Shown here one piece after another: positions 1 through 64,000 of a DNA stretch of 64,000 bases. The position numbers and the translations under genes are program-made. The notes beneath the pieces are model-generated. The model did no database searches. It was not told the origin of the DNA and saw only the letters and a program-made list of their open reading frames with translations. Source of the DNA: Ignavibacteriales bacterium (lineage in GTDB: Bacteria; Bacteroidota; Ignavibacteria; Ignavibacteriales; Ignavibacteriaceae); NCBI GenBank assembly GCA_015709675.1, contig CP054182.1, positions 2,521,448-2,585,447 of the forward strand, in the 5' to 3' direction. Positions within the stretch are counted from its first letter, which is position 1. Each line of letters opens with the position of its first letter.

Positions 1-2421
1 CGAAAAGAGCTTGGCCTTAAGGCACAGGAAAATATTAGTGTTCATGCAACATTTCTCGGCAATCCGGGAACCGGCAAAACAACCGTAGCCCGGCTGATGG
101 GAAAAATATATAAAAGCATGGGGTTGCTGAGCAAGGGTGAGGTGATTGAAGTTGACCGGTCATCGCTTGTCGGGCAATATGTAGGTGAGACGGCACAAAA
201 AACAGATAAGATTATAGAAGATGCTCTCGGAAATGTCCTATTTATTGATGAAGCTTATACTCTGGTCAAAAAAGGGCAGAGTAATGATTTTGGACAAGAG
301 GCCATTGATATACTTCTAAAAAGAATGGAAGATAAAAAAGGGGAGTTCTTCGTAATTGCGGCAGGATATCCGGATGAGATGAATGACTTTCTTGAGGCAA
401 ATCCTGGTTTGAAATCCCGTTTCACGCATCATTTCATGTTTGAAGACTATACACCTGACGAGATGATGCAGATATTCAGGAAAATGATAGCTGATGAAGA
501 TTACCGGATTACTGAAGAAGCAGAGACCGATTTACAAAAAGCGTTTACCAGACTCTACCGCTCAAGAGATAAAAATTTTGGCAATGCCAGAACGGTGCGG
601 AAGGTTTTTGAAGATGCTAAAATGCAGGTAAGCCGCCGGTATTTAAAACTGACGAAGATAGACAGAACCAAAGAAAAGCTCACTACTATCAGCAGTGAAG
701 ACATTCTTGAAATATTTTCTGCAGGATCTGCAAAAAAGAGTTATCAGGCTCCGTTAAATGAAGAACAGCTTTCTGAAGCAATGACTGAACTGAACCGCCT
801 GACGGGACTTTCATCAGTTAAGCGTGATGTGGCTGAGATGATAAAACTTGCGAAGTTTTACAGGGAGTCAGGTGAGGATCTGGGGAATAAATTTTCTTCA
901 CATATTTTATTTCTCGGGAATCCAGGCACGGGAAAAACAACCGTTGCCCGCATCATCAGCAAAATATATTCAGCGCTTGGTATTCTTCCGGCAGGGCAGT
1001 TAATTGAGACAGACAGGCAGGGGATGGTTGCGGTTCATGTAGGGGAAACTGCCCAGAAAACCACTTCTCTTATCAATAAATCCATGGGAGGAACTCTCTT
1101 TATTGATGAAGCATATACACTTGTAAAGAAAGGAAGCAGCGGAGATTTTGGGCAGGAGGCCATTGATGTGCTGCTTAAAAGGATGGAGGATGACAGGGGT
1201 AAGTTTATCGTAATAGCCGCGGGATATACGGAAGAGATGAAATCATTTTTGGAAAGCAACCCGGGGTTAAAATCCCGTTTTACGAGAATTTTCACTTTTG
1301 AAGATTATACAACTCAGGAGATGATGGAAATTTTTGACCGTATGTGTAAATCCTCCAGAGTGAAACTGAATGATGAAGCAAGAACAATGCTTGCTAATCA
1401 TTTTAATGAATTATACAGAAGCAGAGATAAAAACTTTGGCAATGCACGCCTGGTCAGGAACACCTTTGACCAGGTAATACGGGAGATGAATTTGCGTCTC
1501 AGTGAGATGGATGTGACATTACTGACAGATGAAGCTAAATCCTCCATTCTTCCGGAAGATATTAAAACAGTTCTGCCTCAGACGGCTAAACCCTCAACAG
1601 GTGCTGTTGAAGGTGATCCTGTTAAACTGATGAAGCTTATAGATGATCTACATTCACTTACTGGTCTTGAATCAGTGAAAGCGGAAGTGGATAAACTGAT
1701 TAATAGTCTGAAGATAGCAAAGGTCAGAAAGGAAAGAGGACTGCAGGTAATACAAAAACCATTGCATTCTGTTTTCCTTGGCAATCCCGGTACAGGTAAA
1801 ACCACAGTTGCCCGGCTCATGAGCAGTATATTCAAAGAACTTGGCATTATTGAGAGAGGGCAGCTTATTGAGGTTGACCGTGCACAACTGGTTGCCGGTT
1901 ATTCCGGACAGACCGCACTCAAAACAGATGAGGTAATTACGAAAGCTCTCGGCGGAACTCTCTTTATTGATGAGGCATATACGCTTGCAAGAGGAGGAAG
2001 CGACTTTGGCCAGGAGGCAATAGACGTCCTGCTGAAGCGGATGGAAGATTACAAAGGGCAGTTTATTGTAATCGCAGCCGGATATACCAATGAGATGCAG
2101 GCCTTTATGGATTCAAATCCTGGTCTTACATCGCGGTTTACAAATGTTTTCACTTTTGAAGATTACAAACCTGAGCAGCTGCTGAGTATGACCGAAATCA
2201 TGGCACATTCAAGCGGTTACCGTTTCAGTGAAGAAGGAAGAAACGCACTCTTCCAGAAACTTACATTTATTTATACCTCACGAGATAAGAATTTCGGAAA
2301 TGGCAGAACCGCCAGAAATCTTTTGATGGACATTATAACCCGCCAGGAAAACAGGATAGCAGGCATTCTGAATCCTTCTGACGAGCAGCTTCAGCTTCTT
2401 ACTGAGGCAGATATCGCATAA
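1..2421 (+). CDS. CbbX/SpoVK-type triple AAA+ ATPase (5' truncated by window edge)
   Basis: The reading frame is open from base 1, so the gene starts upstream of the window; the first in-frame ATG (97) lies inside a Walker A motif and cannot be the true start. Three homologous AAA+ modules repeat about every 285 residues. Each has a Walker A (GNPGTGKTTVAR, near bases 58, 912 and 1780), a Walker B (LFIDEAYTL), an arginine-finger region (GLKSRF or GLTSRF) and a late SRDKNFGN motif. This is the CbbX/SpoVK/EccA clade of AAA+ proteins, which remodel partner proteins using ATP hydrolysis; the partner cannot be told from the sequence. All three modules keep their catalytic motifs, so all may hydrolyse ATP. 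The gene ends at a bidirectional terminator facing the next gene. Family assignment is sure; cellular role unknown. Confidence 0.9.
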   Translation, partial: RKELGLKAQENISVHATFLGNPGTGKTTVARLMGKIYKSMGLLSKGEVIEVDRSSLVGQYVGETAQKTDKIIEDALGNVLFIDEAYTLVKKGQSNDFGQEAIDILLKRMEDKKGEFFVIAAGYPDEMNDFLEANPGLKSRFTHHFMFEDYTPDEMMQIFRKMIADEDYRITEEAETDLQKAFTRLYRSRDKNFGNARTVRKVFEDAKMQVSRRYLKLTKIDRTKEKLTTISSEDILEIFSAGSAKKSYQAPLNEEQLSEAMTELNRLTGLSSVKRDVAEMIKLAKFYRESGEDLGNKFSSHILFLGNPGTGKTTVARIISKIYSALGILPAGQLIETDRQGMVAVHVGETAQKTTSLINKSMGGTLFIDEAYTLVKKGSSGDFGQEAIDVLLKRMEDDRGKFIVIAAGYTEEMKSFLESNPGLKSRFTRIFTFEDYTTQEMMEIFDRMCKSSRVKLNDEARTMLANHFNELYRSRDKNFGNARLVRNTFDQVIREMNLRLSEMDVTLLTDEAKSSILPEDIKTVLPQTAKPSTGAVEGDPVKLMKLIDDLHSLTGLESVKAEVDKLINSLKIAKVRKERGLQVIQKPLHSVFLGNPGTGKTTVARLMSSIFKELGIIERGQLIEVDRAQLVAGYSGQTALKTDEVITKALGGTLFIDEAYTLARGGSDFGQEAIDVLLKRMEDYKGQFIVIAAGYTNEMQAFMDSNPGLTSRFTNVFTFEDYKPEQLLSMTEIMAHSSGYRFSEEGRNALFQKLTFIYTSRDKNFGNGRTARNLLMDIITRQENRIAGILNPSDEQLQLLTEADIA

Positions 2422-2423
2422 AA

Positions 2424-2447
2424 AAAGCCCGGTCAAAGCCGGGCTTT
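2424..2447. terminator. bidirectional intrinsic terminator
   Basis: A perfect 9-bp stem (AAAGCCCGG/CCGGGCTTT) with a 6-nt loop lies between two convergent genes, 2 bp past the AAA+ stop and 5 bp before the end of the minus-strand gene. The A/T flanks give a T-rich tail in both directions. Confidence 0.85.
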
Positions 2448-2452
2448 ATATA

Positions 2453-2992
2453 CTATTTAAGAAGAGTCAGTTTTCTCACTGAAACAAATTTACCTGCTTC
2501 AAGACGGTAAATATAAATACCAGATGAAAGAGAAGCTGCGTTAAACTGTACAGCATAATTTCCGCTGTGCTGATATTCATTCACCAATGTTCTGATCTCA
2601 TTTCCCAGTATATCAAAAATCTTTAACCGTACAGTAACGGGGGAGGATATACTGTATCTGATGGTGGTGACGGGATTGAACGGATTCGGGAAATTCTGAT
2701 ACAATGCCATGGTTGTTGGTACTTCCATATCAGAAAGAGAGCCCGTGAGAATACCAAGTCCGTTAATAGTACCGACTAATAACGTATTGGAATTTCCGGT
2801 GCTCACACCCGAAAGGAATTCACCCATGGCGCCGCGTATCTGATATCCCGGAGATGAACTTTCAATAAAGAAATTTCTCCAGCCGGCCCACTTGAGAGAA
2901 AATCCGGTGGTACTGTCTGAGCTACCTGCAAAAGCAAAACTGCTGCAGAGTATAAAAGTCATCAGAACAGAATACATTTTGGGGAGTGTCAT
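2453..2992 (-). CDS. small secreted protein with T9SS type A sorting domain
   Basis: A 179-aa protein. It has an N-terminal signal peptide (hydrophobic residues about 6-22 ending AFA), a short unrecognised central segment, and a C-terminal type A sorting domain from about residue 95 (YQNFPNPFNPVTTIRY, GIYIYRLEAGKFVSVRKLTLLK). In this family the C-terminal domain directs export across the outer membrane by the type IX system and is usually removed or replaced by a surface anchor. The start at 2992 is supported by a strong AAGGAGGAG about 9 nt upstream, overlapping the stop of the collagen-like gene 5 bp away, so the two are probably translationally coupled. The mature part is only about 70 residues, so it may be an anchor or partner for its neighbour (inference). 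Confidence 0.8.
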   Translation of the reverse strand: MTLPKMYSVLMTFILCSSFAFAGSSDSTTGFSLKWAGWRNFFIESSSPGYQIRGAMGEFLSGVSTGNSNTLLVGTINGLGILTGSLSDMEVPTTMALYQNFPNPFNPVTTIRYSISSPVTVRLKIFDILGNEIRTLVNEYQHSGNYAVQFNAASLSSGIYIYRLEAGKFVSVRKLTLLK

Positions 2993-2997
2993 GATTA

Positions 2998-4782
2998 CTA
3001 CTCCTCCTTAATAATGTAAAATACCTTCTGATCACCGAAGGATAATTTAGCGCCTGACTCTGTGGTCAGTTCAATTCTTTTCCAGCCGTCCGGGATGGTA
3101 CTTCCGCTGAACATAAGGATTGTGCCAGTGGGCATTGCACTATTGCCTCCGCCAGGAGGATTATTACCCTGACCGCGAACTGAAATCCATTCGTAATCCA
3201 GAGGATTCGTTGACTCATCAGGTGAAGGTTTGTTATATGCGACTCCCATAAAGGCTTTTCCTCTCGGCTGATCGCTCATACCGGTGCCAAGCGAATCATC
3301 CGCGTACTTAATCCAGGTATATAAACTTGTACCGTTATTACCCTGAGGGCCTTGCGGACCCTGTGGTCCCTGCGGACCTTCAGGCCCTTGAGGACCAGTG
3401 TCACCTTTAAGGCCTCGTTCACCCTGCGGACCCTGTTCACCTTGAGGGCCTTGATTTCCTTGCGGACCCTGATCTCCTTGAGGACCTTGATTACCTTGCG
3501 GTCCCTGGTCTCCTTTTAACCCACGTTCACCTTGTGGACCTTGCGGGCCATCATTTCCACGCTCGCCCTGAAGTCCTCTTTCTCCCTGAGGCCCCCGTTC
3601 ACCGGGAGGGCCTTGCTGGCCATCATTGCCAGGATTACCCTGCGGGCCGCGTTCTCCCTGAGGTCCCCGATCACCGGGAGGTCCCTGCTGGCCATCATTA
3701 CCGCGCTCACCCTGAAGTCCTCGTTCTCCCTGAGGTCCCCGATCACCGGGAGGTCCTTGCTGGCCATCATTGCCAGGATTACCCTGCGGGCCGCGTTCGC
3801 CCTGAGGTCCCCGATCACCGGGAGGTCCTTGCTGACCATCATTACCCGGATTACCCTGCGGACCGCGTTCGCCCTGAGGTCCCCGTTCACCGGGAGGCCC
3901 CTGCTGACCATCATTACCAGGGTTACCCTGCGGTCCTTGCTGACCAGGAGGTCCCTGTTGTCCGGGAGGGCCTTGCTGACCATCATTACCAGGATTACCT
4001 TGCGGTCCTTGCTGACCGGGAGGCCCCTGTTGTCCGGGAGGTCCTTGCTGGCCGTCATTTCCCGGGTTGCCTTGCGGGCCTTGCGGACCGGGAGGGCCTT
4101 GCTGGCCGTCATTTCCTGGGTTGCCTTGCGGGCCTTGCGGACCAGGAGGGCCTTGCTGGCCATCATTACCTGGGTTACCTTGCGGTCCTTGAGGACCGGG
4201 AAGGCCTTGCTGGCCATCATTACCCGGGTTGCCTTGCGGACCTTGTGGCCCCTGAGGACCGGGATCACCTTGTAATCCGGGAGGTCCCTGAGGACCAGGA
4301 GGGCCTCTTAAACCTAGAGTATCGCCAGTCCATTGACCATTCTCATTGATTACGGTATTACCTCCAATTACAATTGTCCGGGGATTAATATCCCTGCCGG
4401 CAACATCATTAGCCTGCAAACTATTGAGAGCATAGGGGACTGCACTTATTGCCTGACGCGGGGTGAGTTCCGGATCATCTCCAACGGTAATACCCAGCCA
4501 AAGAGGCTGATCGAATATGAGGTTAAGAGGCGTTACTCCGCCTAATAACACTGAAAACAGTCCGTCCTGAATAAATACCTGCTGAGTCTCAGTCCAGACA
4601 GGGTTACCTCCGGAACCGTCATCATAAAGGGTAAAGGTAATTGGGTATGTACCGGTCGTTACAGCGTTTCCGTCGGCATCATTAAGTAATGCCTGGAAAT
4701 TCAGCAGCCGGTTTTGGGAATAGAGATTACCTGCCAGCAGTACAAGCAAGACTGCATACAGCGGTATCCTGAAAATCCTCAT
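2998..4782 (-). CDS. secreted collagen-like triplet-repeat protein
   Basis: Translated from the ATG at 4782 (AGGAG 8 nt upstream), giving 594 aa with a signal peptide ([18 protein letters not shown]...YSQ). After it come a beta-rich head of about 130 residues (ends [11 protein letters not shown], a motif common in secreted Bacteroidota fibre-like proteins), about 320 residues of uninterrupted Gly-X-Y triplets, and a C-terminal tip of about 100 residues containing [16 protein letters not shown], like a phage tail-collar tip. The triplets probably form a trimeric collagen-like stalk. Many Y positions are Q, R, D or P, as in bacterial collagens. There is no T9SS sorting domain in this protein; the next gene, 5 bp downstream, has one. 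Function unknown; adhesin or surface fibre is a guess. Confidence 0.85.
3336..4311 (-). repeat. tandem 54/72-bp collagen-coding modules
   Basis: The collagen-like stretch is built from a higher-order unit, [13 protein letters not shown] followed by PQGPQ (18 aa, 54 bp) or by a longer QQG/ERG/DRG variant (24 aa, 72 bp). At least nine units are recognisable before it decays to simple GPQG triplets. The module boundaries suggest growth by slippage or unequal recombination, so copy number may vary between strains. Confidence 0.85.
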
Positions 4783-4865
4783 AAAATCATCTCCTGAGTC
4801 TCTGCGCCACACGATTAACGCAGAAAATATGGGGTAAAAGCAAAGATTTAACTAATACAGTAAAT

Positions 4866-4893
4866 AATATAGTATTTTAGATAATTAAATCAA
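4866..4893 (-). promoter_or_regulatory. candidate sigma70-type promoter for the collagen-like gene
   Basis: On the minus strand TTGATT, 16 nt, then TATATT, about 84 nt upstream of the ATG at 4782. A plus-strand TATAAT at 4895-4900 could serve the divergent phosphate genes but has no good -35. Pattern match only. Confidence 0.35.
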
Positions 4894-4987
4894 GTATAAT
4901 GGATCACACCATTTTTTTATGGTTTACCGGGTTTGTATGCAGTAATTGAGTAAATTAATTTGTCGAAAAAAAGGAGTTTCCGGGTAT

Positions 4988-5605
4988 ATGCTAAAATCGT
5001 TACTACCCAAGGAAGAAAAGTATTTTGAGGATTTCAGGGAGATAATCTCTTACACTCAGCAAGGTGCCAAGATCACTCTGGAATTCTTCGCTGCGGAGAC
5101 CTATGACCCCGCCATTTATCTCAAACTAAAGCCAATACAGAACCGCTGTGAAGAAGTTTCCTCAAAAGTGGTGAAGAGGCTTAATAAGACATTTATCACT
5201 CCTTTTGACAGGGAAGATATTTTTGCTCTGGTGAAACGGCTGAACGCAATTGGTGATAATCTTTTCGGAGCGGCGGTGAGAGTTGATACTTATAATGTTA
5301 CCGGCCGGATCGAAGGGGCATCGGAACTGGCAAACATTGTTCTGATGCAGATAAATGAATTAGACGGAGTTCTTCAGGATCTGAGCAACCGTCATGAGAA
5401 CATTGATGAATGCAAGGCAGTAAGGGATTTGGAAAGCGAAGCTGACAATGTTTACCGCCGGGAACTTAAGAAATTGTTCCAGACAGAAACCGACCCTCTC
5501 ACCATTTTTAAGAAAAAAGAAATCCTTGATATCCTTGAGAACGCGGCTGATAAGTGCCAGTCAGCAGCAAATGTGATTACGCAGATACTCATCAAGAACT
5601 CATAA
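4988..5605 (+). CDS. DUF47 / PhoU-like phosphate transport accessory protein
   Basis: A 205-aa helical protein from the ATG at 4988, which has AAGGAG 11 nt upstream; a longer reading from a TTG at 4946 has no such signal. It matches the DUF47 family (PhoU-like helical bundle), with acidic metal-binding-type clusters such as RDLESEADNVYRR near residue 156. DUF47 genes typically sit directly before a Pit phosphate permease, as here (30 bp gap), and are thought to modulate it. Cytoplasmic; no membrane segment seen. Confident in the family, less so in the mechanism. Confidence 0.88.
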   Translation: MLKSLLPKEEKYFEDFREIISYTQQGAKITLEFFAAETYDPAIYLKLKPIQNRCEEVSSKVVKRLNKTFITPFDREDIFALVKRLNAIGDNLFGAAVRVDTYNVTGRIEGASELANIVLMQINELDGVLQDLSNRHENIDECKAVRDLESEADNVYRRELKKLFQTETDPLTIFKKKEILDILENAADKCQSAANVITQILIKNS

Positions 5606-5635
5606 TCAGGTATATCCCGGATACGGCGGAAAACA

Positions 5636-6619
5636 TTGGAATACAGTTATATACTCCTCTTTGTTATTTTTCTCGCGCTCGCGTTTGATTTCATTAACGG
5701 ATTTCATGACGCGGCAAATTCCATCGCCACAGTTGTTTCGACCAAAGTACTTTCTCCAAGATTTGCCGTTGGATGGGCCGCATTCTTTAATTTTATTGCA
5801 TTTGTCGCGTTCGGACTGCATGTGGCAACCACTATCGGCAAAGGGCTGATCATCCAGGATGTTGTTGACCTCTCGGTTGTGACTGCAGGGCTTATTTCCG
5901 CGATAATCTGGAATCTTCTTACCTGGTGGCTTGGAATTCCATCCAGTTCATCTCACACTCTTGTCGGCGGCCTTGCCGGTGCGGCAATTGCTAAGGCTGG
6001 ATTTGCGGCAGTATATATGAGTTCGGTTCTAACCATTACTCTTTTTATTTTCCTTGCCCCGATAATTGGAATTATTGCGTCAATGCTGCTGAGCATAGCC
6101 ACACTGCATATATGCAAAAATGCAGCTCCGTTTAAGGTTGACAAATATTTCAGACGGCTGCAGCTGCTGTCTTCAGCGGCTTATAGTCTGGGGCATGGCT
6201 CCAATGATGCGCAGAAAATGATGGGAGTGATATTTCTCGCACTCGTTTCCACCGGGCACCTTCAGCAGACGGATGAAATACCATTGTGGGTGGTATTGTC
6301 CTGTCATGGGGCAATTGCACTGGGAACTATGTCAGGCGGATGGCGGATAGTAAAAACGATGGGGCAGAAGATTACCAAACTGAGGCCGTTCGAAGGATTC
6401 AGTGCAGAAACAGCCGGTGCGATAACGCTGTTCGGAACGGCACTTGCAGGAATACCTGTCAGCACAACACACACAATCACAGGATGTATTATAGGATCGG
6501 GAGCTATTAAAAGACTCTCAGCGGTTCGCTGGAAAGTGACACTGAACCTGCTTTGGGCATGGATACTTACCATACCGGTTTCAGCACTGCTGGGGGCGAT
6601 AATATACAAACTAATATAG
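5636..6619 (+). CDS. pitA: Pit-family inorganic phosphate transporter
   Basis: A 327-aa, very hydrophobic inner-membrane protein. It carries the two inverted signature motifs of the PiT family: GFHDAANS (residues 22-29) and GHGSNDAQK (186-194), plus PVSTTHT near residue 279. Pit permeases move metal-phosphate or phosphate with a cation down the proton or sodium gradient with low affinity. The start used is TTG at 5636 (MEYSYILL), with only a weak purine-rich sequence upstream; no better in-frame start precedes the first helix. Forms an operon with the DUF47 gene 30 bp upstream. Confidence 0.92.
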   Translation: MEYSYILLFVIFLALAFDFINGFHDAANSIATVVSTKVLSPRFAVGWAAFFNFIAFVAFGLHVATTIGKGLIIQDVVDLSVVTAGLISAIIWNLLTWWLGIPSSSSHTLVGGLAGAAIAKAGFAAVYMSSVLTITLFIFLAPIIGIIASMLLSIATLHICKNAAPFKVDKYFRRLQLLSSAAYSLGHGSNDAQKMMGVIFLALVSTGHLQQTDEIPLWVVLSCHGAIALGTMSGGWRIVKTMGQKITKLRPFEGFSAETAGAITLFGTALAGIPVSTTHTITGCIIGSGAIKRLSAVRWKVTLNLLWAWILTIPVSALLGAIIYKLI

Positions 6620-6764
6620 AATAGTGAAGTACAAATTATAAAAACAGGGGTTTTGAAAATCTAATAGCTCACCATCGCTGCTGCCCCAGATGCCATTATT
6701 GTCTCTAATTTTTCTCCAACCTGCTTTAAATAAAAATGTAATTATTGTAAAATTTGGTATATGA

Positions 6765-6795
6765 TGGGCTCAGAAGGACTTGAACCTCCGACCCG
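6765..6795 (-). repeat. 31-bp copy of the tRNA(CAT) 3' end
   Basis: These 31 bases are identical to 7110-7140, the 3' half of the intact tRNA gene (discriminator, 3' acceptor strand, whole T arm and the variable-loop GGG). Here they are followed not by an anticodon arm but by palindromic sequence (GTCCCGAGTATCGG, then the perfect 16-bp palindrome CCCCGACTAGTCGGGG at 6810-6825). Confidence 0.95.
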
Positions 6796-6814
6796 TCCCG
6801 AGTATCGGCCCCGA

Positions 6815-7069
6815 CTAGTCGGGGTAACTTTGGGGGGTAAGGTATTCAATCGCTTTTTTTGAGTTTTTCATTTTTTTAAGCTGGAGTTCCAGGGTCATGG
6901 CTTCGGATCTGGAATTGCACTGGCGAGTGATTACATATTCCCAAGGTCCCAGATTTCGGGTACTTTTAACCAAATTCTTGTTATGCATTTCTATCCGGTA
7001 CTCAAGACTATTCGTCTGACCGATGTAATGGCGATTATCTTTATTTTTGATGATATAAACGTAATACAT
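6815..7069 (-). CDS. small GIY-YIG nuclease-family protein
   Basis: An 84-aa single-domain protein. It has the paired YVY (residues 3-5) and YIG (15-17) strands, an arginine at 25 (EYRIEMHN) and a glutamate at 61 (TLELQLKKMK), which match the catalytic arrangement of GIY-YIG endonucleases of the UPF0213/YhbQ type. Substrate unknown. It lies 40 bp downstream of, and in the same direction as, the tRNA, behind a hairpin. No Shine-Dalgarno is seen before its ATG. Its last codons and stop (TAG at 6815-6817) are formed by the CCCCGACTAGTCGGGG palindrome, so the gene's end is part of the repeat structure. Standalone GIY-YIG ORFs can act in repair or be selfish; the setting favours association with the tRNA-derived repeats (inference). 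Confidence 0.85.
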   Translation of the reverse strand: MYYVYIIKNKDNRHYIGQTNSLEYRIEMHNKNLVKSTRNLGPWEYVITRQCNSRSEAMTLELQLKKMKNSKKAIEYLTPQSYPD

Positions 7070-7077
7070 AAAATAAG

Positions 7078-7103
7078 AAAGCCGTTACAAGTGTAACGGC
7101 TTT
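7078..7103. terminator. hairpin terminator between tRNA and GIY-YIG gene
   Basis: Stem GCCGTTAC/GTAACGGC (7081-7088 with 7093-7100), 4-nt loop, extended by AAA/TTT. It follows the tRNA by 10 nt on the minus strand and probably ends tRNA transcription. The plus-strand side has the better T run. Confidence 0.7.
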
Positions 7104-7109
7104 TTAATG

Positions 7110-7183
7110 TGGGCTCAGAAGGACTTGAACCTCCGACCCGCTGATTATGAGTCAGCTGCTCTAACCAACTGAGCTATGAGCCC
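7110..7183 (-). tRNA. tRNA with CAT anticodon (Met, or Ile2 if lysidine-modified)
   Basis: Folds as a complete 74-nt cloverleaf on the minus strand: acceptor GGGCTCA pairing with TGAGCCC plus discriminator A, D arm from AGCTCAGTTGG, anticodon arm GCTGA-CTCATAA-TCAGC, variable GGGTC, T arm GGAGG-TTCAAGT-CCTTC. No CCA is encoded. The CAT anticodon fits elongator tRNA-Met or the tRNA-Ile2 modified by TilS; the sequence alone does not decide. It is the only intact tRNA in the window and lies at the end of an array of degenerate copies. Confidence 0.93.
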
Positions 7184-7622
7184 AAACAAACTTTTTTTCA
7201 AACTCCGACCCGTCCCGATGTATCGGGACTGCCCAAAACCAACTGAGCTATGAGCCCAAACAAACTTTTTTTCAAACTCCGACCCGTCCCGATGAATCGG
7301 GACTGCCCAAAACCAACTGAGCTATGAGCCCAAACAAACTTTCTTTATACTCCGACCCGTCCCGATGTATCGGGACTGCCCAAAACCAACTGAGCTATGA
7401 GCCCAAACAAACTTTTTTTATACTCCGACCCGTCCCGATGTGTCGGGACTGCCCAAACCAACTGAGCTATGAGCCCAAACAAACTTTTTCTGTAACTCAG
7501 ACCCGTCCCGATGTGTCGGGACTGCCCAAAACCAACTGAGCTATGAGCCCAAACAAACTTTTCTAAACTCCGACCCGTCCCGATGTGTCGGGACTGCACA
7601 AAACCAACTGAGCTATGAGCCC
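7184..7622 (-). repeat. six tandem tRNA-derived units with a hairpin replacing the anticodon arm
   Basis: Six head-to-tail units of 72-74 bp (7184-7257, 7258-7331, 7332-7404, 7405-7476, 7477-7550, 7551-7622), in the same direction as the tRNA. Each keeps tRNA nucleotides 1-21 (acceptor 5' strand and D stem/loop). It then has TTGGGCA, a hairpin (GTCCCGATGTATCGGGAC or a variant), the variable/T-arm piece GGGTCGGAG, and a tail such as AAAAAAAGTTTGTTT in place of the 3' acceptor strand. They cannot be functional tRNAs: the anticodon and 3' acceptor strand are missing. The tails and palindrome centres differ slightly between units, while the tRNA-like 5' parts are invariant. Confidence 0.95.
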
Positions 7623-7645
7623 GAGTCTGAAAAATTTCAGAGCAA

Positions 7646-7653
7646 CAAATATA
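7646..7653 (-). promoter_or_regulatory. candidate -7/-10 element upstream of the tRNA-like array
   Basis: TATATTTG on the minus strand, 24 nt before the first unit. It fits the Bacteroidota TAnnTTTG -7 consensus and recurs upstream of the UvrD-type gene. Weak, motif-level evidence only. Confidence 0.3.
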
Positions 7654-7666
7654 GTAAATCGGGGAT

Positions 7667-8116
7667 TTATTTGAAATTCCTGGCGACGAAATCGCGGTAT
7701 TTATTTCCCTTTTTTGTTTCGTCGTATTCATCTTCCGAGTTTGCCGGTTCTGTGGCATGAAATGCCCGCATCGGCGGACGCTGCATTTGAGCCTGCTCCT
7801 CGTAGGCATGGGGATGCGGCTGCTCATAGTAATATCCCTGAGGCGGCGGAGGTGCCGGATCATACATCATCTGAGGTGCCTGAGGGGGAGGCGCCTGCTG
7901 CTGATAATAGGGGATCTGCATCGGGGCTTGCGTGATTATGGGCATTTGGGTTAAATGGGACTGTAGTGTCTGCCGGTTGGCAGCTTCGTTCTGTTTAACT
8001 CTCCGTTTGCGGAAGAAATTCAGGGTCTTTTCGGTAAGATGCCATGACAATGCGGCGATTCCCATCAGAAGGAATATGAAAAGCAGGAGCTGGTTAATTC
8101 CGTTTAACAATGTCAT
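7667..8116 (-). CDS. hypothetical membrane-anchored proline/glutamine-rich protein
   Basis: A 149-aa protein that I do not recognise. Residues about 8-28 form a single membrane helix (LLLFIFLLMGIAALSWHL), followed by a basic stretch (FFRKRRVKQ) and then a long low-complexity region rich in Pro, Gln, Met and Tyr (QQQAPPPQAPQ, PAPPPPQGYYYEQP). The end is charged (KYRDFVARNFK). The arrangement suggests an N-terminally anchored cytoplasmic tail. An overlapping frame running on through the tRNA-like repeats is spurious. The Shine-Dalgarno is weak. Likely real because of its ordered composition and fit between neighbours, but function unknown. Confidence 0.6.
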   Translation of the reverse strand: MTLLNGINQLLLFIFLLMGIAALSWHLTEKTLNFFRKRRVKQNEAANRQTLQSHLTQMPIITQAPMQIPYYQQQAPPPQAPQMMYDPAPPPPQGYYYEQPHPHAYEEQAQMQRPPMRAFHATEPANSEDEYDETKKGNKYRDFVARNFK

Positions 8117-8222
8117 GAATAATCCAATTACTATTGACTAAATATAAGTAATAGTTTGGTTCTGTAATATGATGAAAGTTGACCAGAACCGGCAGACGAA
8201 TCAGAGGCGGGGCGACTATGGA

Positions 8223-9353
8223 CTATTTGAGATAAACAAGTTTCCTGACGCTTTTTGAGTCGCCTCCTGATACCGAAAGGTAATAAACCCCGCTGACCGC
8301 TGAGAGTGTACTAAAGTCTAAAACCACTCTCTCCCGGTCTCCGGATGAAACTGTCTGGATAAATGAGGTGAGCAGGTCGCCTGCGGGTGAATATAATGAG
8401 ACCTTTACTTCACCGGCTGAAGGAGCATGAAGATAAAAAGATGTCATACTGTTAAAGGGATTCGGGAAAACTTCTGATATCCTGAATATTTCAGGCTGAT
8501 ACAGTGAGCCCGCAGAAGCAGGGGTAGTTGCATTCTTCCATGCTGTATATATGAGGGAACTAAGCCGGTCAGATGCATTGGAAAAGAGTTGGTTTGTGAA
8601 CCCTGCTGAATACTCCCATAGTTTCTGATAATACTGATTGCTTGATGTGCTGCCTGATATGGCTTTTGCCTGAGCATCCGCGTACAGGACAGAATCTACA
8701 TAACGGTAGTTTTCATAAATAAAACTGAAGGTATATTCTTTCACATCAGGAATATATTCCGCGGAAGTAGTATTGTAAACGATTGAGGAGATATACCGGT
8801 TAATCATTGTTGACTCATAACGGGAATGTACTCCTGACTGACCAGTTAATTGCCCGTTATAGTTTTTAGTCAGATGCAGCGGCATATGTCCGTCACCGAC
8901 ATAGTGGCCAAGATCGGAAGCAAGAAGCATAGCCCGGTGAAGATCATTTCTGCGGAATGCTGCAGTGAGTGAATCCATGGTTATTAAAATTGTCCAGGGA
9001 AGCGTTCCCTGATCAATAACAAAACTCTGTCCGTAGATTGCCACAACTGAATCATAATCATGGGGAATACGACCTGAGCTAACAAACGTCGGATAGTTAT
9101 CAATATCTATATAGTGTTTGGGTCCTTCATTGGGATCATCGCTTTTTCGGTAATCTGCATCGGATGCATGGGCGGATAGGGAATCAGCCCAGCCGGTCAG
9201 GTAGTTCATGGTTGCAGGGAAACACTCGGCTGACTTTTTATTAATGGTGCGGTGTCCGGTATTGCCCCATCCCTGAAGCAGCAGGAGTAATAATAAATAG
9301 ATAAATACTGGTTTATATTTCGCGAACTTTAAGAGAGAAGGCCTTATGGTCAT
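8223..9353 (-). CDS. secreted S1/P1 nuclease- or zinc phospholipase C-like protein with T9SS domain
   Basis: A 376-aa protein with an N-terminal signal segment (residues about 14-27). The mature enzyme probably begins at Trp29 (WGNTGH), as zinc-dependent S1/P1 nucleases and phospholipase C use the N-terminal Trp and nearby His as metal ligands. Further likely zinc ligands sit in DLGHYVGDGHMPLHL (His150, Asp154, His156, His160) and GVHSRYE (His176, Glu180). From about residue 290 there is a T9SS type A sorting domain (FPNPFNSM, GVYYLSV, KSVRKLVYLK). It would hydrolyse nucleic acid or phospholipid at the cell surface or outside. Nuclease and lipase cannot be separated by eye. The next gene in the same direction starts 4 bp upstream. 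Confidence 0.8.
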   Translation of the reverse strand: MTIRPSLLKFAKYKPVFIYLLLLLLLQGWGNTGHRTINKKSAECFPATMNYLTGWADSLSAHASDADYRKSDDPNEGPKHYIDIDNYPTFVSSGRIPHDYDSVVAIYGQSFVIDQGTLPWTILITMDSLTAAFRRNDLHRAMLLASDLGHYVGDGHMPLHLTKNYNGQLTGQSGVHSRYESTMINRYISSIVYNTTSAEYIPDVKEYTFSFIYENYRYVDSVLYADAQAKAISGSTSSNQYYQKLWEYSAGFTNQLFSNASDRLSSLIYTAWKNATTPASAGSLYQPEIFRISEVFPNPFNSMTSFYLHAPSAGEVKVSLYSPAGDLLTSFIQTVSSGDRERVVLDFSTLSAVSGVYYLSVSGGDSKSVRKLVYLK

Positions 9354-9357
9354 TCAA

Positions 9358-10164
9358 TTATTTTTCTTTGTTATCGTATGATGTGAACTGCCGGCTGAAA
9401 AAAAGAAAATGGTAGGGGATGCTTTCTTTCCAGTACTGCCAGGTATGTCCCCCCGGACGGCTGATGAATTGGATATCAAATTTTTTCTGCTTAGCGAGAT
9501 TATAAAACTCCCTGTTTACTTCATAGGCAAAATCTTCTGTGCCGCAGTCAATAATTATTTTATTTATAAATGCAGAGGATACAACTAATTTTCCCATTGG
9601 TGAATATACATAGTATCGTTCACCGTAATCTTTGTATTGACCAAGCACTTTTTCAAGACCCCACCGGTTGGGGAAATGGGTGAGGTCGAGGACTCCGCTG
9701 GTGCTTCCTGCTGCTTTAATTTTATCCGGGTAATGAAGAAGAAGTGATAATGCTCCGAAACCTCCCATACTTAATCCTGAAACAAATACATTTTTTGAAT
9801 CTATATTAAATGTATTGATCATTAAAGGAAGAAGTTCGTTTATGAAGTAACTCTGATACTGTATATTTTCGCGCACGGGACTGTTGATATACCATGAGTC
9901 ATAAAAACCAGAAGGGGAGATGATATAACACAAATACTGGTCAGCAAGCTGCTGCAGATCAGTAATTTTATCCCACTGCCGGAAATCACCGGACCAGCCA
10001 TGCAGAAGAAAAACAGCGGGGAGTTTTTCATTTTCAAATTCTTTATCCGGCATGGTGACCAGAATAGTATCAGCGTAGGGGATTCTGCCAGACTCCATTA
10101 TAATGGTCTGCTGTATGCTGAAGGCATTGCAGATAAGCAGCGATATAAATAAGAGTAATTTCAT
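9358..10164 (-). CDS. secreted alpha/beta-hydrolase esterase
   Basis: A 268-aa protein with a short signal peptide (residues 1-17). The esterase-D/feruloyl-esterase-like fold shows an oxyanion motif HGW (55-57), the nucleophile elbow GLSMGG (Ser132), the acid CGTEDF (Asp211) and the catalytic His in GGHTWQYW (His240). It is likely to cleave carbohydrate or acyl esters in the periplasm or outside. Gaps of 4 bp on both sides place it in an operon with the S1/P1-like protein and the debranching-type lipoprotein, suggesting a secreted nutrient-scavenging set. Substrate unproven. Confidence 0.85.
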   Translation of the reverse strand: MKLLLFISLLICNAFSIQQTIIMESGRIPYADTILVTMPDKEFENEKLPAVFLLHGWSGDFRQWDKITDLQQLADQYLCYIISPSGFYDSWYINSPVRENIQYQSYFINELLPLMINTFNIDSKNVFVSGLSMGGFGALSLLLHYPDKIKAAGSTSGVLDLTHFPNRWGLEKVLGQYKDYGERYYVYSPMGKLVVSSAFINKIIIDCGTEDFAYEVNREFYNLAKQKKFDIQFISRPGGHTWQYWKESIPYHFLFFSRQFTSYDNKEK

Positions 10165-10168
10165 TGTG

Positions 10169-13129
10169 CTAATTTATTAAAAGGATGTCATACACAAAGT
10201 CATCAGAATCCTTTGATCTTCCGCCTCCACTCCATTCTTCAGCTTTCTTGCCAACGGCACGGAATTCACCGGTGCCTGCTCCGCCATGGTCATCCTGCCC
10301 GCCTGAAAGCAGAGTGATCTTGCTTTTAGCAGTGATGACACCTATTAAACGCTTTGGGACTGAAAATGAAATGGTTTTCTCAGAAACACTGCCAAGCGGA
10401 TTTGCGATATCTTCCGGTTTGGGCATATACGCAGCCAGTACTTTGCCTTTTGCATCGCGGACTTCATATCCGCCTCCTACAATAACCGATCTGCTGTATT
10501 TGCGGTCAGAAGGCACAGTATATTTGCTGTTTATGGGGGAGAGAGCTGATTTGTCATACCCCTCGCCGTCAATCAGCAGAGTAAGCAGAGTAAGCTGATA
10601 ACCATATTCCCGATGCCATCCGGGATTGTGCAGATTAGCCATCTTTACCGTGAAGTGGTACAGTGAATCGCTCTCAGTTATGTTCAACGATTCAATATCA
10701 AGAATTCCGGCAGGGAAATTCGGATTAAGCGGGTACTGATATTTTTCATCTTTCAGTTTGTCATTAGCGTTGATCAGCGGTTTGGCTGATTTGTTATCTG
10801 CCTTAACGACATGATGAGGAATGAGTTCATAATCGGGACCACGGAGTGATTTCAGCCCGGCAACAATCTGCGGCTGTGCAAAGCGGAAACGGGAATAGAA
10901 CGACTGATTTTCCTGCGGGTCAGCATAAAAATCATTCGTGACGGAAATATTGCTTCCGTTCCTGAATACATTCATGTTGGCATTGGTTCTTGCGTAGGAG
11001 GGAACCTCAAGGGTGAGGATATCATCCTGCTGTATATCAGTTTTAATCTGGAAATTTGAACCTGCATAATTGATTAATGCGATGCCGATATCAATCAGCG
11101 AGTCTATTTTTTCACCGCGGACGGTTATACGGCACTGCGACTGATTATAATCATAGAGAAATGAAAGGGTATTTCCCTTAAACTGCTTTTTGAACTCAAC
11201 TTTTGTCAGCTTTTTCGGCAGTGAGGGGAGAAGATATACGGCATTGCCCGGTGCATCAGGATGCCAGCCGAGGAAGTCATCATTGATATTGCGTATATAC
11301 TCAGCCAGACTCCATGCCTGCGACCAGGTTCCTGAAAGCCGCGGTTCTTTTTCTCCATTACGGGGCATTGCGTCGGAAAGTTCAGCAAGAGTTCCTACAC
11401 CCCATCTATGAAGAATCTGATGGGTCTGCTCTTCGATAAGCACCCAGGCGGAATCTGCGAAACCGTGAGATACCATAGCGGAAACAGCCGGGCCTGAGGT
11501 CCACTGCCAGATGATGCCGTTATGATAGGCAGCATCCTTGACATAGTATGGCGGATTCTGATGATATGGATGAAAATTCTCATCCTTCCATGAAAGTGAG
11601 AGCACACCGCGTGGGGAAATGATTTCCGGTGCAGAGTTGAGAATGATTTCCATACGCTTGCGGTAGTCTGAGATCAAACCGGATGCGTTTAATACCGGGT
11701 AGATATTCGGCCGCATTTGCAGATCAGGTGATCCGTCCGCGTTCAGGTGGTCATATATACGCTTGCCGGCTTCATCGTAAAAGAACTTTTCGAAATTAAG
11801 AACCAGTTTCTGCTTCTGGATAGCAGCGCGGAGAGCCGTGATGGTATCCTGAGTCATGTAGGAAATCTTCTCGGTTATATCAAGCTGCTGGTACCAGAGC
11901 GCCTGAATATCATTTGCACGGTTGCCGCGGGGGGACCATGGTCCCTGCGGACCTTTCGCATCCATCCAGGTGTCAGCATCATCGTGAGTGATGAAGCCGT
12001 TTATATCAGTAAAGTTTGCCAGACTTGCTTCAAACGCGGTCTTGATATTTCCTGCAATCTGTTTCAGGAAATCCTCATCACCGCTTGCCTTATAATAATT
12101 GTATGCCTGAATAACCCAGCGCGGAGTTCCGTCCGCAGTGTTATATATTACTTCATTCAGGGTAATCCGGTTCGGAATCCTGCCGTAGAATCGGTCGCTT
12201 TTATCAAGATTCTGATATTTGGCGAATGAGAGGAGTATATTGCGGGCATCCTTCAGGTTGCCGGGGAGAATTGCCGCACCGGGGAGTGAGATGAAGGTAT
12301 CGCGTCCCCAATAGTTGTTAAACCAGGGGAGCCCGGCAAAGATACCTTTTAACTGCTGTTCGGTAACTAAAGCATCCGCGGAGGCAATTGCCCAGAGATA
12401 TGCCTGATCAAAATTCTTGTCATTGGTTTTTATTTCATTTGCCTGAAGCAGCGCTTCGATCCGGTTCTTCTTCGTTACAATCCTTTGTTCGATATTCGCG
12501 AAAACAGCTTCACTCTGGTCATTTTCAGAAGCAAAAAAGAGTACTTTTGTTTCTGTGCCTTTTCCCGTGAACTTCACGATCAGGTCTTGTCCGGAGACAG
12601 CGGCTGAGGCAATTTTTCTGTTGCTTCTAATATATAGCGTGTAACCAGGCACCTTGCTGGTTAAAGAGAGGGCGAGATAGCCGTTTTTCAGGGTGAAATC
12701 CTTCAGCCCGAGATTGAGAATGGTCATGGAATTCACCTCCCCGCTGGAAAGAAGGGCGAAGACTGCATCAAGGGAGTCGGGCATGGCAATCATTTCGATC
12801 ACCGAGCCATAATCACGGGTCAGGTCATAGGGGGTAACTGTTGAAACTGCTTTCTTCCGGTCAAAAACCTGCTCATTCTCCCCGAAGTAGAAATCATTAA
12901 AAACTCTCTGCTCACGGAAAGTCCATCCATGCCAGCCGTCTGTATAAAGGGAATTAGTTTCGCCGCTCAACTGGCTGAAGCGTTTGTTGGTGAAGGAATA
13001 CAACCGGGAGGTATCCTTTATCGTGAGGGCAATTTTATCCGCCAGCGGCTTTTGGCTTTCAGATGCACATCCGGGGAAAATGAAAATTATTACGATAAAG
13101 AGGGTTCTGAGCAGACTGGTAATTCTCAT
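10169..13129 (-). CDS. lipoprotein amylo-alpha-1,6-glucosidase-like enzyme with glucodextranase C-terminal domain
   Basis: A 986-aa protein from the ATG at 13129; a TTG three codons earlier is less likely. A lipobox (IFIFPGC) follows the signal, so it is probably a lipoprotein. The central (alpha/alpha)6-type region carries glycogen-debranching motifs: NYWGRDTFISLPG, YNTADGTPRWVIQ, DADTWMDAKGP and NDIQALWYQQL, and a W/H-rich region around DAAYHNGIIWQW. The last ~200 residues (NLHNPGWHREYGYQL through GGQDDHGGAGTGEFR) match the C-terminal domain of glucodextranase-type enzymes. It would release glucose from alpha-1,6-linked glucans. Debranching and glucodextranase-like activity are both possible. 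Genes with 4-bp gaps follow it. Confidence 0.85.
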   Translation of the reverse strand: MRITSLLRTLFIVIIFIFPGCASESQKPLADKIALTIKDTSRLYSFTNKRFSQLSGETNSLYTDGWHGWTFREQRVFNDFYFGENEQVFDRKKAVSTVTPYDLTRDYGSVIEMIAMPDSLDAVFALLSSGEVNSMTILNLGLKDFTLKNGYLALSLTSKVPGYTLYIRSNRKIASAAVSGQDLIVKFTGKGTETKVLFFASENDQSEAVFANIEQRIVTKKNRIEALLQANEIKTNDKNFDQAYLWAIASADALVTEQQLKGIFAGLPWFNNYWGRDTFISLPGAAILPGNLKDARNILLSFAKYQNLDKSDRFYGRIPNRITLNEVIYNTADGTPRWVIQAYNYYKASGDEDFLKQIAGNIKTAFEASLANFTDINGFITHDDADTWMDAKGPQGPWSPRGNRANDIQALWYQQLDITEKISYMTQDTITALRAAIQKQKLVLNFEKFFYDEAGKRIYDHLNADGSPDLQMRPNIYPVLNASGLISDYRKRMEIILNSAPEIISPRGVLSLSWKDENFHPYHQNPPYYVKDAAYHNGIIWQWTSGPAVSAMVSHGFADSAWVLIEEQTHQILHRWGVGTLAELSDAMPRNGEKEPRLSGTWSQAWSLAEYIRNINDDFLGWHPDAPGNAVYLLPSLPKKLTKVEFKKQFKGNTLSFLYDYNQSQCRITVRGEKIDSLIDIGIALINYAGSNFQIKTDIQQDDILTLEVPSYARTNANMNVFRNGSNISVTNDFYADPQENQSFYSRFRFAQPQIVAGLKSLRGPDYELIPHHVVKADNKSAKPLINANDKLKDEKYQYPLNPNFPAGILDIESLNITESDSLYHFTVKMANLHNPGWHREYGYQLTLLTLLIDGEGYDKSALSPINSKYTVPSDRKYSRSVIVGGGYEVRDAKGKVLAAYMPKPEDIANPLGSVSEKTISFSVPKRLIGVITAKSKITLLSGGQDDHGGAGTGEFRAVGKKAEEWSGGGRSKDSDDFVYDILLIN

Positions 13130-13353
13130 GGTAAACAATAATTATATCTATAATATGTTTCGGGTAAATTCGCGCAAAGTTTCATCCAAATGTAAGAAAA
13201 AGAGGGGAGAGGAGGCAGTGGAATCGGCTTACACCATTTGACATTCAGGGGGCAGAAACCGTGAAGATCAGGGGCAGAATACCGCTAAATACCTTGCCGG
13301 AAAAGCTGTTATTCAATAGTTTAGGGCTGATTTTTACAAAAATTCGGAAGAAC

Positions 13354-13854
13354 ATGAAATCCCTTTTTATCACACTATTTGTTTCGCTGCTCTTTATAAC
13401 CGGCTGCTCAAAGAAAAATGCCGCCACCTACATGGACGAAGCCAAAAATCTCCTTAAGGAGAACAAATACAAAGAAGCGGTGCTGCTTTATGAGGAACTT
13501 ACCAAAGAATATCCCGAGGCCCCTCTGGCGGCTGAAGCATTTTTTGAAATGGCAAAATTGTATCAGGCAAAACTGGTGCCAGGGGTAACTGATATTGATG
13601 CTTATCAGAAAGCCATCACTTCATACACTTCAGTATATGAAAAGTATCCGGACAGCAAGGAAGCTCCGCTGGCACTTTTTATGACCGGATTTATTCTTGC
13701 GAACGAAATGAAACAGTATCCGGCAGCAAAGCAGGCATTCGAGAAATTCATCGCCCAGTACCCGGATCATGAGATGCTTTCCTCAGCTCAGTCAGAACTG
13801 GAGAATATGGGCAAATCACCGGAAGAACTGCTTAATCAGGTAACCCAGCCCTGA
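13354..13854 (+). CDS. TPR-containing lipoprotein (BamD/CpoB-like)
   Basis: 166 aa from the ATG at 13354 (GGAAG just upstream). A longer in-frame start at 13261 would put 31 residues before a perfect lipoprotein signal (LFITLFVSLLFITGC, Cys18). The mature part has tetratricopeptide-type repeats (AKNLLKENKYKEAVLLYEEL, AITSYTSVYEKYPDSKEAPLA, AKQAFEKFIAQYPDHE) like the outer-membrane lipoprotein BamD or periplasmic CpoB/YbgF. Half the length of BamD, so a specific role is not claimed. It overlaps the next gene by 1 nt (TGATG), implying coupling. Confidence 0.8.
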   Translation: MKSLFITLFVSLLFITGCSKKNAATYMDEAKNLLKENKYKEAVLLYEELTKEYPEAPLAAEAFFEMAKLYQAKLVPGVTDIDAYQKAITSYTSVYEKYPDSKEAPLALFMTGFILANEMKQYPAAKQAFEKFIAQYPDHEMLSSAQSELENMGKSPEELLNQVTQP

Positions 13855-14762
13855 TGAAACAGGAGGGAATTGATTATAAAAAATTCCTTAATCCTGAAAC
13901 GGTACTCAAACTTGCTTCGCTTGAAGTAAGGGCAAGATTTATTGTAGAAGGGTTTCTTCTCGGGCTGCACAAGAGTCCCTATCATGGCTTTTCCATTGAG
14001 TTCAGCCAGCACCGGCCGTATATGCAGGGGGATTCGCTGAAGGATGTGGACTGGAAAGTGTTCGGTAAAACCGACCGTTATTTTGTTAAGCAGTATGAGG
14101 AAGAAACCAATCTGCGCTGCAATATCCTGCTGGATATAAGCGCGTCAATGGAATATAAACAGGGGAGCACCGTCCGGAAAATTGATTACGCAGCCACACT
14201 TGCCGCGGCTCTTGCATATCTGATGATCAAGCAGAAAGATGCCGCCGGGCTGGTTCTCTATTCAGATGTGATCCATAAGTATCTGCCTCCGCGCGCAGCG
14301 GAGATATATCTTAAAGAAATACTTTTAACCCTCAGCAAAATTCCCAAAGCAGAAAAAACTGATACCGCCGGCTCACTGAAACTGGTTGCAGAAAAGATTC
14401 ACCGGCGCGGTCTTATCATTATTATATCCGACCTTTTTGATGAGCCGGCATCACTGCTGAAGACCTTCAGGGAACTTCGCTCAACAGGCAATGAAGTGGT
14501 AGTGTTTCATACACTTGACCCCTTCGAACGGAATTTCAATTTTGACAGTGACTCTCTTTTTGTTGATCTTGAATCAGGGGATGAGATGACGGTTCAGCCG
14601 CATCAGCTTAAAAAATCATACCGCGAAGCACTCGCCCGATATACCACAGAAATTAAAACAGGATGCCAGCAGGCGGGCATTGACTATAACCTGCTTGATA
14701 CCTCAGTGCCTTTTGACAAAGCATTATATACCTATCTTCAAAAACGCAGCAGGATGAAATAA
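13854..14762 (+). CDS. DUF58 family (von Willebrand A-like) protein
   Basis: A 302-aa soluble protein of the DUF58 family: the family core DSLKDVDWKVFGKTDRYFVKQYEEE is near residues 60-82, followed by a vWA-like DISAS (MIDAS-type, about residue 96). DUF58 proteins usually accompany MoxR ATPases and vWA membrane proteins (e.g. BatA/BatB); none is next to it here. The short minus-strand gap to the convergent PorV-like gene is 28 bp. Family confident, function unknown. Confidence 0.88.
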   Translation: MKQEGIDYKKFLNPETVLKLASLEVRARFIVEGFLLGLHKSPYHGFSIEFSQHRPYMQGDSLKDVDWKVFGKTDRYFVKQYEEETNLRCNILLDISASMEYKQGSTVRKIDYAATLAAALAYLMIKQKDAAGLVLYSDVIHKYLPPRAAEIYLKEILLTLSKIPKAEKTDTAGSLKLVAEKIHRRGLIIIISDLFDEPASLLKTFRELRSTGNEVVVFHTLDPFERNFNFDSDSLFVDLESGDEMTVQPHQLKKSYREALARYTTEIKTGCQQAGIDYNLLDTSVPFDKALYTYLQKRSRMK

Positions 14763-14790
14763 TCACTTTTTTAGTTACGGTTCATTTTTC

Positions 14791-15792
14791 TCAGAATCCA
14801 AGCTGCACGGTGATGATACTCTGGGATGAAAAGTAACGAGCACTGCGGTATGCGTAGTCAACCTTCATATCAAACAGATAATTAAGATGCACCCCCGCAC
14901 CAAATGCAGGGCCGTATATATTACGGTCTTCATCACTTCCGCTGTTCAGAAACGCATACCCTGCCCTCAGAAAAAACTGATTATTATAACTGAATTCCGT
15001 TCCAAGGCGAATCTCACTTTCAGTATAGCTGCTTCCGGAATATAAACCGCTGACGCGCACTCCATAGTTCTCAAACTGCACGGTTTTATAAGTAACACCA
15101 AGTTCTGTGATTAAAGGCAGCTCATCTTCGTTTGTGGAGATTTTTACGATGCGAGGGCCGCGTGTCCCGACAGTATCCCGCGCGGTAATGAGCAGATCAG
15201 AGCCGTCAAACTGCATTGCAGGACCGAAATTCTTTACTACTCCCGCAACGGAAAGTCCGGGAACCGAACCAACATTTTTATAGAGAAAACCAATATCAAA
15301 GGAAACGCCGGTGGCTTCGGCTGCTTTTATTTTTTCATAGATCAGGTTCACAGAGCCGCCGAGTGAAAGGTTATTTCCAATGGTATTAGAATATCCGAGA
15401 CTGTTAACCACGAGGGAAGGGCTGAAAAAATTGCCGGTTCCGTAGGGCATATCAATAGTGGTTTCAGGGATGTCACCAACCTCCAGAGATTTTACGCTGA
15501 AAACCATACTGCCATAATTGCCAAAATTGGCGGCAACGGAGGTGTAAGAAAGCCCCATATCAGCAATCAGCCGCATATAGGAAAACATTCCTGTTATGGT
15601 TGCAAAATCACCATGCACACCGGCCGGATTATAAAAAAAGGAATTAATTCCCTCATTTGCAGCAATATCAGCATTTGCCATGCCGTAAAGAGATGCTGAT
15701 ACAGGAAGAAGCAGATGCTCAGCAGCGGATGTTCCGTTCTGTGCAAAAAGGGGAACAGCAAAGAACATGAATGAAAGAAACAGCTTTTTCAT
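14791..15792 (-). CDS. PorV/PorQ-family (UPF0164) outer-membrane beta-barrel protein
   Basis: A 333-aa protein with a signal peptide (ends PLFA). It shows typical motifs of PorV/PorQ/UPF0164 barrels: ASLYGMANADIAANEGINSFFYNPAG near residues 33-58 and alternating hydrophobic strands ending in an aromatic residue (SIITVQLGF). PorV shuttles cargo from the T9SS translocon to the attachment complex; PorQ-like members are related. It lies 47 bp downstream of the last large cassette protein on the same strand, so it probably belongs to that transcription unit, much as the second PorV-like gene (44897) follows another T9SS protein. Confidence 0.82.
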   Translation of the reverse strand: MKKLFLSFMFFAVPLFAQNGTSAAEHLLLPVSASLYGMANADIAANEGINSFFYNPAGVHGDFATITGMFSYMRLIADMGLSYTSVAANFGNYGSMVFSVKSLEVGDIPETTIDMPYGTGNFFSPSLVVNSLGYSNTIGNNLSLGGSVNLIYEKIKAAEATGVSFDIGFLYKNVGSVPGLSVAGVVKNFGPAMQFDGSDLLITARDTVGTRGPRIVKISTNEDELPLITELGVTYKTVQFENYGVRVSGLYSGSSYTESEIRLGTEFSYNNQFFLRAGYAFLNSGSDEDRNIYGPAFGAGVHLNYLFDMKVDYAYRSARYFSSQSIITVQLGF

Positions 15793-15839
15793 ACGGGTCT
15801 CCTATGAATTAAACAGTTTAAATATAATAAAAATTTCAA

Positions 15840-18800
15840 TTAAAACTCCTTCTCCGGAATAACCGCCAGTTTGAGGACTTTAGAACCGATGCCGGGCATA
15901 TCAACATGGGCGATATATATACCACCCGCCACTCTTTGCCCCTGCTCATTGGTCAGGTTCCAGTCAAGATACTGGTTATACAGATCATCATGCCGGAGTG
16001 TGGTAACTAATCTTCCAGCCACAGTATATATCCTGATAACCGCCTGCTCCGGCAGACCGGTAAAGCGCATCACTCTGCCCAGCCCCCACTCCGCCCGGTT
16101 GGAGGCAATATACGGGTTCGGATAAACACTAATCTCTCCGGTTTTCTGCTGTGCCGTGGTCTTATCACTAAAGTCAGCAGCTTTCAGCTCAATGGTAAAC
16201 TGATCTCCCTCCATCAGTTGTTTATAGGTATCTATCCTGATAACCGTACCCTCCGGAGGAAGACTGCCTCTTAGGGTAATCTCACCAAAGAGAATATCAC
16301 TTTTGCTAAGCACCCCTGAGGAAGAAGCCAATGGCTCAGCATAGATGCCATCGGGTTCAAGAAAACAGTAGAACCTCTCCCAGTCCTTAGTGCTGTTGCG
16401 CTGAGTCCAGAGAGTATCTCTCGGGGTAATGTTATCATAAATCTTAATCTTCAGCCGTTTCCCCCTGGTAACATCCCACACCTCAAAGGGGACTCTGCCT
16501 TTTGCCAGGGGGTCATTGCTCAGCAGAAACTCCAGCCCGCCAGAGTAACCGGAAGAATAATACTGACTACCCTGAGCGGTGAAACGAATCTCATAGTCAC
16601 TCTTGCCAATGTTGTTATACAAATCAATCAACTGGATATTATTACTGCGCAGCTCCCACCCACCCAAAGCAGCAGCCCCGGTGTTCACAATGGAATCTCT
16701 CTGCCCTGAGGGGGAAAGAGAGTAAATCTGAGAGATACCAAAAGGTCTCTGCTCAGGAGGGAGGCGGTTCATCTGTGTTCTGTCAGGGTCATTAACCAGA
16801 ACCATCCACCCCTGCTGAATGGATTTCTTAAGAGTGTCAGCAGAAAAATCAGCAGAGGAGCTTAGCACCAGTTCATTGGTAGTGGTGTTGGTAACAGAGT
16901 AATAGACAGAGTCCTTAGGGTTACCGGAGAAGGTGATATGGTAAATGCCGTCCTTAACGCTTGCCGGGTCAATAATTTTGAAAGAAACCTGGGCATTGTT
17001 TGAAGAACCCAGAGTCTGCACTGCCTGGAGAGATTCTCCCTGAGAGTAAGGAGATGAAAAATCAATCTTCTTTCTTCCTGGAAAGACGGTATATACCTTA
17101 ACCGGGCTTTCGGTAAAGGAGGGGGAGGAGAAGGGGTTATGAGAATAAGCAGTAACCCCGAAGTAATAGGGGAGCCCGGGGATGAGGTTACCGCCTGAGA
17201 AGATATCCTTAGTGACAGAGGTATATCTTCTGATACCGTTATCCTTACCGATAATAACAGGAGCTTTAACGGCCAGACCGTTGGCGATAATGTTATCTTC
17301 AATAACGGTAACCCCGTTAACCAGATCAAACAGGGCAATTTCTCTTGGTTCAGAGCCGAGTGAGTCAGCAAACTGCCAGACGCGGTAACCTTCGAATGAG
17401 TAGGTAGTATCGTTCAGGTTCTGCCCGGTAATCATAAAATCCTCAATATCATAACTCTCAGCGGAGTCATTCCACCAGAGAGTAACTTTTCCTTCTTCTT
17501 CATAAATTTTAACCTCCGGAGAAGCAGGAGCAGGGGGAGTGAGGAAGTTATTTTCGTAGGCACGTTTAAGGAGTTTAGCTCTTTGCCGTAACAACTCAAG
17601 ACTATTCATATTATCAGTACCCTGTGCAGCAATAACCGCAAGAACAATATGAATGGTATCTGAAGGGTTGAAGGTTACGGGACCGAGGGAGTATCTAAAA
17701 GTTGAACCGATTGACCAATTTTCAATTCCTTGAGCTATACCTTGTTTGGCAAGCCATCCTTCATTTAGTTCTGGGTATCCAGTAAAAAGATGGCGTGTTT
17801 TTTTGCCAGTTATTGGATTTATAATAGGAGAACCGTTATCAAACAATCCTCTGGACATATTATAGTATTGCGTGGCAGGTTTGATACCATAAAATGAAAA
17901 ATAATTTGTGTCATATACAAGCGGCATAGTAAAAGAATATAGCCCTAATTCAGTACTCGCATCCGAATTTATTTTAGAAGAGAGCACTAATAGCCCCCCC
18001 GCCGGTGGAGGAGTGCCGTAAAGATAGTGACGATTAGTTTTATTATAACCATACATAAGGTTCAGCAGAGTATCAACGCCGCAAAAGGGTTTGTTTATTG
18101 AATCATCTCTTGAATAAGTTAAAAAATGACCGGCTGATAATATAAAGCAAGAATCCAGAGGAGAAGAATCTTTATTAATATATTTTAAATCAATAATTGC
18201 TACATTATTCAGAAAATTAGAACGGTTAAAAGCATATACAAGTGTGTGCTGCTCAATTTTTAACGAAGCATCACCATAAAACAAATCGGGGAAAGGGAAA
18301 AAGGTTGAATCTGCAAAATTAGAAACATGCCAAAGTTGTTCATCACCATAATATTTTGGAAGGTCCAGGTTTCTTGTAAAAACTCCGTCATTATTCCTGT
18401 CCTCCCATGGGGCTCCAAATTCAACTGGCCACTCATTATAGTCAAGTTCAAATTGATCACGGATGGTTCCAAAAGGAAATTTTTCCCAGTTTTTTCTGAC
18501 TTTATATATTCTGAATCTTGTGTCATCTGGCTTTTCACTAATAAGTTCAACCGGACCTGGTTTAAGAAATTTTCTTAATGCATATCGTGGCATAACAAAA
18601 TTATTGTTGAGATTCCCAACCCACATCGTAGCATGATATCCGCTGAATAATTTATTTGCATATTCACCAGAGGGCCAAAACAACCCACCTCTATCTCCAT
18701 AGTTTTTATCTGGTGCAAGAAACTGATTACCATCATTGCTTATCCATAGCTTGAACTGATTGATGCTGAGATAATTGAAGTGGTGACCATAAGAATTATA

Positions 18801-18875
18801 TTCACCGCCCGGCTGTGATAGCAAGGCGGTGTTAAAGAATGTTAAAAGAAAAATTGCCTTAAGAGGTTTCAACAT
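15840..18875 (-). CDS. cassette T9SS protein 1 (~1000 aa; variable N-terminus, constant C-terminus)
   Basis: A 1011-aa protein with a signal peptide (MLKPLKAIFLLTFFNTALLS). Residues about 25-390 form a divergent N-terminal domain (GHHFNYLSINQFKLWISN; DYNEWPVEFGAPWEDRNNDG, with a Ca-binding-like DRNNDG loop). From about residue 392 (SLGPVTFNPSDTIHIVLA) the sequence is nearly identical to the three paralogues. That constant part includes a fibronectin-like segment (YEEEGKVTLWWNDS) and ends in a T9SS sorting domain (ISVYPNPYIASNR... GGIYIAHVDMPGIGSKVLKLAV). It should be exported to the cell surface. Preceded at 3 bp by an 8-Cys peptide gene. Function unknown; closest in domain layout to the 41301 protein. 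Confidence 0.85.
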   Translation of the reverse strand: MLKPLKAIFLLTFFNTALLSQPGGEYNSYGHHFNYLSINQFKLWISNDGNQFLAPDKNYGDRGGLFWPSGEYANKLFSGYHATMWVGNLNNNFVMPRYALRKFLKPGPVELISEKPDDTRFRIYKVRKNWEKFPFGTIRDQFELDYNEWPVEFGAPWEDRNNDGVFTRNLDLPKYYGDEQLWHVSNFADSTFFPFPDLFYGDASLKIEQHTLVYAFNRSNFLNNVAIIDLKYINKDSSPLDSCFILSAGHFLTYSRDDSINKPFCGVDTLLNLMYGYNKTNRHYLYGTPPPAGGLLVLSSKINSDASTELGLYSFTMPLVYDTNYFSFYGIKPATQYYNMSRGLFDNGSPIINPITGKKTRHLFTGYPELNEGWLAKQGIAQGIENWSIGSTFRYSLGPVTFNPSDTIHIVLAVIAAQGTDNMNSLELLRQRAKLLKRAYENNFLTPPAPASPEVKIYEEEGKVTLWWNDSAESYDIEDFMITGQNLNDTTYSFEGYRVWQFADSLGSEPREIALFDLVNGVTVIEDNIIANGLAVKAPVIIGKDNGIRRYTSVTKDIFSGGNLIPGLPYYFGVTAYSHNPFSSPSFTESPVKVYTVFPGRKKIDFSSPYSQGESLQAVQTLGSSNNAQVSFKIIDPASVKDGIYHITFSGNPKDSVYYSVTNTTTNELVLSSSADFSADTLKKSIQQGWMVLVNDPDRTQMNRLPPEQRPFGISQIYSLSPSGQRDSIVNTGAAALGGWELRSNNIQLIDLYNNIGKSDYEIRFTAQGSQYYSSGYSGGLEFLLSNDPLAKGRVPFEVWDVTRGKRLKIKIYDNITPRDTLWTQRNSTKDWERFYCFLEPDGIYAEPLASSSGVLSKSDILFGEITLRGSLPPEGTVIRIDTYKQLMEGDQFTIELKAADFSDKTTAQQKTGEISVYPNPYIASNRAEWGLGRVMRFTGLPEQAVIRIYTVAGRLVTTLRHDDLYNQYLDWNLTNEQGQRVAGGIYIAHVDMPGIGSKVLKLAVIPEKEF

Positions 18876-18878
18876 AAA

Positions 18879-19139
18879 TTACCAACAATACAGATCAAGA
18901 CAATTATTGTACTGTGGACATTTTTCTCTTGAAGTTAATCTACAACATCCTTCTGATTGATCACCTTCAAGATCCCAGCACCTGAATTCAGTTGCCTGAA
19001 AGCATTCCTGGTATGTATCCGGGCAATGACTTGCCAGCAACACTTTATCTTCTCTGAGATAGCTGATTGTGGTAACTGAGCTGAAGATTGCAAGAGCAAT
19101 TACAGCACCAATTATCAGGTTGAACAATTTGTTTTTCAT
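18879..19139 (-). CDS. 8-cysteine 'CW-end' peptide 1
   Basis: An 86-aa precursor. The first ~36 residues are nearly invariant in four paralogues: MKNKLFNLIIGAVIALAIF is a membrane or signal helix, followed by SSVTTISYLREDKVLLA. The remainder varies except for eight cysteines: CPxTYxxC, a C before W/F, a CC pair, then three single cysteines, the last in the C-terminal CW. That suggests four disulfides in a small extracytoplasmic peptide. The layout recalls Bacteroidota NVEALA-type small Cys-rich peptides, but I see no NVEALA motif. RBS AAGGAGACC precedes the ATG. It lies 3 bp before its T9SS protein gene. Confidence 0.8.
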   Translation of the reverse strand: MKNKLFNLIIGAVIALAIFSSVTTISYLREDKVLLASHCPDTYQECFQATEFRCWDLEGDQSEGCCRLTSREKCPQYNNCLDLYCW

Positions 19140-19171
19140 AGTGGTCTCCTTCTTGTTAGTTTATGGTTATT

Positions 19172-19191
19172 CCCGGTATTGTGATACCGGG
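19172..19191 (-). terminator. hairpin between cassette T9SS gene 2 and peptide 1
   Basis: CCCGGTAT/ATACCGGG stem with a TGTG loop. There is no strong T run, so it may attenuate transcription or stabilise mRNA ends rather than terminate. An almost identical hairpin sits at the matching place in the other block (26447-26466). Confidence 0.55.
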
Positions 19192-19220
19192 TTAAGTCAT
19201 CTTCTCTATGAACGGACAAA

Positions 19221-22200
19221 TTAAAACTCCTTCTCCGGAATAACCGCCAGTTTGAGGACTTTAGAGCCGATACCGGGCATATCAACATGGGCGATATATA
19301 TACCACCAGCCACTCTCTGCCCCTGCTCATTGGTCAGGTTCCAGTCAAGATACTGGTTATACAGATCATCATGCCGGAGTGTGGTAACTAATCTTCCAGC
19401 CACCGTATATATCCTGATAACCGCCTGCTCCGGCAGACCGGTAAAGCGCATCACTCTGCCCAGCCCCCACTCTGCCCTGTTGGAGGCGATATACGGGTTC
19501 GGATAAACACTAATCTCTCCGGTTTTCTGCTGTGCCGTGGTTTTATCACTAAACTCAGCAGCTTTGAGCTCAATGGTAAACTGATCTCCCTCCATCAGTT
19601 GTTTATAGGTATCTATCCTGATAACCGTACCCTCCGGAGGAAGACTGCCTCTGAGGGTAATCTCACCAAAGAGAATATCACTCTTGCTAAGCACCCCTGA
19701 GGAAGAGGGCAACGGCTCAGCATAGATGCCATCGGGTTCAAGAAAACAGTAGAACCTCTCCCAGTCCTTAGTGCTGTTGCGCTGAGTCCAGAGAGTATCT
19801 CTCGGGGTAATGTTATCATAAATCTTAATCTTCAGCCGTTTCCCTCTGGTAACATCCCACACCTCAAAGGGAACTCTGCCTTTTGCCAGGGGGTCATTGC
19901 TCAGCAGAAACTCAAGCCCGCCTGAATAACCGGAAGAATAATACTGACTCCCCTGAGCTGTGAAACGAATCTCGTAGTCACTCTTGCCAATGTTGTTATA
20001 CAGATCAATCATCTGGATATTATTCGACCTGATTTCCCATCCGGTTCCTGCCGAACCTGCACCGGTATTAACCACAGAATCTCTCTGCCCTGAGGGGAAA
20101 GAGAGTAAATCCGAGAGATACCAAAAGGTCTCTGCTCAGGAGGGAGCCGGTTCATCTGTGTTCTGTCAGGGTCATTAACCAGAACCATCCACCCCTGCTG
20201 AATGGATTTCTTAAGCGTGTCAGCAGAAAAATCAACAGAGGAACTGAGCACCAGTTCATTGGTGGTGGTGTTGGTAACTGAGTAATAGACAGAATCCTTA
20301 GGGTTACCTGAGAAGGTGATATGGTAAATGCCGTCCTTAACGCTTGCCGGGTCAATAATTTTGAAAGAAACCTGGGCATTGTTTGAAGAACCCAGAGTCT
20401 GCACTGCCTGGAGAGATTCTCCCTGAGAGTAAGGAGAGGAGAAATCAATCTTCTTTCTTCCGGGAAAGACGGTATATACCTTAACCGGGCTTTCGGTAAA
20501 GGAGGGGGAGGAGAAGGGGTTATGAGAATAAGCAGTAACCCCGAAGTAATAGGGGAGCCCCGGAATCAGGTTACTGCCGGAGAAGATATCCTTAGTGATG
20601 GAGATATATCTTCTGATACCGTTATCCTTACCGATAATAACAGGAGCTTTAACGGCCAGACCATTGGCGATAATGTTATCTTCAATAACGGTAACCCCGT
20701 TTACCAGATCAAACAGGGCAATTTCTCTTGGGTCAGAGCCGAGTGAGTCAGCAAACTGCCAGATGCGGTAACCTTCGAATGAGTAGGTAGTATCGTTCAG
20801 GTTCTGCCCGGTAATCATAAAATCCTCAATATCATAACTCTCAGCGGAGTCATTCCACCAGAGAGTAACTTTACCTTCTTCTTCATAAATTTTAACCTCC
20901 GGAGAAGGAGGAGCAGGGGGAGTGAGGAAGTTATTTTCGTAGGCGCGCTTAATTAAATCAGCTTTTTTACGAAGTACTTCAATGCTGTTTATATTATCAG
21001 TCCCTTGTGCGGCAAGTTCACATAGAACTATATCAAGTGTATCCATATCTGCCATATAAAGGGGACCAAAGGAAAAGTACATAACAAAGGATGGACCTGA
21101 AATTCCCGCAGGAAGGGGTGTTCCTTCATTCCAACCATTGCCTGTAACCGGATCTCCGGTAAAAAAATGTTTTGTATCATTACCGGTAACCGGATTATAG
21201 AATTTTGAACCATCCGGCGCCAAACCAGTATATCTGTTCATCAGAATTTTTCTTGGGTCAAGATTCCTGATTGGGAAATAAGCAGTGTCAAAATCAAATT
21301 TTGGTCTGAATGAATAGATTTCTGAATTTTTGTAGTCGGGTATTTTCCCTGTGGTTGTCAGTGCGGAATGACCAGGAGAGTACTTCTTAGGTGATACAAG
21401 AACCAGAGTACCGTATGCAGGGGGTATATCAAAATGAAATACACTTGAACGGATGTTATAAGATATAAGCATCTGTCGGAGAGAATCGAATGATTTGTAT
21501 TCCCCGACTACTCCTCCGCCAATCTGATGATGAATTCCGATAAAAAAAGAATCGAGCGCAGTCCCGGATTTATTTATGAAACGATATTCCCTGAAAATAG
21601 CATCTGCCAGAATATTGCTTCTGTTAAAACCATACCCTGACATTTGCACTTCCAGTTTAACACCTTCGTCCCAATGGTTATTGGCGGGTATCAGTGGATA
21701 AAAACTGGTGTCTGCTGTATTTCCGGAAAACCAAAGCATTTGGTCCCCTTTGATTTTTGGTTTGTCTATACCTTGTGTATATATTCCATTACCGTCAGTA
21801 TCCTCCCAGGGAGCACCTTTATTTACCGGCCACTCATTGTAATCAAGTTCATAATAGTTTCTTAGCTCACCAATAGGCATTGTTTCCCAACCCCGCTGCA
21901 GCTTAAAAACTCTGACCGAGGGATTGTTTCTGTCTTCTGAGGTTCCATTTGAGGTTATAACCCCTGGTGATAGATAAATTCCTGAACTAAAACGATTTAC
22001 GATAAGTTCGTCATTCATTTTACCAAAAAAGGTAAAACCTGATGGACCACCATAGTCCTTAAATGCATATCTTCCGCCTGGCCAAAACAGACCATATTGA
22101 TTTGTTGGATTGTAATAAAAATGAGTACCTGAAGTTGAAAACCATGCAAGGTAATTATTGATATCAAGTTTGTGATAGTATTGTCCATTATCATCCTTGA

Positions 22201-22294
22201 TAGTCTGTGTTAAAAGAACTTCAGAACCAGCAGATAAAATAAAAAGTATTAGTATAAGGGAGCTTTTAGCTCCCTTATAATTAATTTTCGTCAT
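19221..22294 (-). pseudogene. cassette T9SS protein 2, interrupted by a 1-nt frameshift
   Basis: The reading frame starting at 22294 runs 761 codons and ends out of frame at 20009. The rest of the constant region, including the T9SS sorting domain, continues in another frame to 19221. The break is in a homopolymer: CCCTGAGGGGAAAGAG (plus strand, G4 at 20094-20097), where gene 1 has CCCTGAGGGGGAAAGAG and genes 3 and 4 have CCCTGAAGGGGAAAGAG. The N-terminal ~450 residues are the most divergent of the four (signal, then QYYHKLDINNYLAWFSTSG; GAPWEDTDGNGIYT), and the constant part starts later, at about KRAYENNFLTPP. It is a pseudogene, a phase-variable gene or a sequencing error; as read, the product lacks its export signal. 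Confidence 0.85.
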
Positions 22295-22297
22295 TTG

Positions 22298-22582
22298 CTA
22301 CCAGCAGTAAAGAGTTAAACAATTGGAATATAGTCCGTCACATGTTGTAGGTTGCTGGGGTGTTCCGACATTTTTACGAACGCAACAGTCATTCTCGAGT
22401 TTCCAGCAGCCATCTTCAGTTTCTAAATATATTATTTCCTGACAGGCCTGATAAGTTTCAGGGCAGTTGCCCGTCGCCAGCAACACCTTATCTTCTCTGA
22501 GATAGTTGATTGTGGTAACTGAGCTGAAAATTGCGAGGGCAATAACAGCACCAATTATCAGGTTGAAAAGAAAGTTTTTCAT
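22298..22582 (-). CDS. 8-cysteine 'CW-end' peptide 2
   Basis: A 94-aa precursor from the ATG at 22582 (AAAGGAG 9 nt upstream); upstream in-frame codons overlap the MauE-like gene and are not used. The leader is MKNFLFNLIIGAVIALAIF followed by SSVTTINYLREDKVLLA. The core has the same eight cysteines with longer spacing (CPETYQAC, DGCW, NDCC, TTCDGLYSNCLTLYCW). It lies between the MauE/DoxX-like gene (19 bp) and the T9SS protein (3 bp). Confidence 0.8.
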   Translation of the reverse strand: MKNFLFNLIIGAVIALAIFSSVTTINYLREDKVLLATGNCPETYQACQEIIYLETEDGCWKLENDCCVRKNVGTPQQPTTCDGLYSNCLTLYCW

Positions 22583-22601
22583 AAGGAAGTCTCCTTTATT
22601 A

Positions 22602-22958
22602 TTAGGCAATTTTTTTCCGTAATAATTTAATGGTGGGATAATTAGAAAAAAAAATAGCGTTGGCTGCGAGGAACAGAACAAAAAGGGATAATGCGGAGAT
22701 TACAGAAATAAACTCAGTCGGTTTAAAAATCAGCAACAGACCGATAATAGACTCTGATGTGATAACCAGAAAACTAATTTCAGAGATAAAACCAGCACCG
22801 AAATGAATCGAAGTTGTCAGCCCGATCAGGACAGACGCCAATTCATCTGGTGAATATAATTTGAGAAAAGCAGTACCCAGCAATATCAACCCGAGGAACC
22901 TCAAAACAAGGGGTTCTGATTTTCTAAAAAACTTGTTCATAGAAGCCGTAATGGTCAT
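22602..22958 (-). CDS. MauE/DoxX-like four-helix membrane protein B
   Basis: A 118-aa inner-membrane protein with about four hydrophobic helices (LRFLGLILLGTAFLKLYSP; VLIGLTTSIHFGAGFI; ISFLVITSESIIGLLLIF; VISALSLFVLFLAANAIFF). The RFLG...FLKLYSP start and the conserved Glu of the SESIIGL helix fit the MauE/DoxX redox-associated family. MauE is needed for disulfide maturation of the small methylamine dehydrogenase subunit, so a role in maturing the Cys-rich peptides is attractive, but this protein contains no cysteine and that role is inferred. A 116-bp internal stretch (22660-22775) is identical to paralogue A (29887-30002). A strong sigma70-like promoter lies 42 bp upstream. Confidence 0.7.
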   Translation of the reverse strand: MTITASMNKFFRKSEPLVLRFLGLILLGTAFLKLYSPDELASVLIGLTTSIHFGAGFISEISFLVITSESIIGLLLIFKPTEFISVISALSLFVLFLAANAIFFSNYPTIKLLRKKIA

Positions 22959-22999
22959 TCTTCCTCCAGATTTACCAAAATTTAATAGATTCAGGGAAA

Positions 23000-23028
23000 A
23001 GTTTAGTCAAAAGATAACACTTTGTCAA
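23000..23028 (-). promoter_or_regulatory. near-consensus sigma70 promoter of cassette block 2
   Basis: On the minus strand TTGACA, 17 nt, TAAACT, ending 42 nt before the start codon of the MauE-like gene B, in the 156-bp gap after T9SS gene 3. The -35 is perfect and the spacing ideal. It would let the second block be transcribed independently of the first. Confidence 0.65.
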
Positions 23029-23114
23029 GGAAAATCTTTCGGACCAGGCAAATTGTATTCTCCACCTTAATTTTTCTTGATGCACCGCTGAATAATGAAA
23101 AACCATGGAAATTC

Positions 23115-26100
23115 TTAAAACTCCTTCTCCGGAATAACCGCCAGTTTGAGGACTTTAGAGCCGATGCCGGGCATATCAACATGGGCTATATATATACCTC
23201 CCGCTACTCTTTGCCCCAGTTCATTTGTCAGGTTCCAGTCAAGATGCTGGTTATACAGATCATCATGCCGGAGTGTGGTAACTAATCTACCTGCTACCGT
23301 ATATATCCTGATAACCGCCTGCTCCGGCAGTCCGGTAAAGCGCATCACTCTGCCCAGCCCCCACTCTGCCCTGTTGGAGGCGATATACGGGTTCGGATAA
23401 ACACTAATCTCTCCGGTTTTCTGCTGTGCCGTGGTCTTATCACTAAACTCAGCAGCTTTCAGCTCAATGGTAAACTGATCTCCCTCCATCAGTTGTTTAT
23501 AGGTATCTATCCTGATAACTGTACCCTCCGGAGGAAGACTGCCTCTTAGGGTAATCTCACCAAAGAGAATATCACTTTTACTGAGCACCCCGGAAGAAGA
23601 GGGCAATGGCTCAGCATAGATGCCATCGGGTTCAAGAAAACAGTAGAACCTCTCCCAGTCCTTAGTGCTGTTGCGCTGAGTCCAGAGAGTATCTCTCGGG
23701 GTAATGTTATCGTAAATCTTAATCTTCAGCCGTTTCCCCCTGGTAACATCCCACACCTCAAAGGGGACTCTGCCTTTTGCCAGGGGGTCATTGCTCAGCA
23801 GAAACTCCAGCCCGCCAGAGTAACCGGAAGAATAATACTGACTACCCTGAGCTGTGAAACGAATCTCGTAGTCACTCTTGCCAATGTTGTTATACAGATC
23901 AATCATCTGGATATTATTACTACGCAGCTCCCACCCACCCAGAGCAGCAACCCCGGTGTTCACAATGGAATCTCTCTGCCCTGAAGGGGAAAGAGAGTAA
24001 ATCTGAGAGATACCAAAGGGTCTCTGCTCAGGAGGGAGGCGGTTCATCTGTGTTCTGTCAGGGTCATTAACCAGAACCATCCACCCCTGCTGAATGGATT
24101 TCTTAAGCGTGTCAGCAGAAAAATCAACAGAGGAGCTGAGTACCAGTTCATTGGTGGTAGTGTTCGTAACTGAGTAATAGACAGAATCCTTAGGGTTACC
24201 GGAGAAGGTGATATGGTAGATGCCGTCCTTAACGCTTGCCGGGTCAATAATTTTGAAAGAAACCTGGGCATTGTTTGAAGAACCCAGAGTCTGCACTGCC
24301 TGGAGCGATTCCCCCTGAGCGTAGGGGGAAGAGTAATCAATCTTCTTTCTTCCGGGAAAGACGGTATATACCTTAACCGGGCTTTCGGTAAAGGAGGGGG
24401 AGGAGAAGGGGTTATGAGAATAAGCAGTAACCCCGAAGTAATAGGGGAGCCCCGGAATCAGGTTACTGCCGGAGAAGATATCCTTAGTGATGGAGATATA
24501 TCTTCTGATACCGTTATCCTTACCGATAATAACAGGAGCTTTAACGGCCAGACCATTGGCGATAATGTTATCTTCAATAACGGTAACCCCGTTTACCAGA
24601 TCAAACAGGGCAATTTCTCTTGGGTCAGAGCCGAGTGAGTCAGCAAACTGCCAGATGCGGTAACCTTCGAATGAGTAGGTAGTATCGTTCAGGTTCTGCC
24701 CGGTAATCATAAAATCCTCAATATCATAACTTTCAGCGGAGTCATTCCACCAGAGAGTAACTTTACCTTCTTCTTCATAAATTTTAACCTCCGGAGAAGG
24801 AGGAGCAGGGGGAGTGAGGAAGTTATTTTCGTAAGCGCGTTTCAGGAGTTTAGCTCTTTGCCGTAACAACTCAAGACTATTCATATTGTCAGTGCCCTGA
24901 GCAGCAATAACCGCAAGAACAATATGTATGGTATCTGAAGGGTTAAAGGATACGGGACCGAGGGAGGTTCTGTATGCGGAGGTAATACTTGAATTGAATA
25001 TTCCTTGCGCTACTCCCTGTTGAGCAATCCATCCGGATCGTGTTACAGGATCTCCTGTAAAAAGATAGCGTGATTTTTCGCCAGTTATTGGATTGATAAT
25101 AGGAGACCCGTTATCAAACAAACCCCTGGAAAAATTATAGAATTGTTTTACGGCTGAGACACCTGCAAAAGAAAAATAATTAGTGTCATACCAAAGCGGA
25201 GCTGTGAATGAATAAATGTCAAAATATTCTCTTTGATTATTGTTAATTGATGTGGAAAGGAACAGATGACCGCTTGCAGGCGGGGGCGAACCATAAAAAA
25301 AGTTGTTATTGGTTTTATTATATCCATAAACCAGATTATTGAGAGTATCTATTCCTGCAAAAGGTCGATTTGATGAATCTCGGTCACTAAAAGGGACATT
25401 ATTTCCATAGAATAAAATGAAAGTTGAATCTGTGGAATAAATATCTTTATTTATAAACTTTAAGTCTATTATCACCACATCCTGTAAAAAATTTGATCGG
25501 TTAAAACCATAGATCAGGGTTTGCTGTTCAATCTTCAGGTATGCATCACCAAAGAATAATCCGGCATAAGGAATAAAATTTGTATCTCCAAAATTTGAAA
25601 CAAACCATAATTGTTCATCACCTAGAAATTTTGGATTGTCCAAATTTCTTGTAAAAACTCCGTCATTATTCCTGTCCTCCCATGGGGCTCCAAATTCAAC
25701 GGGCCATTCATTATAGTCAAGTTCAAAATTATCTCGAATCGTACCATAAGTAATGTTTTCCCAATTTTTCCGGATTTTGTATACTCTGAATCTGGGGTCG
25801 GTAGCATTTTCATTAATTAATTCGATTGGGCCGGGTTTCAAAAATTTTGACCAGGAATAACGGGGCATCAAAAACTTGTCCTGTCTATTTGCAACCCATA
25901 TTGTGCTTAACTGTGCACTTAATGGTTTATGTGCATTTTCTCCGGCTGGCCAGAATATTCCACTCCTGCCAGTAAAATAATCATCTGGTGCAGCGAATAT
26001 AAGACCTGAATTACTGCACCAGATTTTGAATTGGTTAATGCTTATATAATTATAATGATGACCATAATTATTATAAACTCCGCCCGGTTGTGCAAACTGG

Positions 26101-26147
26101 GCGGTGCTTAAAAAAAGCAATAATGCAATGAGTTTTATAATGACCAC
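23115..26147 (-). CDS. cassette T9SS protein 3 (~1000 aa)
   Basis: A 1010-aa protein with a signal peptide (MVIIKLIALLLFLSTAQFA). Its N-terminal domain is closest to that of protein 1 (GHHYNYISINQFKIWCSN; GAPWEDRNNDGVFTRNLD nearly identical) but diverges elsewhere. From about residue 392 it carries the common constant region ending in the T9SS sorting domain. It has private changes in the constant region (YNQHLDWNLTNELGQR where the others have YLDWNLTNEQ). Preceded by 8-Cys peptide 3 with a 6-bp gap. Predicted surface protein of unknown function. Confidence 0.85.
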   Translation of the reverse strand: MVIIKLIALLLFLSTAQFAQPGGVYNNYGHHYNYISINQFKIWCSNSGLIFAAPDDYFTGRSGIFWPAGENAHKPLSAQLSTIWVANRQDKFLMPRYSWSKFLKPGPIELINENATDPRFRVYKIRKNWENITYGTIRDNFELDYNEWPVEFGAPWEDRNNDGVFTRNLDNPKFLGDEQLWFVSNFGDTNFIPYAGLFFGDAYLKIEQQTLIYGFNRSNFLQDVVIIDLKFINKDIYSTDSTFILFYGNNVPFSDRDSSNRPFAGIDTLNNLVYGYNKTNNNFFYGSPPPASGHLFLSTSINNNQREYFDIYSFTAPLWYDTNYFSFAGVSAVKQFYNFSRGLFDNGSPIINPITGEKSRYLFTGDPVTRSGWIAQQGVAQGIFNSSITSAYRTSLGPVSFNPSDTIHIVLAVIAAQGTDNMNSLELLRQRAKLLKRAYENNFLTPPAPPSPEVKIYEEEGKVTLWWNDSAESYDIEDFMITGQNLNDTTYSFEGYRIWQFADSLGSDPREIALFDLVNGVTVIEDNIIANGLAVKAPVIIGKDNGIRRYISITKDIFSGSNLIPGLPYYFGVTAYSHNPFSSPSFTESPVKVYTVFPGRKKIDYSSPYAQGESLQAVQTLGSSNNAQVSFKIIDPASVKDGIYHITFSGNPKDSVYYSVTNTTTNELVLSSSVDFSADTLKKSIQQGWMVLVNDPDRTQMNRLPPEQRPFGISQIYSLSPSGQRDSIVNTGVAALGGWELRSNNIQMIDLYNNIGKSDYEIRFTAQGSQYYSSGYSGGLEFLLSNDPLAKGRVPFEVWDVTRGKRLKIKIYDNITPRDTLWTQRNSTKDWERFYCFLEPDGIYAEPLPSSSGVLSKSDILFGEITLRGSLPPEGTVIRIDTYKQLMEGDQFTIELKAAEFSDKTTAQQKTGEISVYPNPYIASNRAEWGLGRVMRFTGLPEQAVIRIYTVAGRLVTTLRHDDLYNQHLDWNLTNELGQRVAGGIYIAHVDMPGIGSKVLKLAVIPEKEF

Positions 26148-26153
26148 TAAAAA

Positions 26154-26414
26154 TTACCAGCAATACATCTCTAAACATTGATCGGAATTGCAGGTGCTGT
26201 TCTCGGTATTCTTGATACAACAGCCAACTGACTCGTCGCCGACTAACTGCCAGCACCAGTTCTCGGTTGCCTGTCTGCATGCTTCATAAGTTGTTGGGCA
26301 ATGACTCGCCAGCAACACTTTGTCCTCTCTGAGATAGTTGATTGTGGTAACTGAGCTGAAGATTGCAAGGGCAATAACAGCGCCAATTATCAGGTTGAAC
26401 AGAATGTTTTTCAT
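26154..26414 (-). CDS. 8-cysteine 'CW-end' peptide 3
   Basis: An 86-aa precursor with the invariant leader (MKNILFNLIIGAVIALAIF, then SSVTTINYLREDKVLLA) and a core with eight cysteines (CPTTYEAC, NWCW, GCC, STCNSDQCLEMYCW). It has the same length as peptide 1 and occupies the equivalent second position in its block. It lies 6 bp before T9SS protein 3. Confidence 0.8.
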   Translation of the reverse strand: MKNILFNLIIGAVIALAIFSSVTTINYLREDKVLLASHCPTTYEACRQATENWCWQLVGDESVGCCIKNTENSTCNSDQCLEMYCW

Positions 26415-26446
26415 ATTGGTATCCTTTTTATTAGTTGAGGATTATT

Positions 26447-26466
26447 CCCGGTATTGCAATACCGGG
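26447..26466 (-). terminator. hairpin between cassette T9SS gene 4 and peptide 3
   Basis: A perfect 20-nt palindrome, CCCGGTATTGCAATACCGGG, in a spacer nearly identical to 19140-19220. Equivalent in position to the hairpin at 19172-19191. No strong T run follows. Confidence 0.5.
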
Positions 26467-26495
26467 TTAAGTCATCTTCTCTATGAACGGACAAA

Positions 26496-29400
26496 TTAAA
26501 ACTCCTTTTCCGGAATAACGGCAAGTTTGAGGACTTTAGATCCGATGCCGGGCATATCAACATGGGCGATATATATACCACCCGCCACTCTCTGCCCCTG
26601 CTCATTGGTCAGGTTCCAGTCAAGATACTGGTTATACAGATCATCATGCCGGAGTGTGGTCACTAATCTACCTGCCACAGTATATATCCTGATAACCGCC
26701 TGCTCCGGCAGACCGGTAAAGCGCATCACTCTGCCCAGCCCCCACTCTGCCCTGTTGGAAGCGATATACGGGTTCGGATAAACACTAATCTCTCCGGTTT
26801 TCTGCTGTGCCGTGGTTTTATCACTAAACTCAGCAGCTTTCAGCTCAATGGTAAACTGATCTCCCTCCATCAGTTGTTTATAGGTATCTATCCTGATAAC
26901 CGTACCCTCCGGAGGAAGACTGCCTCTTAGGGTAATCTCACCAAAGAGAATATCACTTTTGCTAAGCACCCCTGAGGAAGAAGCCAATGGCTCAGCATAG
27001 ATGCCATCGGGTTCAAGAAAACAGTAGAACCTCTCCCAGTCCTTAGTGCTGTTGCGCTGAGTCCAGAGAGTATCTCTCGGGGTAATGTTATCATAAATCT
27101 TAATTTTCAGCCGTTTCCCCCTGGTAACATCCCACACTTCAAAGGGGACTCTCCCTTTTGCCAGGGGGTCATTGCTCAGCAGAAACTCCAGCCCGCCAGA
27201 GTAACCGGAAGAATAATACTGACTCCCCTGAGCTGTGAAACGAATCTCGTAGTCACTCTTGCCAATGTTGTTATACAAATCTATCATCTGGATATTATTC
27301 GACCTGATTTCCCATCCTGTTCCTGCCGAACCTGCACCGGTATTGACCACAGAATCTCTCTGCCCTGAAGGGGAAAGAGAGTAAATCTGAGAGATACCAA
27401 AGGGTCTCTGCTCCGGAGGGAGGCGGTTCATCTGTGTTCTGTCAGGGTCATTAACCAGAACCATCCACCCCTGCTGAATGGATTTCTTAAGAGTGTCAGC
27501 AGAAAAATCAACAGAGGAACTGAGCACCAGTTCATTGGTGGTAGTGTTGGTAACTGAGTAATAGACAGAGTCCTTAGGGTTACCGGAGAAGGTGATATGG
27601 TAAATGCCGTCCTTAACGCTTGCCGGGTCAATAATTTTGAAAGAAACCTGGGCATTGTTTGAAGAACCCAGAGTCTGCACTGCCTGGAGCGATTCCCCCT
27701 GAGCGTAGGGGGAAGAGTAATCAATCTTCTTTCTTCCGGGAAAGACGGTATATACCTTAACCGGGCTTTCGGTAAAGGAGGGGGAGGAGAAGGGGTTATG
27801 AGAATAAGCAGTAACCCCGAAGTAATAGGGGAGCCCGGGGAGGAGTTTACCGCCTGAGAAGATATCCTTAGTGACGGAGATATATCTTCTGATACCGTTA
27901 TCCTTACCAATAATAACAGGAGCTTTAACAGCCAGACCATTGGCGATAATGTTATCTTCAATAACGGTAACCCCGTTTACCAGATCAAACAGGGCAATTT
28001 CTCTTGGTTCAGAGCCGAGTGAGTCAGCAAACTGCCAGACGCGGTAACCTTCGAAGGAGTAGGTAGTATCGTTCAGGTTCTGCCCGGTAATCATAAAATC
28101 CTCAATGTCATAACTCTCAGCGGAGTCATTCCACCAAAGGGTAACTTTACCTTCTTCTTCATAAATTTTAACCTCCGGAGAAGGAGGAGCAGAGGGAGTG
28201 AGGAAGTTATTTTCATAAGCGCGTTTCAGGAGTTTAGCTCTTTGCCGTAACAACTCAAGACTATTCATATTGTCAGTGCCCTGAGCAGCAATAACCGCAA
28301 GTACAATATGTATGGTATCTGAAGGGTTGAAAGTTACCGGACCGAGGGAAAAATATTGAAAAGGCCCAAACTTACTTAAACCTGGTCCTAAGCCCTTTGA
28401 TGCTGTCCATCCACTATTTGTTAATGGGTCGCCGGGAAATACAAATTTTGTAGTTTTATTAGTTACGAGGTCAATTATAGAATCTCCGTTTTCAAAAAAA
28501 CCCTCGGATCTAAAAAATAATCTTTTCTTATAACCTGGATCAGTAAATTTTCTAATAGAAGTATCGTACGATGCATTTGTAGTGAATGACATAAGGGGAA
28601 CAGGACTTTTATCTGAATACAATTGAGAGTCAGATATATTACTAATTTCAGAGAAAAGTAATAAACAACCTGCTGCTGGTGGTATTGTATATTCTCCGCC
28701 GTTATTATTCTGAAAATAACTGTATATAAGATTTTGAAGCGTATCAATACCCACAGAGGGATAATTATCCGGATTAACTGCCTGAAGAAATGATTGTGAA
28801 AATATAACCCTGGCATTACTAATACTATTACTGCCCTGATTAATAAGTTTTATTGACAATAAAACCACATCCTGAAGAAAGTTAGACCTGTTAAAGGCAA
28901 AAACAGAAACCTGTTCTTCAATTCCGAATGGAGGATCATTCATAAGAGGAGGCAAACGAACACTGATAGGAATAGCATCATGCGAAACATACCATAACAT
29001 TTCATCCCCAAAAATCTTAGGTACATCTATTCCGGGAGTATAAATATCATCTGAGTTCCGATCTTCCCAGGGGGCACCTGATAATACAGGCCATTCATTA
29101 AAATCTTTCTCAAAATTATTTCTTATATCACCATAAGGAAGTGATTCCCATTTATTACGGATCTTAAAAACTCTGTTGTTTTGATAAGGAATACTATTAT
29201 ATGTACCTGGTGTAAGATACTTTAAATGAACAAAAGGCGGTAACTGAAAACTGTCGTTTACTATGCCTGCAACGAAAAAGGAAATGTTTTCAGCAATAAA
29301 TCTTTTGTATGCATTCGAACCACCTGGCCAAAAACCACCAAATGTTAGATTATAGTCATCTTCATTATAGAGCCGGGATCCTATAACTCCTGCATTCGAG

Positions 29401-29522
29401 ACCCAGATTTTGTGCTGATTAATACTAATATAATTAAAATGGTGGCCAAATGGAGAATAAAGACCGCTCTGCTGAGCAAAACAGAGCGGTGTGAAAAATA
29501 CAAAAAAAAGAATAAATCTCAT
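26496..29522 (-). CDS. cassette T9SS protein 4 (~1000 aa)
   Basis: 1008 aa from the ATG at 29522, where a signal peptide begins (MRFILFFVFFTPLCFAQ). An upstream in-frame ATG at 29624 would overlap peptide 4 and place 34 polar residues before the signal. The N-terminal domain (GHHFNYISINQHKIWVSNAG; GAPWEDRNSDDIYTPGID) differs from the other three. The constant region begins near residue 391 (SLGPVTFNPSDT) and ends in the T9SS sorting domain. It has a distinctive SGGKLLPGLPYY where the others have NLIPGLPYY. First large gene of block 1. Confidence 0.85.
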   Translation of the reverse strand: MRFILFFVFFTPLCFAQQSGLYSPFGHHFNYISINQHKIWVSNAGVIGSRLYNEDDYNLTFGGFWPGGSNAYKRFIAENISFFVAGIVNDSFQLPPFVHLKYLTPGTYNSIPYQNNRVFKIRNKWESLPYGDIRNNFEKDFNEWPVLSGAPWEDRNSDDIYTPGIDVPKIFGDEMLWYVSHDAIPISVRLPPLMNDPPFGIEEQVSVFAFNRSNFLQDVVLLSIKLINQGSNSISNARVIFSQSFLQAVNPDNYPSVGIDTLQNLIYSYFQNNNGGEYTIPPAAGCLLLFSEISNISDSQLYSDKSPVPLMSFTTNASYDTSIRKFTDPGYKKRLFFRSEGFFENGDSIIDLVTNKTTKFVFPGDPLTNSGWTASKGLGPGLSKFGPFQYFSLGPVTFNPSDTIHIVLAVIAAQGTDNMNSLELLRQRAKLLKRAYENNFLTPSAPPSPEVKIYEEEGKVTLWWNDSAESYDIEDFMITGQNLNDTTYSFEGYRVWQFADSLGSEPREIALFDLVNGVTVIEDNIIANGLAVKAPVIIGKDNGIRRYISVTKDIFSGGKLLPGLPYYFGVTAYSHNPFSSPSFTESPVKVYTVFPGRKKIDYSSPYAQGESLQAVQTLGSSNNAQVSFKIIDPASVKDGIYHITFSGNPKDSVYYSVTNTTTNELVLSSSVDFSADTLKKSIQQGWMVLVNDPDRTQMNRLPPEQRPFGISQIYSLSPSGQRDSVVNTGAGSAGTGWEIRSNNIQMIDLYNNIGKSDYEIRFTAQGSQYYSSGYSGGLEFLLSNDPLAKGRVPFEVWDVTRGKRLKIKIYDNITPRDTLWTQRNSTKDWERFYCFLEPDGIYAEPLASSSGVLSKSDILFGEITLRGSLPPEGTVIRIDTYKQLMEGDQFTIELKAAEFSDKTTAQQKTGEISVYPNPYIASNRAEWGLGRVMRFTGLPEQAVIRIYTVAGRLVTTLRHDDLYNQYLDWNLTNEQGQRVAGGIYIAHVDMPGIGSKVLKLAVIPEKEF

Positions 29523-29535
29523 CAATGGAACTGAT

Positions 29536-29808
29536 TTACCAGCATGCGGATTGGCAATTGTTCCAGTCGGGATTGTTACATGTGGTGTTAGGAATTCTGA
29601 TACAACAGCCCTCTGATGCATCACCAGTCATTCTAAAACAGTTAGCTGCTCCGTTATCAAGCGCATACTGACACTCTTGGAATGTATCCGGGCAAGTTGT
29701 AGCAAGAACAACTTTATCCTCTCTGAGATAGTTGATTGTGGTAACTGAGCTGAAGATTGCAAGAGCAATAACAGCGCCAATTATCAGATTGAACAAAATG
29801 TTTTTCAT
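29536..29808 (-). CDS. 8-cysteine 'CW-end' peptide 4
   Basis: A 90-aa precursor: leader MKNILFNLIIGAVIALAIF, SSVTTINYLREDKVVLA, then a core with the eight cysteines in the same order (CPDTFQEC, ANCF, GCC, TTCNNPDWNNCQSACW). It follows the MauE/DoxX-like gene A by 14 bp and precedes T9SS protein 4 by 13 bp. Function unknown. Confidence 0.8.
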   Translation of the reverse strand: MKNILFNLIIGAVIALAIFSSVTTINYLREDKVVLATTCPDTFQECQYALDNGAANCFRMTGDASEGCCIRIPNTTCNNPDWNNCQSACW

Positions 29809-29822
29809 ATTGTACTCCCGTT

Positions 29823-30185
29823 TTATTTAGTGATTGTTTTTGACGGTAGTATTTTACCGGTGTAGTTATTAGTGATAAGAATAGCATTGGCTGCGAGGAA
29901 CAGAACAAAAAGGGATAATGCGGAGATTACAGAAATAAACTCAGTCGGTTTAAAAATCAGCAACAGACCGATAATAGACTCTGATGTGATAACCAGAAAA
30001 CTGATCTCAGAAATATAAGTCACACCAGTCTGAATAGCATTGGTCAGACTGATCAGGACAGAGGTAAACTCATCAGGGGAATATAATTTGAGAAAAGCAG
30101 TACCCAGCAATATCAACCCGAGGAACCTTAAAGCAAAGGGTTCTGATTTTCTAATAGTATTTCGCACAGAAGCCAGGGCGGTCAT
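29823..30185 (-). CDS. MauE/DoxX-like four-helix membrane protein A
   Basis: A 120-aa paralogue of the protein at 22602, first gene of block 1. It has the same four helices (LRFLGLILLGTAFLKLYSP, ISFLVITSESIIGLLLIF, VISALSLFVLFLAANAI). The two differ mainly between helices 1 and 2 and at the C-terminus. A good Shine-Dalgarno (GGAGGAAG) lies just before the ATG. No cysteines. Role in redox or disulfide maturation of the neighbouring 8-Cys peptides is inferred from the MauE family. Confidence 0.7.
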   Translation of the reverse strand: MTALASVRNTIRKSEPFALRFLGLILLGTAFLKLYSPDEFTSVLISLTNAIQTGVTYISEISFLVITSESIIGLLLIFKPTEFISVISALSLFVLFLAANAILITNNYTGKILPSKTITK

Positions 30186-30221
30186 TCTTCCTCCAAAAGT
30201 ACGATTATTTTTTTTTTTTGA

Positions 30222-30250
30222 AAGTTAGAAAGAATTTTTTATAATTGCAA
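30222..30250 (-). promoter_or_regulatory. candidate promoter of cassette block 1
   Basis: TTGCAA, 17 nt, TAACTT on the minus strand, ending 36 nt before MauE-like A, nearly the same geometry as the better promoter of block 2. Weak -10. An A/T tract of 12 bp lies between it and the gene. Confidence 0.4.
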
Positions 30251-30348
30251 GAGTTTTTTATCTTGAACTAAATAATTGCTGAAAATCTGATTAACAAAAA
30301 CAGTTCATTTTCAGTATTAAATTCTTTGCGAAGAGGGAAGTGACCGCT

Positions 30349-32694
30349 ATGAAAATTAGATTACCTGAGAATAAATTCGGTAACCGCAGGTTTTTACGGG
30401 TTTTTGGGCTTATTTATGTACTTTTGCTTCTTAATTCTGCTAATCTGTATGCCCAGTCAGTCGCAGGCACAGTGAAGGACAGAAGCAGCGGTGATGCTCT
30501 TTATGGAGTTAATATACTTGCTTACAGGGCCCCATCTGTTTCGGGTGCATCCCTGCTCGGTACTGCAACTGACATGCGCGGAAGATTCGAAATTACCTTC
30601 CACGAGGCCGGAGTTTATTACCTGAAAGTCAGTTATATCGGCTATAAAACGATGATTGATTCGGTAGTAATTCCAGCAAGAGGAAGTGTAACAAAGGATA
30701 TACAGCTTACTGCTGATGATGTAATGCTTGATCAGGTGCTGGTTCAGTCCAAGCGGGATACCTCGCGCCAGGCAGGATTTGTGGCAATACCTGTTGAAGC
30801 ACTTAATACAATACCAACATTCGGGGGTGAAAGAAACCTGTTCGGTGCTATTGTTATGCTGCCGGGGGTCGCCGTCTCATCTGAGCTTTCAAACGGATTG
30901 TATATACGTGGAAGTTCGCCGGATCAGCTGCTCGTGCTTGTGGATAATGTAATCCTCTATAATCCATTCCATCTCGGTGGCTTTGCTTCTGCATTTAACA
31001 CTGATGCTGTTGAGGATATTCAGTTAATCAAAGGGGCTTTTCCTGCTAAATACGGCGGCCGGCTCTCAGGAGTGCTTGATGTTAAACTGAAGGAAAATCT
31101 GCCGGGACAGTTTAAAGGTCTGCTTGCTCTGGGAACCATTACCTCACGCGCAGCCGTTGAGGGATATATTATACCTGAATTGAATTATATCATTTCATAC
31201 CGCACTTTCTATCTTGATAAGATTTTTGATCTGCTTATTCCGGAAACTACTCTCCCGTTTTATCATTTTAATGATTTGAACGCAAAAGTAAATCTGCGTG
31301 CTTCAGCAAAAGACCGGGTGCGTCTGAGCGGATATTTTGGCAGTGACAATCTTTTTACCAAAGGGAATAAGTCAGACGCCTCGTTTGACATAAACTGGGA
31401 GAATTCGATGCTGAGTGCTTCATGGCTGCATCTGAGCGGTGAGAAAAAATTCACCGAAGTTACGGCCACATATTCCGGTTATAGTTTTTCATCTCTCTTA
31501 AAAAATAATACTCCTGATGCATTCAAGAGTGATTATTATTCTTCTGTTACCATCTCTGATTTTGGACTAAAGGTGGACGGCCAGTATTTCAGCGATGAAA
31601 AACACACACTGAAAAATGGTCTTGAGGTTATTCAGCATAGTTTTACGCTTGGTTATAATAATTATTATGACAGTAAATCTGCCGGAGATGAACGGCTGCA
31701 GACTAATTTTATTGCTCCTGAAGTATCAGGATATCTGCAGGATGAATTTCAGGTGCATGCAAGACTCTTTTTAAACAGCGGACTCAGATTTTATTACCTG
31801 CCTAAATCAGATTTTATGTCAGCAGAGCCGCGTGTTTCTCTGGTGTTTGCTCTGACAGATAAGTTTTTTATAAAAGCAGCAGCAGCACAGACCAATCAGT
31901 TCGTTCATCTTCTGGTGAGGAATGATGTTGCGCTTCCGACTGATATATGGTTCCCTTCGGGTAAAAAGATACAACCCTCGAAAGCTAATCAGGGAGTACT
32001 TGGATTTGAGTATGAGTTTGCGGAAAAAGAATATCTGCTTACCGGAGAAATCTATTACAAGGGGATGAGAGATATATATGATTATGCTGATACAGCGAGC
32101 TTTTCTCCGGAGTCACCCCTTGAAGATCAGTTATCTGCGGGTACGGGAAAAGCATACGGAGCGGAGCTGTTCTTTAATAAACGCACCGGAGACTTTACCG
32201 GCTGGGTGGGATTCACACTGGCTAAGACCGAAAGAAATTTTGAAAAAGTGAATGCAGGCAGGCCGTTTCCTCCACGATATGATATACGGTTAGATCTTTC
32301 CGTTGTTGCTTCATATAAGCTGACTAAGAATATTGAGCTTGGAGCAACCTGGACTCTTAAAACAGGGCAGGCAATTACGATGCCGACTGGTATATATTAT
32401 TTCCCCGGCGTATTCTCAGCAAATTCTGACCGTGATCAGATTTTTCTTAATTACTCAGGACTGAATAATTACCGTATGCCGTCTTTCCATAAACTTGATA
32501 TGAGCATAAATTATTCAACTGAATGGCTGGGGAAGAAAACAAAACTGAATTTTAGTGTTTATAATGTCTATAACCACTCTAATCCGTTTGCGAGGTATCT
32601 CAGTTTTCCTGCCGGGGCTTATGGCGACCCGGAGTTACGGCAGTTTACTCTTTTTCCGGTATTTCCAAGTTTTAGCATCCTGACGGAGTTTTAA
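30349..32694 (+). CDS. TonB-dependent outer-membrane receptor with carboxypeptidase-like N-terminal domain
   Basis: 781 aa from the ATG at 30349 (GAGGGAAG about 9 nt upstream; a GTG three codons earlier is less likely). Signal peptide to about residue 36 (ANLYAQ), a CarboxypepD_reg-like beta domain (VAGTVKDRSSGDALYGVNILAY... YLKVSYIGYKT), a plug with MLPGVAVSSELSNGLYIRGSSPDQLLVLVDNV, and a ~22-strand barrel ending in FSILTEF. It imports an unknown ligand across the outer membrane with TonB energy. It overlaps the DUF4249 gene by 1 nt, a pairing common in Bacteroidota. Confidence 0.88.
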   Translation: MKIRLPENKFGNRRFLRVFGLIYVLLLLNSANLYAQSVAGTVKDRSSGDALYGVNILAYRAPSVSGASLLGTATDMRGRFEITFHEAGVYYLKVSYIGYKTMIDSVVIPARGSVTKDIQLTADDVMLDQVLVQSKRDTSRQAGFVAIPVEALNTIPTFGGERNLFGAIVMLPGVAVSSELSNGLYIRGSSPDQLLVLVDNVILYNPFHLGGFASAFNTDAVEDIQLIKGAFPAKYGGRLSGVLDVKLKENLPGQFKGLLALGTITSRAAVEGYIIPELNYIISYRTFYLDKIFDLLIPETTLPFYHFNDLNAKVNLRASAKDRVRLSGYFGSDNLFTKGNKSDASFDINWENSMLSASWLHLSGEKKFTEVTATYSGYSFSSLLKNNTPDAFKSDYYSSVTISDFGLKVDGQYFSDEKHTLKNGLEVIQHSFTLGYNNYYDSKSAGDERLQTNFIAPEVSGYLQDEFQVHARLFLNSGLRFYYLPKSDFMSAEPRVSLVFALTDKFFIKAAAAQTNQFVHLLVRNDVALPTDIWFPSGKKIQPSKANQGVLGFEYEFAEKEYLLTGEIYYKGMRDIYDYADTASFSPESPLEDQLSAGTGKAYGAELFFNKRTGDFTGWVGFTLAKTERNFEKVNAGRPFPPRYDIRLDLSVVASYKLTKNIELGATWTLKTGQAITMPTGIYYFPGVFSANSDRDQIFLNYSGLNNYRMPSFHKLDMSINYSTEWLGKKTKLNFSVYNVYNHSNPFARYLSFPAGAYGDPELRQFTLFPVFPSFSILTEF

Positions 32695-33506
32695 TGCAAA
32701 AGAAAATTCTTTTACTTATCGTAATCACTTCTGTATATTTAACTTCATGTGATGACCTGACTGTTGAGAATAATCTTTCTTACGAAGAAAAAATGGTTGT
32801 CCGTTCTGTTGTTTCTGCAGGTAAACCTATAGAGCTCTTTTTGGCAAGAACAACACCTCCTAATTCTGCATACGACACTGCTTCATCGTATGTTTATAAT
32901 GCAGTAGTTATTGTCAGTTCTCCAACTATTTCAGATACCTTAAAATATCAGGGAGCGGGTAAATATGTAAGCTCCAGGATGAACGCGAGAAACGGGGAAG
33001 AATATACGATGAATATTTTATCCGGGGAAAAAAGGGCTGTGGCAGAAACACAGGTTCCTTTCACCACAACTTTCCAGGCAGGACGGCTATTGACCAGAAT
33101 AGAAGCCAATGGTGATACGTCATACTATATTGAGGGGGTGCTGACCCCAAGACCGGGCGCAGTGTATGGTGTAACATGGTCAATTATTGACGGTCTGACA
33201 TCAACGGTTATTGAAGATACTGTACTCAACCAGTTAAACAGAGAGCAGGATAAAACACTGCTGGGTCATCTTGTTGTGCGAACAAGAACTCTACCTCCTG
33301 CATTAGTCAAACAATACAGGAATTCTTTGTTCATCAGAGTCCATGCGTTTGATGAAAAGTTTTATAAGTTTTTTATCACTCAGGATGCAAATAATGCATC
33401 AACCAATATATTCAGCCAATCTGGAACCGCACTCAGGTGGAATGTAAGCGGTGATGCAATAGGAATGTTTGTGGGGAAAAGTGATTTTACTGTAAGGATT
33501 CCTTAA
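32694..33506 (+). CDS. DUF4249 lipoprotein
   Basis: A 270-aa protein whose ATG overlaps the receptor stop (TAATG). Lipobox VYLTSC (Cys19). The beta-sandwich-rich body (MVVRSVVSAGKPIELFLAR near residues 34-52, YVYNAVVIVSS, NGEEYTMNI) matches the DUF4249 family, which accompanies TonB receptors and is presumed to act as an outer-membrane partner, as SusD does for SusC. Ends at a bidirectional terminator. Confidence 0.8.
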   Translation: MQKKILLLIVITSVYLTSCDDLTVENNLSYEEKMVVRSVVSAGKPIELFLARTTPPNSAYDTASSYVYNAVVIVSSPTISDTLKYQGAGKYVSSRMNARNGEEYTMNILSGEKRAVAETQVPFTTTFQAGRLLTRIEANGDTSYYIEGVLTPRPGAVYGVTWSIIDGLTSTVIEDTVLNQLNREQDKTLLGHLVVRTRTLPPALVKQYRNSLFIRVHAFDEKFYKFFITQDANNASTNIFSQSGTALRWNVSGDAIGMFVGKSDFTVRIP

Positions 33507-33513
33507 AATAAAA

Positions 33514-33539
33514 GCCGGAACGGTTATTGCCGTTCCGGC
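33514..33539. terminator. bidirectional terminator between DUF4249 and phosphohexomutase genes
   Basis: Perfect 10-bp stem GCCGGAACGG/CCGTTCCGGC with a TTATTG loop, 7 bp after each convergent stop. Confidence 0.85.
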
Positions 33540-33546
33540 ATATATC

Positions 33547-34896
33547 TTATAAAGAATTTAGTTCTGTAAAATATTTATCAATGTATTCTTCAGCTTTTTG
33601 CTGAGTACCGGCTTCGGTAATCACACGGATAATGGGTTCCGTGTTAGACTTTCTGAAGTGCACCCAATGATCGGTGAAATCAATCCGCAGGCCGTCTTCG
33701 GTATTAATCTTTTCAGAAGCATATCGTTTTTCCAGAATTGCAAGCAGCTTGCCCGGGTCTTTTGAGCCGGTTTCAATTTTTTTCTTTGCGATGTAATACT
33801 GAGGCAGACTTGCCTTCAGTTCTGAAAGAGTGCCGCCGAATTCAAGTAAATGCTGCAACGTTAATGCAACTCCGACCAGTGCATCACGGCCATAATGAAG
33901 AGCAGGATATATCACCCCTCCGCTTCCTTCACCGCCAATGACTGCTCCGGTTTCTTGCATCTTTTTCACCACATTTGCTTCTCCAACAGCTGAGCGGTGA
34001 ACTTTGCTTCCCAATGATGCAGCTATATCATCCACCGCGCGCGTTGTAGAAAGATTGACGACTGCAGAGCCCGGTGTTTTAGAGAGTACCAGCCGGGTAA
34101 TATGTGCAATGGTATTTTCTTCAATAAAAGGTTCACCTTTTTCAGTTATCAGAACAAGACGGTCAACATCGGGGTCAACCACTACTCCGAGATCAACATT
34201 ATTTTCTTTAACAGCTTTCATGGTGTCAACCAGATTTTCCGGCAGCGGCTCCGGAAGGCGTGGGAAGATACCTGTTGATTCGCAGTTTCTTTCAATTACG
34301 GTGCATCCAAGATCCCGCAGGAGCTGGGGGATAACGGTATATCCGGCACCGTTGACGCAGTCAAGCAGCACTTTGAAGTTTCTCTTGCGGATTGCTTCAA
34401 GATTAAGAATAGGGAGTGCAAGAACATCTTTTTTATGGCGCTCAAGCCCTTCTTTATATAAGGAGTAGGTGCCGAGTTTATCCCAGGTTTTATACACGGG
34501 ATGAAAATTGCTGATGATTTCCTGCAGTTTTACATTTTCATCCGGAGTCATGAACTGTCCGGTTGAGTTGAGCAGCTTAAGAGCATTCCACTCATTTGGA
34601 TTATGGCTTGCCGAAATTGCAATGCCCCCCTGGGCGTTAAGAGTCTTTACCGTGTATTGCACTGTGGGAGTAGGGCACACGGCGATATCAATAACATTGA
34701 TACCTTTGGCAGTGAGCGTACCGCAGACAATGGAACGCACCATTTCGCCTGAGATGCGGGAGTCACGGCCTACCACAACCGTACCGCTCCCGATGAACTC
34801 AGCGTAAGCGGATGTATATTTAACAATAACTTCAGGTTCAAGTCCGTCGCCGATGAGTCCGCGTATTCCGGAGATGCTTACCATAAGTGTTGGCAT
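33547..34896 (-). CDS. glmM: phosphoglucosamine mutase / phosphomannomutase family enzyme
   Basis: A 449-aa member of the alpha-D-phosphohexomutase family, with all four motifs: catalytic serine loop SASHNP (about 95-100), Mg-binding DPDVDR (the family usually has DPDADR), sugar-binding GEGSGGV, and phosphate-binding RKSNTEPIIRV. The length fits GlmM, which converts glucosamine-6-phosphate to glucosamine-1-phosphate for peptidoglycan and LPS, but phosphomannomutase/phosphoglucomutase substrates cannot be excluded. Its start is 1 bp from the stop of the sensor-kinase gene on the same strand, so they are probably cotranscribed. Confidence 0.82.
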   Translation of the reverse strand: MPTLMVSISGIRGLIGDGLEPEVIVKYTSAYAEFIGSGTVVVGRDSRISGEMVRSIVCGTLTAKGINVIDIAVCPTPTVQYTVKTLNAQGGIAISASHNPNEWNALKLLNSTGQFMTPDENVKLQEIISNFHPVYKTWDKLGTYSLYKEGLERHKKDVLALPILNLEAIRKRNFKVLLDCVNGAGYTVIPQLLRDLGCTVIERNCESTGIFPRLPEPLPENLVDTMKAVKENNVDLGVVVDPDVDRLVLITEKGEPFIEENTIAHITRLVLSKTPGSAVVNLSTTRAVDDIAASLGSKVHRSAVGEANVVKKMQETGAVIGGEGSGGVIYPALHYGRDALVGVALTLQHLLEFGGTLSELKASLPQYYIAKKKIETGSKDPGKLLAILEKRYASEKINTEDGLRIDFTDHWVHFRKSNTEPIIRVITEAGTQQKAEEYIDKYFTELNSL

Positions 34897-34897
34897 A

Positions 34898-37800
34898 TCA
34901 GTTCGTTTCCTTTTCGTATAGATCTAATGTAAAAGTAATTTTTGTGCCTTTGCCAGGTTCTGATTTAACAAAAATCTGTTGTCCGGAAAAATCAAGCAGT
35001 TCTCTTATAAGAAGCATGCCAAGGCCGGTGCCTTTTTCTCCAAGGGTACCGGATGCAGACCTGTTTTTTTCTTCACTGAAAATGGTCTTAATTTTTTCGC
35101 TTGTCATGCCAACCCCGCTGTCTTCCACTGAAACGTATATCTTCTGCTCTTTTGTTTCTGTGGAGATGATTATTTTCCCTCCCGGGTTGGTGAATTTGTA
35201 TGCATTGTTCACAAGATTCTGCATGATGGTATTTATCATGTTCTGATCGGCTCTTGTCTGTATATCTTCCGGAATCAGGTTTAGCAGTTCTATCTGTTTA
35301 TTTTTGATTGTACTTTCCAGAATTGAGTAGCTGTGTTCAACGGATTTTTTCAGGTGAATAATTACCGGGTTAAGACTGATCCGGTTTGTCTGAATCTGAG
35401 TCCAGTGAAGCAGATTAAGCAGCAGGCTGTATGTTTGTCTGCTGAGACGCCCGAGTTCATTTATCATTTTGGAGACCTGTTCCTTTGGCAGCGATTCAAG
35501 ATCGTCCGAAAGAATTTCCGTATATCCTAATAAAGCAGTAAACGGACTTTTTAAGTCATGCGCCACAATGGAAAGGAATTTATTTTTTATGGTAAGAGCT
35601 GTTTGCAGTTCATCATTCAAACCGGCTATTTCGCGATTCTGATTTTCCAGTTCCAGAGTCCGTTCCTTAACTGCCGCTTCCAGTTCTGCTTTCTGTCTGG
35701 TTAGAAGCTTCTCGCGCCGCTCTGCCCAGATAAAAGCCGTAACTACGAAACCGGTAAAAATAAGAAAATAAAACACCCAGGATTCAGTAAAAGGAGGTTT
35801 GATGATAATGGTCAGCTTGAGGGGATTAAGCGCCCAGACTCCATCTCCATTGGTTCCGGTTATTGAAATGGTATAGGTGCCGTTATCAAGTCCGTTCAGT
35901 TGAAGGATATCGTTATCATCCAGACTTATAAATTCTGAATGAATTTCTTCAATTTTGTATGCATACCGGATGCTGTTTCTTGAACTGTAACTGAGTGAGG
36001 CAAAAGAAATGTTGATGTAGTTGCTGTCATGCGGCAGCATAATCTGTCTGTTTACAGATGTAAAAAATCTGTATGTATAATCGGTATTATTTACCGAGAG
36101 TTTAACAAGTCCTATACGGGGAGGAATCGTGTTTGTTCTGATTTGTTCAGGCTTGAAAGAGGAAAAGCCGCTGATTCCGCCGAAGAACAAAGTTCCGTCA
36201 GAATCAATAAAAGAAGCTCCGGTATTAAACTCATTATCAACCAGTCCGTCAGATTTATTAAATATCCGGATTGTTTTATCAGCAGGATTCAGCCGGAAGA
36301 TACCAAAGTTTGTTGCTCCCCAGATATTGCCCTGTTTGTCATTCAGGACAGAATAAATGGTATTATTGGGCAGTCCGTTCTGAGTAGAATAATGAATGAT
36401 CTTTTTCCCGGCATTGTCTATTTGAAAGAGTCCGTAGCCGCGTGTTCCTATCCACTGATCTCCGTTACTGTCGGTGATCAGGGAAGAGATTAATTCTTTT
36501 GATATATCGGTGCCATCATAGCCGGAAAAACTAAAGGGACGTAGACGGCCAGTTTCAGGAGCGATTTCATAAAGACCATGATTTATAATAGCAGCGACAT
36601 ATTTTCCATTAATTTTTCGAACCAGGGTTACATCACCTGATAACGGCCCGGTCTGCTCTGTACTCCGGACGGGTATATAAAGTGTTTCAGAGGTTTTTCT
36701 GTTATAGCGTACAATAGTCCTTGATATGCTGAACCAGAGAAACTCATTTTCTTCCCATATATCATAGAAGGTATGGTGTCCCTCTCTAAGTTCAGGAAAC
36801 GAGAGAATACCTGTCTTTCCCGAATTTATATCATACCAGTCAACACTATTGGTTTCGGTTTCACTCCCGAGCCAGATAATATTTTTACCTCCCCATGAAG
36901 AGAAAAGACCGCTTCGCTTGGGTACTCTAGGAAAAATGACATTCTGAAGTGAAAAATTTTCATCAAGAATTGCGAGGCCATCGTAGCCGGAAATATACGT
37001 TTTATTCTGTTTTCTTGTAATAAAGCGAAGGCTCCTGACACCGTCAGCATCCGGATAAAATCTGTCGTGGGAGAAATTGGAAAAGTATTTATAGTTATCC
37101 GAAAGAAGGAAAAGTCCGTAACCAGTTGATCCGAGCCATGCATTTTTTTCATCATCAATAAAAAAAGAACGCAATCCGGCATTAATAATATCTCTTTGTC
37201 TGAGTCTGGAGAAATCAGGTTTGCCGTTTTTACCGGGTACAAAAGAAAACTGGCCGAACTGGTCAATCAACCAAAGATTTGCGGAACTGTCTGCAAAAAA
37301 GGAGTTTAATTTGTCTGCCCGGATTCGGGCGATGTAATTGTCCTTGTCAGCGATTTTGATGAAAACCATTTTCTTGTCATCAAACCTCCATGCCTCAGCG
37401 AGCGCAGTAATCACAAAAACCTCTGTAGGCTTTGACGTGAGAGAACGGGAGGGCTTTGCTACTGCTCCGAAGGAGTGAATAAGACTGACCTGATCATTTT
37501 TGGCGTCAATCCGGAATACTCTTCCGAATGTTGTGGTAACGAGCAGATCAGTGGAAGGAACTTCAGTTATGAAGTGGATTTTCTCTTTTTTATTGCCCGA
37601 AGTTTCCAAAGGAAGGCGGATCTGATCAGTTTCATACGTTCTGATGTCAACTTTAATGAGATAACTGCTGTGCCAGTAATTCAGATAGATATTGCCCTGG
37701 CTTGCGGAGAACAGAAAGTTGAATTCAATTTCCTGCGGTTTATCCATCGGTTCAACAGGTATTCGTTTAACCTGAAGATTTTTGGGATCAATTACATCAA

Positions 37801-38116
37801 CAGCAGTTTTATTCAGGTTGCCGACCCAAATATTCCCGATTATGTCTTTTTGCATTCCGAAAAGTTTATTTGAGGAGATGGAATGCGGATTATGCTGGCT
37901 GTGGAAAAATGAGGTAAAATTTTTCCCGTCAAAACGATTGAGTCCGTCGTTGGTGGCTATCCAGATAAAACCGGCGTTATCCTGGGTGATGCCGCTGATG
38001 TAACTATTGGAAAGACCGTCATTGGCAGTGAAGTTTTTCGGAATTCCTTCAAGACTCTGCGGCAATATCCTGAAGGACATTATTAATAGAAGAAAAACGG
38101 TGAAAACATTGGTCAT
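34898..38116 (-). CDS. Reg_prop/Y_Y_Y sensor histidine kinase without C-terminal output domain
   Basis: A 1072-aa protein. After a signal segment come about 700 residues of two-component-regulator propeller repeats (ITQDNAGFIWIATNDGLNRFDG, LITDSNGDQWIGTRGYGLFQID and others), a Y_Y_Y Ig-like domain, a transmembrane helix near residue 790 (WVFYFLIFTGFVVTAFIWA), a coiled segment, a HisKA domain with VAHDLKSP (His near 853) and a HATPase with N-box (NLVNNAYKF), DSGVGM and GTGLGM. Unlike the Bacteroides hybrid systems it ends after the kinase, with no receiver or HTH. The periplasmic propeller probably senses a ligand. No partner regulator is adjacent. Confidence 0.9.
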   Translation of the reverse strand: MTNVFTVFLLLIMSFRILPQSLEGIPKNFTANDGLSNSYISGITQDNAGFIWIATNDGLNRFDGKNFTSFFHSQHNPHSISSNKLFGMQKDIIGNIWVGNLNKTAVDVIDPKNLQVKRIPVEPMDKPQEIEFNFLFSASQGNIYLNYWHSSYLIKVDIRTYETDQIRLPLETSGNKKEKIHFITEVPSTDLLVTTTFGRVFRIDAKNDQVSLIHSFGAVAKPSRSLTSKPTEVFVITALAEAWRFDDKKMVFIKIADKDNYIARIRADKLNSFFADSSANLWLIDQFGQFSFVPGKNGKPDFSRLRQRDIINAGLRSFFIDDEKNAWLGSTGYGLFLLSDNYKYFSNFSHDRFYPDADGVRSLRFITRKQNKTYISGYDGLAILDENFSLQNVIFPRVPKRSGLFSSWGGKNIIWLGSETETNSVDWYDINSGKTGILSFPELREGHHTFYDIWEENEFLWFSISRTIVRYNRKTSETLYIPVRSTEQTGPLSGDVTLVRKINGKYVAAIINHGLYEIAPETGRLRPFSFSGYDGTDISKELISSLITDSNGDQWIGTRGYGLFQIDNAGKKIIHYSTQNGLPNNTIYSVLNDKQGNIWGATNFGIFRLNPADKTIRIFNKSDGLVDNEFNTGASFIDSDGTLFFGGISGFSSFKPEQIRTNTIPPRIGLVKLSVNNTDYTYRFFTSVNRQIMLPHDSNYINISFASLSYSSRNSIRYAYKIEEIHSEFISLDDNDILQLNGLDNGTYTISITGTNGDGVWALNPLKLTIIIKPPFTESWVFYFLIFTGFVVTAFIWAERREKLLTRQKAELEAAVKERTLELENQNREIAGLNDELQTALTIKNKFLSIVAHDLKSPFTALLGYTEILSDDLESLPKEQVSKMINELGRLSRQTYSLLLNLLHWTQIQTNRISLNPVIIHLKKSVEHSYSILESTIKNKQIELLNLIPEDIQTRADQNMINTIMQNLVNNAYKFTNPGGKIIISTETKEQKIYVSVEDSGVGMTSEKIKTIFSEEKNRSASGTLGEKGTGLGMLLIRELLDFSGQQIFVKSEPGKGTKITFTLDLYEKETN

Positions 38117-38447
38117 ATCTTCGTCATACAGCCTTTAAAGTTAAAAAAAGTTAACTTGTAATATAGTAATTAAGTACCTCTTTTACTCTCCTGAGTAACT
38201 GCGGAATGATTCAATAACCTTCCGGCAAAAGGCAAACAAGTTTCTGCTTTACCAAAAAATCCGGCTCTCTGAAATGGGGCGATAAAAGGGGATAGGCACT
38301 CACCCCGGAAAACTATATTCCGCCTTATATAACAGGTCGCGTGGATAAATTAGGCTCTTTTTAGCCGAAACTGCTTTTTTAGCCCGTACTACATCGTTAT
38401 ATTTAAAATTTAAATCTTATTGTAAAATCATATTCAGGAGTTATCGA
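38117..38447. other. 331-bp divergent intergenic region
   Basis: Separates the sensor kinase and TonB-receptor genes and must contain both promoters. I see an A/T-rich stretch just before the receptor (TTATATTTAAAATTT) and AGTTAA/GTTAACT repeats near the kinase start, but no convincing promoter, riboswitch, terminator or small ORF. Confidence 0.5.
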
Positions 38448-41288
38448 ATGCCTACGATTCGACAAAACTTTTGGGTGATTTTTCTCCTCCTCGCGGCTCT
38501 TGTTCACGCGCAGACAGGCGGAAAAGTAACCGGAAAGATAACAGATAAAGACACCGGAGAACCTATTCCCTTTGCAAATGTGTTCGTGGAGGGCACATCT
38601 GTTGGTTCTGCCTCAGACCTTGACGGAAACTATGTCATTCTGAATCTTCCTCCCGGTTTATATTCTATAAGTGCATCAGTGGTGGGGTATCAGAAAGTTA
38701 CCACAAAAGATGTACGGGTGAATGTTGATTTTACGACAAAGCTTGATTTTGTTCTCTCAACCGGGGCGGTTGATCTTCCCGCGATTGTGGTGCAGGGTGA
38801 ACGTAACCCATTGATTCGTAAGGACTTAACTAACCCCACTGCCTCAATTAACGCAGAATCCATTCAGGAACTTCCCGTAGACCAGATTTCGGATGTCATA
38901 AGGCTTCAGGCAGGTGTGGTCACCGGTAATGACGGTTCTCTGCACGTACGTGGCGGCCGTTCTAATGAAATAGCCTTTACTCTGAACGGGATTTCTCTGA
39001 ATGATCCCTACGGTAATTCAAATCCGGTCGGAATAGCTACAAACGCTGTCCAGGAAGTCTCCGTTTCAACCGGTACTTTCAGTGCGCAGTACGGCAATGC
39101 ACTCAGCGGTGTGGTAAACTACGTCACCAAGGAGGGGGGAGAGAAGTATTCACTTAGTCTCCGTTCTTACATGGGTGACTACATCACCGGAAGAGAGTCC
39201 CTTTATCCAAATATTGATGATATTGATCCGTTAAACCGTGTAAGAGGGGAGTTTACCCTCGGCGGTCCTATTCCGGAACTGAAGGATGCAAAATTTTATC
39301 TTTCCAGCGTGGTTGAGACTTTTAACGGCCGGCTTTACGGTCAGCGTCTTTACAGACCAACTGATGCGTTTTTATCTCCTGATAACTTCAGATCAACCGA
39401 CCCCCGCTCAGGCGGTTCAAACGATCCCTACTATTTTAATCCATTCCTGAATAACAGCAACGGACTGCCTACCGGCGACGGTGCTTTTGTTCCGATGAAT
39501 ACTTTTACTTCTTATAATATACAGGGAAATCTGAGTTATAAATTCACTCCGACCATTAAACTGAAATATGAAGTGGTTTTTGATCAGGGTGAGTCAAAAG
39601 GATACAGCAATTCTTACAAGTATAATCCTGACGGAATCGGTACCAATTACAGCAGTGCTCTGGTTCAGTCCCTGGATTTCACTCATACGCTGAATGATAA
39701 GATGTTCTACACCTTAAAGCTCTCGATGGGTGAAAATGAGAGCAAATATTACCTGTTTGAAGATCTGAATAATCCGGGTTACCTCCCGACACTCTATCAG
39801 CGTACCGTTGGTAACACATTTTTCCTTGCAGGCGGAACAGACAATTTCAGATCTTTCCGTACAACACAGACCACAGGTATCAAGGGTGATCTGGTACTGC
39901 AGGCCTTCGAAAATCATGAACTAAAAGCTGGTTTCGAAGCAAGACTGCATGACCTTTCAGTTGAATCATATTCAGTTGAAATCGGAAAACTGACCAGCAC
40001 CGGCGGATTCGGAAATCTGGTTAATGATGACCTTCTCTATGATACAACTCTTACTCTTATCAGAAGAAAACCCACCTCGCCCTCTTTATACACCAACTAT
40101 AATAAGAAACCGGTGAGTTTCTCTGCTTACATGCAGGATAAAATGGAGTTCGGATCTGCGTTTATTCTTAACGCAGGTGTGCGTTATGAATACTTTGATC
40201 CGGCAACTTCTTATAATCCGGAAATTTCAAGAAATCTTACTGATTCACTTTTTGGTTTTATCACCGCTTATAATGAGCCGGCTGAAATAAAACATACTCT
40301 CTCTCCGAGAATCAGCATGTCCTATCCTATTACTGATCAGGCAGTTATCCGTTTATCATACGGACATTTCTATCAGATCGGATCGCTTTCAAGTCTCTAT
40401 TCCAACAGCCAGTATTATGTTACCAATGTGGGCAGCATTCCTACCTTTGGAAATCCGAATGTGCAGCCGCAGAAATCAGTGCAGTATGAAATTGGTCTGC
40501 AGCAGCAGCTTACTGAGGACTTCAAGTTTGATGTTACCGCCTATTATAAAGATGTAACAAATTATATATTCACTCAGGGAGTGTTCACCGCAACCGGAAG
40601 AGAATATAATGTTCTTACCAATCTTGCTTACGCCAACTCACGCGGTGTTACATTTTCATTCCTGAAAAGGAGATCACCCGGTTCCATGTTCTCGGCATCT
40701 CTTGATTATACTATCAGCGTTTCTGAGGGCAACAGAACCGAACCTGCTGATGAAATTTTCTTCAGCGAACTTTCCGGCAAGCAGACCGAAACCTTCCTGG
40801 TACCGCTCAGTTTTGACCGTACTCATGTAATCAACGGCAGTATATCTATTACTGATCCTGATAACTGGACACTTGGGGCGATTGCAACACTGGAAACGGG
40901 TACACCTTATTCAGTCAGTCTGCCTTCAAACCTGGTTCAGGTGCGTTACAATCAGAACAGCGATAATCAGCCGATGAATCTGAATGTTAACATGAAGTTT
41001 GAAAAATATTTCAATCTCTTTAATGTTCCGATTACTGTTTTTCTTCAGGTTGAAAATCTTTTTGATATTGAAAACGAACTGGTTGTTTACTCAAGTTCAG
41101 GCCGTGCTCTTTCAAATGTTGAGCAGATTCAGAACGCAGTGCAGTTCAGTGATATCCGCAGAAGAATTGAAAGAAAAGATCCGGGGCTGTTTGGTATGAG
41201 CCAGATTGATAATTATTATTCACAGAGACCGGAGAGAGTCGGCGCGCCAAGAGAGGTTCGTTTTGGATTCTCCCTGTTATTTAATTAA
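38448..41288 (+). CDS. TonB-dependent receptor-like protein heading a T9SS operon
   Basis: A 946-aa protein with a signal peptide (ends LVHA), a CarboxypepD_reg-like domain (GKVTGKITDKDTGEPIPFANVFVEG... VVGYQKV), a plug (LPVDQISDVIRLQAGVV, HVRGGRSNEIAFTLNGI) and a beta-barrel ending FGFSLLFN. AGGAG lies 8 nt before the ATG. Followed by the 1189-aa T9SS protein (12-bp gap) and a PorV-like barrel (26-bp gap), so it probably works with those rather than as a simple nutrient importer. Ligand unknown. Confidence 0.87.
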   Translation: MPTIRQNFWVIFLLLAALVHAQTGGKVTGKITDKDTGEPIPFANVFVEGTSVGSASDLDGNYVILNLPPGLYSISASVVGYQKVTTKDVRVNVDFTTKLDFVLSTGAVDLPAIVVQGERNPLIRKDLTNPTASINAESIQELPVDQISDVIRLQAGVVTGNDGSLHVRGGRSNEIAFTLNGISLNDPYGNSNPVGIATNAVQEVSVSTGTFSAQYGNALSGVVNYVTKEGGEKYSLSLRSYMGDYITGRESLYPNIDDIDPLNRVRGEFTLGGPIPELKDAKFYLSSVVETFNGRLYGQRLYRPTDAFLSPDNFRSTDPRSGGSNDPYYFNPFLNNSNGLPTGDGAFVPMNTFTSYNIQGNLSYKFTPTIKLKYEVVFDQGESKGYSNSYKYNPDGIGTNYSSALVQSLDFTHTLNDKMFYTLKLSMGENESKYYLFEDLNNPGYLPTLYQRTVGNTFFLAGGTDNFRSFRTTQTTGIKGDLVLQAFENHELKAGFEARLHDLSVESYSVEIGKLTSTGGFGNLVNDDLLYDTTLTLIRRKPTSPSLYTNYNKKPVSFSAYMQDKMEFGSAFILNAGVRYEYFDPATSYNPEISRNLTDSLFGFITAYNEPAEIKHTLSPRISMSYPITDQAVIRLSYGHFYQIGSLSSLYSNSQYYVTNVGSIPTFGNPNVQPQKSVQYEIGLQQQLTEDFKFDVTAYYKDVTNYIFTQGVFTATGREYNVLTNLAYANSRGVTFSFLKRRSPGSMFSASLDYTISVSEGNRTEPADEIFFSELSGKQTETFLVPLSFDRTHVINGSISITDPDNWTLGAIATLETGTPYSVSLPSNLVQVRYNQNSDNQPMNLNVNMKFEKYFNLFNVPITVFLQVENLFDIENELVVYSSSGRALSNVEQIQNAVQFSDIRRRIERKDPGLFGMSQIDNYYSQRPERVGAPREVRFGFSLLFN

Positions 41289-41300
41289 GCGGCAGAGAAT

Positions 41301-44300
41301 ATGAAAATTAAATTAATCATTACATTCATACTCTTTTCAGTGGTTCTGAGCGCTCAGGATCAGTATTTAAATTTAAACAAAGAAGTTAAGCGTTTTAGCT
41401 ATGAGGACATGGTTCGTGTATTCGGGGAAAACTACCAGTCCGGCAAAATATATAAAACCGCCGGTGATCCGAGGGAAATCCGTGAGGTAATTGTCCGCGG
41501 AAACGCAATCACCACTGTACTCTTTAATTATGGTTCCATAACAAAGCCGAATTATCTTGGAAACAGGGCAGACCTGGTCTGGAAAAATCTTGGATACGGA
41601 TTTGAATTTGGTCCTCTTGCTGCAGCTGAACTCCTCAGACCCAATGGCAGCGGAGGGTTTGATACACTTCGCATAACCAGTGACTCCTTTGTGCTTGCTT
41701 CACAGGGGGACTATTCACCAGACGGAACCCTTAAGTGGGGATGGCTTCCAAAGTCGGGCTATGCTGATCCTAACTCAAACGAGATCGCAAGACTTAACGC
41801 TCCTGATACTGACGGAGACGGCAAACCGGATTCATGGCCTGAAAGATGGTATTCTCCCGGGGCAGGGCGTTATATATGGCCGGCTTTCCTTGGAGATCAG
41901 GCAACCGCACCGGATGAAGAAGTCTATTTCGTTGTAGATGATTATACCAATCAGGAGTTTAATTACTATCCATTCCCTTCCGATTCTTCGAAAAGGGGAA
42001 TTGGTCTTGATATGGAAGTAAGAAATCTTCAGTTCAATAATCCTCTTGCTAAAGATATATTCTTCCTGGTTTATCAGGTAACCAATGCATCAGAAAAAGA
42101 TATAGATAAAATATTCTTTGGTATGCAGGGTGACCCGCATGTAGGCGGTCCTGCTGATTATGCAGATGACCGTGCATATTTCATTCCAGCATCTGGTCCA
42201 TTAGCTGATCCTTATGTACAGCGTGCAAGAAACATGGTCTATGCCTGGGATGATGATATGAAAGGTGACGGCGGACTCCCAGCCGGTTATTTTGGATGGA
42301 AATTCCTTGAATCACCTACATCATCAGCTGATGGTATTGATAATGATGATGATGGAATTATAGATGATACGCCATTTAATTCGAAGGGTGTATTTATTGA
42401 TGGTGTTACTATCCCCCTTAATACAGGTATTACGGATGTTGCAAAATATACTGCAATCTATGGTGCACCGAGACAAAGATGGGCAGGTGACGAGGACGGC
42501 GACTGGGATATCACTAAGGATGATATTGGTATAGACGGTATTGGTCCGGACTCTCCAAACTATCCCGGCCCCGATTATGGTGAAGGCGATGGTGTGCCTT
42601 CGCAGGCATTTTATTCTGATGTAAATCAGAATGGTGTATATGATGTCGGGGAGCCATTGTCAGATAATCAGCTTCCGGGTTATTTCTGGGCTGGGTCAGA
42701 GCCAAACTTTGGTGTCCGTGATATCACTGAGTCAGATCAGATCGGTCTTTCCTCATTTACGGCAGAAGCCTATGGTGCGACATTTCCGAGAGACGATGCT
42801 AAAATGTGGGAGTGGCTCTCGAAAGGTACCATTGATCCTAATCAGGAGCTCTTAAATGAACCAGGTGATAATATTTTCAACTTCGGTACAGGCCCACTTG
42901 GTCTTCATCGCGGCGAAACTCAGCGTTTCTCGATGGCAATTCTTTTTGGAAACAATCTGAATGATCTGGTACTCAATGCTGAAACCTCAACCCGTGTGCT
43001 TGAGTCTGACTATCGCTTCGCAAAACCACCAGAAAAACCTGTCGTTAAAGCTGTTGCAGGCGACAAAAAAGTTACTCTTTACTGGAATACTGAGTCTGAG
43101 AACTCATTTGATCCGTTCCTCAGAGCGTTCGATTTCCAGGGATATAAAATATACAGAAGCCGGGATTATACATTCTCGGATGTACTAACCATCACCGATG
43201 GTAATGGTGTTCCTTTCTTAGGACAGCCGTTGTTTAATTCCAATACCGGCAAGAATGCTCAGTTTGACCTAAAGGACTCACTGAGCGGCTTCCATCCTGT
43301 TGAATATGCAGGACGCGGAGTTAAGTATTATCTCGGTGATAATACAGGACTTGTGCACGAATATGTTGATTCCACTGTACAGAATGGTGTCCGCTATTTC
43401 TATGCGGTTGTTGCCTATGACGGCGGTTCAATCCTGTTTACTATACCTCCGACTGAAACCCAGGCGGTAATTGACCGTGATCCGATAACCGGTAAGTTCA
43501 AGTTCGATGTAAATACGGTTGAAGTTACACCTAACGGACTTTCAGCAGGTATCATCGGAGCGGAAGTAGGTATCGGCGGACTTCTAACACCATTAAGCGG
43601 CACTGTATCTACAGGTCAGGTGTCTGCAAAAGTTTTAGAAGATCTTCAGGTTCAGGATAAGTTGTTTTATCTCCAATTTGATGATGCAGTAACGTATACA
43701 CTGCTCGATTCAACGGGGACCTCTGAATCGTTCAGGTCAAAAGATACGATTTTTGTTAATCTTTCAAATACCCGTATTCAGGCGGAAAGTTTCATCCTGA
43801 AAGATGCTGCGGGTAATACCATCGCTTCATCTAAATATATACTCAATCCTGAAGAAGGAAAGATCCGCAGTGCGGCGTTTGGTGATCTTCCGTTTAACCA
43901 GACATTCACCGCTACATACCGTTATTATCCTGTTTACAGGAGCAAGAATATTAAAGGTGAGGATGGCAACCATACCTTTAACGGCGTGAGAGTATATGTA
44001 AAAAATGACTCATTAAATCTTAATCTTTCAAAAACCAAATTCTCAAACAGTGACATTAACCTGAGAGCCAGTGTAACGCATCTGCCGGTTACCGTTGGTA
44101 ACCCTACACTGCGCAGCAAGTACAGAGCTGACTGGGAAATCCGCTGGAATAACCTTGATACGGTTATGACCGTTACAGGTTCAGACACAACTTATAAGTG
44201 GGTTAATGTTGGTGATTCTGCACGTTCAGCTACAGGCGCTCTCCGGGTGCTTGCTCCGTTCACCATCTGGAATGTTACTGATAACCTTCCTGCGACCTAT

Positions 44301-44870
44301 ATCATTCGTGATGCGAATGATAAAAACCGCGGCCGCTGGAACTGGGGAGAGACGATAATTCTTCAGCCGCAGGGCGAAACTGGTCTTCGTACGAGTTACG
44401 AAATCATTATACGTGAACCAGCAGATTCGATTTCTCCGAAGATATTCCCTAAGGCAGGTGATATCTTTACGGTATTTAATAATAAACCGTTTGTAGCGGG
44501 AGACAGATATATTCTTGAGACAAAGAAAGCCTCTTTCAACAGCAGTGCAGCCAAGACCGGTCTTGAGAATGTTATTGTAGTACCAAATCCGTATGTTGGT
44601 TTCTCAACACTGGAAGAACCCGGCAACTCACCGACTGCAAGAGGTGACAGAAAAATCGAGTTCCGTAATCTGCCGCAGCGCGCAACGGTCAGAATATACA
44701 CAATCTCAGGTGAGCTTGTTCAGACCATTGAAAAAGATGACATGACAAATTATGCTGTATGGGATCTTCTCTCCTACGAAGGTCAGAGAACCGCTTATGG
44801 TATTTATATTTATCATGTGGATGCACCTGGTGTTGGTGAAAAAATCGGCCGTCTGGCTTTAATAAAGTAA
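41301..44870 (+). CDS. large T9SS surface protein (1189 aa)
   Basis: Signal peptide (MKIKLIITFILFSVVLSAQ), a long N-terminal domain with several Asp-rich, calcium-binding-type loops (DTDGDGKPD, DNDDDGIIDD, DVNQNGVYDVGE), a fibronectin-like segment (AVAGDKKVTLYWN... FDFQGYKIYRSRDYTF), further beta domains and a C-terminal sorting domain (VVPNPYVGFS... GIYIYHVDAPGVGEKIGRLALIK). The middle and end share layout with the four cassette proteins (VTLWWNDS... YSFEGYRVWQ... YPNPYIAS... GGIYIAHVDMPG), so they appear to be distant homologues. Surface-exposed; function unknown. Confidence 0.85.
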   Translation: MKIKLIITFILFSVVLSAQDQYLNLNKEVKRFSYEDMVRVFGENYQSGKIYKTAGDPREIREVIVRGNAITTVLFNYGSITKPNYLGNRADLVWKNLGYGFEFGPLAAAELLRPNGSGGFDTLRITSDSFVLASQGDYSPDGTLKWGWLPKSGYADPNSNEIARLNAPDTDGDGKPDSWPERWYSPGAGRYIWPAFLGDQATAPDEEVYFVVDDYTNQEFNYYPFPSDSSKRGIGLDMEVRNLQFNNPLAKDIFFLVYQVTNASEKDIDKIFFGMQGDPHVGGPADYADDRAYFIPASGPLADPYVQRARNMVYAWDDDMKGDGGLPAGYFGWKFLESPTSSADGIDNDDDGIIDDTPFNSKGVFIDGVTIPLNTGITDVAKYTAIYGAPRQRWAGDEDGDWDITKDDIGIDGIGPDSPNYPGPDYGEGDGVPSQAFYSDVNQNGVYDVGEPLSDNQLPGYFWAGSEPNFGVRDITESDQIGLSSFTAEAYGATFPRDDAKMWEWLSKGTIDPNQELLNEPGDNIFNFGTGPLGLHRGETQRFSMAILFGNNLNDLVLNAETSTRVLESDYRFAKPPEKPVVKAVAGDKKVTLYWNTESENSFDPFLRAFDFQGYKIYRSRDYTFSDVLTITDGNGVPFLGQPLFNSNTGKNAQFDLKDSLSGFHPVEYAGRGVKYYLGDNTGLVHEYVDSTVQNGVRYFYAVVAYDGGSILFTIPPTETQAVIDRDPITGKFKFDVNTVEVTPNGLSAGIIGAEVGIGGLLTPLSGTVSTGQVSAKVLEDLQVQDKLFYLQFDDAVTYTLLDSTGTSESFRSKDTIFVNLSNTRIQAESFILKDAAGNTIASSKYILNPEEGKIRSAAFGDLPFNQTFTATYRYYPVYRSKNIKGEDGNHTFNGVRVYVKNDSLNLNLSKTKFSNSDINLRASVTHLPVTVGNPTLRSKYRADWEIRWNNLDTVMTVTGSDTTYKWVNVGDSARSATGALRVLAPFTIWNVTDNLPATYIIRDANDKNRGRWNWGETIILQPQGETGLRTSYEIIIREPADSISPKIFPKAGDIFTVFNNKPFVAGDRYILETKKASFNSSAAKTGLENVIVVPNPYVGFSTLEEPGNSPTARGDRKIEFRNLPQRATVRIYTISGELVQTIEKDDMTNYAVWDLLSYEGQRTAYGIYIYHVDAPGVGEKIGRLALIK

Positions 44871-44896
44871 CCGGGTAAGACAGGAGAAAATCAGAT

Positions 44897-45928
44897 ATGA
44901 AAAAGTATATTGTAAATGTTTTAGTATTACTCGCGCTTTTAAGTTCTGCTGCAGAAGCACAACTGCTCAGAAGTACGGCTAAAGTAGGAACCACAGCCGC
45001 TAACTTTCTTAAGATAGGTGCCGGTGCAAGAGCGCTTTCCATGGGAGGCGCTTATGCAGGAGTAAGTGATGATATATATTCTGCTTACTGGAATCCTGCC
45101 GGTATTGTTAATATGCCGGGAAGCGGCGGAGTTACCTTTAATCATGCAGACTGGCTTGCTGATATCAGTTATGATTATGCCGCGGCTGCACTGCATCTTG
45201 GTGACCTTGGTTCCATGTTCTTCACCTTAACATCACTTGGAGTTCCTGAGGAGCAGGTAAGAACTGTGGCTTATCCGGAAGGAGACGGCCGTTACTGGGA
45301 TGCTTCCATGATGTCACTTGGCATAGGATATGCCCGCAAACTTACTGACAAGTTCTCAATCGGATTCCACTTTAAGTATATTCATGAATCAATCTGGAAT
45401 ACCAAATCATCCGGTGTTGCGGTGGATATAGGTACTTATTATGTTACTCCGTTTAATGATATGATCATTGGCGCCAGTATTTCAAATTTTGGCACAAAGA
45501 TGCAGCTTGACGGACGTGATATTCTGTTTAATTACGATCCGGATGGTGATCCTTCAACCGGACCGGGTAATGTTCTCTCAAAGACAGATATGGGTACATT
45601 TGATCTGCCGCTGACTTTCAGACTCGGACTGGCTATGGTTGTATACCGTGACAGATATTTCAAGGTTACTGCCGCGCTGGATGCAACCCATCCAAACGAT
45701 AATACTGAATATCTTAATTCCGGTCTTGAAGTTGGATATGATAACATGTTTTTCGTCAGAGGAGGTTACAAATCAATTTTCCTCAGGGATTCCGAACAGG
45801 AACTCACCTTTGGCGGAGGTGTCAGATATCCGGTAAGTGATCAGCTTTCACTTGAGCTGAATTACGGTTTCGCTGATTACGGACGTCTGAAAAATGTGCA
45901 GTATTTAGATCTCAGTCTCCAGTTCTGA
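44897..45928 (+). CDS. PorV-like T9SS outer-membrane beta-barrel protein
   Basis: A 343-aa barrel with a signal peptide (ends AEA) and the PorV/UPF0164 signature FLKIGAGARALSMGGAYAGVSDDIYSAYWNPAG (residues about 38-70). It ends in a typical outer-membrane strand (YLDLSLQF). AGGAG lies before the ATG. Last gene of the TonB-T9SS-PorV operon. In P. gingivalis and Flavobacterium PorV carries cargo from the SprA translocon to the attachment complex; whether this is the general PorV or a dedicated paralogue for the 1189-aa protein cannot be told here. Confidence 0.83.
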   Translation: MKKYIVNVLVLLALLSSAAEAQLLRSTAKVGTTAANFLKIGAGARALSMGGAYAGVSDDIYSAYWNPAGIVNMPGSGGVTFNHADWLADISYDYAAAALHLGDLGSMFFTLTSLGVPEEQVRTVAYPEGDGRYWDASMMSLGIGYARKLTDKFSIGFHFKYIHESIWNTKSSGVAVDIGTYYVTPFNDMIIGASISNFGTKMQLDGRDILFNYDPDGDPSTGPGNVLSKTDMGTFDLPLTFRLGLAMVVYRDRYFKVTAALDATHPNDNTEYLNSGLEVGYDNMFFVRGGYKSIFLRDSEQELTFGGGVRYPVSDQLSLELNYGFADYGRLKNVQYLDLSLQF

Positions 45929-45959
45929 CAAAGAATTGTGGCTGTGATGTTATTGCTGA

Positions 45960-46709
45960 ATGAATAATATCCCTCCTAAAAAAAATACATCTGTTTCCCA
46001 AATTCAGAAGAGAATCCTTAAAACGGATTCTCTTCTGATTGATTTTTATGGAATTCCAGAACAAAATAAAAAACCTCAGCCGGCCCTTGATGTGCTTATC
46101 GGTACGGTTCTCTCCCAGAATACCAATGATAAGAATTCTTATAAAGCATTCATTAATCTTAAAGAAAAATATCAGACCTGGCGCGAGGTAAAAGAACTGC
46201 CTTTAAAAAAACTTGAAAAAGAGATTAAGATTGCAGGGCTTGCTCAACAGAAAGCAAAAGCGATAAAGAGCATTCTTGAATTTGCTGACAAAAGGGGAGA
46301 ATACTCCATGGAGTTTGTAAAGGAGATGGATCAGAGAGAGGCAATTGAATTGCTGACTTCTTTTGACGGTGTTGGTGTTAAGACTGCTTCATGTGTACTC
46401 CTTTTTTCTCTCAAGCGTAATGTCTGTCCTGTTGATACACATGTTAACAGAACACTGAACAGAATCGGGATTGCAGAATCATCTAATCCTGAGAAAACAT
46501 TCTGGTATTTATATGATATACTGCCTGAGGGTATTGCTCACAGGTTTCACACAAATCTGATCCGGCTCGGGCGGGAATTCTGCATTCCGACGAATCCTTC
46601 ATGTATGATATGTCCCGTTAAAAAAGTTTGCAAGTACGAAGGCAAAAATCCGGCAAAAGATGTAAAGCGCCGGTTTAACGATTTTCTTTTATTAGATAAT
46701 CTGCATTAG
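45960..46709 (+). CDS. endonuclease III-type DNA glycosylase
   Basis: A 249-aa protein with the HhH-GPD fold: helix-hairpin-helix LTSFDGVGVKTASCVLL containing the catalytic-type Lys, then VDTHVNRTLNRIG with the catalytic Asp, and a [4Fe-4S] loop C-x6-C-x2-C-x5-C (CIPTNPSCMICPVKKVC). It removes damaged bases and nicks the abasic site in base-excision repair. It is about 35 residues longer than E. coli Nth, mainly at the N-terminus, and diverges around the QNTNDKN segment (Nth has Q-x-TD), so it may be a sub-family with different base preference. Confidence 0.87.
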   Translation: MNNIPPKKNTSVSQIQKRILKTDSLLIDFYGIPEQNKKPQPALDVLIGTVLSQNTNDKNSYKAFINLKEKYQTWREVKELPLKKLEKEIKIAGLAQQKAKAIKSILEFADKRGEYSMEFVKEMDQREAIELLTSFDGVGVKTASCVLLFSLKRNVCPVDTHVNRTLNRIGIAESSNPEKTFWYLYDILPEGIAHRFHTNLIRLGREFCIPTNPSCMICPVKKVCKYEGKNPAKDVKRRFNDFLLLDNLH

Positions 46710-46719
46710 GCAAGCGGCC

Positions 46720-47577
46720 GTGTGGTTAGTTTATGCTCTACTGAATCCGGTTGTGGATGCCTCAAGGAATGTATTCAGCAAGCGTGCATCCAGAACTATT
46801 GATCCTCTGCTTGTTACCTGGTTCAACAATCTTATTCCTGCTATTGTTTTTTCACCCGTAATTTTCTTTATTGAGATAAATTTTAACCGTGATTTTGTAA
46901 CTGCTATTATCATTTCCGGTCTGAGCAATATCGCCACAGCGACGCTCTATCACAGGGCTATTTCAAAGGGAGATATCTCGGAAGTAGTACCGATGCTGAG
47001 TTTTACTCCACTTTTTTTACTGCTCAGCTCACCATTTCTTGTAAATGAAATACCTGATGCTGCAGGGCTGACCGGAATTCTCCTGATTACTGCCGGATCG
47101 TATATCCTGAATCTGAAGGATTACAAAAAGAATTTCCTTGCTCCTTTCCGGTCACTTTATAACAATAAGGGTACGCGATATATGCTTATTGTGGCTGTAA
47201 TATGGAGCATCTCAGCTAATTTTGATAAGAGAGGTATTCAGTCTTCCTCAGTCTGGCAGTATGTGTTTTTTATCAATTTATTTGTTGTAACTGGTACAAC
47301 CTTAATCCTTCTTATTAAGCGGAAATTACAATTTTCAGAAATCAATAAAGAGAGATACAATCTTTTTATGGTAGGTATTCTTACGGCTTTGGGATTTTTT
47401 TTCCATATGCATGCACTATCACTGGCCCTGGTTGCATATGTCATCGCGTTAAAAAGAACTGCCGGTTTGATTTCAGTTTTTCTCGGACATTTTTTTCTTG
47501 ATGAACCTCATTTAAGAAAGCGGTTTGCCGGCGCCTTTATCATGTTTATCGGAGTTGTGATACTTGTTTTATTCTGA
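46720..47577 (+). CDS. EamA/DMT-superfamily transporter
   Basis: A 285-aa membrane protein with about ten helices in two homologous halves, as in EamA permeases. GTG start at 46720 (MWLVYALLNPVVDASRNVFSK). Typical EamA features: YHRAISKGDISEVVPMLSFTPLFLLL near residue 70-95 and the second-half AYVIALKRTAGLISVFLGHFFLDE. Substrate unknown. It overlaps the next gene by 14 nt. Confidence 0.85.
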   Translation: MWLVYALLNPVVDASRNVFSKRASRTIDPLLVTWFNNLIPAIVFSPVIFFIEINFNRDFVTAIIISGLSNIATATLYHRAISKGDISEVVPMLSFTPLFLLLSSPFLVNEIPDAAGLTGILLITAGSYILNLKDYKKNFLAPFRSLYNNKGTRYMLIVAVIWSISANFDKRGIQSSSVWQYVFFINLFVVTGTTLILLIKRKLQFSEINKERYNLFMVGILTALGFFFHMHALSLALVAYVIALKRTAGLISVFLGHFFLDEPHLRKRFAGAFIMFIGVVILVLF

Positions 47578-48373
47578 AATTGTAAAAGATATCAGACGGT
47601 TTTTCTCAGCTGCTGGAGGATTGGACAGAAAACCCGTTATTGTTTTTCTCGCTGTCGCCGTTTTACAGACGGTATCCTGGTACTATACTTCCCGCAGTTT
47701 CTTCATAAGAAACCTTCGGGAGCATTTTATACACTCAGAGGCTGATTTACTATCACTTCTTGAGTATTTATACTGGTTCATCGGTGACTTTTTTACAAAT
47801 TTCGTAGTTCCTGTCCTTATCATCAGGTTTCTTTTCCAGGAAAAAGCTAAAGACTTTGGAATTACGACAGGTGATATCAAAAGCGGATTAGGATATACCG
47901 GAGTTTCTCTCCTGATAATGCTTCCGCTGGTCTGGTATGCCTCTTCAAGGCCTGAGTTTCTTTTGGTCTATCCGCATCTTCTCCCGGCAAGGGATTCCTG
48001 GGAGTTGTTTTTGTGGTATGAAACAGGCATGCTCCTTTATATGATATCCTGGGAGTTTATCTGGCGGGGATTTATGCTTTTTGGGCTCTATCCCAAATTC
48101 GGGTATTACGCTGTTCTGATTCAGATGATTCCATTTCTGATTCTGCACAATGGCAAACCTGCTCTTGAGACGTTTTCTGCCATTGCGGGGGGAATTGCTC
48201 TGGGAGCAATAGCACTCAGGACCGGTTCTTTTATCTATGGGGTAATTATTCATTTTGCCATCATGTTCGCGATAGATATTTTGGCGGTTTTAAGGTATAA
48301 AACGGGGGATTATGGATTAACCCCTGCATCTTTTGTAAATTTGATTCTTGAGTTATTTAAAGGTTTGAAATGA
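47564..48373 (+). CDS. CPBP/Abi-type intramembrane protease homologue
   Basis: A 269-aa multi-helix membrane protein starting at a TTG (47564) with GGAG 9 nt upstream. The CPBP region runs from about residue 155: WEFIWRGF (the family motif is EExxxRG, so the first Glu is Trp here), then FLILHNGK with the conserved His, then VIIHFAIMFAID. The loss of one catalytic Glu leaves peptidase activity doubtful. CPBP members process prenylated proteins or act in bacteriocin immunity; none of that is shown here. Overlaps pdxJ by 4 nt. Confidence 0.75.
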   Translation: MFYSEIVKDIRRFFSAAGGLDRKPVIVFLAVAVLQTVSWYYTSRSFFIRNLREHFIHSEADLLSLLEYLYWFIGDFFTNFVVPVLIIRFLFQEKAKDFGITTGDIKSGLGYTGVSLLIMLPLVWYASSRPEFLLVYPHLLPARDSWELFLWYETGMLLYMISWEFIWRGFMLFGLYPKFGYYAVLIQMIPFLILHNGKPALETFSAIAGGIALGAIALRTGSFIYGVIIHFAIMFAIDILAVLRYKTGDYGLTPASFVNLILELFKGLK

Positions 48374-49089
48374 GATTTTGTATAAATGTTGATCATGTAG
48401 CCACCTTACGAAATGCCAGAAATGAGCGTGAGCCGGACCCGGTTACCTACGCGCTGATGGCCGAACTGGCAGGTGTTGACGGAATTGTAGTACACCTTCG
48501 GGAAGACCGCCGGCATATCAATGAACGGGATCTGGCTATTTTGAAAAGAACAATCAAAACAAAACTTGATCTGGAAATGGCAGCTACGGAGGAAATTATC
48601 CGGATTGCCTGTGAAATTAAACCGCAGCTTGCAACCATCGTCCCGGAAAAACGGCTGGAGTTAACAACAGAAGGGGGTATTTCTGTGGTTGATAATATCC
48701 AGCTGCTGAGTGATGCTATAAAAGAGCTTCACAAATATGAAATACCAGTATCGCTTTTTATTGAACCGGATATTAATCAGATAGACGCTAGCGCTGAGCT
48801 CGAGGCGGATTTTATCGAGATTCATACCGGAAACTTTGCGAACGCAAAAAAGGAAGAGGAGCAGTTTGACGAACTGGATAAAATACGGGTCGGGGCTAAG
48901 CATGCAAAAAAACTTGGTCTTGGCGTTAATGCCGGGCATGGTTTAGACTATAATAATATCAGAATTTTCCGGGAGCTGAAGGATATTGATGAGGTAAGTA
49001 TTGGACATGCGGTTATTGCCCGCAGTATGTATGTTGGTGTTAAGCAGGCAGTTGAAGAAATGACCGGACTTATTAAAGGTCTGCGCTGA
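48370..49089 (+). CDS. pdxJ: pyridoxine 5'-phosphate synthase
   Basis: 239 aa, the usual length for PdxJ. It starts INVDHVATLRNAR and continues with VVHLREDRRHI, LEMAAT, LVPE-type TIVPEKR, FIEIHTGNFA and VNAGHGLDY, all characteristic of PdxJ. It condenses 1-deoxyxylulose-5-phosphate with 3-amino-2-oxopropyl phosphate to pyridoxine phosphate in the DXP-dependent vitamin B6 route. Cytoplasmic TIM barrel, octameric in E. coli. ATG overlaps the upstream stop (ATGA). Confidence 0.97.
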   Translation: MRFCINVDHVATLRNARNEREPDPVTYALMAELAGVDGIVVHLREDRRHINERDLAILKRTIKTKLDLEMAATEEIIRIACEIKPQLATIVPEKRLELTTEGGISVVDNIQLLSDAIKELHKYEIPVSLFIEPDINQIDASAELEADFIEIHTGNFANAKKEEEQFDELDKIRVGAKHAKKLGLGVNAGHGLDYNNIRIFRELKDIDEVSIGHAVIARSMYVGVKQAVEEMTGLIKGLR

Positions 49090-49165
49090 TAAAACTGCTA
49101 CTGAAATTTGACCTTAACTTTAAGGCAGAACGGCTGTCTAACACAAAATAAATAAAGAATATCAG

Positions 49166-50731
49166 ATGAAAAAGAATATTTTATGGGTTGACGACGAGAT
49201 TGAACTCCTCAGATCTCATATCATCCTGCTCACCGAAAAGGGTTTTAATGTATCAACCGTTACCAACGGAATTGATGCGATCGCCTCGATTAAAAGTTCG
49301 AAACCGGATTTAATGTTTCTTGATGAAATGATGCCGGGCATGGGGGGATTAGAAGTGCTGAGCAGGGTAAAAGAGGACTTCCCTGATATACCGGTGGTTA
49401 TGGTCACCAAAAATGAGGAGGAGGGCATTATGAATGAGGCAATCGGATCTAAAATTGCCGATTATCTGACAAAGCCGGTTAACCCGAGCCAGGTATTCCT
49501 CGTCTGTAAAAAAATCCTTGATTCCAAGAAAATTGAAAGTGAATACGTTCAGAAGGACTATCTTCAGGATTTTAATCAGATCAATATGCTCCTTACTGAA
49601 CGGCTTAATCATGAGGACTGGATTGATATATATACCAAACTCACGAACTGGGAAATTGAACTGGATAAATTTTCCGAAATCGGGCTGCATCAGTCACTTG
49701 CCGAACAGAAGAAAGAATGTAATAAAGAGTTTTCCAGGTTCATTGAAAAGAATTTCACGAAGTGGGTGAACACACTTTCAGTTTCTGATCGTCCGTTACT
49801 TACACCGGATATTATACCTGAATACGTGCTGAAACATGTTAAAGAAAGCCAGGCACCGGTATTTCTCTTTGTAATTGACTGTCTCCGCCTTGATCAGTGG
49901 CTTATCATGGAAAAACATCTTAGCCAGTACTTTGATATAAAGAAGGATTATTATTATTCTATTCTGCCCACCGCTACCTCGTATGCGCGAAACTCCCTTT
50001 TTGCGGGGCTTTTTCCTTCAGAAATAGAGAAATATTATCCTGATCTCTGGAAGGGGAGTGATGAGGATGAAAAGAGCATGAATAAATTTGAAAAGGATTT
50101 TCTGCAGTTATTACTTGACAGAAAGCGAATCAAACTCCGCAGTGATCTTAAATATATAAAGATTATTGATCCTGAAGTAGGCAGGAATTTTGAGCAGAAC
50201 ATACTTTCGTACAAGAACAGTCACTTTACCGCAATCGTGGTTAATTTCCTTGACATGATGGTCCACGGCCGTTCAGATTCCGAACTGCTAAAGGAAATTG
50301 CTCCGGATGAACCGGCGTACAGATCTTTGACTGAATCCTGGTTTATACATTCATCACTTTTTGCCACATTTAAGGCTATTTCCAGAATTAAAGGAGCTAA
50401 GATTGTGATTACTACTGATCATGGAAGTATCAGAGTGCAGCGCGGAGCCAAGGTTCTCGGTGATAAAGAGACTTCTACTAATCTCCGCTTTAAATACGGC
50501 AGAAATCTGAAAGTTGATGAAAAAAATTCCATCTTCATCAAAGACCCGGCCGAGTATAAACTGCCGCGGAGAGGGGTTACGATTAATTATATCATCGCCA
50601 AAGAAGATTATTATTTTGTTTATCCTACTGATTACCACCGTTATCTGAGTTATTATAAAGATACATTTCAGCACGGCGGTATTTCCATGGAAGAGATGCT
50701 TCTCCCGGTAATTTCAATGGATGCAAAGTAA
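49166..50731 (+). CDS. porX: PorX: T9SS response regulator with PglZ/alkaline phosphatase-like effector
   Basis: A 521-aa fusion. Residues 1-120 form a CheY-type receiver with acidic pair Asp9-Asp10, phospho-acceptor Asp53 (LMFLDEMMPG) and Lys near 102 (LTKPV). A helical linker leads to a PglZ/alkaline-phosphatase-superfamily domain with metal motifs FVIDCLRLDQW, PTATSYARNSLFAG, TTDHGS and FQHGG. This architecture defines PorX, which in P. gingivalis and Flavobacterium controls T9SS genes and acts as a zinc-dependent phosphodiesterase. The partner kinase PorY is not adjacent. The stop overlaps the tsaE ATG, so it is cotranscribed with housekeeping genes. Confidence 0.93.
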   Translation: MKKNILWVDDEIELLRSHIILLTEKGFNVSTVTNGIDAIASIKSSKPDLMFLDEMMPGMGGLEVLSRVKEDFPDIPVVMVTKNEEEGIMNEAIGSKIADYLTKPVNPSQVFLVCKKILDSKKIESEYVQKDYLQDFNQINMLLTERLNHEDWIDIYTKLTNWEIELDKFSEIGLHQSLAEQKKECNKEFSRFIEKNFTKWVNTLSVSDRPLLTPDIIPEYVLKHVKESQAPVFLFVIDCLRLDQWLIMEKHLSQYFDIKKDYYYSILPTATSYARNSLFAGLFPSEIEKYYPDLWKGSDEDEKSMNKFEKDFLQLLLDRKRIKLRSDLKYIKIIDPEVGRNFEQNILSYKNSHFTAIVVNFLDMMVHGRSDSELLKEIAPDEPAYRSLTESWFIHSSLFATFKAISRIKGAKIVITTDHGSIRVQRGAKVLGDKETSTNLRFKYGRNLKVDEKNSIFIKDPAEYKLPRRGVTINYIIAKEDYYFVYPTDYHRYLSYYKDTFQHGGISMEEMLLPVISMDAK

Positions 50732-51156
50732 TGTACTCAGCAAGAGAAATTGAGATTCATTCATTTGAGTTACTCAGAAAGTTTGCGGATGAGTTCAGAC
50801 AGAAACTCAGGCCGGGCGCACTCATTTTTCTAAACGGTCCGCTTGGTTCCGGGAAAACCACTTTTGTGAGAAATCTGGTTGCCGGATTTGGTATTAATGA
50901 AACTGCGTCTCCATCATTTACTCTGATTAATGAATATAAGGGAGGCGGTTTACGGTTCGCTCATGCAGATTTTTATCGCCTGAAATCAGCTTCTGAACTG
51001 TTTGAAATTGGTTTTCATGAGTACCTTGAGAGCGAGGATATTTTGATAATCGAATGGGCTGAATTGTATAAGGACTCTCTTCCGGAACCGGACTTCATCC
51101 TTCAGTTTTCCAATGAGAGTGATGCCACAAGAAAGGTGACTCTGTATGAACACTAA
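50731..51156 (+). CDS. tsaE: tRNA t6A biosynthesis ATPase TsaE
   Basis: A 141-aa P-loop protein: GPLGSGKTT (residues 36-44), then SPSFTLINEY, HADFYRL and IIEWAE, the TsaE signatures. With TsaB and TsaD it makes threonylcarbamoyl-adenosine at position 37 of ANN-decoding tRNAs. Start overlaps the porX stop; the next gene, tsaB, overlaps its end by 11 nt. Normal family length. Confidence 0.96.
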   Translation: MYSAREIEIHSFELLRKFADEFRQKLRPGALIFLNGPLGSGKTTFVRNLVAGFGINETASPSFTLINEYKGGGLRFAHADFYRLKSASELFEIGFHEYLESEDILIIEWAELYKDSLPEPDFILQFSNESDATRKVTLYEH

Positions 51157-51805
51157 AAAGCCGGTACTTGCCATTGAGACCTCCGCAAAACTTTGCGGGG
51201 TATCGGTTTATTTCGACAGCCAGAGGTATTTTACCATGCACCGGCTTGAGGAAAGAAGCCATGCCAGAAAACTTGCCGGAATGATTCAGTATGCTCTGGA
51301 AAGCCAGTTGATAACTTCTTCTGACCTTGCATTTGTGGCAGTATCCGGAGGCCCCGGCTCGTTCACCGGGCTGAGAATCGGGTTTTCTGTGGCAAAAGGA
51401 CTTTGCTTAGGAGCTGGAATTCCGCTTAAGAGAGTTAATACCATAGAAGCGATAGCCTTTGAATCTCTTGATTTTATAGAAAATGAAGAGACTTTTACCG
51501 TTGCTCTGAAAGTAAACAGGAATGAGGTTTTTTTTAGAAGGTTTCAAAAAAAGGGGGATTTTTATAAATTTGCAGGTGATTTGCTCACAATTGAGAACAG
51601 CCGGGTTACCGATTTAACTCAGAAAGGTGAGTTAATTATATGTAACTTTGAACTTGAAGAGCGAAGGTTTTTACGGCGGGAGTACCCGTCTCCTCAGAAA
51701 ATTGCTGAACTGGCTCTGTTATCAGATGTAGAGGCTGAGGAAGAAATTGATTTTTTAGAACCGGAATATGTTAAAGATTTTCAGATTGTAAGGAAGGATA
51801 AATGA
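51146..51805 (+). CDS. tsaB: tRNA t6A biosynthesis protein TsaB
   Basis: A 219-aa ASKHA-fold protein with AIETSAKLCGVSVY at the start, then VSGGPGSFTGLRIGFSVAKGL near residue 70, both diagnostic of TsaB. It is the scaffold partner of TsaD and TsaE. ATG at 51146 lies in the tsaE tail with AAGGTG just upstream. It overlaps the following gene by 4 nt. Confidence 0.95.
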   Translation: MNTKKPVLAIETSAKLCGVSVYFDSQRYFTMHRLEERSHARKLAGMIQYALESQLITSSDLAFVAVSGGPGSFTGLRIGFSVAKGLCLGAGIPLKRVNTIEAIAFESLDFIENEETFTVALKVNRNEVFFRRFQKKGDFYKFAGDLLTIENSRVTDLTQKGELIICNFELEERRFLRREYPSPQKIAELALLSDVEAEEEIDFLEPEYVKDFQIVRKDK

Positions 51806-52527
51806 AAAGAATATTCATTTTTGTCTTATTAATGCCGCTCATGATGTTTGCTCAGCTGAGAGGCCCGAAAATTAAAACGAATGCAGATATTCATGATTTC
51901 GGAGAGGTTGAACAGGGAGCAGCCGTTAAATATAATTATATGATTTCAAATGACGGTGACGATACCCTCAAAATAGCAGGCGTTCTGACTTCTTGCGGAT
52001 GTACCGTTGCGGAATTAAGTAAAAAATTCCTTTTACCGGGAGAGACCATTCCGCTCGCAGTAGATTTTAATACAAAAGACAGGGTGGGTCCTCAGTTAAA
52101 ATATATAACGATTACATCAAACGATAAGGATAAACCGGTTCTAAAACTGACCATAACCGGGAAGATTAAAGAATCAAAAACAGTCGTTAAAAACTCCGAC
52201 GGCCCGAAAATTCAGTTCACCAGAGATCAGCATGATTTTGGTATTGTTCAGGAAGGCAAAGTTGTGGACTTCACTTTTGAATATACCAATTCAGGGAAAA
52301 AAGACCTGGAAATAAAGGATGTTAAGACTTCCTGCGGCTGTACGGCAGCAGTAGTTAGCGGCAAAAAACTAAAGCCGGGTGAAAAAGGAACATTAAAAGT
52401 TGAACTGGATACTTCAAACCGTATGGGACGTATGAGCAGGGTAATAACCGTTTCAAGTAATGATCCCGATCAAAGTCAGAAAATTCTGACCATATATGCG
52501 GAAGTAGTCAGGAAAGATAACAAATAA
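51802..52527 (+). CDS. secreted double-DUF1573 protein
   Basis: A 241-aa protein with a signal peptide (ends MMFAQ) and two DUF1573 Ig-like domains, each with the family hallmark HDFG(E/I)V and SCGCT(V/A)A (near residues 70 and 176). DUF1573 proteins are exported and common in Bacteroidota; function not established. Each SCGC could bind metal or form a disulfide. It overlaps tsaB by 4 nt and accD by 1 nt, so is part of the operon. Confidence 0.87.
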   Translation: MKRIFIFVLLMPLMMFAQLRGPKIKTNADIHDFGEVEQGAAVKYNYMISNDGDDTLKIAGVLTSCGCTVAELSKKFLLPGETIPLAVDFNTKDRVGPQLKYITITSNDKDKPVLKLTITGKIKESKTVVKNSDGPKIQFTRDQHDFGIVQEGKVVDFTFEYTNSGKKDLEIKDVKTSCGCTAAVVSGKKLKPGEKGTLKVELDTSNRMGRMSRVITVSSNDPDQSQKILTIYAEVVRKDNK

Positions 52528-53366
52528 TGGCTTGGTTTAAAAGGAAAACAGACAATATATCAGGGGATACACAGAAAAAGGATCTCCCGGAAGGTATGTG
52601 GGAAAAATGCCCCGGCTGCGGAGAAATACTTCATAAGAAACAGCTTGAAAATAACTACTGGGTCTGCCTGAAATGTGATTATCACTTCAGGATCGGAAGC
52701 AATGAGTATATAAAAATACTTCTTGATGAAGGCAGTTTCAAAGAGATCAATAAGAAAATGAGATCCGCTGATCCATTGCAGTTTACGGACTCTAAAAGAT
52801 ATACTGACAGGATTGATACAACTATAAAGTCCACAGGTCTTTATGATGCTGTCAGAACCGGTATTGGGGAGATTGAAGGCAAAGAAGTTGCAATCGGCAT
52901 TATGGATTTTAAATTCATCGGCGGCAGTATGGGATCTGTTGTCGGAGAAAAACTTGCCCGGCTGATTGAAAAAGCAATAAAAAACAAATGTCCGCTTATT
53001 ATCATCTCTGCCTCCGGTGGGGCGCGAATGATGGAAGGGGCACTCAGTCTTATGCAGCTTGCCAAAACAAGCGCCCGACTGACCCAGCTCCATGAAGCCG
53101 GACTTCCTTATATATCCATTATGACCGATCCTACCACCGGCGGAACTACTGCTAGTTACGCGATGCTTGGTGATTTTAATATAGCGGAGCCGAAAGCACT
53201 GATTGGATTTGCCGGCCCGAGAGTGATTAAGCAGACAATCGGTAAAGATCTTCCTCCCGGATTTCAGACCTCTGAATTTCTGATGGAGCACGGCTTTGTT
53301 GATCTCGTGATAAGCCGTAAGGAAATGCGTTCAACACTTGCCAATCTTATCAATCTGATTTCCTGA
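52527..53366 (+). CDS. accD: acetyl-CoA carboxylase carboxyltransferase subunit beta
   Basis: A 279-aa protein with the N-terminal zinc ribbon (Cys28, Cys31, Cys47, Cys50) and the crotonase-like carboxyltransferase core (GSMGSVVGEKLARLIE, ASGGARMMEGALSLMQ, TGGTTASYAMLGD, IGFAGPRVI). With AccA it transfers the carboxyl group from carboxybiotin to acetyl-CoA, the first step of fatty-acid synthesis. The biotin ligase gene lies 1.6 kb away, pointing the other way. Followed 13 bp later by panC. Confidence 0.97.
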   Translation: MAWFKRKTDNISGDTQKKDLPEGMWEKCPGCGEILHKKQLENNYWVCLKCDYHFRIGSNEYIKILLDEGSFKEINKKMRSADPLQFTDSKRYTDRIDTTIKSTGLYDAVRTGIGEIEGKEVAIGIMDFKFIGGSMGSVVGEKLARLIEKAIKNKCPLIIISASGGARMMEGALSLMQLAKTSARLTQLHEAGLPYISIMTDPTTGGTTASYAMLGDFNIAEPKALIGFAGPRVIKQTIGKDLPPGFQTSEFLMEHGFVDLVISRKEMRSTLANLINLIS

Positions 53367-53379
53367 GGAGTATATCCGG

Positions 53380-54225
53380 ATTATAAGAAATGCTTCTGAT
53401 TTTCAGAAGCATATGGGTTCATTTTCCTCAGCCGGGAAACGTGTTGGTTTTGTCCCCACGATGGGCTATTTGCACGAAGGGCATCTATCCCTTATCAGGC
53501 AGTCTGTTGCTGAAAATGATGTTACTGCCGCATCTATATTTGTAAATCCGGCACAGTTTGCAGCGCATGAGGATTTATCGACGTATCCGCGTAATGAGCA
53601 GCGCGACCTTGAATTGCTTGAATCTGCGGGATGCGATATAGTATTCATTCCGGTACCTGAGGATATATATCCTCCCGGATTTCAAACCTATGTAACCGTT
53701 ACTGAGATAACCAGTATTCTGGAGGGGGAATTCAGACCGGAACACTTCAGGGGAGTAACAACAGTGGTCACAATCCTTCTTAACCTTTCACGCTGCAATA
53801 ACACCTACTTTGGCAGGAAAGATGCCCAGCAGGCTGCTGTAATAAGCAGAATGGTTAAAGACCTGGCTATTCCTGCTGCTGTTCATGTTTGTCCTATTGT
53901 CAGAGAGACTGACGGGCTGGCGATGAGTTCACGCAATGTATATCTGAATACTGAGGAAAGAGAAGAAGCGCTTACGCTGTTTAAGTCACTTCGAATCGCT
54001 GAAGACTTAGTATTACAAGGGGAGAGAGACACAAAAGTTATCAGGAGTGCAATGACTGATTTATATGCGGGTCTTCGTGAATATGAGCTTCAGTATATTG
54101 CCTTTACTGACGCAGAAAGCTTTAAGCTGATAGATATTGTTAAATCTGGGCAGCCGTTCTATATTTTGATAGCCTGCCGGATCGGGAAAACCCGGCTGAT
54201 AGATAATTTCCTGTTAACTGTTTAG
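53380..54225 (+). CDS. panC: pantothenate synthetase, probably starting at a rare ATT codon
   Basis: PanC ligates pantoate and beta-alanine with ATP in CoA synthesis. Motifs: VPTMGYLHEGHLSL (HEGH), FVNPAQF, FGRKDAQQ and RETDGLAMSSRN. From the first ATG (53413) the protein is 270 aa and lacks the first beta strand of the Rossmann core. The frame is open upstream and encodes I-I-R-N-A-S-D-F-Q-K-H before that Met, matching the normal PanC N-terminus. A strong GAGGAG (53365-53370) lies 9 nt before an ATT at 53380, giving 281 aa, the usual length. I therefore place the start at ATT; this is inferred. Its 3' end overlaps convergent coaX by 12 nt. Confidence 0.85.
   Translation: MIRNASDFQKHMGSFSSAGKRVGFVPTMGYLHEGHLSLIRQSVAENDVTAASIFVNPAQFAAHEDLSTYPRNEQRDLELLESAGCDIVFIPVPEDIYPPGFQTYVTVTEITSILEGEFRPEHFRGVTTVVTILLNLSRCNNTYFGRKDAQQAAVISRMVKDLAIPAAVHVCPIVRETDGLAMSSRNVYLNTEEREEALTLFKSLRIAEDLVLQGERDTKVIRSAMTDLYAGLREYELQYIAFTDAESFKLIDIVKSGQPFYILIACRIGKTRLIDNFLLTV
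53390..53412 (+). promoter_or_regulatory. perfect hairpin at the 5' end of panC
   Basis: ATGCTTCTGA-TTT-TCAGAAGCAT: a 10-bp perfect stem with a 3-nt loop, ending one base before the first panC ATG. It has no T run, so is unlikely to terminate. It may affect translation from the two candidate panC starts, or may be chance. Confidence 0.5.
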
Positions 54226-54939
54226 TTTTACAAGCATCCGGATTCCCAAAGCAACCAGATTTTCTTTATATATAGCATCAAGCTGAAGCACATCCTTTAA
54301 GAATAAACCGTTACCTCCCGTTATAAAAATCTTCGCCTTTCGGGCATAATGTTTAGCATTAAGCTCCAGATACTGTTCTATGCCCTTCAGTAAGATGATA
54401 ACTCCTGACATCATGGCATCTCTGGTATTTCTCCCCTGAATGTATTCAGGCATATATTTCTCAAGAAGGGGGAGTGAACCGGTGTAATCGTGCATTGATT
54501 TAAGCATAGTGTCAATACCAGGTGCTATTATCCCGCCTTTATATATCTTATCAGCAATAATGTTAACAGTTATGCAGGTGCCTGAGTCAATTACAAAGAT
54601 GAGATCATCAAACGGAGCAAGGTGCAATGCCCCCGCGGCAGAGCATATTCTGTCATTGCCGAGCGTTTCTGGAGTGTCGTATTCAAGATGAAAGTTCATC
54701 CGGCTTGAGGAGCTCACCTCAATCACCACTTGAGCATATTTTTCAGGAATACTGAGTTTTATTTTATCAGTAGCTATCGGATTTACGCTGCATAGCCCGA
54801 TTTTTTCCGGATTTGTTTTCTTTAATAATTCCGGCAGATCTTCAGCTTTTTCAAGAATACCAGATGATGTTATTGCATCGCTGTCAAACAGGTGATATTT
54901 TGTTCTGGTATTACCTGCATCAAGTGTCAGAACTTTCAC
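54214..54939 (-). CDS. coaX: type III pantothenate kinase
   Basis: A 241-aa ASKHA-fold kinase: DAGNTRTK at residue 7, TLGNDRICSAAGA near 93-105, DSGTCITV (family DxGTA) near 119, GGIIAPG and ITGGNG. It phosphorylates pantothenate, the next step after PanC. The gene converges on panC, the coding ends overlapping by 12 nt, and overlaps birA upstream by 4 nt (ATGA), so birA-coaX form an operon as in many bacteria. Confidence 0.95.
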   Translation of the reverse strand: MKVLTLDAGNTRTKYHLFDSDAITSSGILEKAEDLPELLKKTNPEKIGLCSVNPIATDKIKLSIPEKYAQVVIEVSSSSRMNFHLEYDTPETLGNDRICSAAGALHLAPFDDLIFVIDSGTCITVNIIADKIYKGGIIAPGIDTMLKSMHDYTGSLPLLEKYMPEYIQGRNTRDAMMSGVIILLKGIEQYLELNAKHYARKAKIFITGGNGLFLKDVLQLDAIYKENLVALGIRMLVKLNS

Positions 54940-55718
54940 GAGATACTAACTTCACCAAAATTATATTTGAAAACTCTGCCCCCTTCATTAAGCATCAGTG
55001 CACCGCTGAGGTCAACATCTTCAAAAATTCCTTCATAGACATTGGGCCCGTTTTTTATAACAATCCTTTCGCCAATAAGACTGCAGCCGGACTTCCATTT
55101 TTTCAGGATGGACTGCGGGTTTGAATCAATCTCAATAATTAATTCTTCAAGTGAATTGAGCACGTGAGCAAAGAGCTTTTCGCGCTCAACCGGTGATTTT
55201 GCCTCAAGTTTGATTGAAGTAGGGGGTACAGGATGCTTCCCGGCAAATTCGTTTTGGTTAACATTTATTCCCGCGCCTAAGATTGCATGCTGAAATTTAT
55301 TTCCTGAAAACGAGGTTTCCGTCAGAATTCCCGCCACTTTTTTTCTGTTCAACAGAACATCGTTGGGCCATTTAAGATCGGTTTTAAGAAGGTAAAGACT
55401 CTCAATGGCTTCACCGATATAAACAGCTGACCCCATATTTAAGAGATTCAGATGTTCAGGAGCTATAACATCTTTTTTTAAGAGTACTGAAAAAAGGAGA
55501 TTTTCTCCTTTATTGCTCAGCCAGATTCTGTCTTGTCTTCCCCTTCCTGAAGTCTGGAATTCAGCAAGCACCGTAGTCCCGCTTTCACTTTGCGGGCTTT
55601 CCTTCAGGAAAGTATTTGTTGATTCAATTTCTTCAAAGTAGAGAAATTTTCTTCCAAGCCATTCTGTATCAAGCCGCAGGGAGAATGCTTCAAAGTCAAA
55701 TAGTGATTCGTTTTTCAT
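54936..55718 (-). CDS. birA: biotin-[acetyl-CoA carboxylase] ligase
   Basis: A 260-aa protein lacking the N-terminal DNA-binding domain of E. coli BirA, so a mono-functional ligase. Motifs: ESTNTFLKE, SGRGRQDRIW (biotinyl-AMP-binding GRGR), LKWPNDVLLNRKKVAGILTE and GAGINVNQ. It attaches biotin to the AccB carrier, and so supports the AccD enzyme encoded nearby. Confidence 0.95.
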   Translation of the reverse strand: MKNESLFDFEAFSLRLDTEWLGRKFLYFEEIESTNTFLKESPQSESGTTVLAEFQTSGRGRQDRIWLSNKGENLLFSVLLKKDVIAPEHLNLLNMGSAVYIGEAIESLYLLKTDLKWPNDVLLNRKKVAGILTETSFSGNKFQHAILGAGINVNQNEFAGKHPVPPTSIKLEAKSPVEREKLFAHVLNSLEELIIEIDSNPQSILKKWKSGCSLIGERIVIKNGPNVYEGIFEDVDLSGALMLNEGGRVFKYNFGEVSIS

Positions 55719-55719
55719 G

Positions 55720-55752
55720 ATTTGTCAAAATGATACTAAAATTTGTCAAAAA
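55720..55752. promoter_or_regulatory. direct repeats ATTTGTCAAAA upstream of birA
   Basis: ATTTGTCAAAA at 55720-55730 and again at 55741-55751, 21 bp apart (two helical turns), with an inverted GACAAAAT half-site near 55788. On the minus strand each contains TTGACA. They could be operator sites or -35-like elements for birA. Motif-level evidence only. Confidence 0.3.
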
Positions 55753-55864
55753 GTATTCGAGTGTGCCAGATGTGCATATTGTACGACAAAATTAAACACT
55801 CTTCATAAATTTGGAATAAAATCATAAGTTATTGTAATATAAGGACTTATGAAGATTATCGAGT

Positions 55865-55880
55865 TTGGCACATGCTTTGT
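55865..55880 (+). promoter_or_regulatory. candidate sigma54 promoter upstream of hsp20
   Basis: TTGGCACATGCTTTGT matches the -24/-12 consensus TTGGCACN5TTGC with the correct 10-nt spacing between GG and the final GC, here GT. It lies 63 nt before the hsp20 ATG. No CIRCE (HrcA) repeat is seen. Confidence 0.45.
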
Positions 55881-55942
55881 ATTAATAGGGCATGAAGTTA
55901 ATAATAAATAAAAATAAACAAAATTATAAAGGAGATACAACA

Positions 55943-56377
55943 ATGACACTCGTAAGATTTGAACCTTTCAAAGAACTCGAATACCTCAATAACCGTCTGA
56001 GAAGGATTTTTGATGAGACTCCGGTTACTGTAAAGGAAACTCCGGGAATCTTTAATCCCAGACTGAATGTTTTCGAAGATAATCAGAATCTTTACATTGA
56101 GGCTGAAATACCTGGTGTAAACAAAGAAGATCTGAAAATCAGTTTGCAAGATAACACAATCACTATCAGCGGTGAAAAGAAGTTTGAGGATGAAAAGAAG
56201 GAAAAGAACTACTACCGCGTTGAAAGACGGTATGGAAGTTTCCGCCGCAGTTTCTCCCTGCCTGTTGAGGTGAATGACTCAAAGGTTGAGGCAAAATTCG
56301 AAAACGGTGTGCTTAAGGTATCACTTGAAAAAGTGGTTGAACAGCAGCCGGAAGAAAAAGTAATAACTATTCAGTAA
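55943..56377 (+). CDS. small heat-shock protein (Hsp20 family)
   Basis: 144 aa from the ATG at 55943 (AAAGGAG 9 nt upstream; an earlier in-frame ATG has no such signal). The alpha-crystallin domain covers about residues 38-140: NPRLNVFEDNQNLYIEAEIPGV, ISGEKKFE, YYRVERRYGSFRRSFSLP and ENGVLKVSLEK, typical of class A Hsp20. ATP-independent holdase that keeps unfolding proteins soluble for DnaK, whose gene is next, 67 bp downstream beyond a hairpin. Confidence 0.93.
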   Translation: MTLVRFEPFKELEYLNNRLRRIFDETPVTVKETPGIFNPRLNVFEDNQNLYIEAEIPGVNKEDLKISLQDNTITISGEKKFEDEKKEKNYYRVERRYGSFRRSFSLPVEVNDSKVEAKFENGVLKVSLEKVVEQQPEEKVITIQ

Positions 56378-56395
56378 CATATCACATCAGTAACC

Positions 56396-56421
56396 GAAGG
56401 ACGGCAGTAAAGCCGTCCTTC
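56396..56421 (+). terminator. hairpin between hsp20 and dnaK
   Basis: Perfect 10-bp stem GAAGGACGGC/GCCGTCCTTC with AGTAAA loop. The sequence after it is only weakly T-rich (ACATTTATAG), so it may attenuate or act as a processing site, separating hsp20 and dnaK expression levels. Confidence 0.6.
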
Positions 56422-56444
56422 ACATTTATAGACAGGAGCAGCCA

Positions 56445-58364
56445 ATGGGCAAAATAATAGGAATTGATCTTGGAACCACAAACTCGTGCGTTGCAGTACT
56501 TGAAGGCAACGATCCGGTTGTGATTCCTAACTCGGAAGGAGGGAGAACCACTCCGTCCGTTGTAGCATTTACCAAATCAGGAGACCGCTTGGTAGGTCAG
56601 CCGGCAAAACGCCAGGCAATCACTAATCCCCGGAATACCATTTTTTCCGTAAAGCGCTTTATGGGACGCAACGTCAACGAAGTGAGCGATGAACAGAAAA
56701 TGGTTCCGTATGAAATCGTTACAGGAGACAATGGTTCAGCACGTATTAAAGTGAATGACCGTGTTTATTCAGCACCGGAAATCAGCGCGATGACTCTTCA
56801 GAAAATGAAGAAAACAGCAGAAGACTACCTTGGGCAGGAAGTAACTGAAGCTGTTATTACCGTTCCGGCATATTTTAACGATGCACAGCGTCAGGCAACA
56901 AAAGATGCTGGTGAAATTGCAGGTCTTAAAGTCCGCCGTATTATCAACGAGCCGACTGCGGCAGCATTGGCCTACGGTCTGGACAAAAAGAATAAAGAAC
57001 AGCTTGTTGCAGTTTATGACCTTGGTGGCGGAACATTTGATATTTCCATTCTTCAGCTCGGTGACGGTGTCTTCGAGGTAAAATCTACCAATGGTGATAC
57101 ACACCTCGGTGGAGATGACTTCGACCAGAGAATCATCGATTTTCTTGCTGATGAGTTCCTGAAATCTGATGGTGTTGATCTCCGTAAGGATGCAATGGCC
57201 CTTCAGAGATTGAAGGAAGCCGCAGAAAAAGCAAAGATTGAGCTTTCATCTTCAAATTCAACTGAGGTAAGCCTTCCGTTTATCACTGCAACCCAGGAAG
57301 GTCCTAAGCACCTGAATATCAATCTGAGCAGAGCTAAGTTTGAACAGCTTGTTGACGACCTTATTGAACGCTCGAAAAAACCCTGTATTCAGGCGATGAA
57401 AGATGCAGGAGTGAACGCAAGCGAGATTAACGAAGTGATTCTTGTCGGCGGTTCAACCCGTATTCCAAAAGTTCAGGAAGTTGTTAAACAGCTCTTCGGT
57501 AAGGAGCCGCATCGTGGTGTTAACCCTGATGAAGTTGTTGCAATCGGAGCTGCTATTCAGGGTGCAGTACTGACCGGTGAGGTGAAAGACGTTCTCCTTC
57601 TCGATGTAACTCCTCTCTCTCTCGGAATTGAAACCCTGGGCGGAGTAATGACAGTGCTGATTCAGGCAAATACTACCATCCCGACGAAGAAGAGTGAAGT
57701 ATTTTCAACTGCGAGCGATAACCAACCCTCAGTTGAAATTCACGTACTTCAGGGAGAAAGACCAATGGCTTCTGACAACAGAACTCTTGGGAAATTCCAC
57801 CTTAATGAAATTCCGCCTGCACCAAGAGGCGTTCCGCAGATTGAGGTTTCTTTCGATATAGATGCGAACGGCATTCTGCATGTATCTGCAAAAGATAAAG
57901 CTACCGGTAAAGAGCAGAGTATCAAGATTACTTCTTCGAGCGGACTGGATCCTGCTGAAGTTGAAAAGATGAAGAGAGAGGCCAAAGAGCATGCCGCAGA
58001 AGATAAAGCGAAAAAAGAACTGATTGACACAAAAAATCAGGCCGAAAGTCTGATTTTCCAGACTAAAAAGCAGATTGATGAACTCAAAGATAAAATAGCT
58101 CCGGATGTTAAAGAGCGTCTTGAATCTGAGATAAAGAAACTGGAAGATGCAGTTGCTTCAGGTAATCTTGAAACCATGAAGTCAGCTCTTGAGTCAATGA
58201 ATAAAGTATGGAACGAAGTAGCACAGCAGCTTTATAGCCAGCCTGGTGCCGGAGCTCCCCCTCCTCAAAATGGCCCTGCACAAGGAGGTGGCAGCACAGA
58301 GAAAGATAAAAAACCTGATGTTCAGGATGCTTCTTACGAAGTAGTTGATGACGATAAAAAGTAA
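56445..58364 (+). CDS. dnaK: molecular chaperone DnaK (Hsp70)
   Basis: A 639-aa protein with the full Hsp70 layout: ATPase signatures [10 protein letters not shown] (residues 4-13), [13 protein letters not shown] and [13 protein letters not shown], a substrate-binding beta domain ([14 protein letters not shown]... NTTIPTKKS), a helical lid and a C-terminal Gly/Pro/Gln tail ending in an acidic DDDKK. It refolds proteins with DnaJ and GrpE, neither of which is adjacent. GGAGCA precedes the ATG. Confidence 0.98.
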
Positions 58365-58381
58365 CTGATGTGCCCCGAAGG

Positions 58382-58407
58382 AAGCCCGGTTTTCAAGTGC
58401 CGGGCTT
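58382..58407. terminator. bidirectional terminator after dnaK
   Basis: AAGCCCGG/CCGGGCTT stem with a 10-nt loop, between dnaK and the convergent deacetylase gene, with T/A-rich flanks. Confidence 0.8.
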
Positions 58408-58410
58408 TCT

Positions 58411-59307
58411 TCATTTATAAAGCTCCTTAACGACCCGGTAGGTATTAATATGCGCCTCAACTGTAAGTGAGATAGGAACAGCATATCCTCCCCCCATAGC
58501 CAGCGAAACCGGTATTCCTCTTTTTTTACATTCTGATAACACCATTCTGTCACGCTCTTTTAAACCCGCGAAGGAGAGGTCAAGGCGGCCAAGCCGGTCT
58601 TCCCTGAGGGGATCAACACCTGCCTGATAAAGTACGATATCAGGATTTTGATCAAAGAGGGAGGGGAGATGCTTACCCAGAATACCGAGGTATTCATCGT
58701 CTTCCATATTATCTATGAGGGGGATGTCCAGATGAGAGTTCACCTTCTTAAACGGATAATTTTTTTCACCGTGCATGGAGAAGACAAATACATCCTCACT
58801 GTCCGAAAATATGTCAGAAGTACCATTTCCCTGATGCACATCGAGATCTACGATGAGCACTTTTTTTACCAGTTTTTGACTGAGAATCAACTGCGCGGCC
58901 ACTGCCTGATCGTTAAAAACGCAGAAACCCTCTCCTGATTCCCTGAAAGCATGGTGTGTACCTCCGGCAAGGTTTCCCGAAATTCCAGTTTTTAACGCTT
59001 CAAATGCCGCAGAAATTGCTCCTCCGACTGTTGCGAACGATCTGACAGCTAGCTCCGGGCTCCACGGGAAACCGATTTTTCTGATTTGCATTGGGGTCAG
59101 GGTTCCGTTTGAAACCGATTTTATGTAAGCCGGGGAGTGTACCGAGGCGACTTCATCTTCGGAGGCTATCCGGGTCTGGTGCAGTTCGGACAACTGTAAT
59201 ACCCCTGCTTCAACAAGCCCCTCTCTGAGCAGACGGTATTTCTCCATTGGGAATCGGTGTCCTTCCGGAAGTGGTATGGTATAGTGGTCGGAGTAAAATA
59301 TTTTCAT
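58411..59307 (-). CDS. histone deacetylase-family (AcuC/HDAC-like) enzyme
   Basis: A 298-aa arginase/deacetylase-fold protein: HSPAYIKSV, GNLAGGTHHAF (catalytic His pair), FNDQAVAA, zinc-binding DLDVHQGNGT, FSMHGEKNYPF, QAGVDPL (second zinc Asp) and GGGY. These zinc-dependent enzymes remove acyl groups from lysine or small amines; bacterial substrates include acetyl-CoA synthetase (AcuC) or acetylpolyamines. Not linked to acs here, so the substrate is open. Converges on dnaK. Confidence 0.92.
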   Translation of the reverse strand: MKIFYSDHYTIPLPEGHRFPMEKYRLLREGLVEAGVLQLSELHQTRIASEDEVASVHSPAYIKSVSNGTLTPMQIRKIGFPWSPELAVRSFATVGGAISAAFEALKTGISGNLAGGTHHAFRESGEGFCVFNDQAVAAQLILSQKLVKKVLIVDLDVHQGNGTSDIFSDSEDVFVFSMHGEKNYPFKKVNSHLDIPLIDNMEDDEYLGILGKHLPSLFDQNPDIVLYQAGVDPLREDRLGRLDLSFAGLKERDRMVLSECKKRGIPVSLAMGGGYAVPISLTVEAHINTYRVVKELYK

Positions 59308-59513
59308 AAAGTAAAGTTAATTATGCATTTTATTCAAAAGGCAGAGAAGCAAAAAATTGAGTGTCCGGCCTGATTTATCTTATTATACCGCTAATTCTCT
59401 ATTGTTCACATATTTATGAAAAAGAGGGAATATTTACAGTTTTCTCTCTGAAACGGTGAGAAGCGGAAAAAATTTCGGAAAATTTTTAGATTTACTTTTC
59501 GGGGTGGTTTCCG

Positions 59514-59521
59514 TATATTTG
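59514..59521 (+). promoter_or_regulatory. candidate TAnnTTTG -7 element upstream of the UvrD-type gene
   Basis: TATATTTG, matching the Bacteroidota primary sigma consensus, 29 nt before the ATG. The same octamer precedes the tRNA-like array. No clear -33 TTTG partner. Confidence 0.35.
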
Positions 59522-59550
59522 CACTTTAATTTTTCAAAAAATAGGTCGGC

Positions 59551-61731
59551 ATGTTAAATCTTAAGTCTCTTAACAAAAATCAGAGAGAAGCAGTTGAATA
59601 TGTACAAGGACCGGCGTTAGTAGTTGCCGGCGCCGGCTCGGGGAAAACTAAAGTTCTTACTTATAAAATTGCCCACCTTATCGAGAATAATTTCAGCCCC
59701 GAAAACATTCTTGCGCTGACTTTTACCAATAAAGCAGCAAAAGAAATGAAGGAACGGATACACGGGCTGATCGGTGAAAGTGCACAGCATCTCTGGATGG
59801 GAACGTTTCACTCAATTTTTGCCAGGATTCTCAGAACAGAGGCTGCCAGCATTGGATATACCTCCAATTTTTCTATATACGATACAGAAGATACCCATTC
59901 AGCGGTATCAAATATCATCGAAGACCTTCAACTGAACAGTGATGTAATAGTTGCATCCAAAGTCCGCAGGCGCATCAGTTATCTGAAAAACCTGATGATT
60001 TTCCCTGATGAGTTCAAGAAGGATCACATTAAAAACCCAACTGACGAATATATCGCGCGAATTTATGAGGTGTACCAGCAGCGCCTTATTGAAAACAACG
60101 CGATGGATTTTGAAGATCTCATCCTTAAACCGCTTGAACTGTTTCAGAATGACAAAATTCTGAAAAAATATAAAAAGAAATTCCTATATATCCTTGTGGA
60201 TGAGTTTCAGGATACCAATAAAGCGCAGTATGAAATCCTTAAAAGACTCTGTTCAAAAGAGGGTCACATTACTGTTGTAGGTGATGATTCACAGAGTATA
60301 TATTCATGGAGAGGGGCTGAAATCGGAAACATACTCAGTTTTGAGTCTGATTTTACCAAAGCGAAAGTCTTTAAACTGGAGCAGAACTACCGTTCTACGC
60401 AGATGATTCTGCAGGCGGCTGATTCGGTAATCAAGAAGAATTCACGCCAGATTGAAAAAACTCTCTGGACGGAAAATCCAATAGGTGAACAGCTTTCACT
60501 GCTGAAATCCTCCGATGAAAAAGAAGAGGCTATCAGAATTGCTAAGCTGATAAAGGAAGAAATCACACGCCATAAATACGCTCATAGTGATTTTGCCATC
60601 CTTTACAGAACGAATGCCCAGTCACGCACGTTTGAAGATGTATTCCGTAGAGAAAGAATACCTTATGTAATTATCGGAGGTATTGAATTCTACAAACGCA
60701 AGGAAGTTAAAGACCTGATCGGTTACCTTAAAGTCCTGACCAATCCTCGTGATGAAGAAAGTCTGCTGCGTATCATGAACTTCCCGCAGCGGGGAATCGG
60801 CATGACCACTATTAAGCGGATGATCGGTTTTGCCAGGAAGCATGAAATAACCCTTTTTGAAACAATGACCCGTGTATTCGAGGTTATTGATATAAAAGAG
60901 CGTATTCAGAAGAATGTGAAGAATTTCAAAGGACTTCTGGATAAATATATTGTTTTACGGGAAAAACTTTCACCCGGTGAACTGACGCGTGCACTGATAG
61001 ATGAACTGGGTATTGTGCAGATGTTCAAAGAGGATGCCACACATGAGTCCATGGAACGTCTTCGCAACGTTGAAGAACTGCTTTCCGCGATAACCGAATA
61101 TTCTTCGGCTAACCCTGAATCTACCTTGGATGACTATCTCCAGGAGGTAGCTTTAGTTACTGATCTAGAGATGGTGGACGACAAACAGAATGTGGTAAGT
61201 CTGCTTACCGTTCACAGCGCAAAAGGACTTGAGTTCCCGCTGGTTTTTGTCAGCGGACTTGAAGAGGATATATTTCCGCTTTCAAACCGTTTCAGTTCTG
61301 AGGCGACAGAAGAGGAAGAGAGAAGATTATTCTATGTGGCAATAACCAGAGCCCAGAAGAAAGTATATCTTTCTCATGCACGTTCACGTTACAGATTTGG
61401 CGAGGTTGCATATCAGAACCGCTCTAAATTTATTGATGAGGTAAACCCTGCAACCATCAATTTTGATGATCCGCTTGCTAACAAACGCCTTGAGCGGAAA
61501 TCAAAGAAGGAACTGATGGAGGAAACCTTTGCCACGATGGATTATATTGATCCGGTAATTATCAATTCAATGATAAAGATTGGAAGCAAAGTGTATCATG
61601 ATACCTTCAAGATGGGCAAAGTAACTCAGATTATTGGTACCGGAGATAATCAGAAAGTTACGGTGCAGTTTGACGGTAATAACATTAAGCACCTTATGCT
61701 GAAATATGCCAAATTAAAAGTTTTGCATTAA
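59551..61731 (+). CDS. UvrD/PcrA-type superfamily 1 DNA helicase
   Basis: A 726-aa SF1A helicase: Q motif LNKNQREAVE, Walker A AGAGSGKT (26-33), motif Ia TFTNKAAKEM, motif II VDEFQDTN, motif III GDDSQSIYSWRGA, motif IV LEQNYRST, motif V TVHSAKGLEFPLVFV and motif VI RRLFYVAITRA. The C-terminal tail (GSKVYHDTFKMGKV... KYAKLKVL) is the PcrA-type Tudor-like RNA-polymerase-binding domain. 3'-5' translocase in nucleotide-excision repair and replication restart. Followed directly by a terminator. Confidence 0.95.
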   Translation: MLNLKSLNKNQREAVEYVQGPALVVAGAGSGKTKVLTYKIAHLIENNFSPENILALTFTNKAAKEMKERIHGLIGESAQHLWMGTFHSIFARILRTEAASIGYTSNFSIYDTEDTHSAVSNIIEDLQLNSDVIVASKVRRRISYLKNLMIFPDEFKKDHIKNPTDEYIARIYEVYQQRLIENNAMDFEDLILKPLELFQNDKILKKYKKKFLYILVDEFQDTNKAQYEILKRLCSKEGHITVVGDDSQSIYSWRGAEIGNILSFESDFTKAKVFKLEQNYRSTQMILQAADSVIKKNSRQIEKTLWTENPIGEQLSLLKSSDEKEEAIRIAKLIKEEITRHKYAHSDFAILYRTNAQSRTFEDVFRRERIPYVIIGGIEFYKRKEVKDLIGYLKVLTNPRDEESLLRIMNFPQRGIGMTTIKRMIGFARKHEITLFETMTRVFEVIDIKERIQKNVKNFKGLLDKYIVLREKLSPGELTRALIDELGIVQMFKEDATHESMERLRNVEELLSAITEYSSANPESTLDDYLQEVALVTDLEMVDDKQNVVSLLTVHSAKGLEFPLVFVSGLEEDIFPLSNRFSSEATEEEERRLFYVAITRAQKKVYLSHARSRYRFGEVAYQNRSKFIDEVNPATINFDDPLANKRLERKSKKELMEETFATMDYIDPVIINSMIKIGSKVYHDTFKMGKVTQIIGTGDNQKVTVQFDGNNIKHLMLKYAKLKVLH

Positions 61732-61736
61732 TTTTG

Positions 61737-61760
61737 AGGCGGGTTATTCCCGCCTTTTTT
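61737..61760 (+). terminator. intrinsic terminator after the helicase gene
   Basis: AGGCGGG/CCCGCCT stem, TTATT loop, then a run of T's (61755-61760). It lies between the helicase stop and the next ATG, showing that an earlier TTG start for the next gene is unlikely. Confidence 0.85.
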
Positions 61761-61772
61761 ATTGGAGTTTCG

Positions 61773-63629
61773 ATGACCAAATTTTTTGTTGTACTTTTTC
61801 TCACACTAACTTCCTTATCATTCACTCAGGAGTTCAGGGGAACCTGGATCGCCCGCAATACGCTTTCATCCAAAGAATCGCTTGCCTATGCAATGGATAG
61901 CCTTGCTAACAACAATTTTAACGTTGTGTTTATCAACGTATGGAGCAGGGGATATCCGCTCTGGAAAAGTGATGTATTCAAGCGTGAAACAGGAGTTGAA
62001 ATTGACCCAACTTATGCCGGTAGAGATATCCTGGCTGAGGCAATTGCAGAGGGGCATAAACATGGTCTTCAGGTAGAAGCATGGTTTGAGTATGGATTTG
62101 TGGGAGGGTGGACTGGAAATCAGCCTGCTGGTGCAAAAGGACCGATATTTAACGCACATCCTGACTGGGTAGCAAAAAAGCAGAATGGCGAAGAAATTGA
62201 CGGCAGCAATTTTTACTGGATGGTTCATACGAGAAAAGATGTTCAGGATTTCATGATTGAAATGCTGACTGAAATGTGCCGTAAATATGATCTTGATGGC
62301 ATTGAACTGGACCGGATCAGATATTCAAGTACTGATTACGGATATGATGTCTACACGGATAGTTTATACCGCGCCGAGAATAACAATAATCCTCCGCCAC
62401 AAATTGGTTCGGATCCTAACTGGATTCGCTGGCGGGCAGATAAACTGAATGAATTTGTGGCACGCGCTTACGATTCAATAAAATCAGTCTCGGAGCATAT
62501 CAATGTTTCAAATGCTCCCTCACTCTATAGTTCCAGTTCTTATACGGCCTATAACAGTTTCTGTCAGGATTGGGTCTGGTGGGTAAATAACGGTAAGGTT
62601 GATAACGTACAGGTACAATCTTACGTCACCTCCTCTTCATCTTTTAGCGCCATACTTGACTATATATCAGGCAGCTTAATTACTGATAAATCAAAGGTTT
62701 ACCCTGCGTTAGCTGTCAAACCAAATAATACACAGCTTTCCAATACCGTGATCGAAAGTATGATTCAAACAACACGGAGCAAGGGATTTAAGGGAAATGC
62801 CATCTGGTATTACACAGATCTTGTGGGTATTTTTCCTTTTATAAAGAGTTCCTTGAATCAGAATAAAGCCTACGTGCCTCACTCTTCACCAGACTGGAGG
62901 GAGCATTATGGGATTATTAATCATACCGATACTGCATTTGTAGTTAAAACGGGAGCATGGTATAGTAATGGATTAGCAGGTAATCAGGGTTTTTCACTTT
63001 CAGCTAACGGGGGTGCTCCGGCTGCAATTGATTATTATGCTGATATAGATGTGGCTGGGTACTATGATATTTACTCATTCAATGTTACAGCAACAAACAG
63101 AACAGATTCGGCTAAGGCAATCCTGACTGATACATCAGGTATGAACAGTGAATACTTTATACCTCAAAATAATCCTCTTCTTAAAAGATGGTATAAAATA
63201 GGTACGGTATTTCTCAATAACGGGAGAAAAAGAATCGTCAGGATGGAAAACTCGAACCTTTCGATCGGTGAAATAATGAATGCAGATGCTGTTTATTTCA
63301 AACTAAACCGGCTGCTTTCCCCGGAGCCTGTAACCGGAATTCATGATAAAAAAAAAGATAAATCTGAACTGAATTTCCGCCTGGGTGCATACCCAAACCC
63401 CTTTAATTCGGCCACCAGACTGCGTTTTAACCTGCCAAAAGCATCTGATTTCCGGATTAAGATTTTTGATATTCTGGGTAATACCGTGAGTAATATTAAT
63501 TATGTCAATGCTGAATCCGGTGAGAAAGAATTGTCAATTACGATGAACAATTTTAGCAGTGGCATATATTTTGCTAATATCAGACAGGAAAATTTTTCAC
63601 AATCAGTAAAATTAGTCTTGCAGAAATAA
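61773..63629 (+). CDS. secreted GHL10-family (DUF187) glycosidase-like protein with T9SS domain
   Basis: 618 aa from the ATG at 61773 (GGAG 8 nt upstream). Signal peptide (MTKFFVVLFLTLTSLSFTQ), then a TIM-barrel of the family 10-like glycosyl hydrolase group (EFRGTWIAR at the start, FINVWSRGYPLWKSDVF, EAWFEYGF, YDLDGIELDRIRY with the likely acidic residues), a C-terminal beta domain similar to those found after YngK-type enzymes, and a T9SS sorting domain (YPNPFNSATRLRF... GIYFANIRQ). It probably cleaves a peptidoglycan or other glycan outside the cell; the substrate is uncertain. Confidence 0.87.
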   Translation: MTKFFVVLFLTLTSLSFTQEFRGTWIARNTLSSKESLAYAMDSLANNNFNVVFINVWSRGYPLWKSDVFKRETGVEIDPTYAGRDILAEAIAEGHKHGLQVEAWFEYGFVGGWTGNQPAGAKGPIFNAHPDWVAKKQNGEEIDGSNFYWMVHTRKDVQDFMIEMLTEMCRKYDLDGIELDRIRYSSTDYGYDVYTDSLYRAENNNNPPPQIGSDPNWIRWRADKLNEFVARAYDSIKSVSEHINVSNAPSLYSSSSYTAYNSFCQDWVWWVNNGKVDNVQVQSYVTSSSSFSAILDYISGSLITDKSKVYPALAVKPNNTQLSNTVIESMIQTTRSKGFKGNAIWYYTDLVGIFPFIKSSLNQNKAYVPHSSPDWREHYGIINHTDTAFVVKTGAWYSNGLAGNQGFSLSANGGAPAAIDYYADIDVAGYYDIYSFNVTATNRTDSAKAILTDTSGMNSEYFIPQNNPLLKRWYKIGTVFLNNGRKRIVRMENSNLSIGEIMNADAVYFKLNRLLSPEPVTGIHDKKKDKSELNFRLGAYPNPFNSATRLRFNLPKASDFRIKIFDILGNTVSNINYVNAESGEKELSITMNNFSSGIYFANIRQENFSQSVKLVLQK

Positions 63630-63651
63630 AAGAGAACGGAGAATAAAGAAG

Positions 63652-64000
63652 ATGATCGCACCTAAGAGACTTGCGATACTTGTAGGCGGAGGTCCGGCGC
63701 CGGGAATAAATAGTGTTATCGGAGCAGCAACTATCCGGGCTGCAATTGAAGGAATAGAAGTTATTGGTATCAGAGACGGATTTCAATGGATAATGGAGGG
63801 GGATATTTCACATGTAAAAGAATTGACCATACAAAATGTTTCACGGATTCATTTCAGGGGCGGATCCTACATTGGCATTTCAAGAGCGAATCCTACAAAA
63901 AATCCTAAACATCTGGAAAATACCGTTACGTCGTTGTTACGCCTTAATGTTGATAAACTGATAACCATCGGCGGAGATGACACCGCTTTCAGCGCCATGA
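63652..64000 (+). CDS. 6-phosphofructokinase, probably PPi-dependent (3' end beyond window)
   Basis: The first 116 residues of a phosphofructokinase; the frame is open at the window end. ILVGGGPAPGIN replaces the ATP-enzyme GGDAPGMN form, and the GGDDT motif near residue 107 has Asp where ATP-dependent enzymes have Gly (GGDGS). In this family that Gly-to-Asp change goes with pyrophosphate as phosphoryl donor. Such enzymes work reversibly in glycolysis. GGAGAATAAAGAAG precedes the ATG. Confidence 0.88.
   Translation, partial: MIAPKRLAILVGGGPAPGINSVIGAATIRAAIEGIEVIGIRDGFQWIMEGDISHVKELTIQNVSRIHFRGGSYIGISRANPTKNPKHLENTVTSLLRLNVDKLITIGGDDTAFSAM

Follow-up and report, generated by a model that had tools for sequence, protein, structure and literature searches.

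A two-block locus of tandem T9SS-type surface proteins and their paired Cys-rich peptides, with an apparently diversifying cassette, in an Ignavibacteriales bacterium

In the 64,000-nucleotide stretch of Ignavibacteriales DNA that was analysed (the window), two minus-strand blocks, each composed of a MauE-like gene followed by a peptide, a giant, a peptide and a giant gene, precede a gene for a PorV/PorQ-family barrel. A contiguous cassette made up of the peptide core and the N-terminal half of the giant appears, as judged from the sequence, to diversify between homogenised frames. The two-block, paired and diversifiable module with T9SS-type cargo and a PorV-family partner that an earlier note on this DNA had proposed is supported. 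The features of the locus are as follows.

29823-30185 (-): MauE-like A, 120 aa, no Cys, truncated versus redox MauE; PF07291 31.5 bits
29536-29808 (-): peptide 4, 90 aa; 36-aa conserved hydrophobic leader and 8-Cys core
26496-29522 (-): giant 4 (T4), with PorZ-like C-terminal domain; the GTG-started ORF extends to 29624
26154-26414 (-): peptide 3, 86 aa, 8 Cys
23115-26147 (-): giant 3 (T3), 1010 aa, GTG start
22602-22958 (-): MauE-like B, 118 aa, no Cys; PF07291 27.1 bits
22298-22582 (-): peptide 2, 94 aa, 8 Cys
19221-22294 (-): giant 2 (T2), broken into ORFs 20009-22294 and 19221-20075
18879-19139 (-): peptide 1, 86 aa, 8 Cys
15840-18875 (-): giant 1 (T1), 1011 aa; AlphaFold2 mean pLDDT 83
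14791-15792 (-): PorV/PorQ-family outer-membrane barrel, 333 aa; NF033709 134 bits
19021-20947 (-): homogenised frame of giant 2 3' part, spacer and peptide 1 leader; 95.7% identity to 26296-28223
26296-28223 (-): block A homogenised frame of giant 4 3' part, spacer and peptide 3 leader
30340-32694 (+): divergent TonB-dependent-receptor-type protein with CarboxypepD_reg and Plug; member of the ancestral locus
32694-33506 (+): 270-aa lipoprotein-like protein, after the receptor; no Pfam match

The gene order and coordinates given by the earlier note hold, with all MauE-like, peptide, giant and PorV-family genes on the minus strand, and so does its pairing of an 8-Cys peptide with each of the four giants, the gap between peptide stop and giant start being 13, 6, 3 and 3 bp in pairs 4, 3, 2 and 1, respectively. 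Peptide 4 starts 14 bp after MauE-like A, peptide 2 starts 19 bp after MauE-like B and the PorV-family gene lies 47 bp downstream of the second block. The start of peptide 2, previously placed at 22681, had to be corrected to 22582. Equally, giant 2, previously read as one intact ORF, falls into two ORFs because it lacks one nucleotide that giant 4 has (CCCCTTC in giant 4, CCCCTC in giant 2); this may be either a true 1-nt deletion or a sequencing error. The receptor and the 270-aa gene, both part of the ancestral locus, had been omitted.

The array is a mosaic. Over codons 1-400, the giants differ from one another by a dS that is saturated or nearly so and mostly above 1, while after codon ~400-480 it amounts to about 0.02-0.2 in most codon windows, with a dN of about 0-0.03 in most windows of the 3' halves. 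Across copies, identity reaches ~95% in the giant codons past ~400-480, in the spacer and in the peptide leader, and this conserved stretch continues through the giant stop, the spacer and the leader of the next peptide to end at the border of leader and core. Identity drops sharply at both borders of the variable stretch, the leader/core border included, and synonymous sites are saturated in the peptide cores and stand at 0.34-0.70 in the leaders. The tandem copies thus have conserved ends that enclose a divergent cassette, the pattern of a recombination-diversified array. In a tree of the giant N-terminal halves, T1-T4 form one clade (100/99) with long branches, which adjoins the two copies of the relative G078 (99/96); as T2 and T4 sit on long branches and T3 and T4 deviate in letter make-up, the tree is read with caution. 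Because there is one clade, the N-terminal halves probably diverged in place, and foreign import of these halves, a candidate origin, was rejected. The ~95% identity of the 3' parts as opposed to synonymous saturation in the cassette, together with this single clade, argues for 3' parts being homogenised and a cassette diversifying in place.

In a segment around codons 721-800, T1 groups with T3 and T2 with T4, which is a prediction of block duplication. The two peptide-free giants of G078 equally possess a homogenised 3' end, which starts from codon ~800, reaches 90-95% nucleotide identity and covers a shorter stretch. As homogenisation occurs there without peptides, it is independent of them; a diverging inner part next to ends that are homogenised is thus a property of tandem giants, with the peptide core placed inside the diverging part in the present locus. 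A small test on the four pairs for matched divergence of the peptide core and the N-terminal half of its giant was not significant (r 0.28, rank 7 of 24).

Giants 1-4 are homologues of ~1000-aa proteins, with 34-38% identity in the full-length aligned set. A giant match at E 1e-30 was obtained in 42 of 59 relatives and none at this threshold in the one other genome of the same genus; further homologues occur in Calditrichota, Marinimicrobia, Latescibacterota, Gemmatimonadota and Bacteroidota, and also in Ignavibacteriota. We know of no function for these homologues. The T9SS signal of the giants lies in a relationship of the C-terminus to PorZ/PorU (NF052228 PorZ model, 43.3 bits, E 1.7e-11), but the scores stay below the curated cut-offs, 260 for this model and 23 for the C-terminal sorting domain TIGR04183, which reaches 14.9 bits. 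PorZ 5m11 is the best match by sequence and by fold, and a T9SS translocon gene is present in the genome (SprA_N, 7e-50, at G000:C1:2204070). The PorV-like barrel of the earlier note exceeds the cut-off of the PorV-family model (NF033709 PorV_fam, 134 bits, cut-off 90), while its best named relative is PorQ at 76.8 bits, far below the PorQ equivalog cut-off. PorZ is kept at the outer surface by PorQ, and this analogy suggests that the linked PorQ-like barrel might retain the giant there. In the AlphaFold2 model of giant 1 (mean pLDDT 83), the N-terminal fold was assigned by Foldseek, with probability 1.00, to the large beta-sandwich found in carbohydrate enzymes of the GH94/GH116 type; at TM-scores of 0.15-0.19 and an rmsd of around 10 Å or more this resemblance is weak, and a beta-sandwich of this type in the N-terminal half is taken as a lead only.

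The account that we propose, which taken as a whole stands at somewhat less than even probability, starts with a widespread surface-protein locus that would have been expanded in this lineage. The giant would be exported by the T9SS and held on the outer surface by the linked PorQ-like barrel. A MauE-like gene and a gene for a Cys-rich peptide would have been inserted ahead of the giant, and a two-pair block would then have been duplicated. Recombination between copies would keep the C-terminal ~600 residues of the giant, the spacer and the peptide leader alike, while the peptide core and the N-terminal ~400 residues of the giant would diversify as a single contiguous cassette. The hydrophobic leader would take the peptide across the inner membrane. 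Its disulfides might derive from the general oxidising machinery of the cell and not from the MauE-like protein, which has no Cys, and the exported peptide may be a partner, either subunit or ligand, for the variable N-terminal domain of the giant with which it is paired. Such a partner role is suggested by the position 3-13 bp upstream, the one-to-one pairing and the shared place in the variable cassette; it is much less firm than what the account says of anatomy and evolution. Giants elsewhere without peptide, the non-significant test of matched divergence, one frameshifted giant and C-terminal domain scores below the curated cut-offs count against the account. Since only the giant N-terminal half and the peptide core diversify, the former is pointed to as a recognition surface, and a dedicated Cys-rich peptide for each giant in one lineage provides a small, testable partner. 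On the unlikely side stands the further reading that peptide and giant N-terminal domain constitute a two-component module, one exchangeable specificity cassette of which recombination would swap both parts together.

All four peptides contain exactly eight Cys in the order C-C-C-CC-C-C-CW, a frame that is not due to chance, as it is common to four diverged copies. The leader of 36 aa is near-identical in the four copies (MKNxLFNLIIGAVIALAIFSSVTTIxYLREDKVxLA), unlike the variable cores. Families of secreted peptides have this shape, in which the leader is conserved and the 8-Cys core changes fast, and the peptides might consequently be secreted, defensin- or bacteriocin-like effectors in their own right; the giants would be surface proteins expressed together with them, which carry or bind the peptides or give protection from them. 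This is unlikely, given that no exporter, peptidase or immunity-like gene was recognised in the locus, that phage families (PHROGs) and defence families (PADLOC) gave no match and that the peptide fold, predicted with a pLDDT of 71 from an alignment of four rows, has no match among solved or predicted structures. Searches of Pfam and NCBIfam at E <= 1 returned weak unrelated matches below the cut-offs alone, with no match to NVEALA or another annotated Cys-rich peptide family; no paper on NVEALA was found in the literature search and the peptide profile gave no hit in IMG/VR.

In the ancestral locus, a giant is accompanied by the divergent TonB-type receptor and by a lipoprotein-like gene of ~270 aa, and a PorV-family gene lies nearby. 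In G078, G070 and G062, the giant adjoins the same divergent receptor, found at the same position (46% identity in G078), and the ~270-aa gene (273 aa in its positional counterpart in G078), and no Cys-rich peptide or MauE gene is present at these giant loci. The window itself contains a receptor, 1189-aa giant and PorV-like set without peptide at 38448-45928 (+), an internal control. These loci, of a kind that occurs in Ignavibacteria and related phyla, share homologous giants (34-38% identity) with the locus described here but differ from it in possessing one or two giants each and neither peptide nor MauE-like gene. Elsewhere in the same genome, four tandem giants of ~1160-1200 aa with partly homogenised 3' ends and without peptides are found together with 770-aa and 336-aa genes (L122, G000:C1:1737000-1756900).

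An upstream scan for ORFs with a hydrophobic leader and five or more Cys within 450 bp of the giant identified a Cys-rich peptide in front of 0 of 90 distinct homologues elsewhere for which upstream sequence was available versus 4 of 4 here, and no plausible small Cys-rich ORF was seen near giants elsewhere. The profile searches with peptide and MauE-like protein covered 97 relatives as well as 391 and 341 class genomes, which are a sample. The peptide profile recovered its own genome alone in the 97 relatives and then the 391 class genomes, and otherwise weak fragments; the MauE-like profile gave, beyond its own genome, only fragments at E 1e-3 or worse, and a first contig profile search with a narrow alignment found no match. 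The peptide profile is narrow and, because the leader dominates it, a peptide with a different leader escapes such a search, while the Cys-based upstream scan does not depend on the leader. On the simplest reading, the peptide and the MauE-like gene were gained in this lineage. Peptides occurring mostly without giants, which the earlier note had named as evidence against its module, were not encountered; the reverse was seen, namely giants without peptides, and the pairing is not general but confined to this genome among those searched.

This distribution bears equally on the possibility that the peptides are assembly helpers restricted to the periplasm, which fold or hold the N-terminal half of the giant before export and whose diversity follows the giant passively. 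It would be in line with each peptide lying 3-13 bp upstream of one giant within the same variable stretch but is distinctly unlikely in view of 90 distinct giant homologues that do without a peptide.

MauE-like A and B reach the Pfam MauE model PF07291 only marginally at a cut-off of 27 bits. Aligned with the MauE proteins of relatives, they are about 120 aa long and lack the last segment, which bears the CGCFG (CxC) motif; none of the frames downstream of the two genes preserves this segment. As Cys is absent from both proteins, a direct role in disulfide chemistry is unlikely, and the label MauE-like does not imply thiol chemistry. In other Ignavibacteria, a MauE with CGCFG is encoded 0-27 bp before genes for Cys-rich secreted peptides in several operons, in which 6-bladed propellers (PF17170) and thioredoxin-like proteins come after the peptides. 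Operons of this kind were recorded at L117-L121 (G016, G075, G062, G065), with many repeats in G075, and at L057 and L058 (G033, G028) a ~350-aa MauE-type gene abuts or overlaps the gene for an 11-Cys secreted peptide (0, -4 bp). Streptomyces candidate RiPP clusters bearing MauE have been remarked on earlier (PMC7794033).

The recurrence of MauE genes beside small Cys-rich peptides, which the earlier note had anticipated, the RiPP clusters and the MauE-like gene at the head of each block speak for its proposal that the MauE-like protein matures the peptide disulfides and the peptides bind, fold or escort the paired giant. With no Cys and no CGCFG segment in either protein, and with the thioredoxin-like gene of those operons absent from the locus, this proposal becomes quite improbable and its maturation step is not supported. 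Among the genes of 13-33.5 kb in the window, neither propeller nor thioredoxin-like genes were seen. Since operons of MauE and Cys-rich peptides exist in relatives, the MauE-like/peptide module may have been borrowed from an arrangement like theirs and altered. The single-base frameshift in one giant could be explained if the array were a tandem duplication in decay and its pairing had no particular function, but this is highly improbable given that the 3' halves are under purifying selection (dN about 0-0.03 vs dS 0.02-0.2 in most codon windows), the 8-Cys frame is fixed and three giants are intact.

All components of the locus have known relatives; as a combination, they turned up nowhere else in the genome sets and papers searched. 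PorZ/PorQ of Porphyromonas gingivalis resemble the locus in the PorZ-like C-terminal domain of the giant and in the linked barrel, which is closest to PorQ. They differ in that neither giant nor barrel comes near the equivalog cut-off of PorZ or PorQ, that the remainder of PorZ has no sequence match to the giant and that there is no counterpart for the tandem copies and the peptides. The operons of MauE, peptide, propeller and thioredoxin share with the locus a small membrane protein gene followed by a gene for a Cys-rich peptide with a hydrophobic leader, but there MauE carries CGCFG, whereas here a Cys-free MauE-like protein and a T9SS giant as partner are found. No Cys-rich peptide paired with the surface virulence factors of P. 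gingivalis is known to us. For these factors, domain rearrangement and allelic exchange are described and gene conversion is mentioned (PMC5266723); the likeness lies in recombination as a source of diversity among the surface proteins of an organism with a T9SS. Outside the locus, the window encodes a protein of 604 aa that contains a long stretch of collagen-like GPQGPPG repeats (2998-4812) and an ORF of repeated AHSSVGFxQSRHIGTG units (7345-7863), possibly a DNA repeat array and not a gene.
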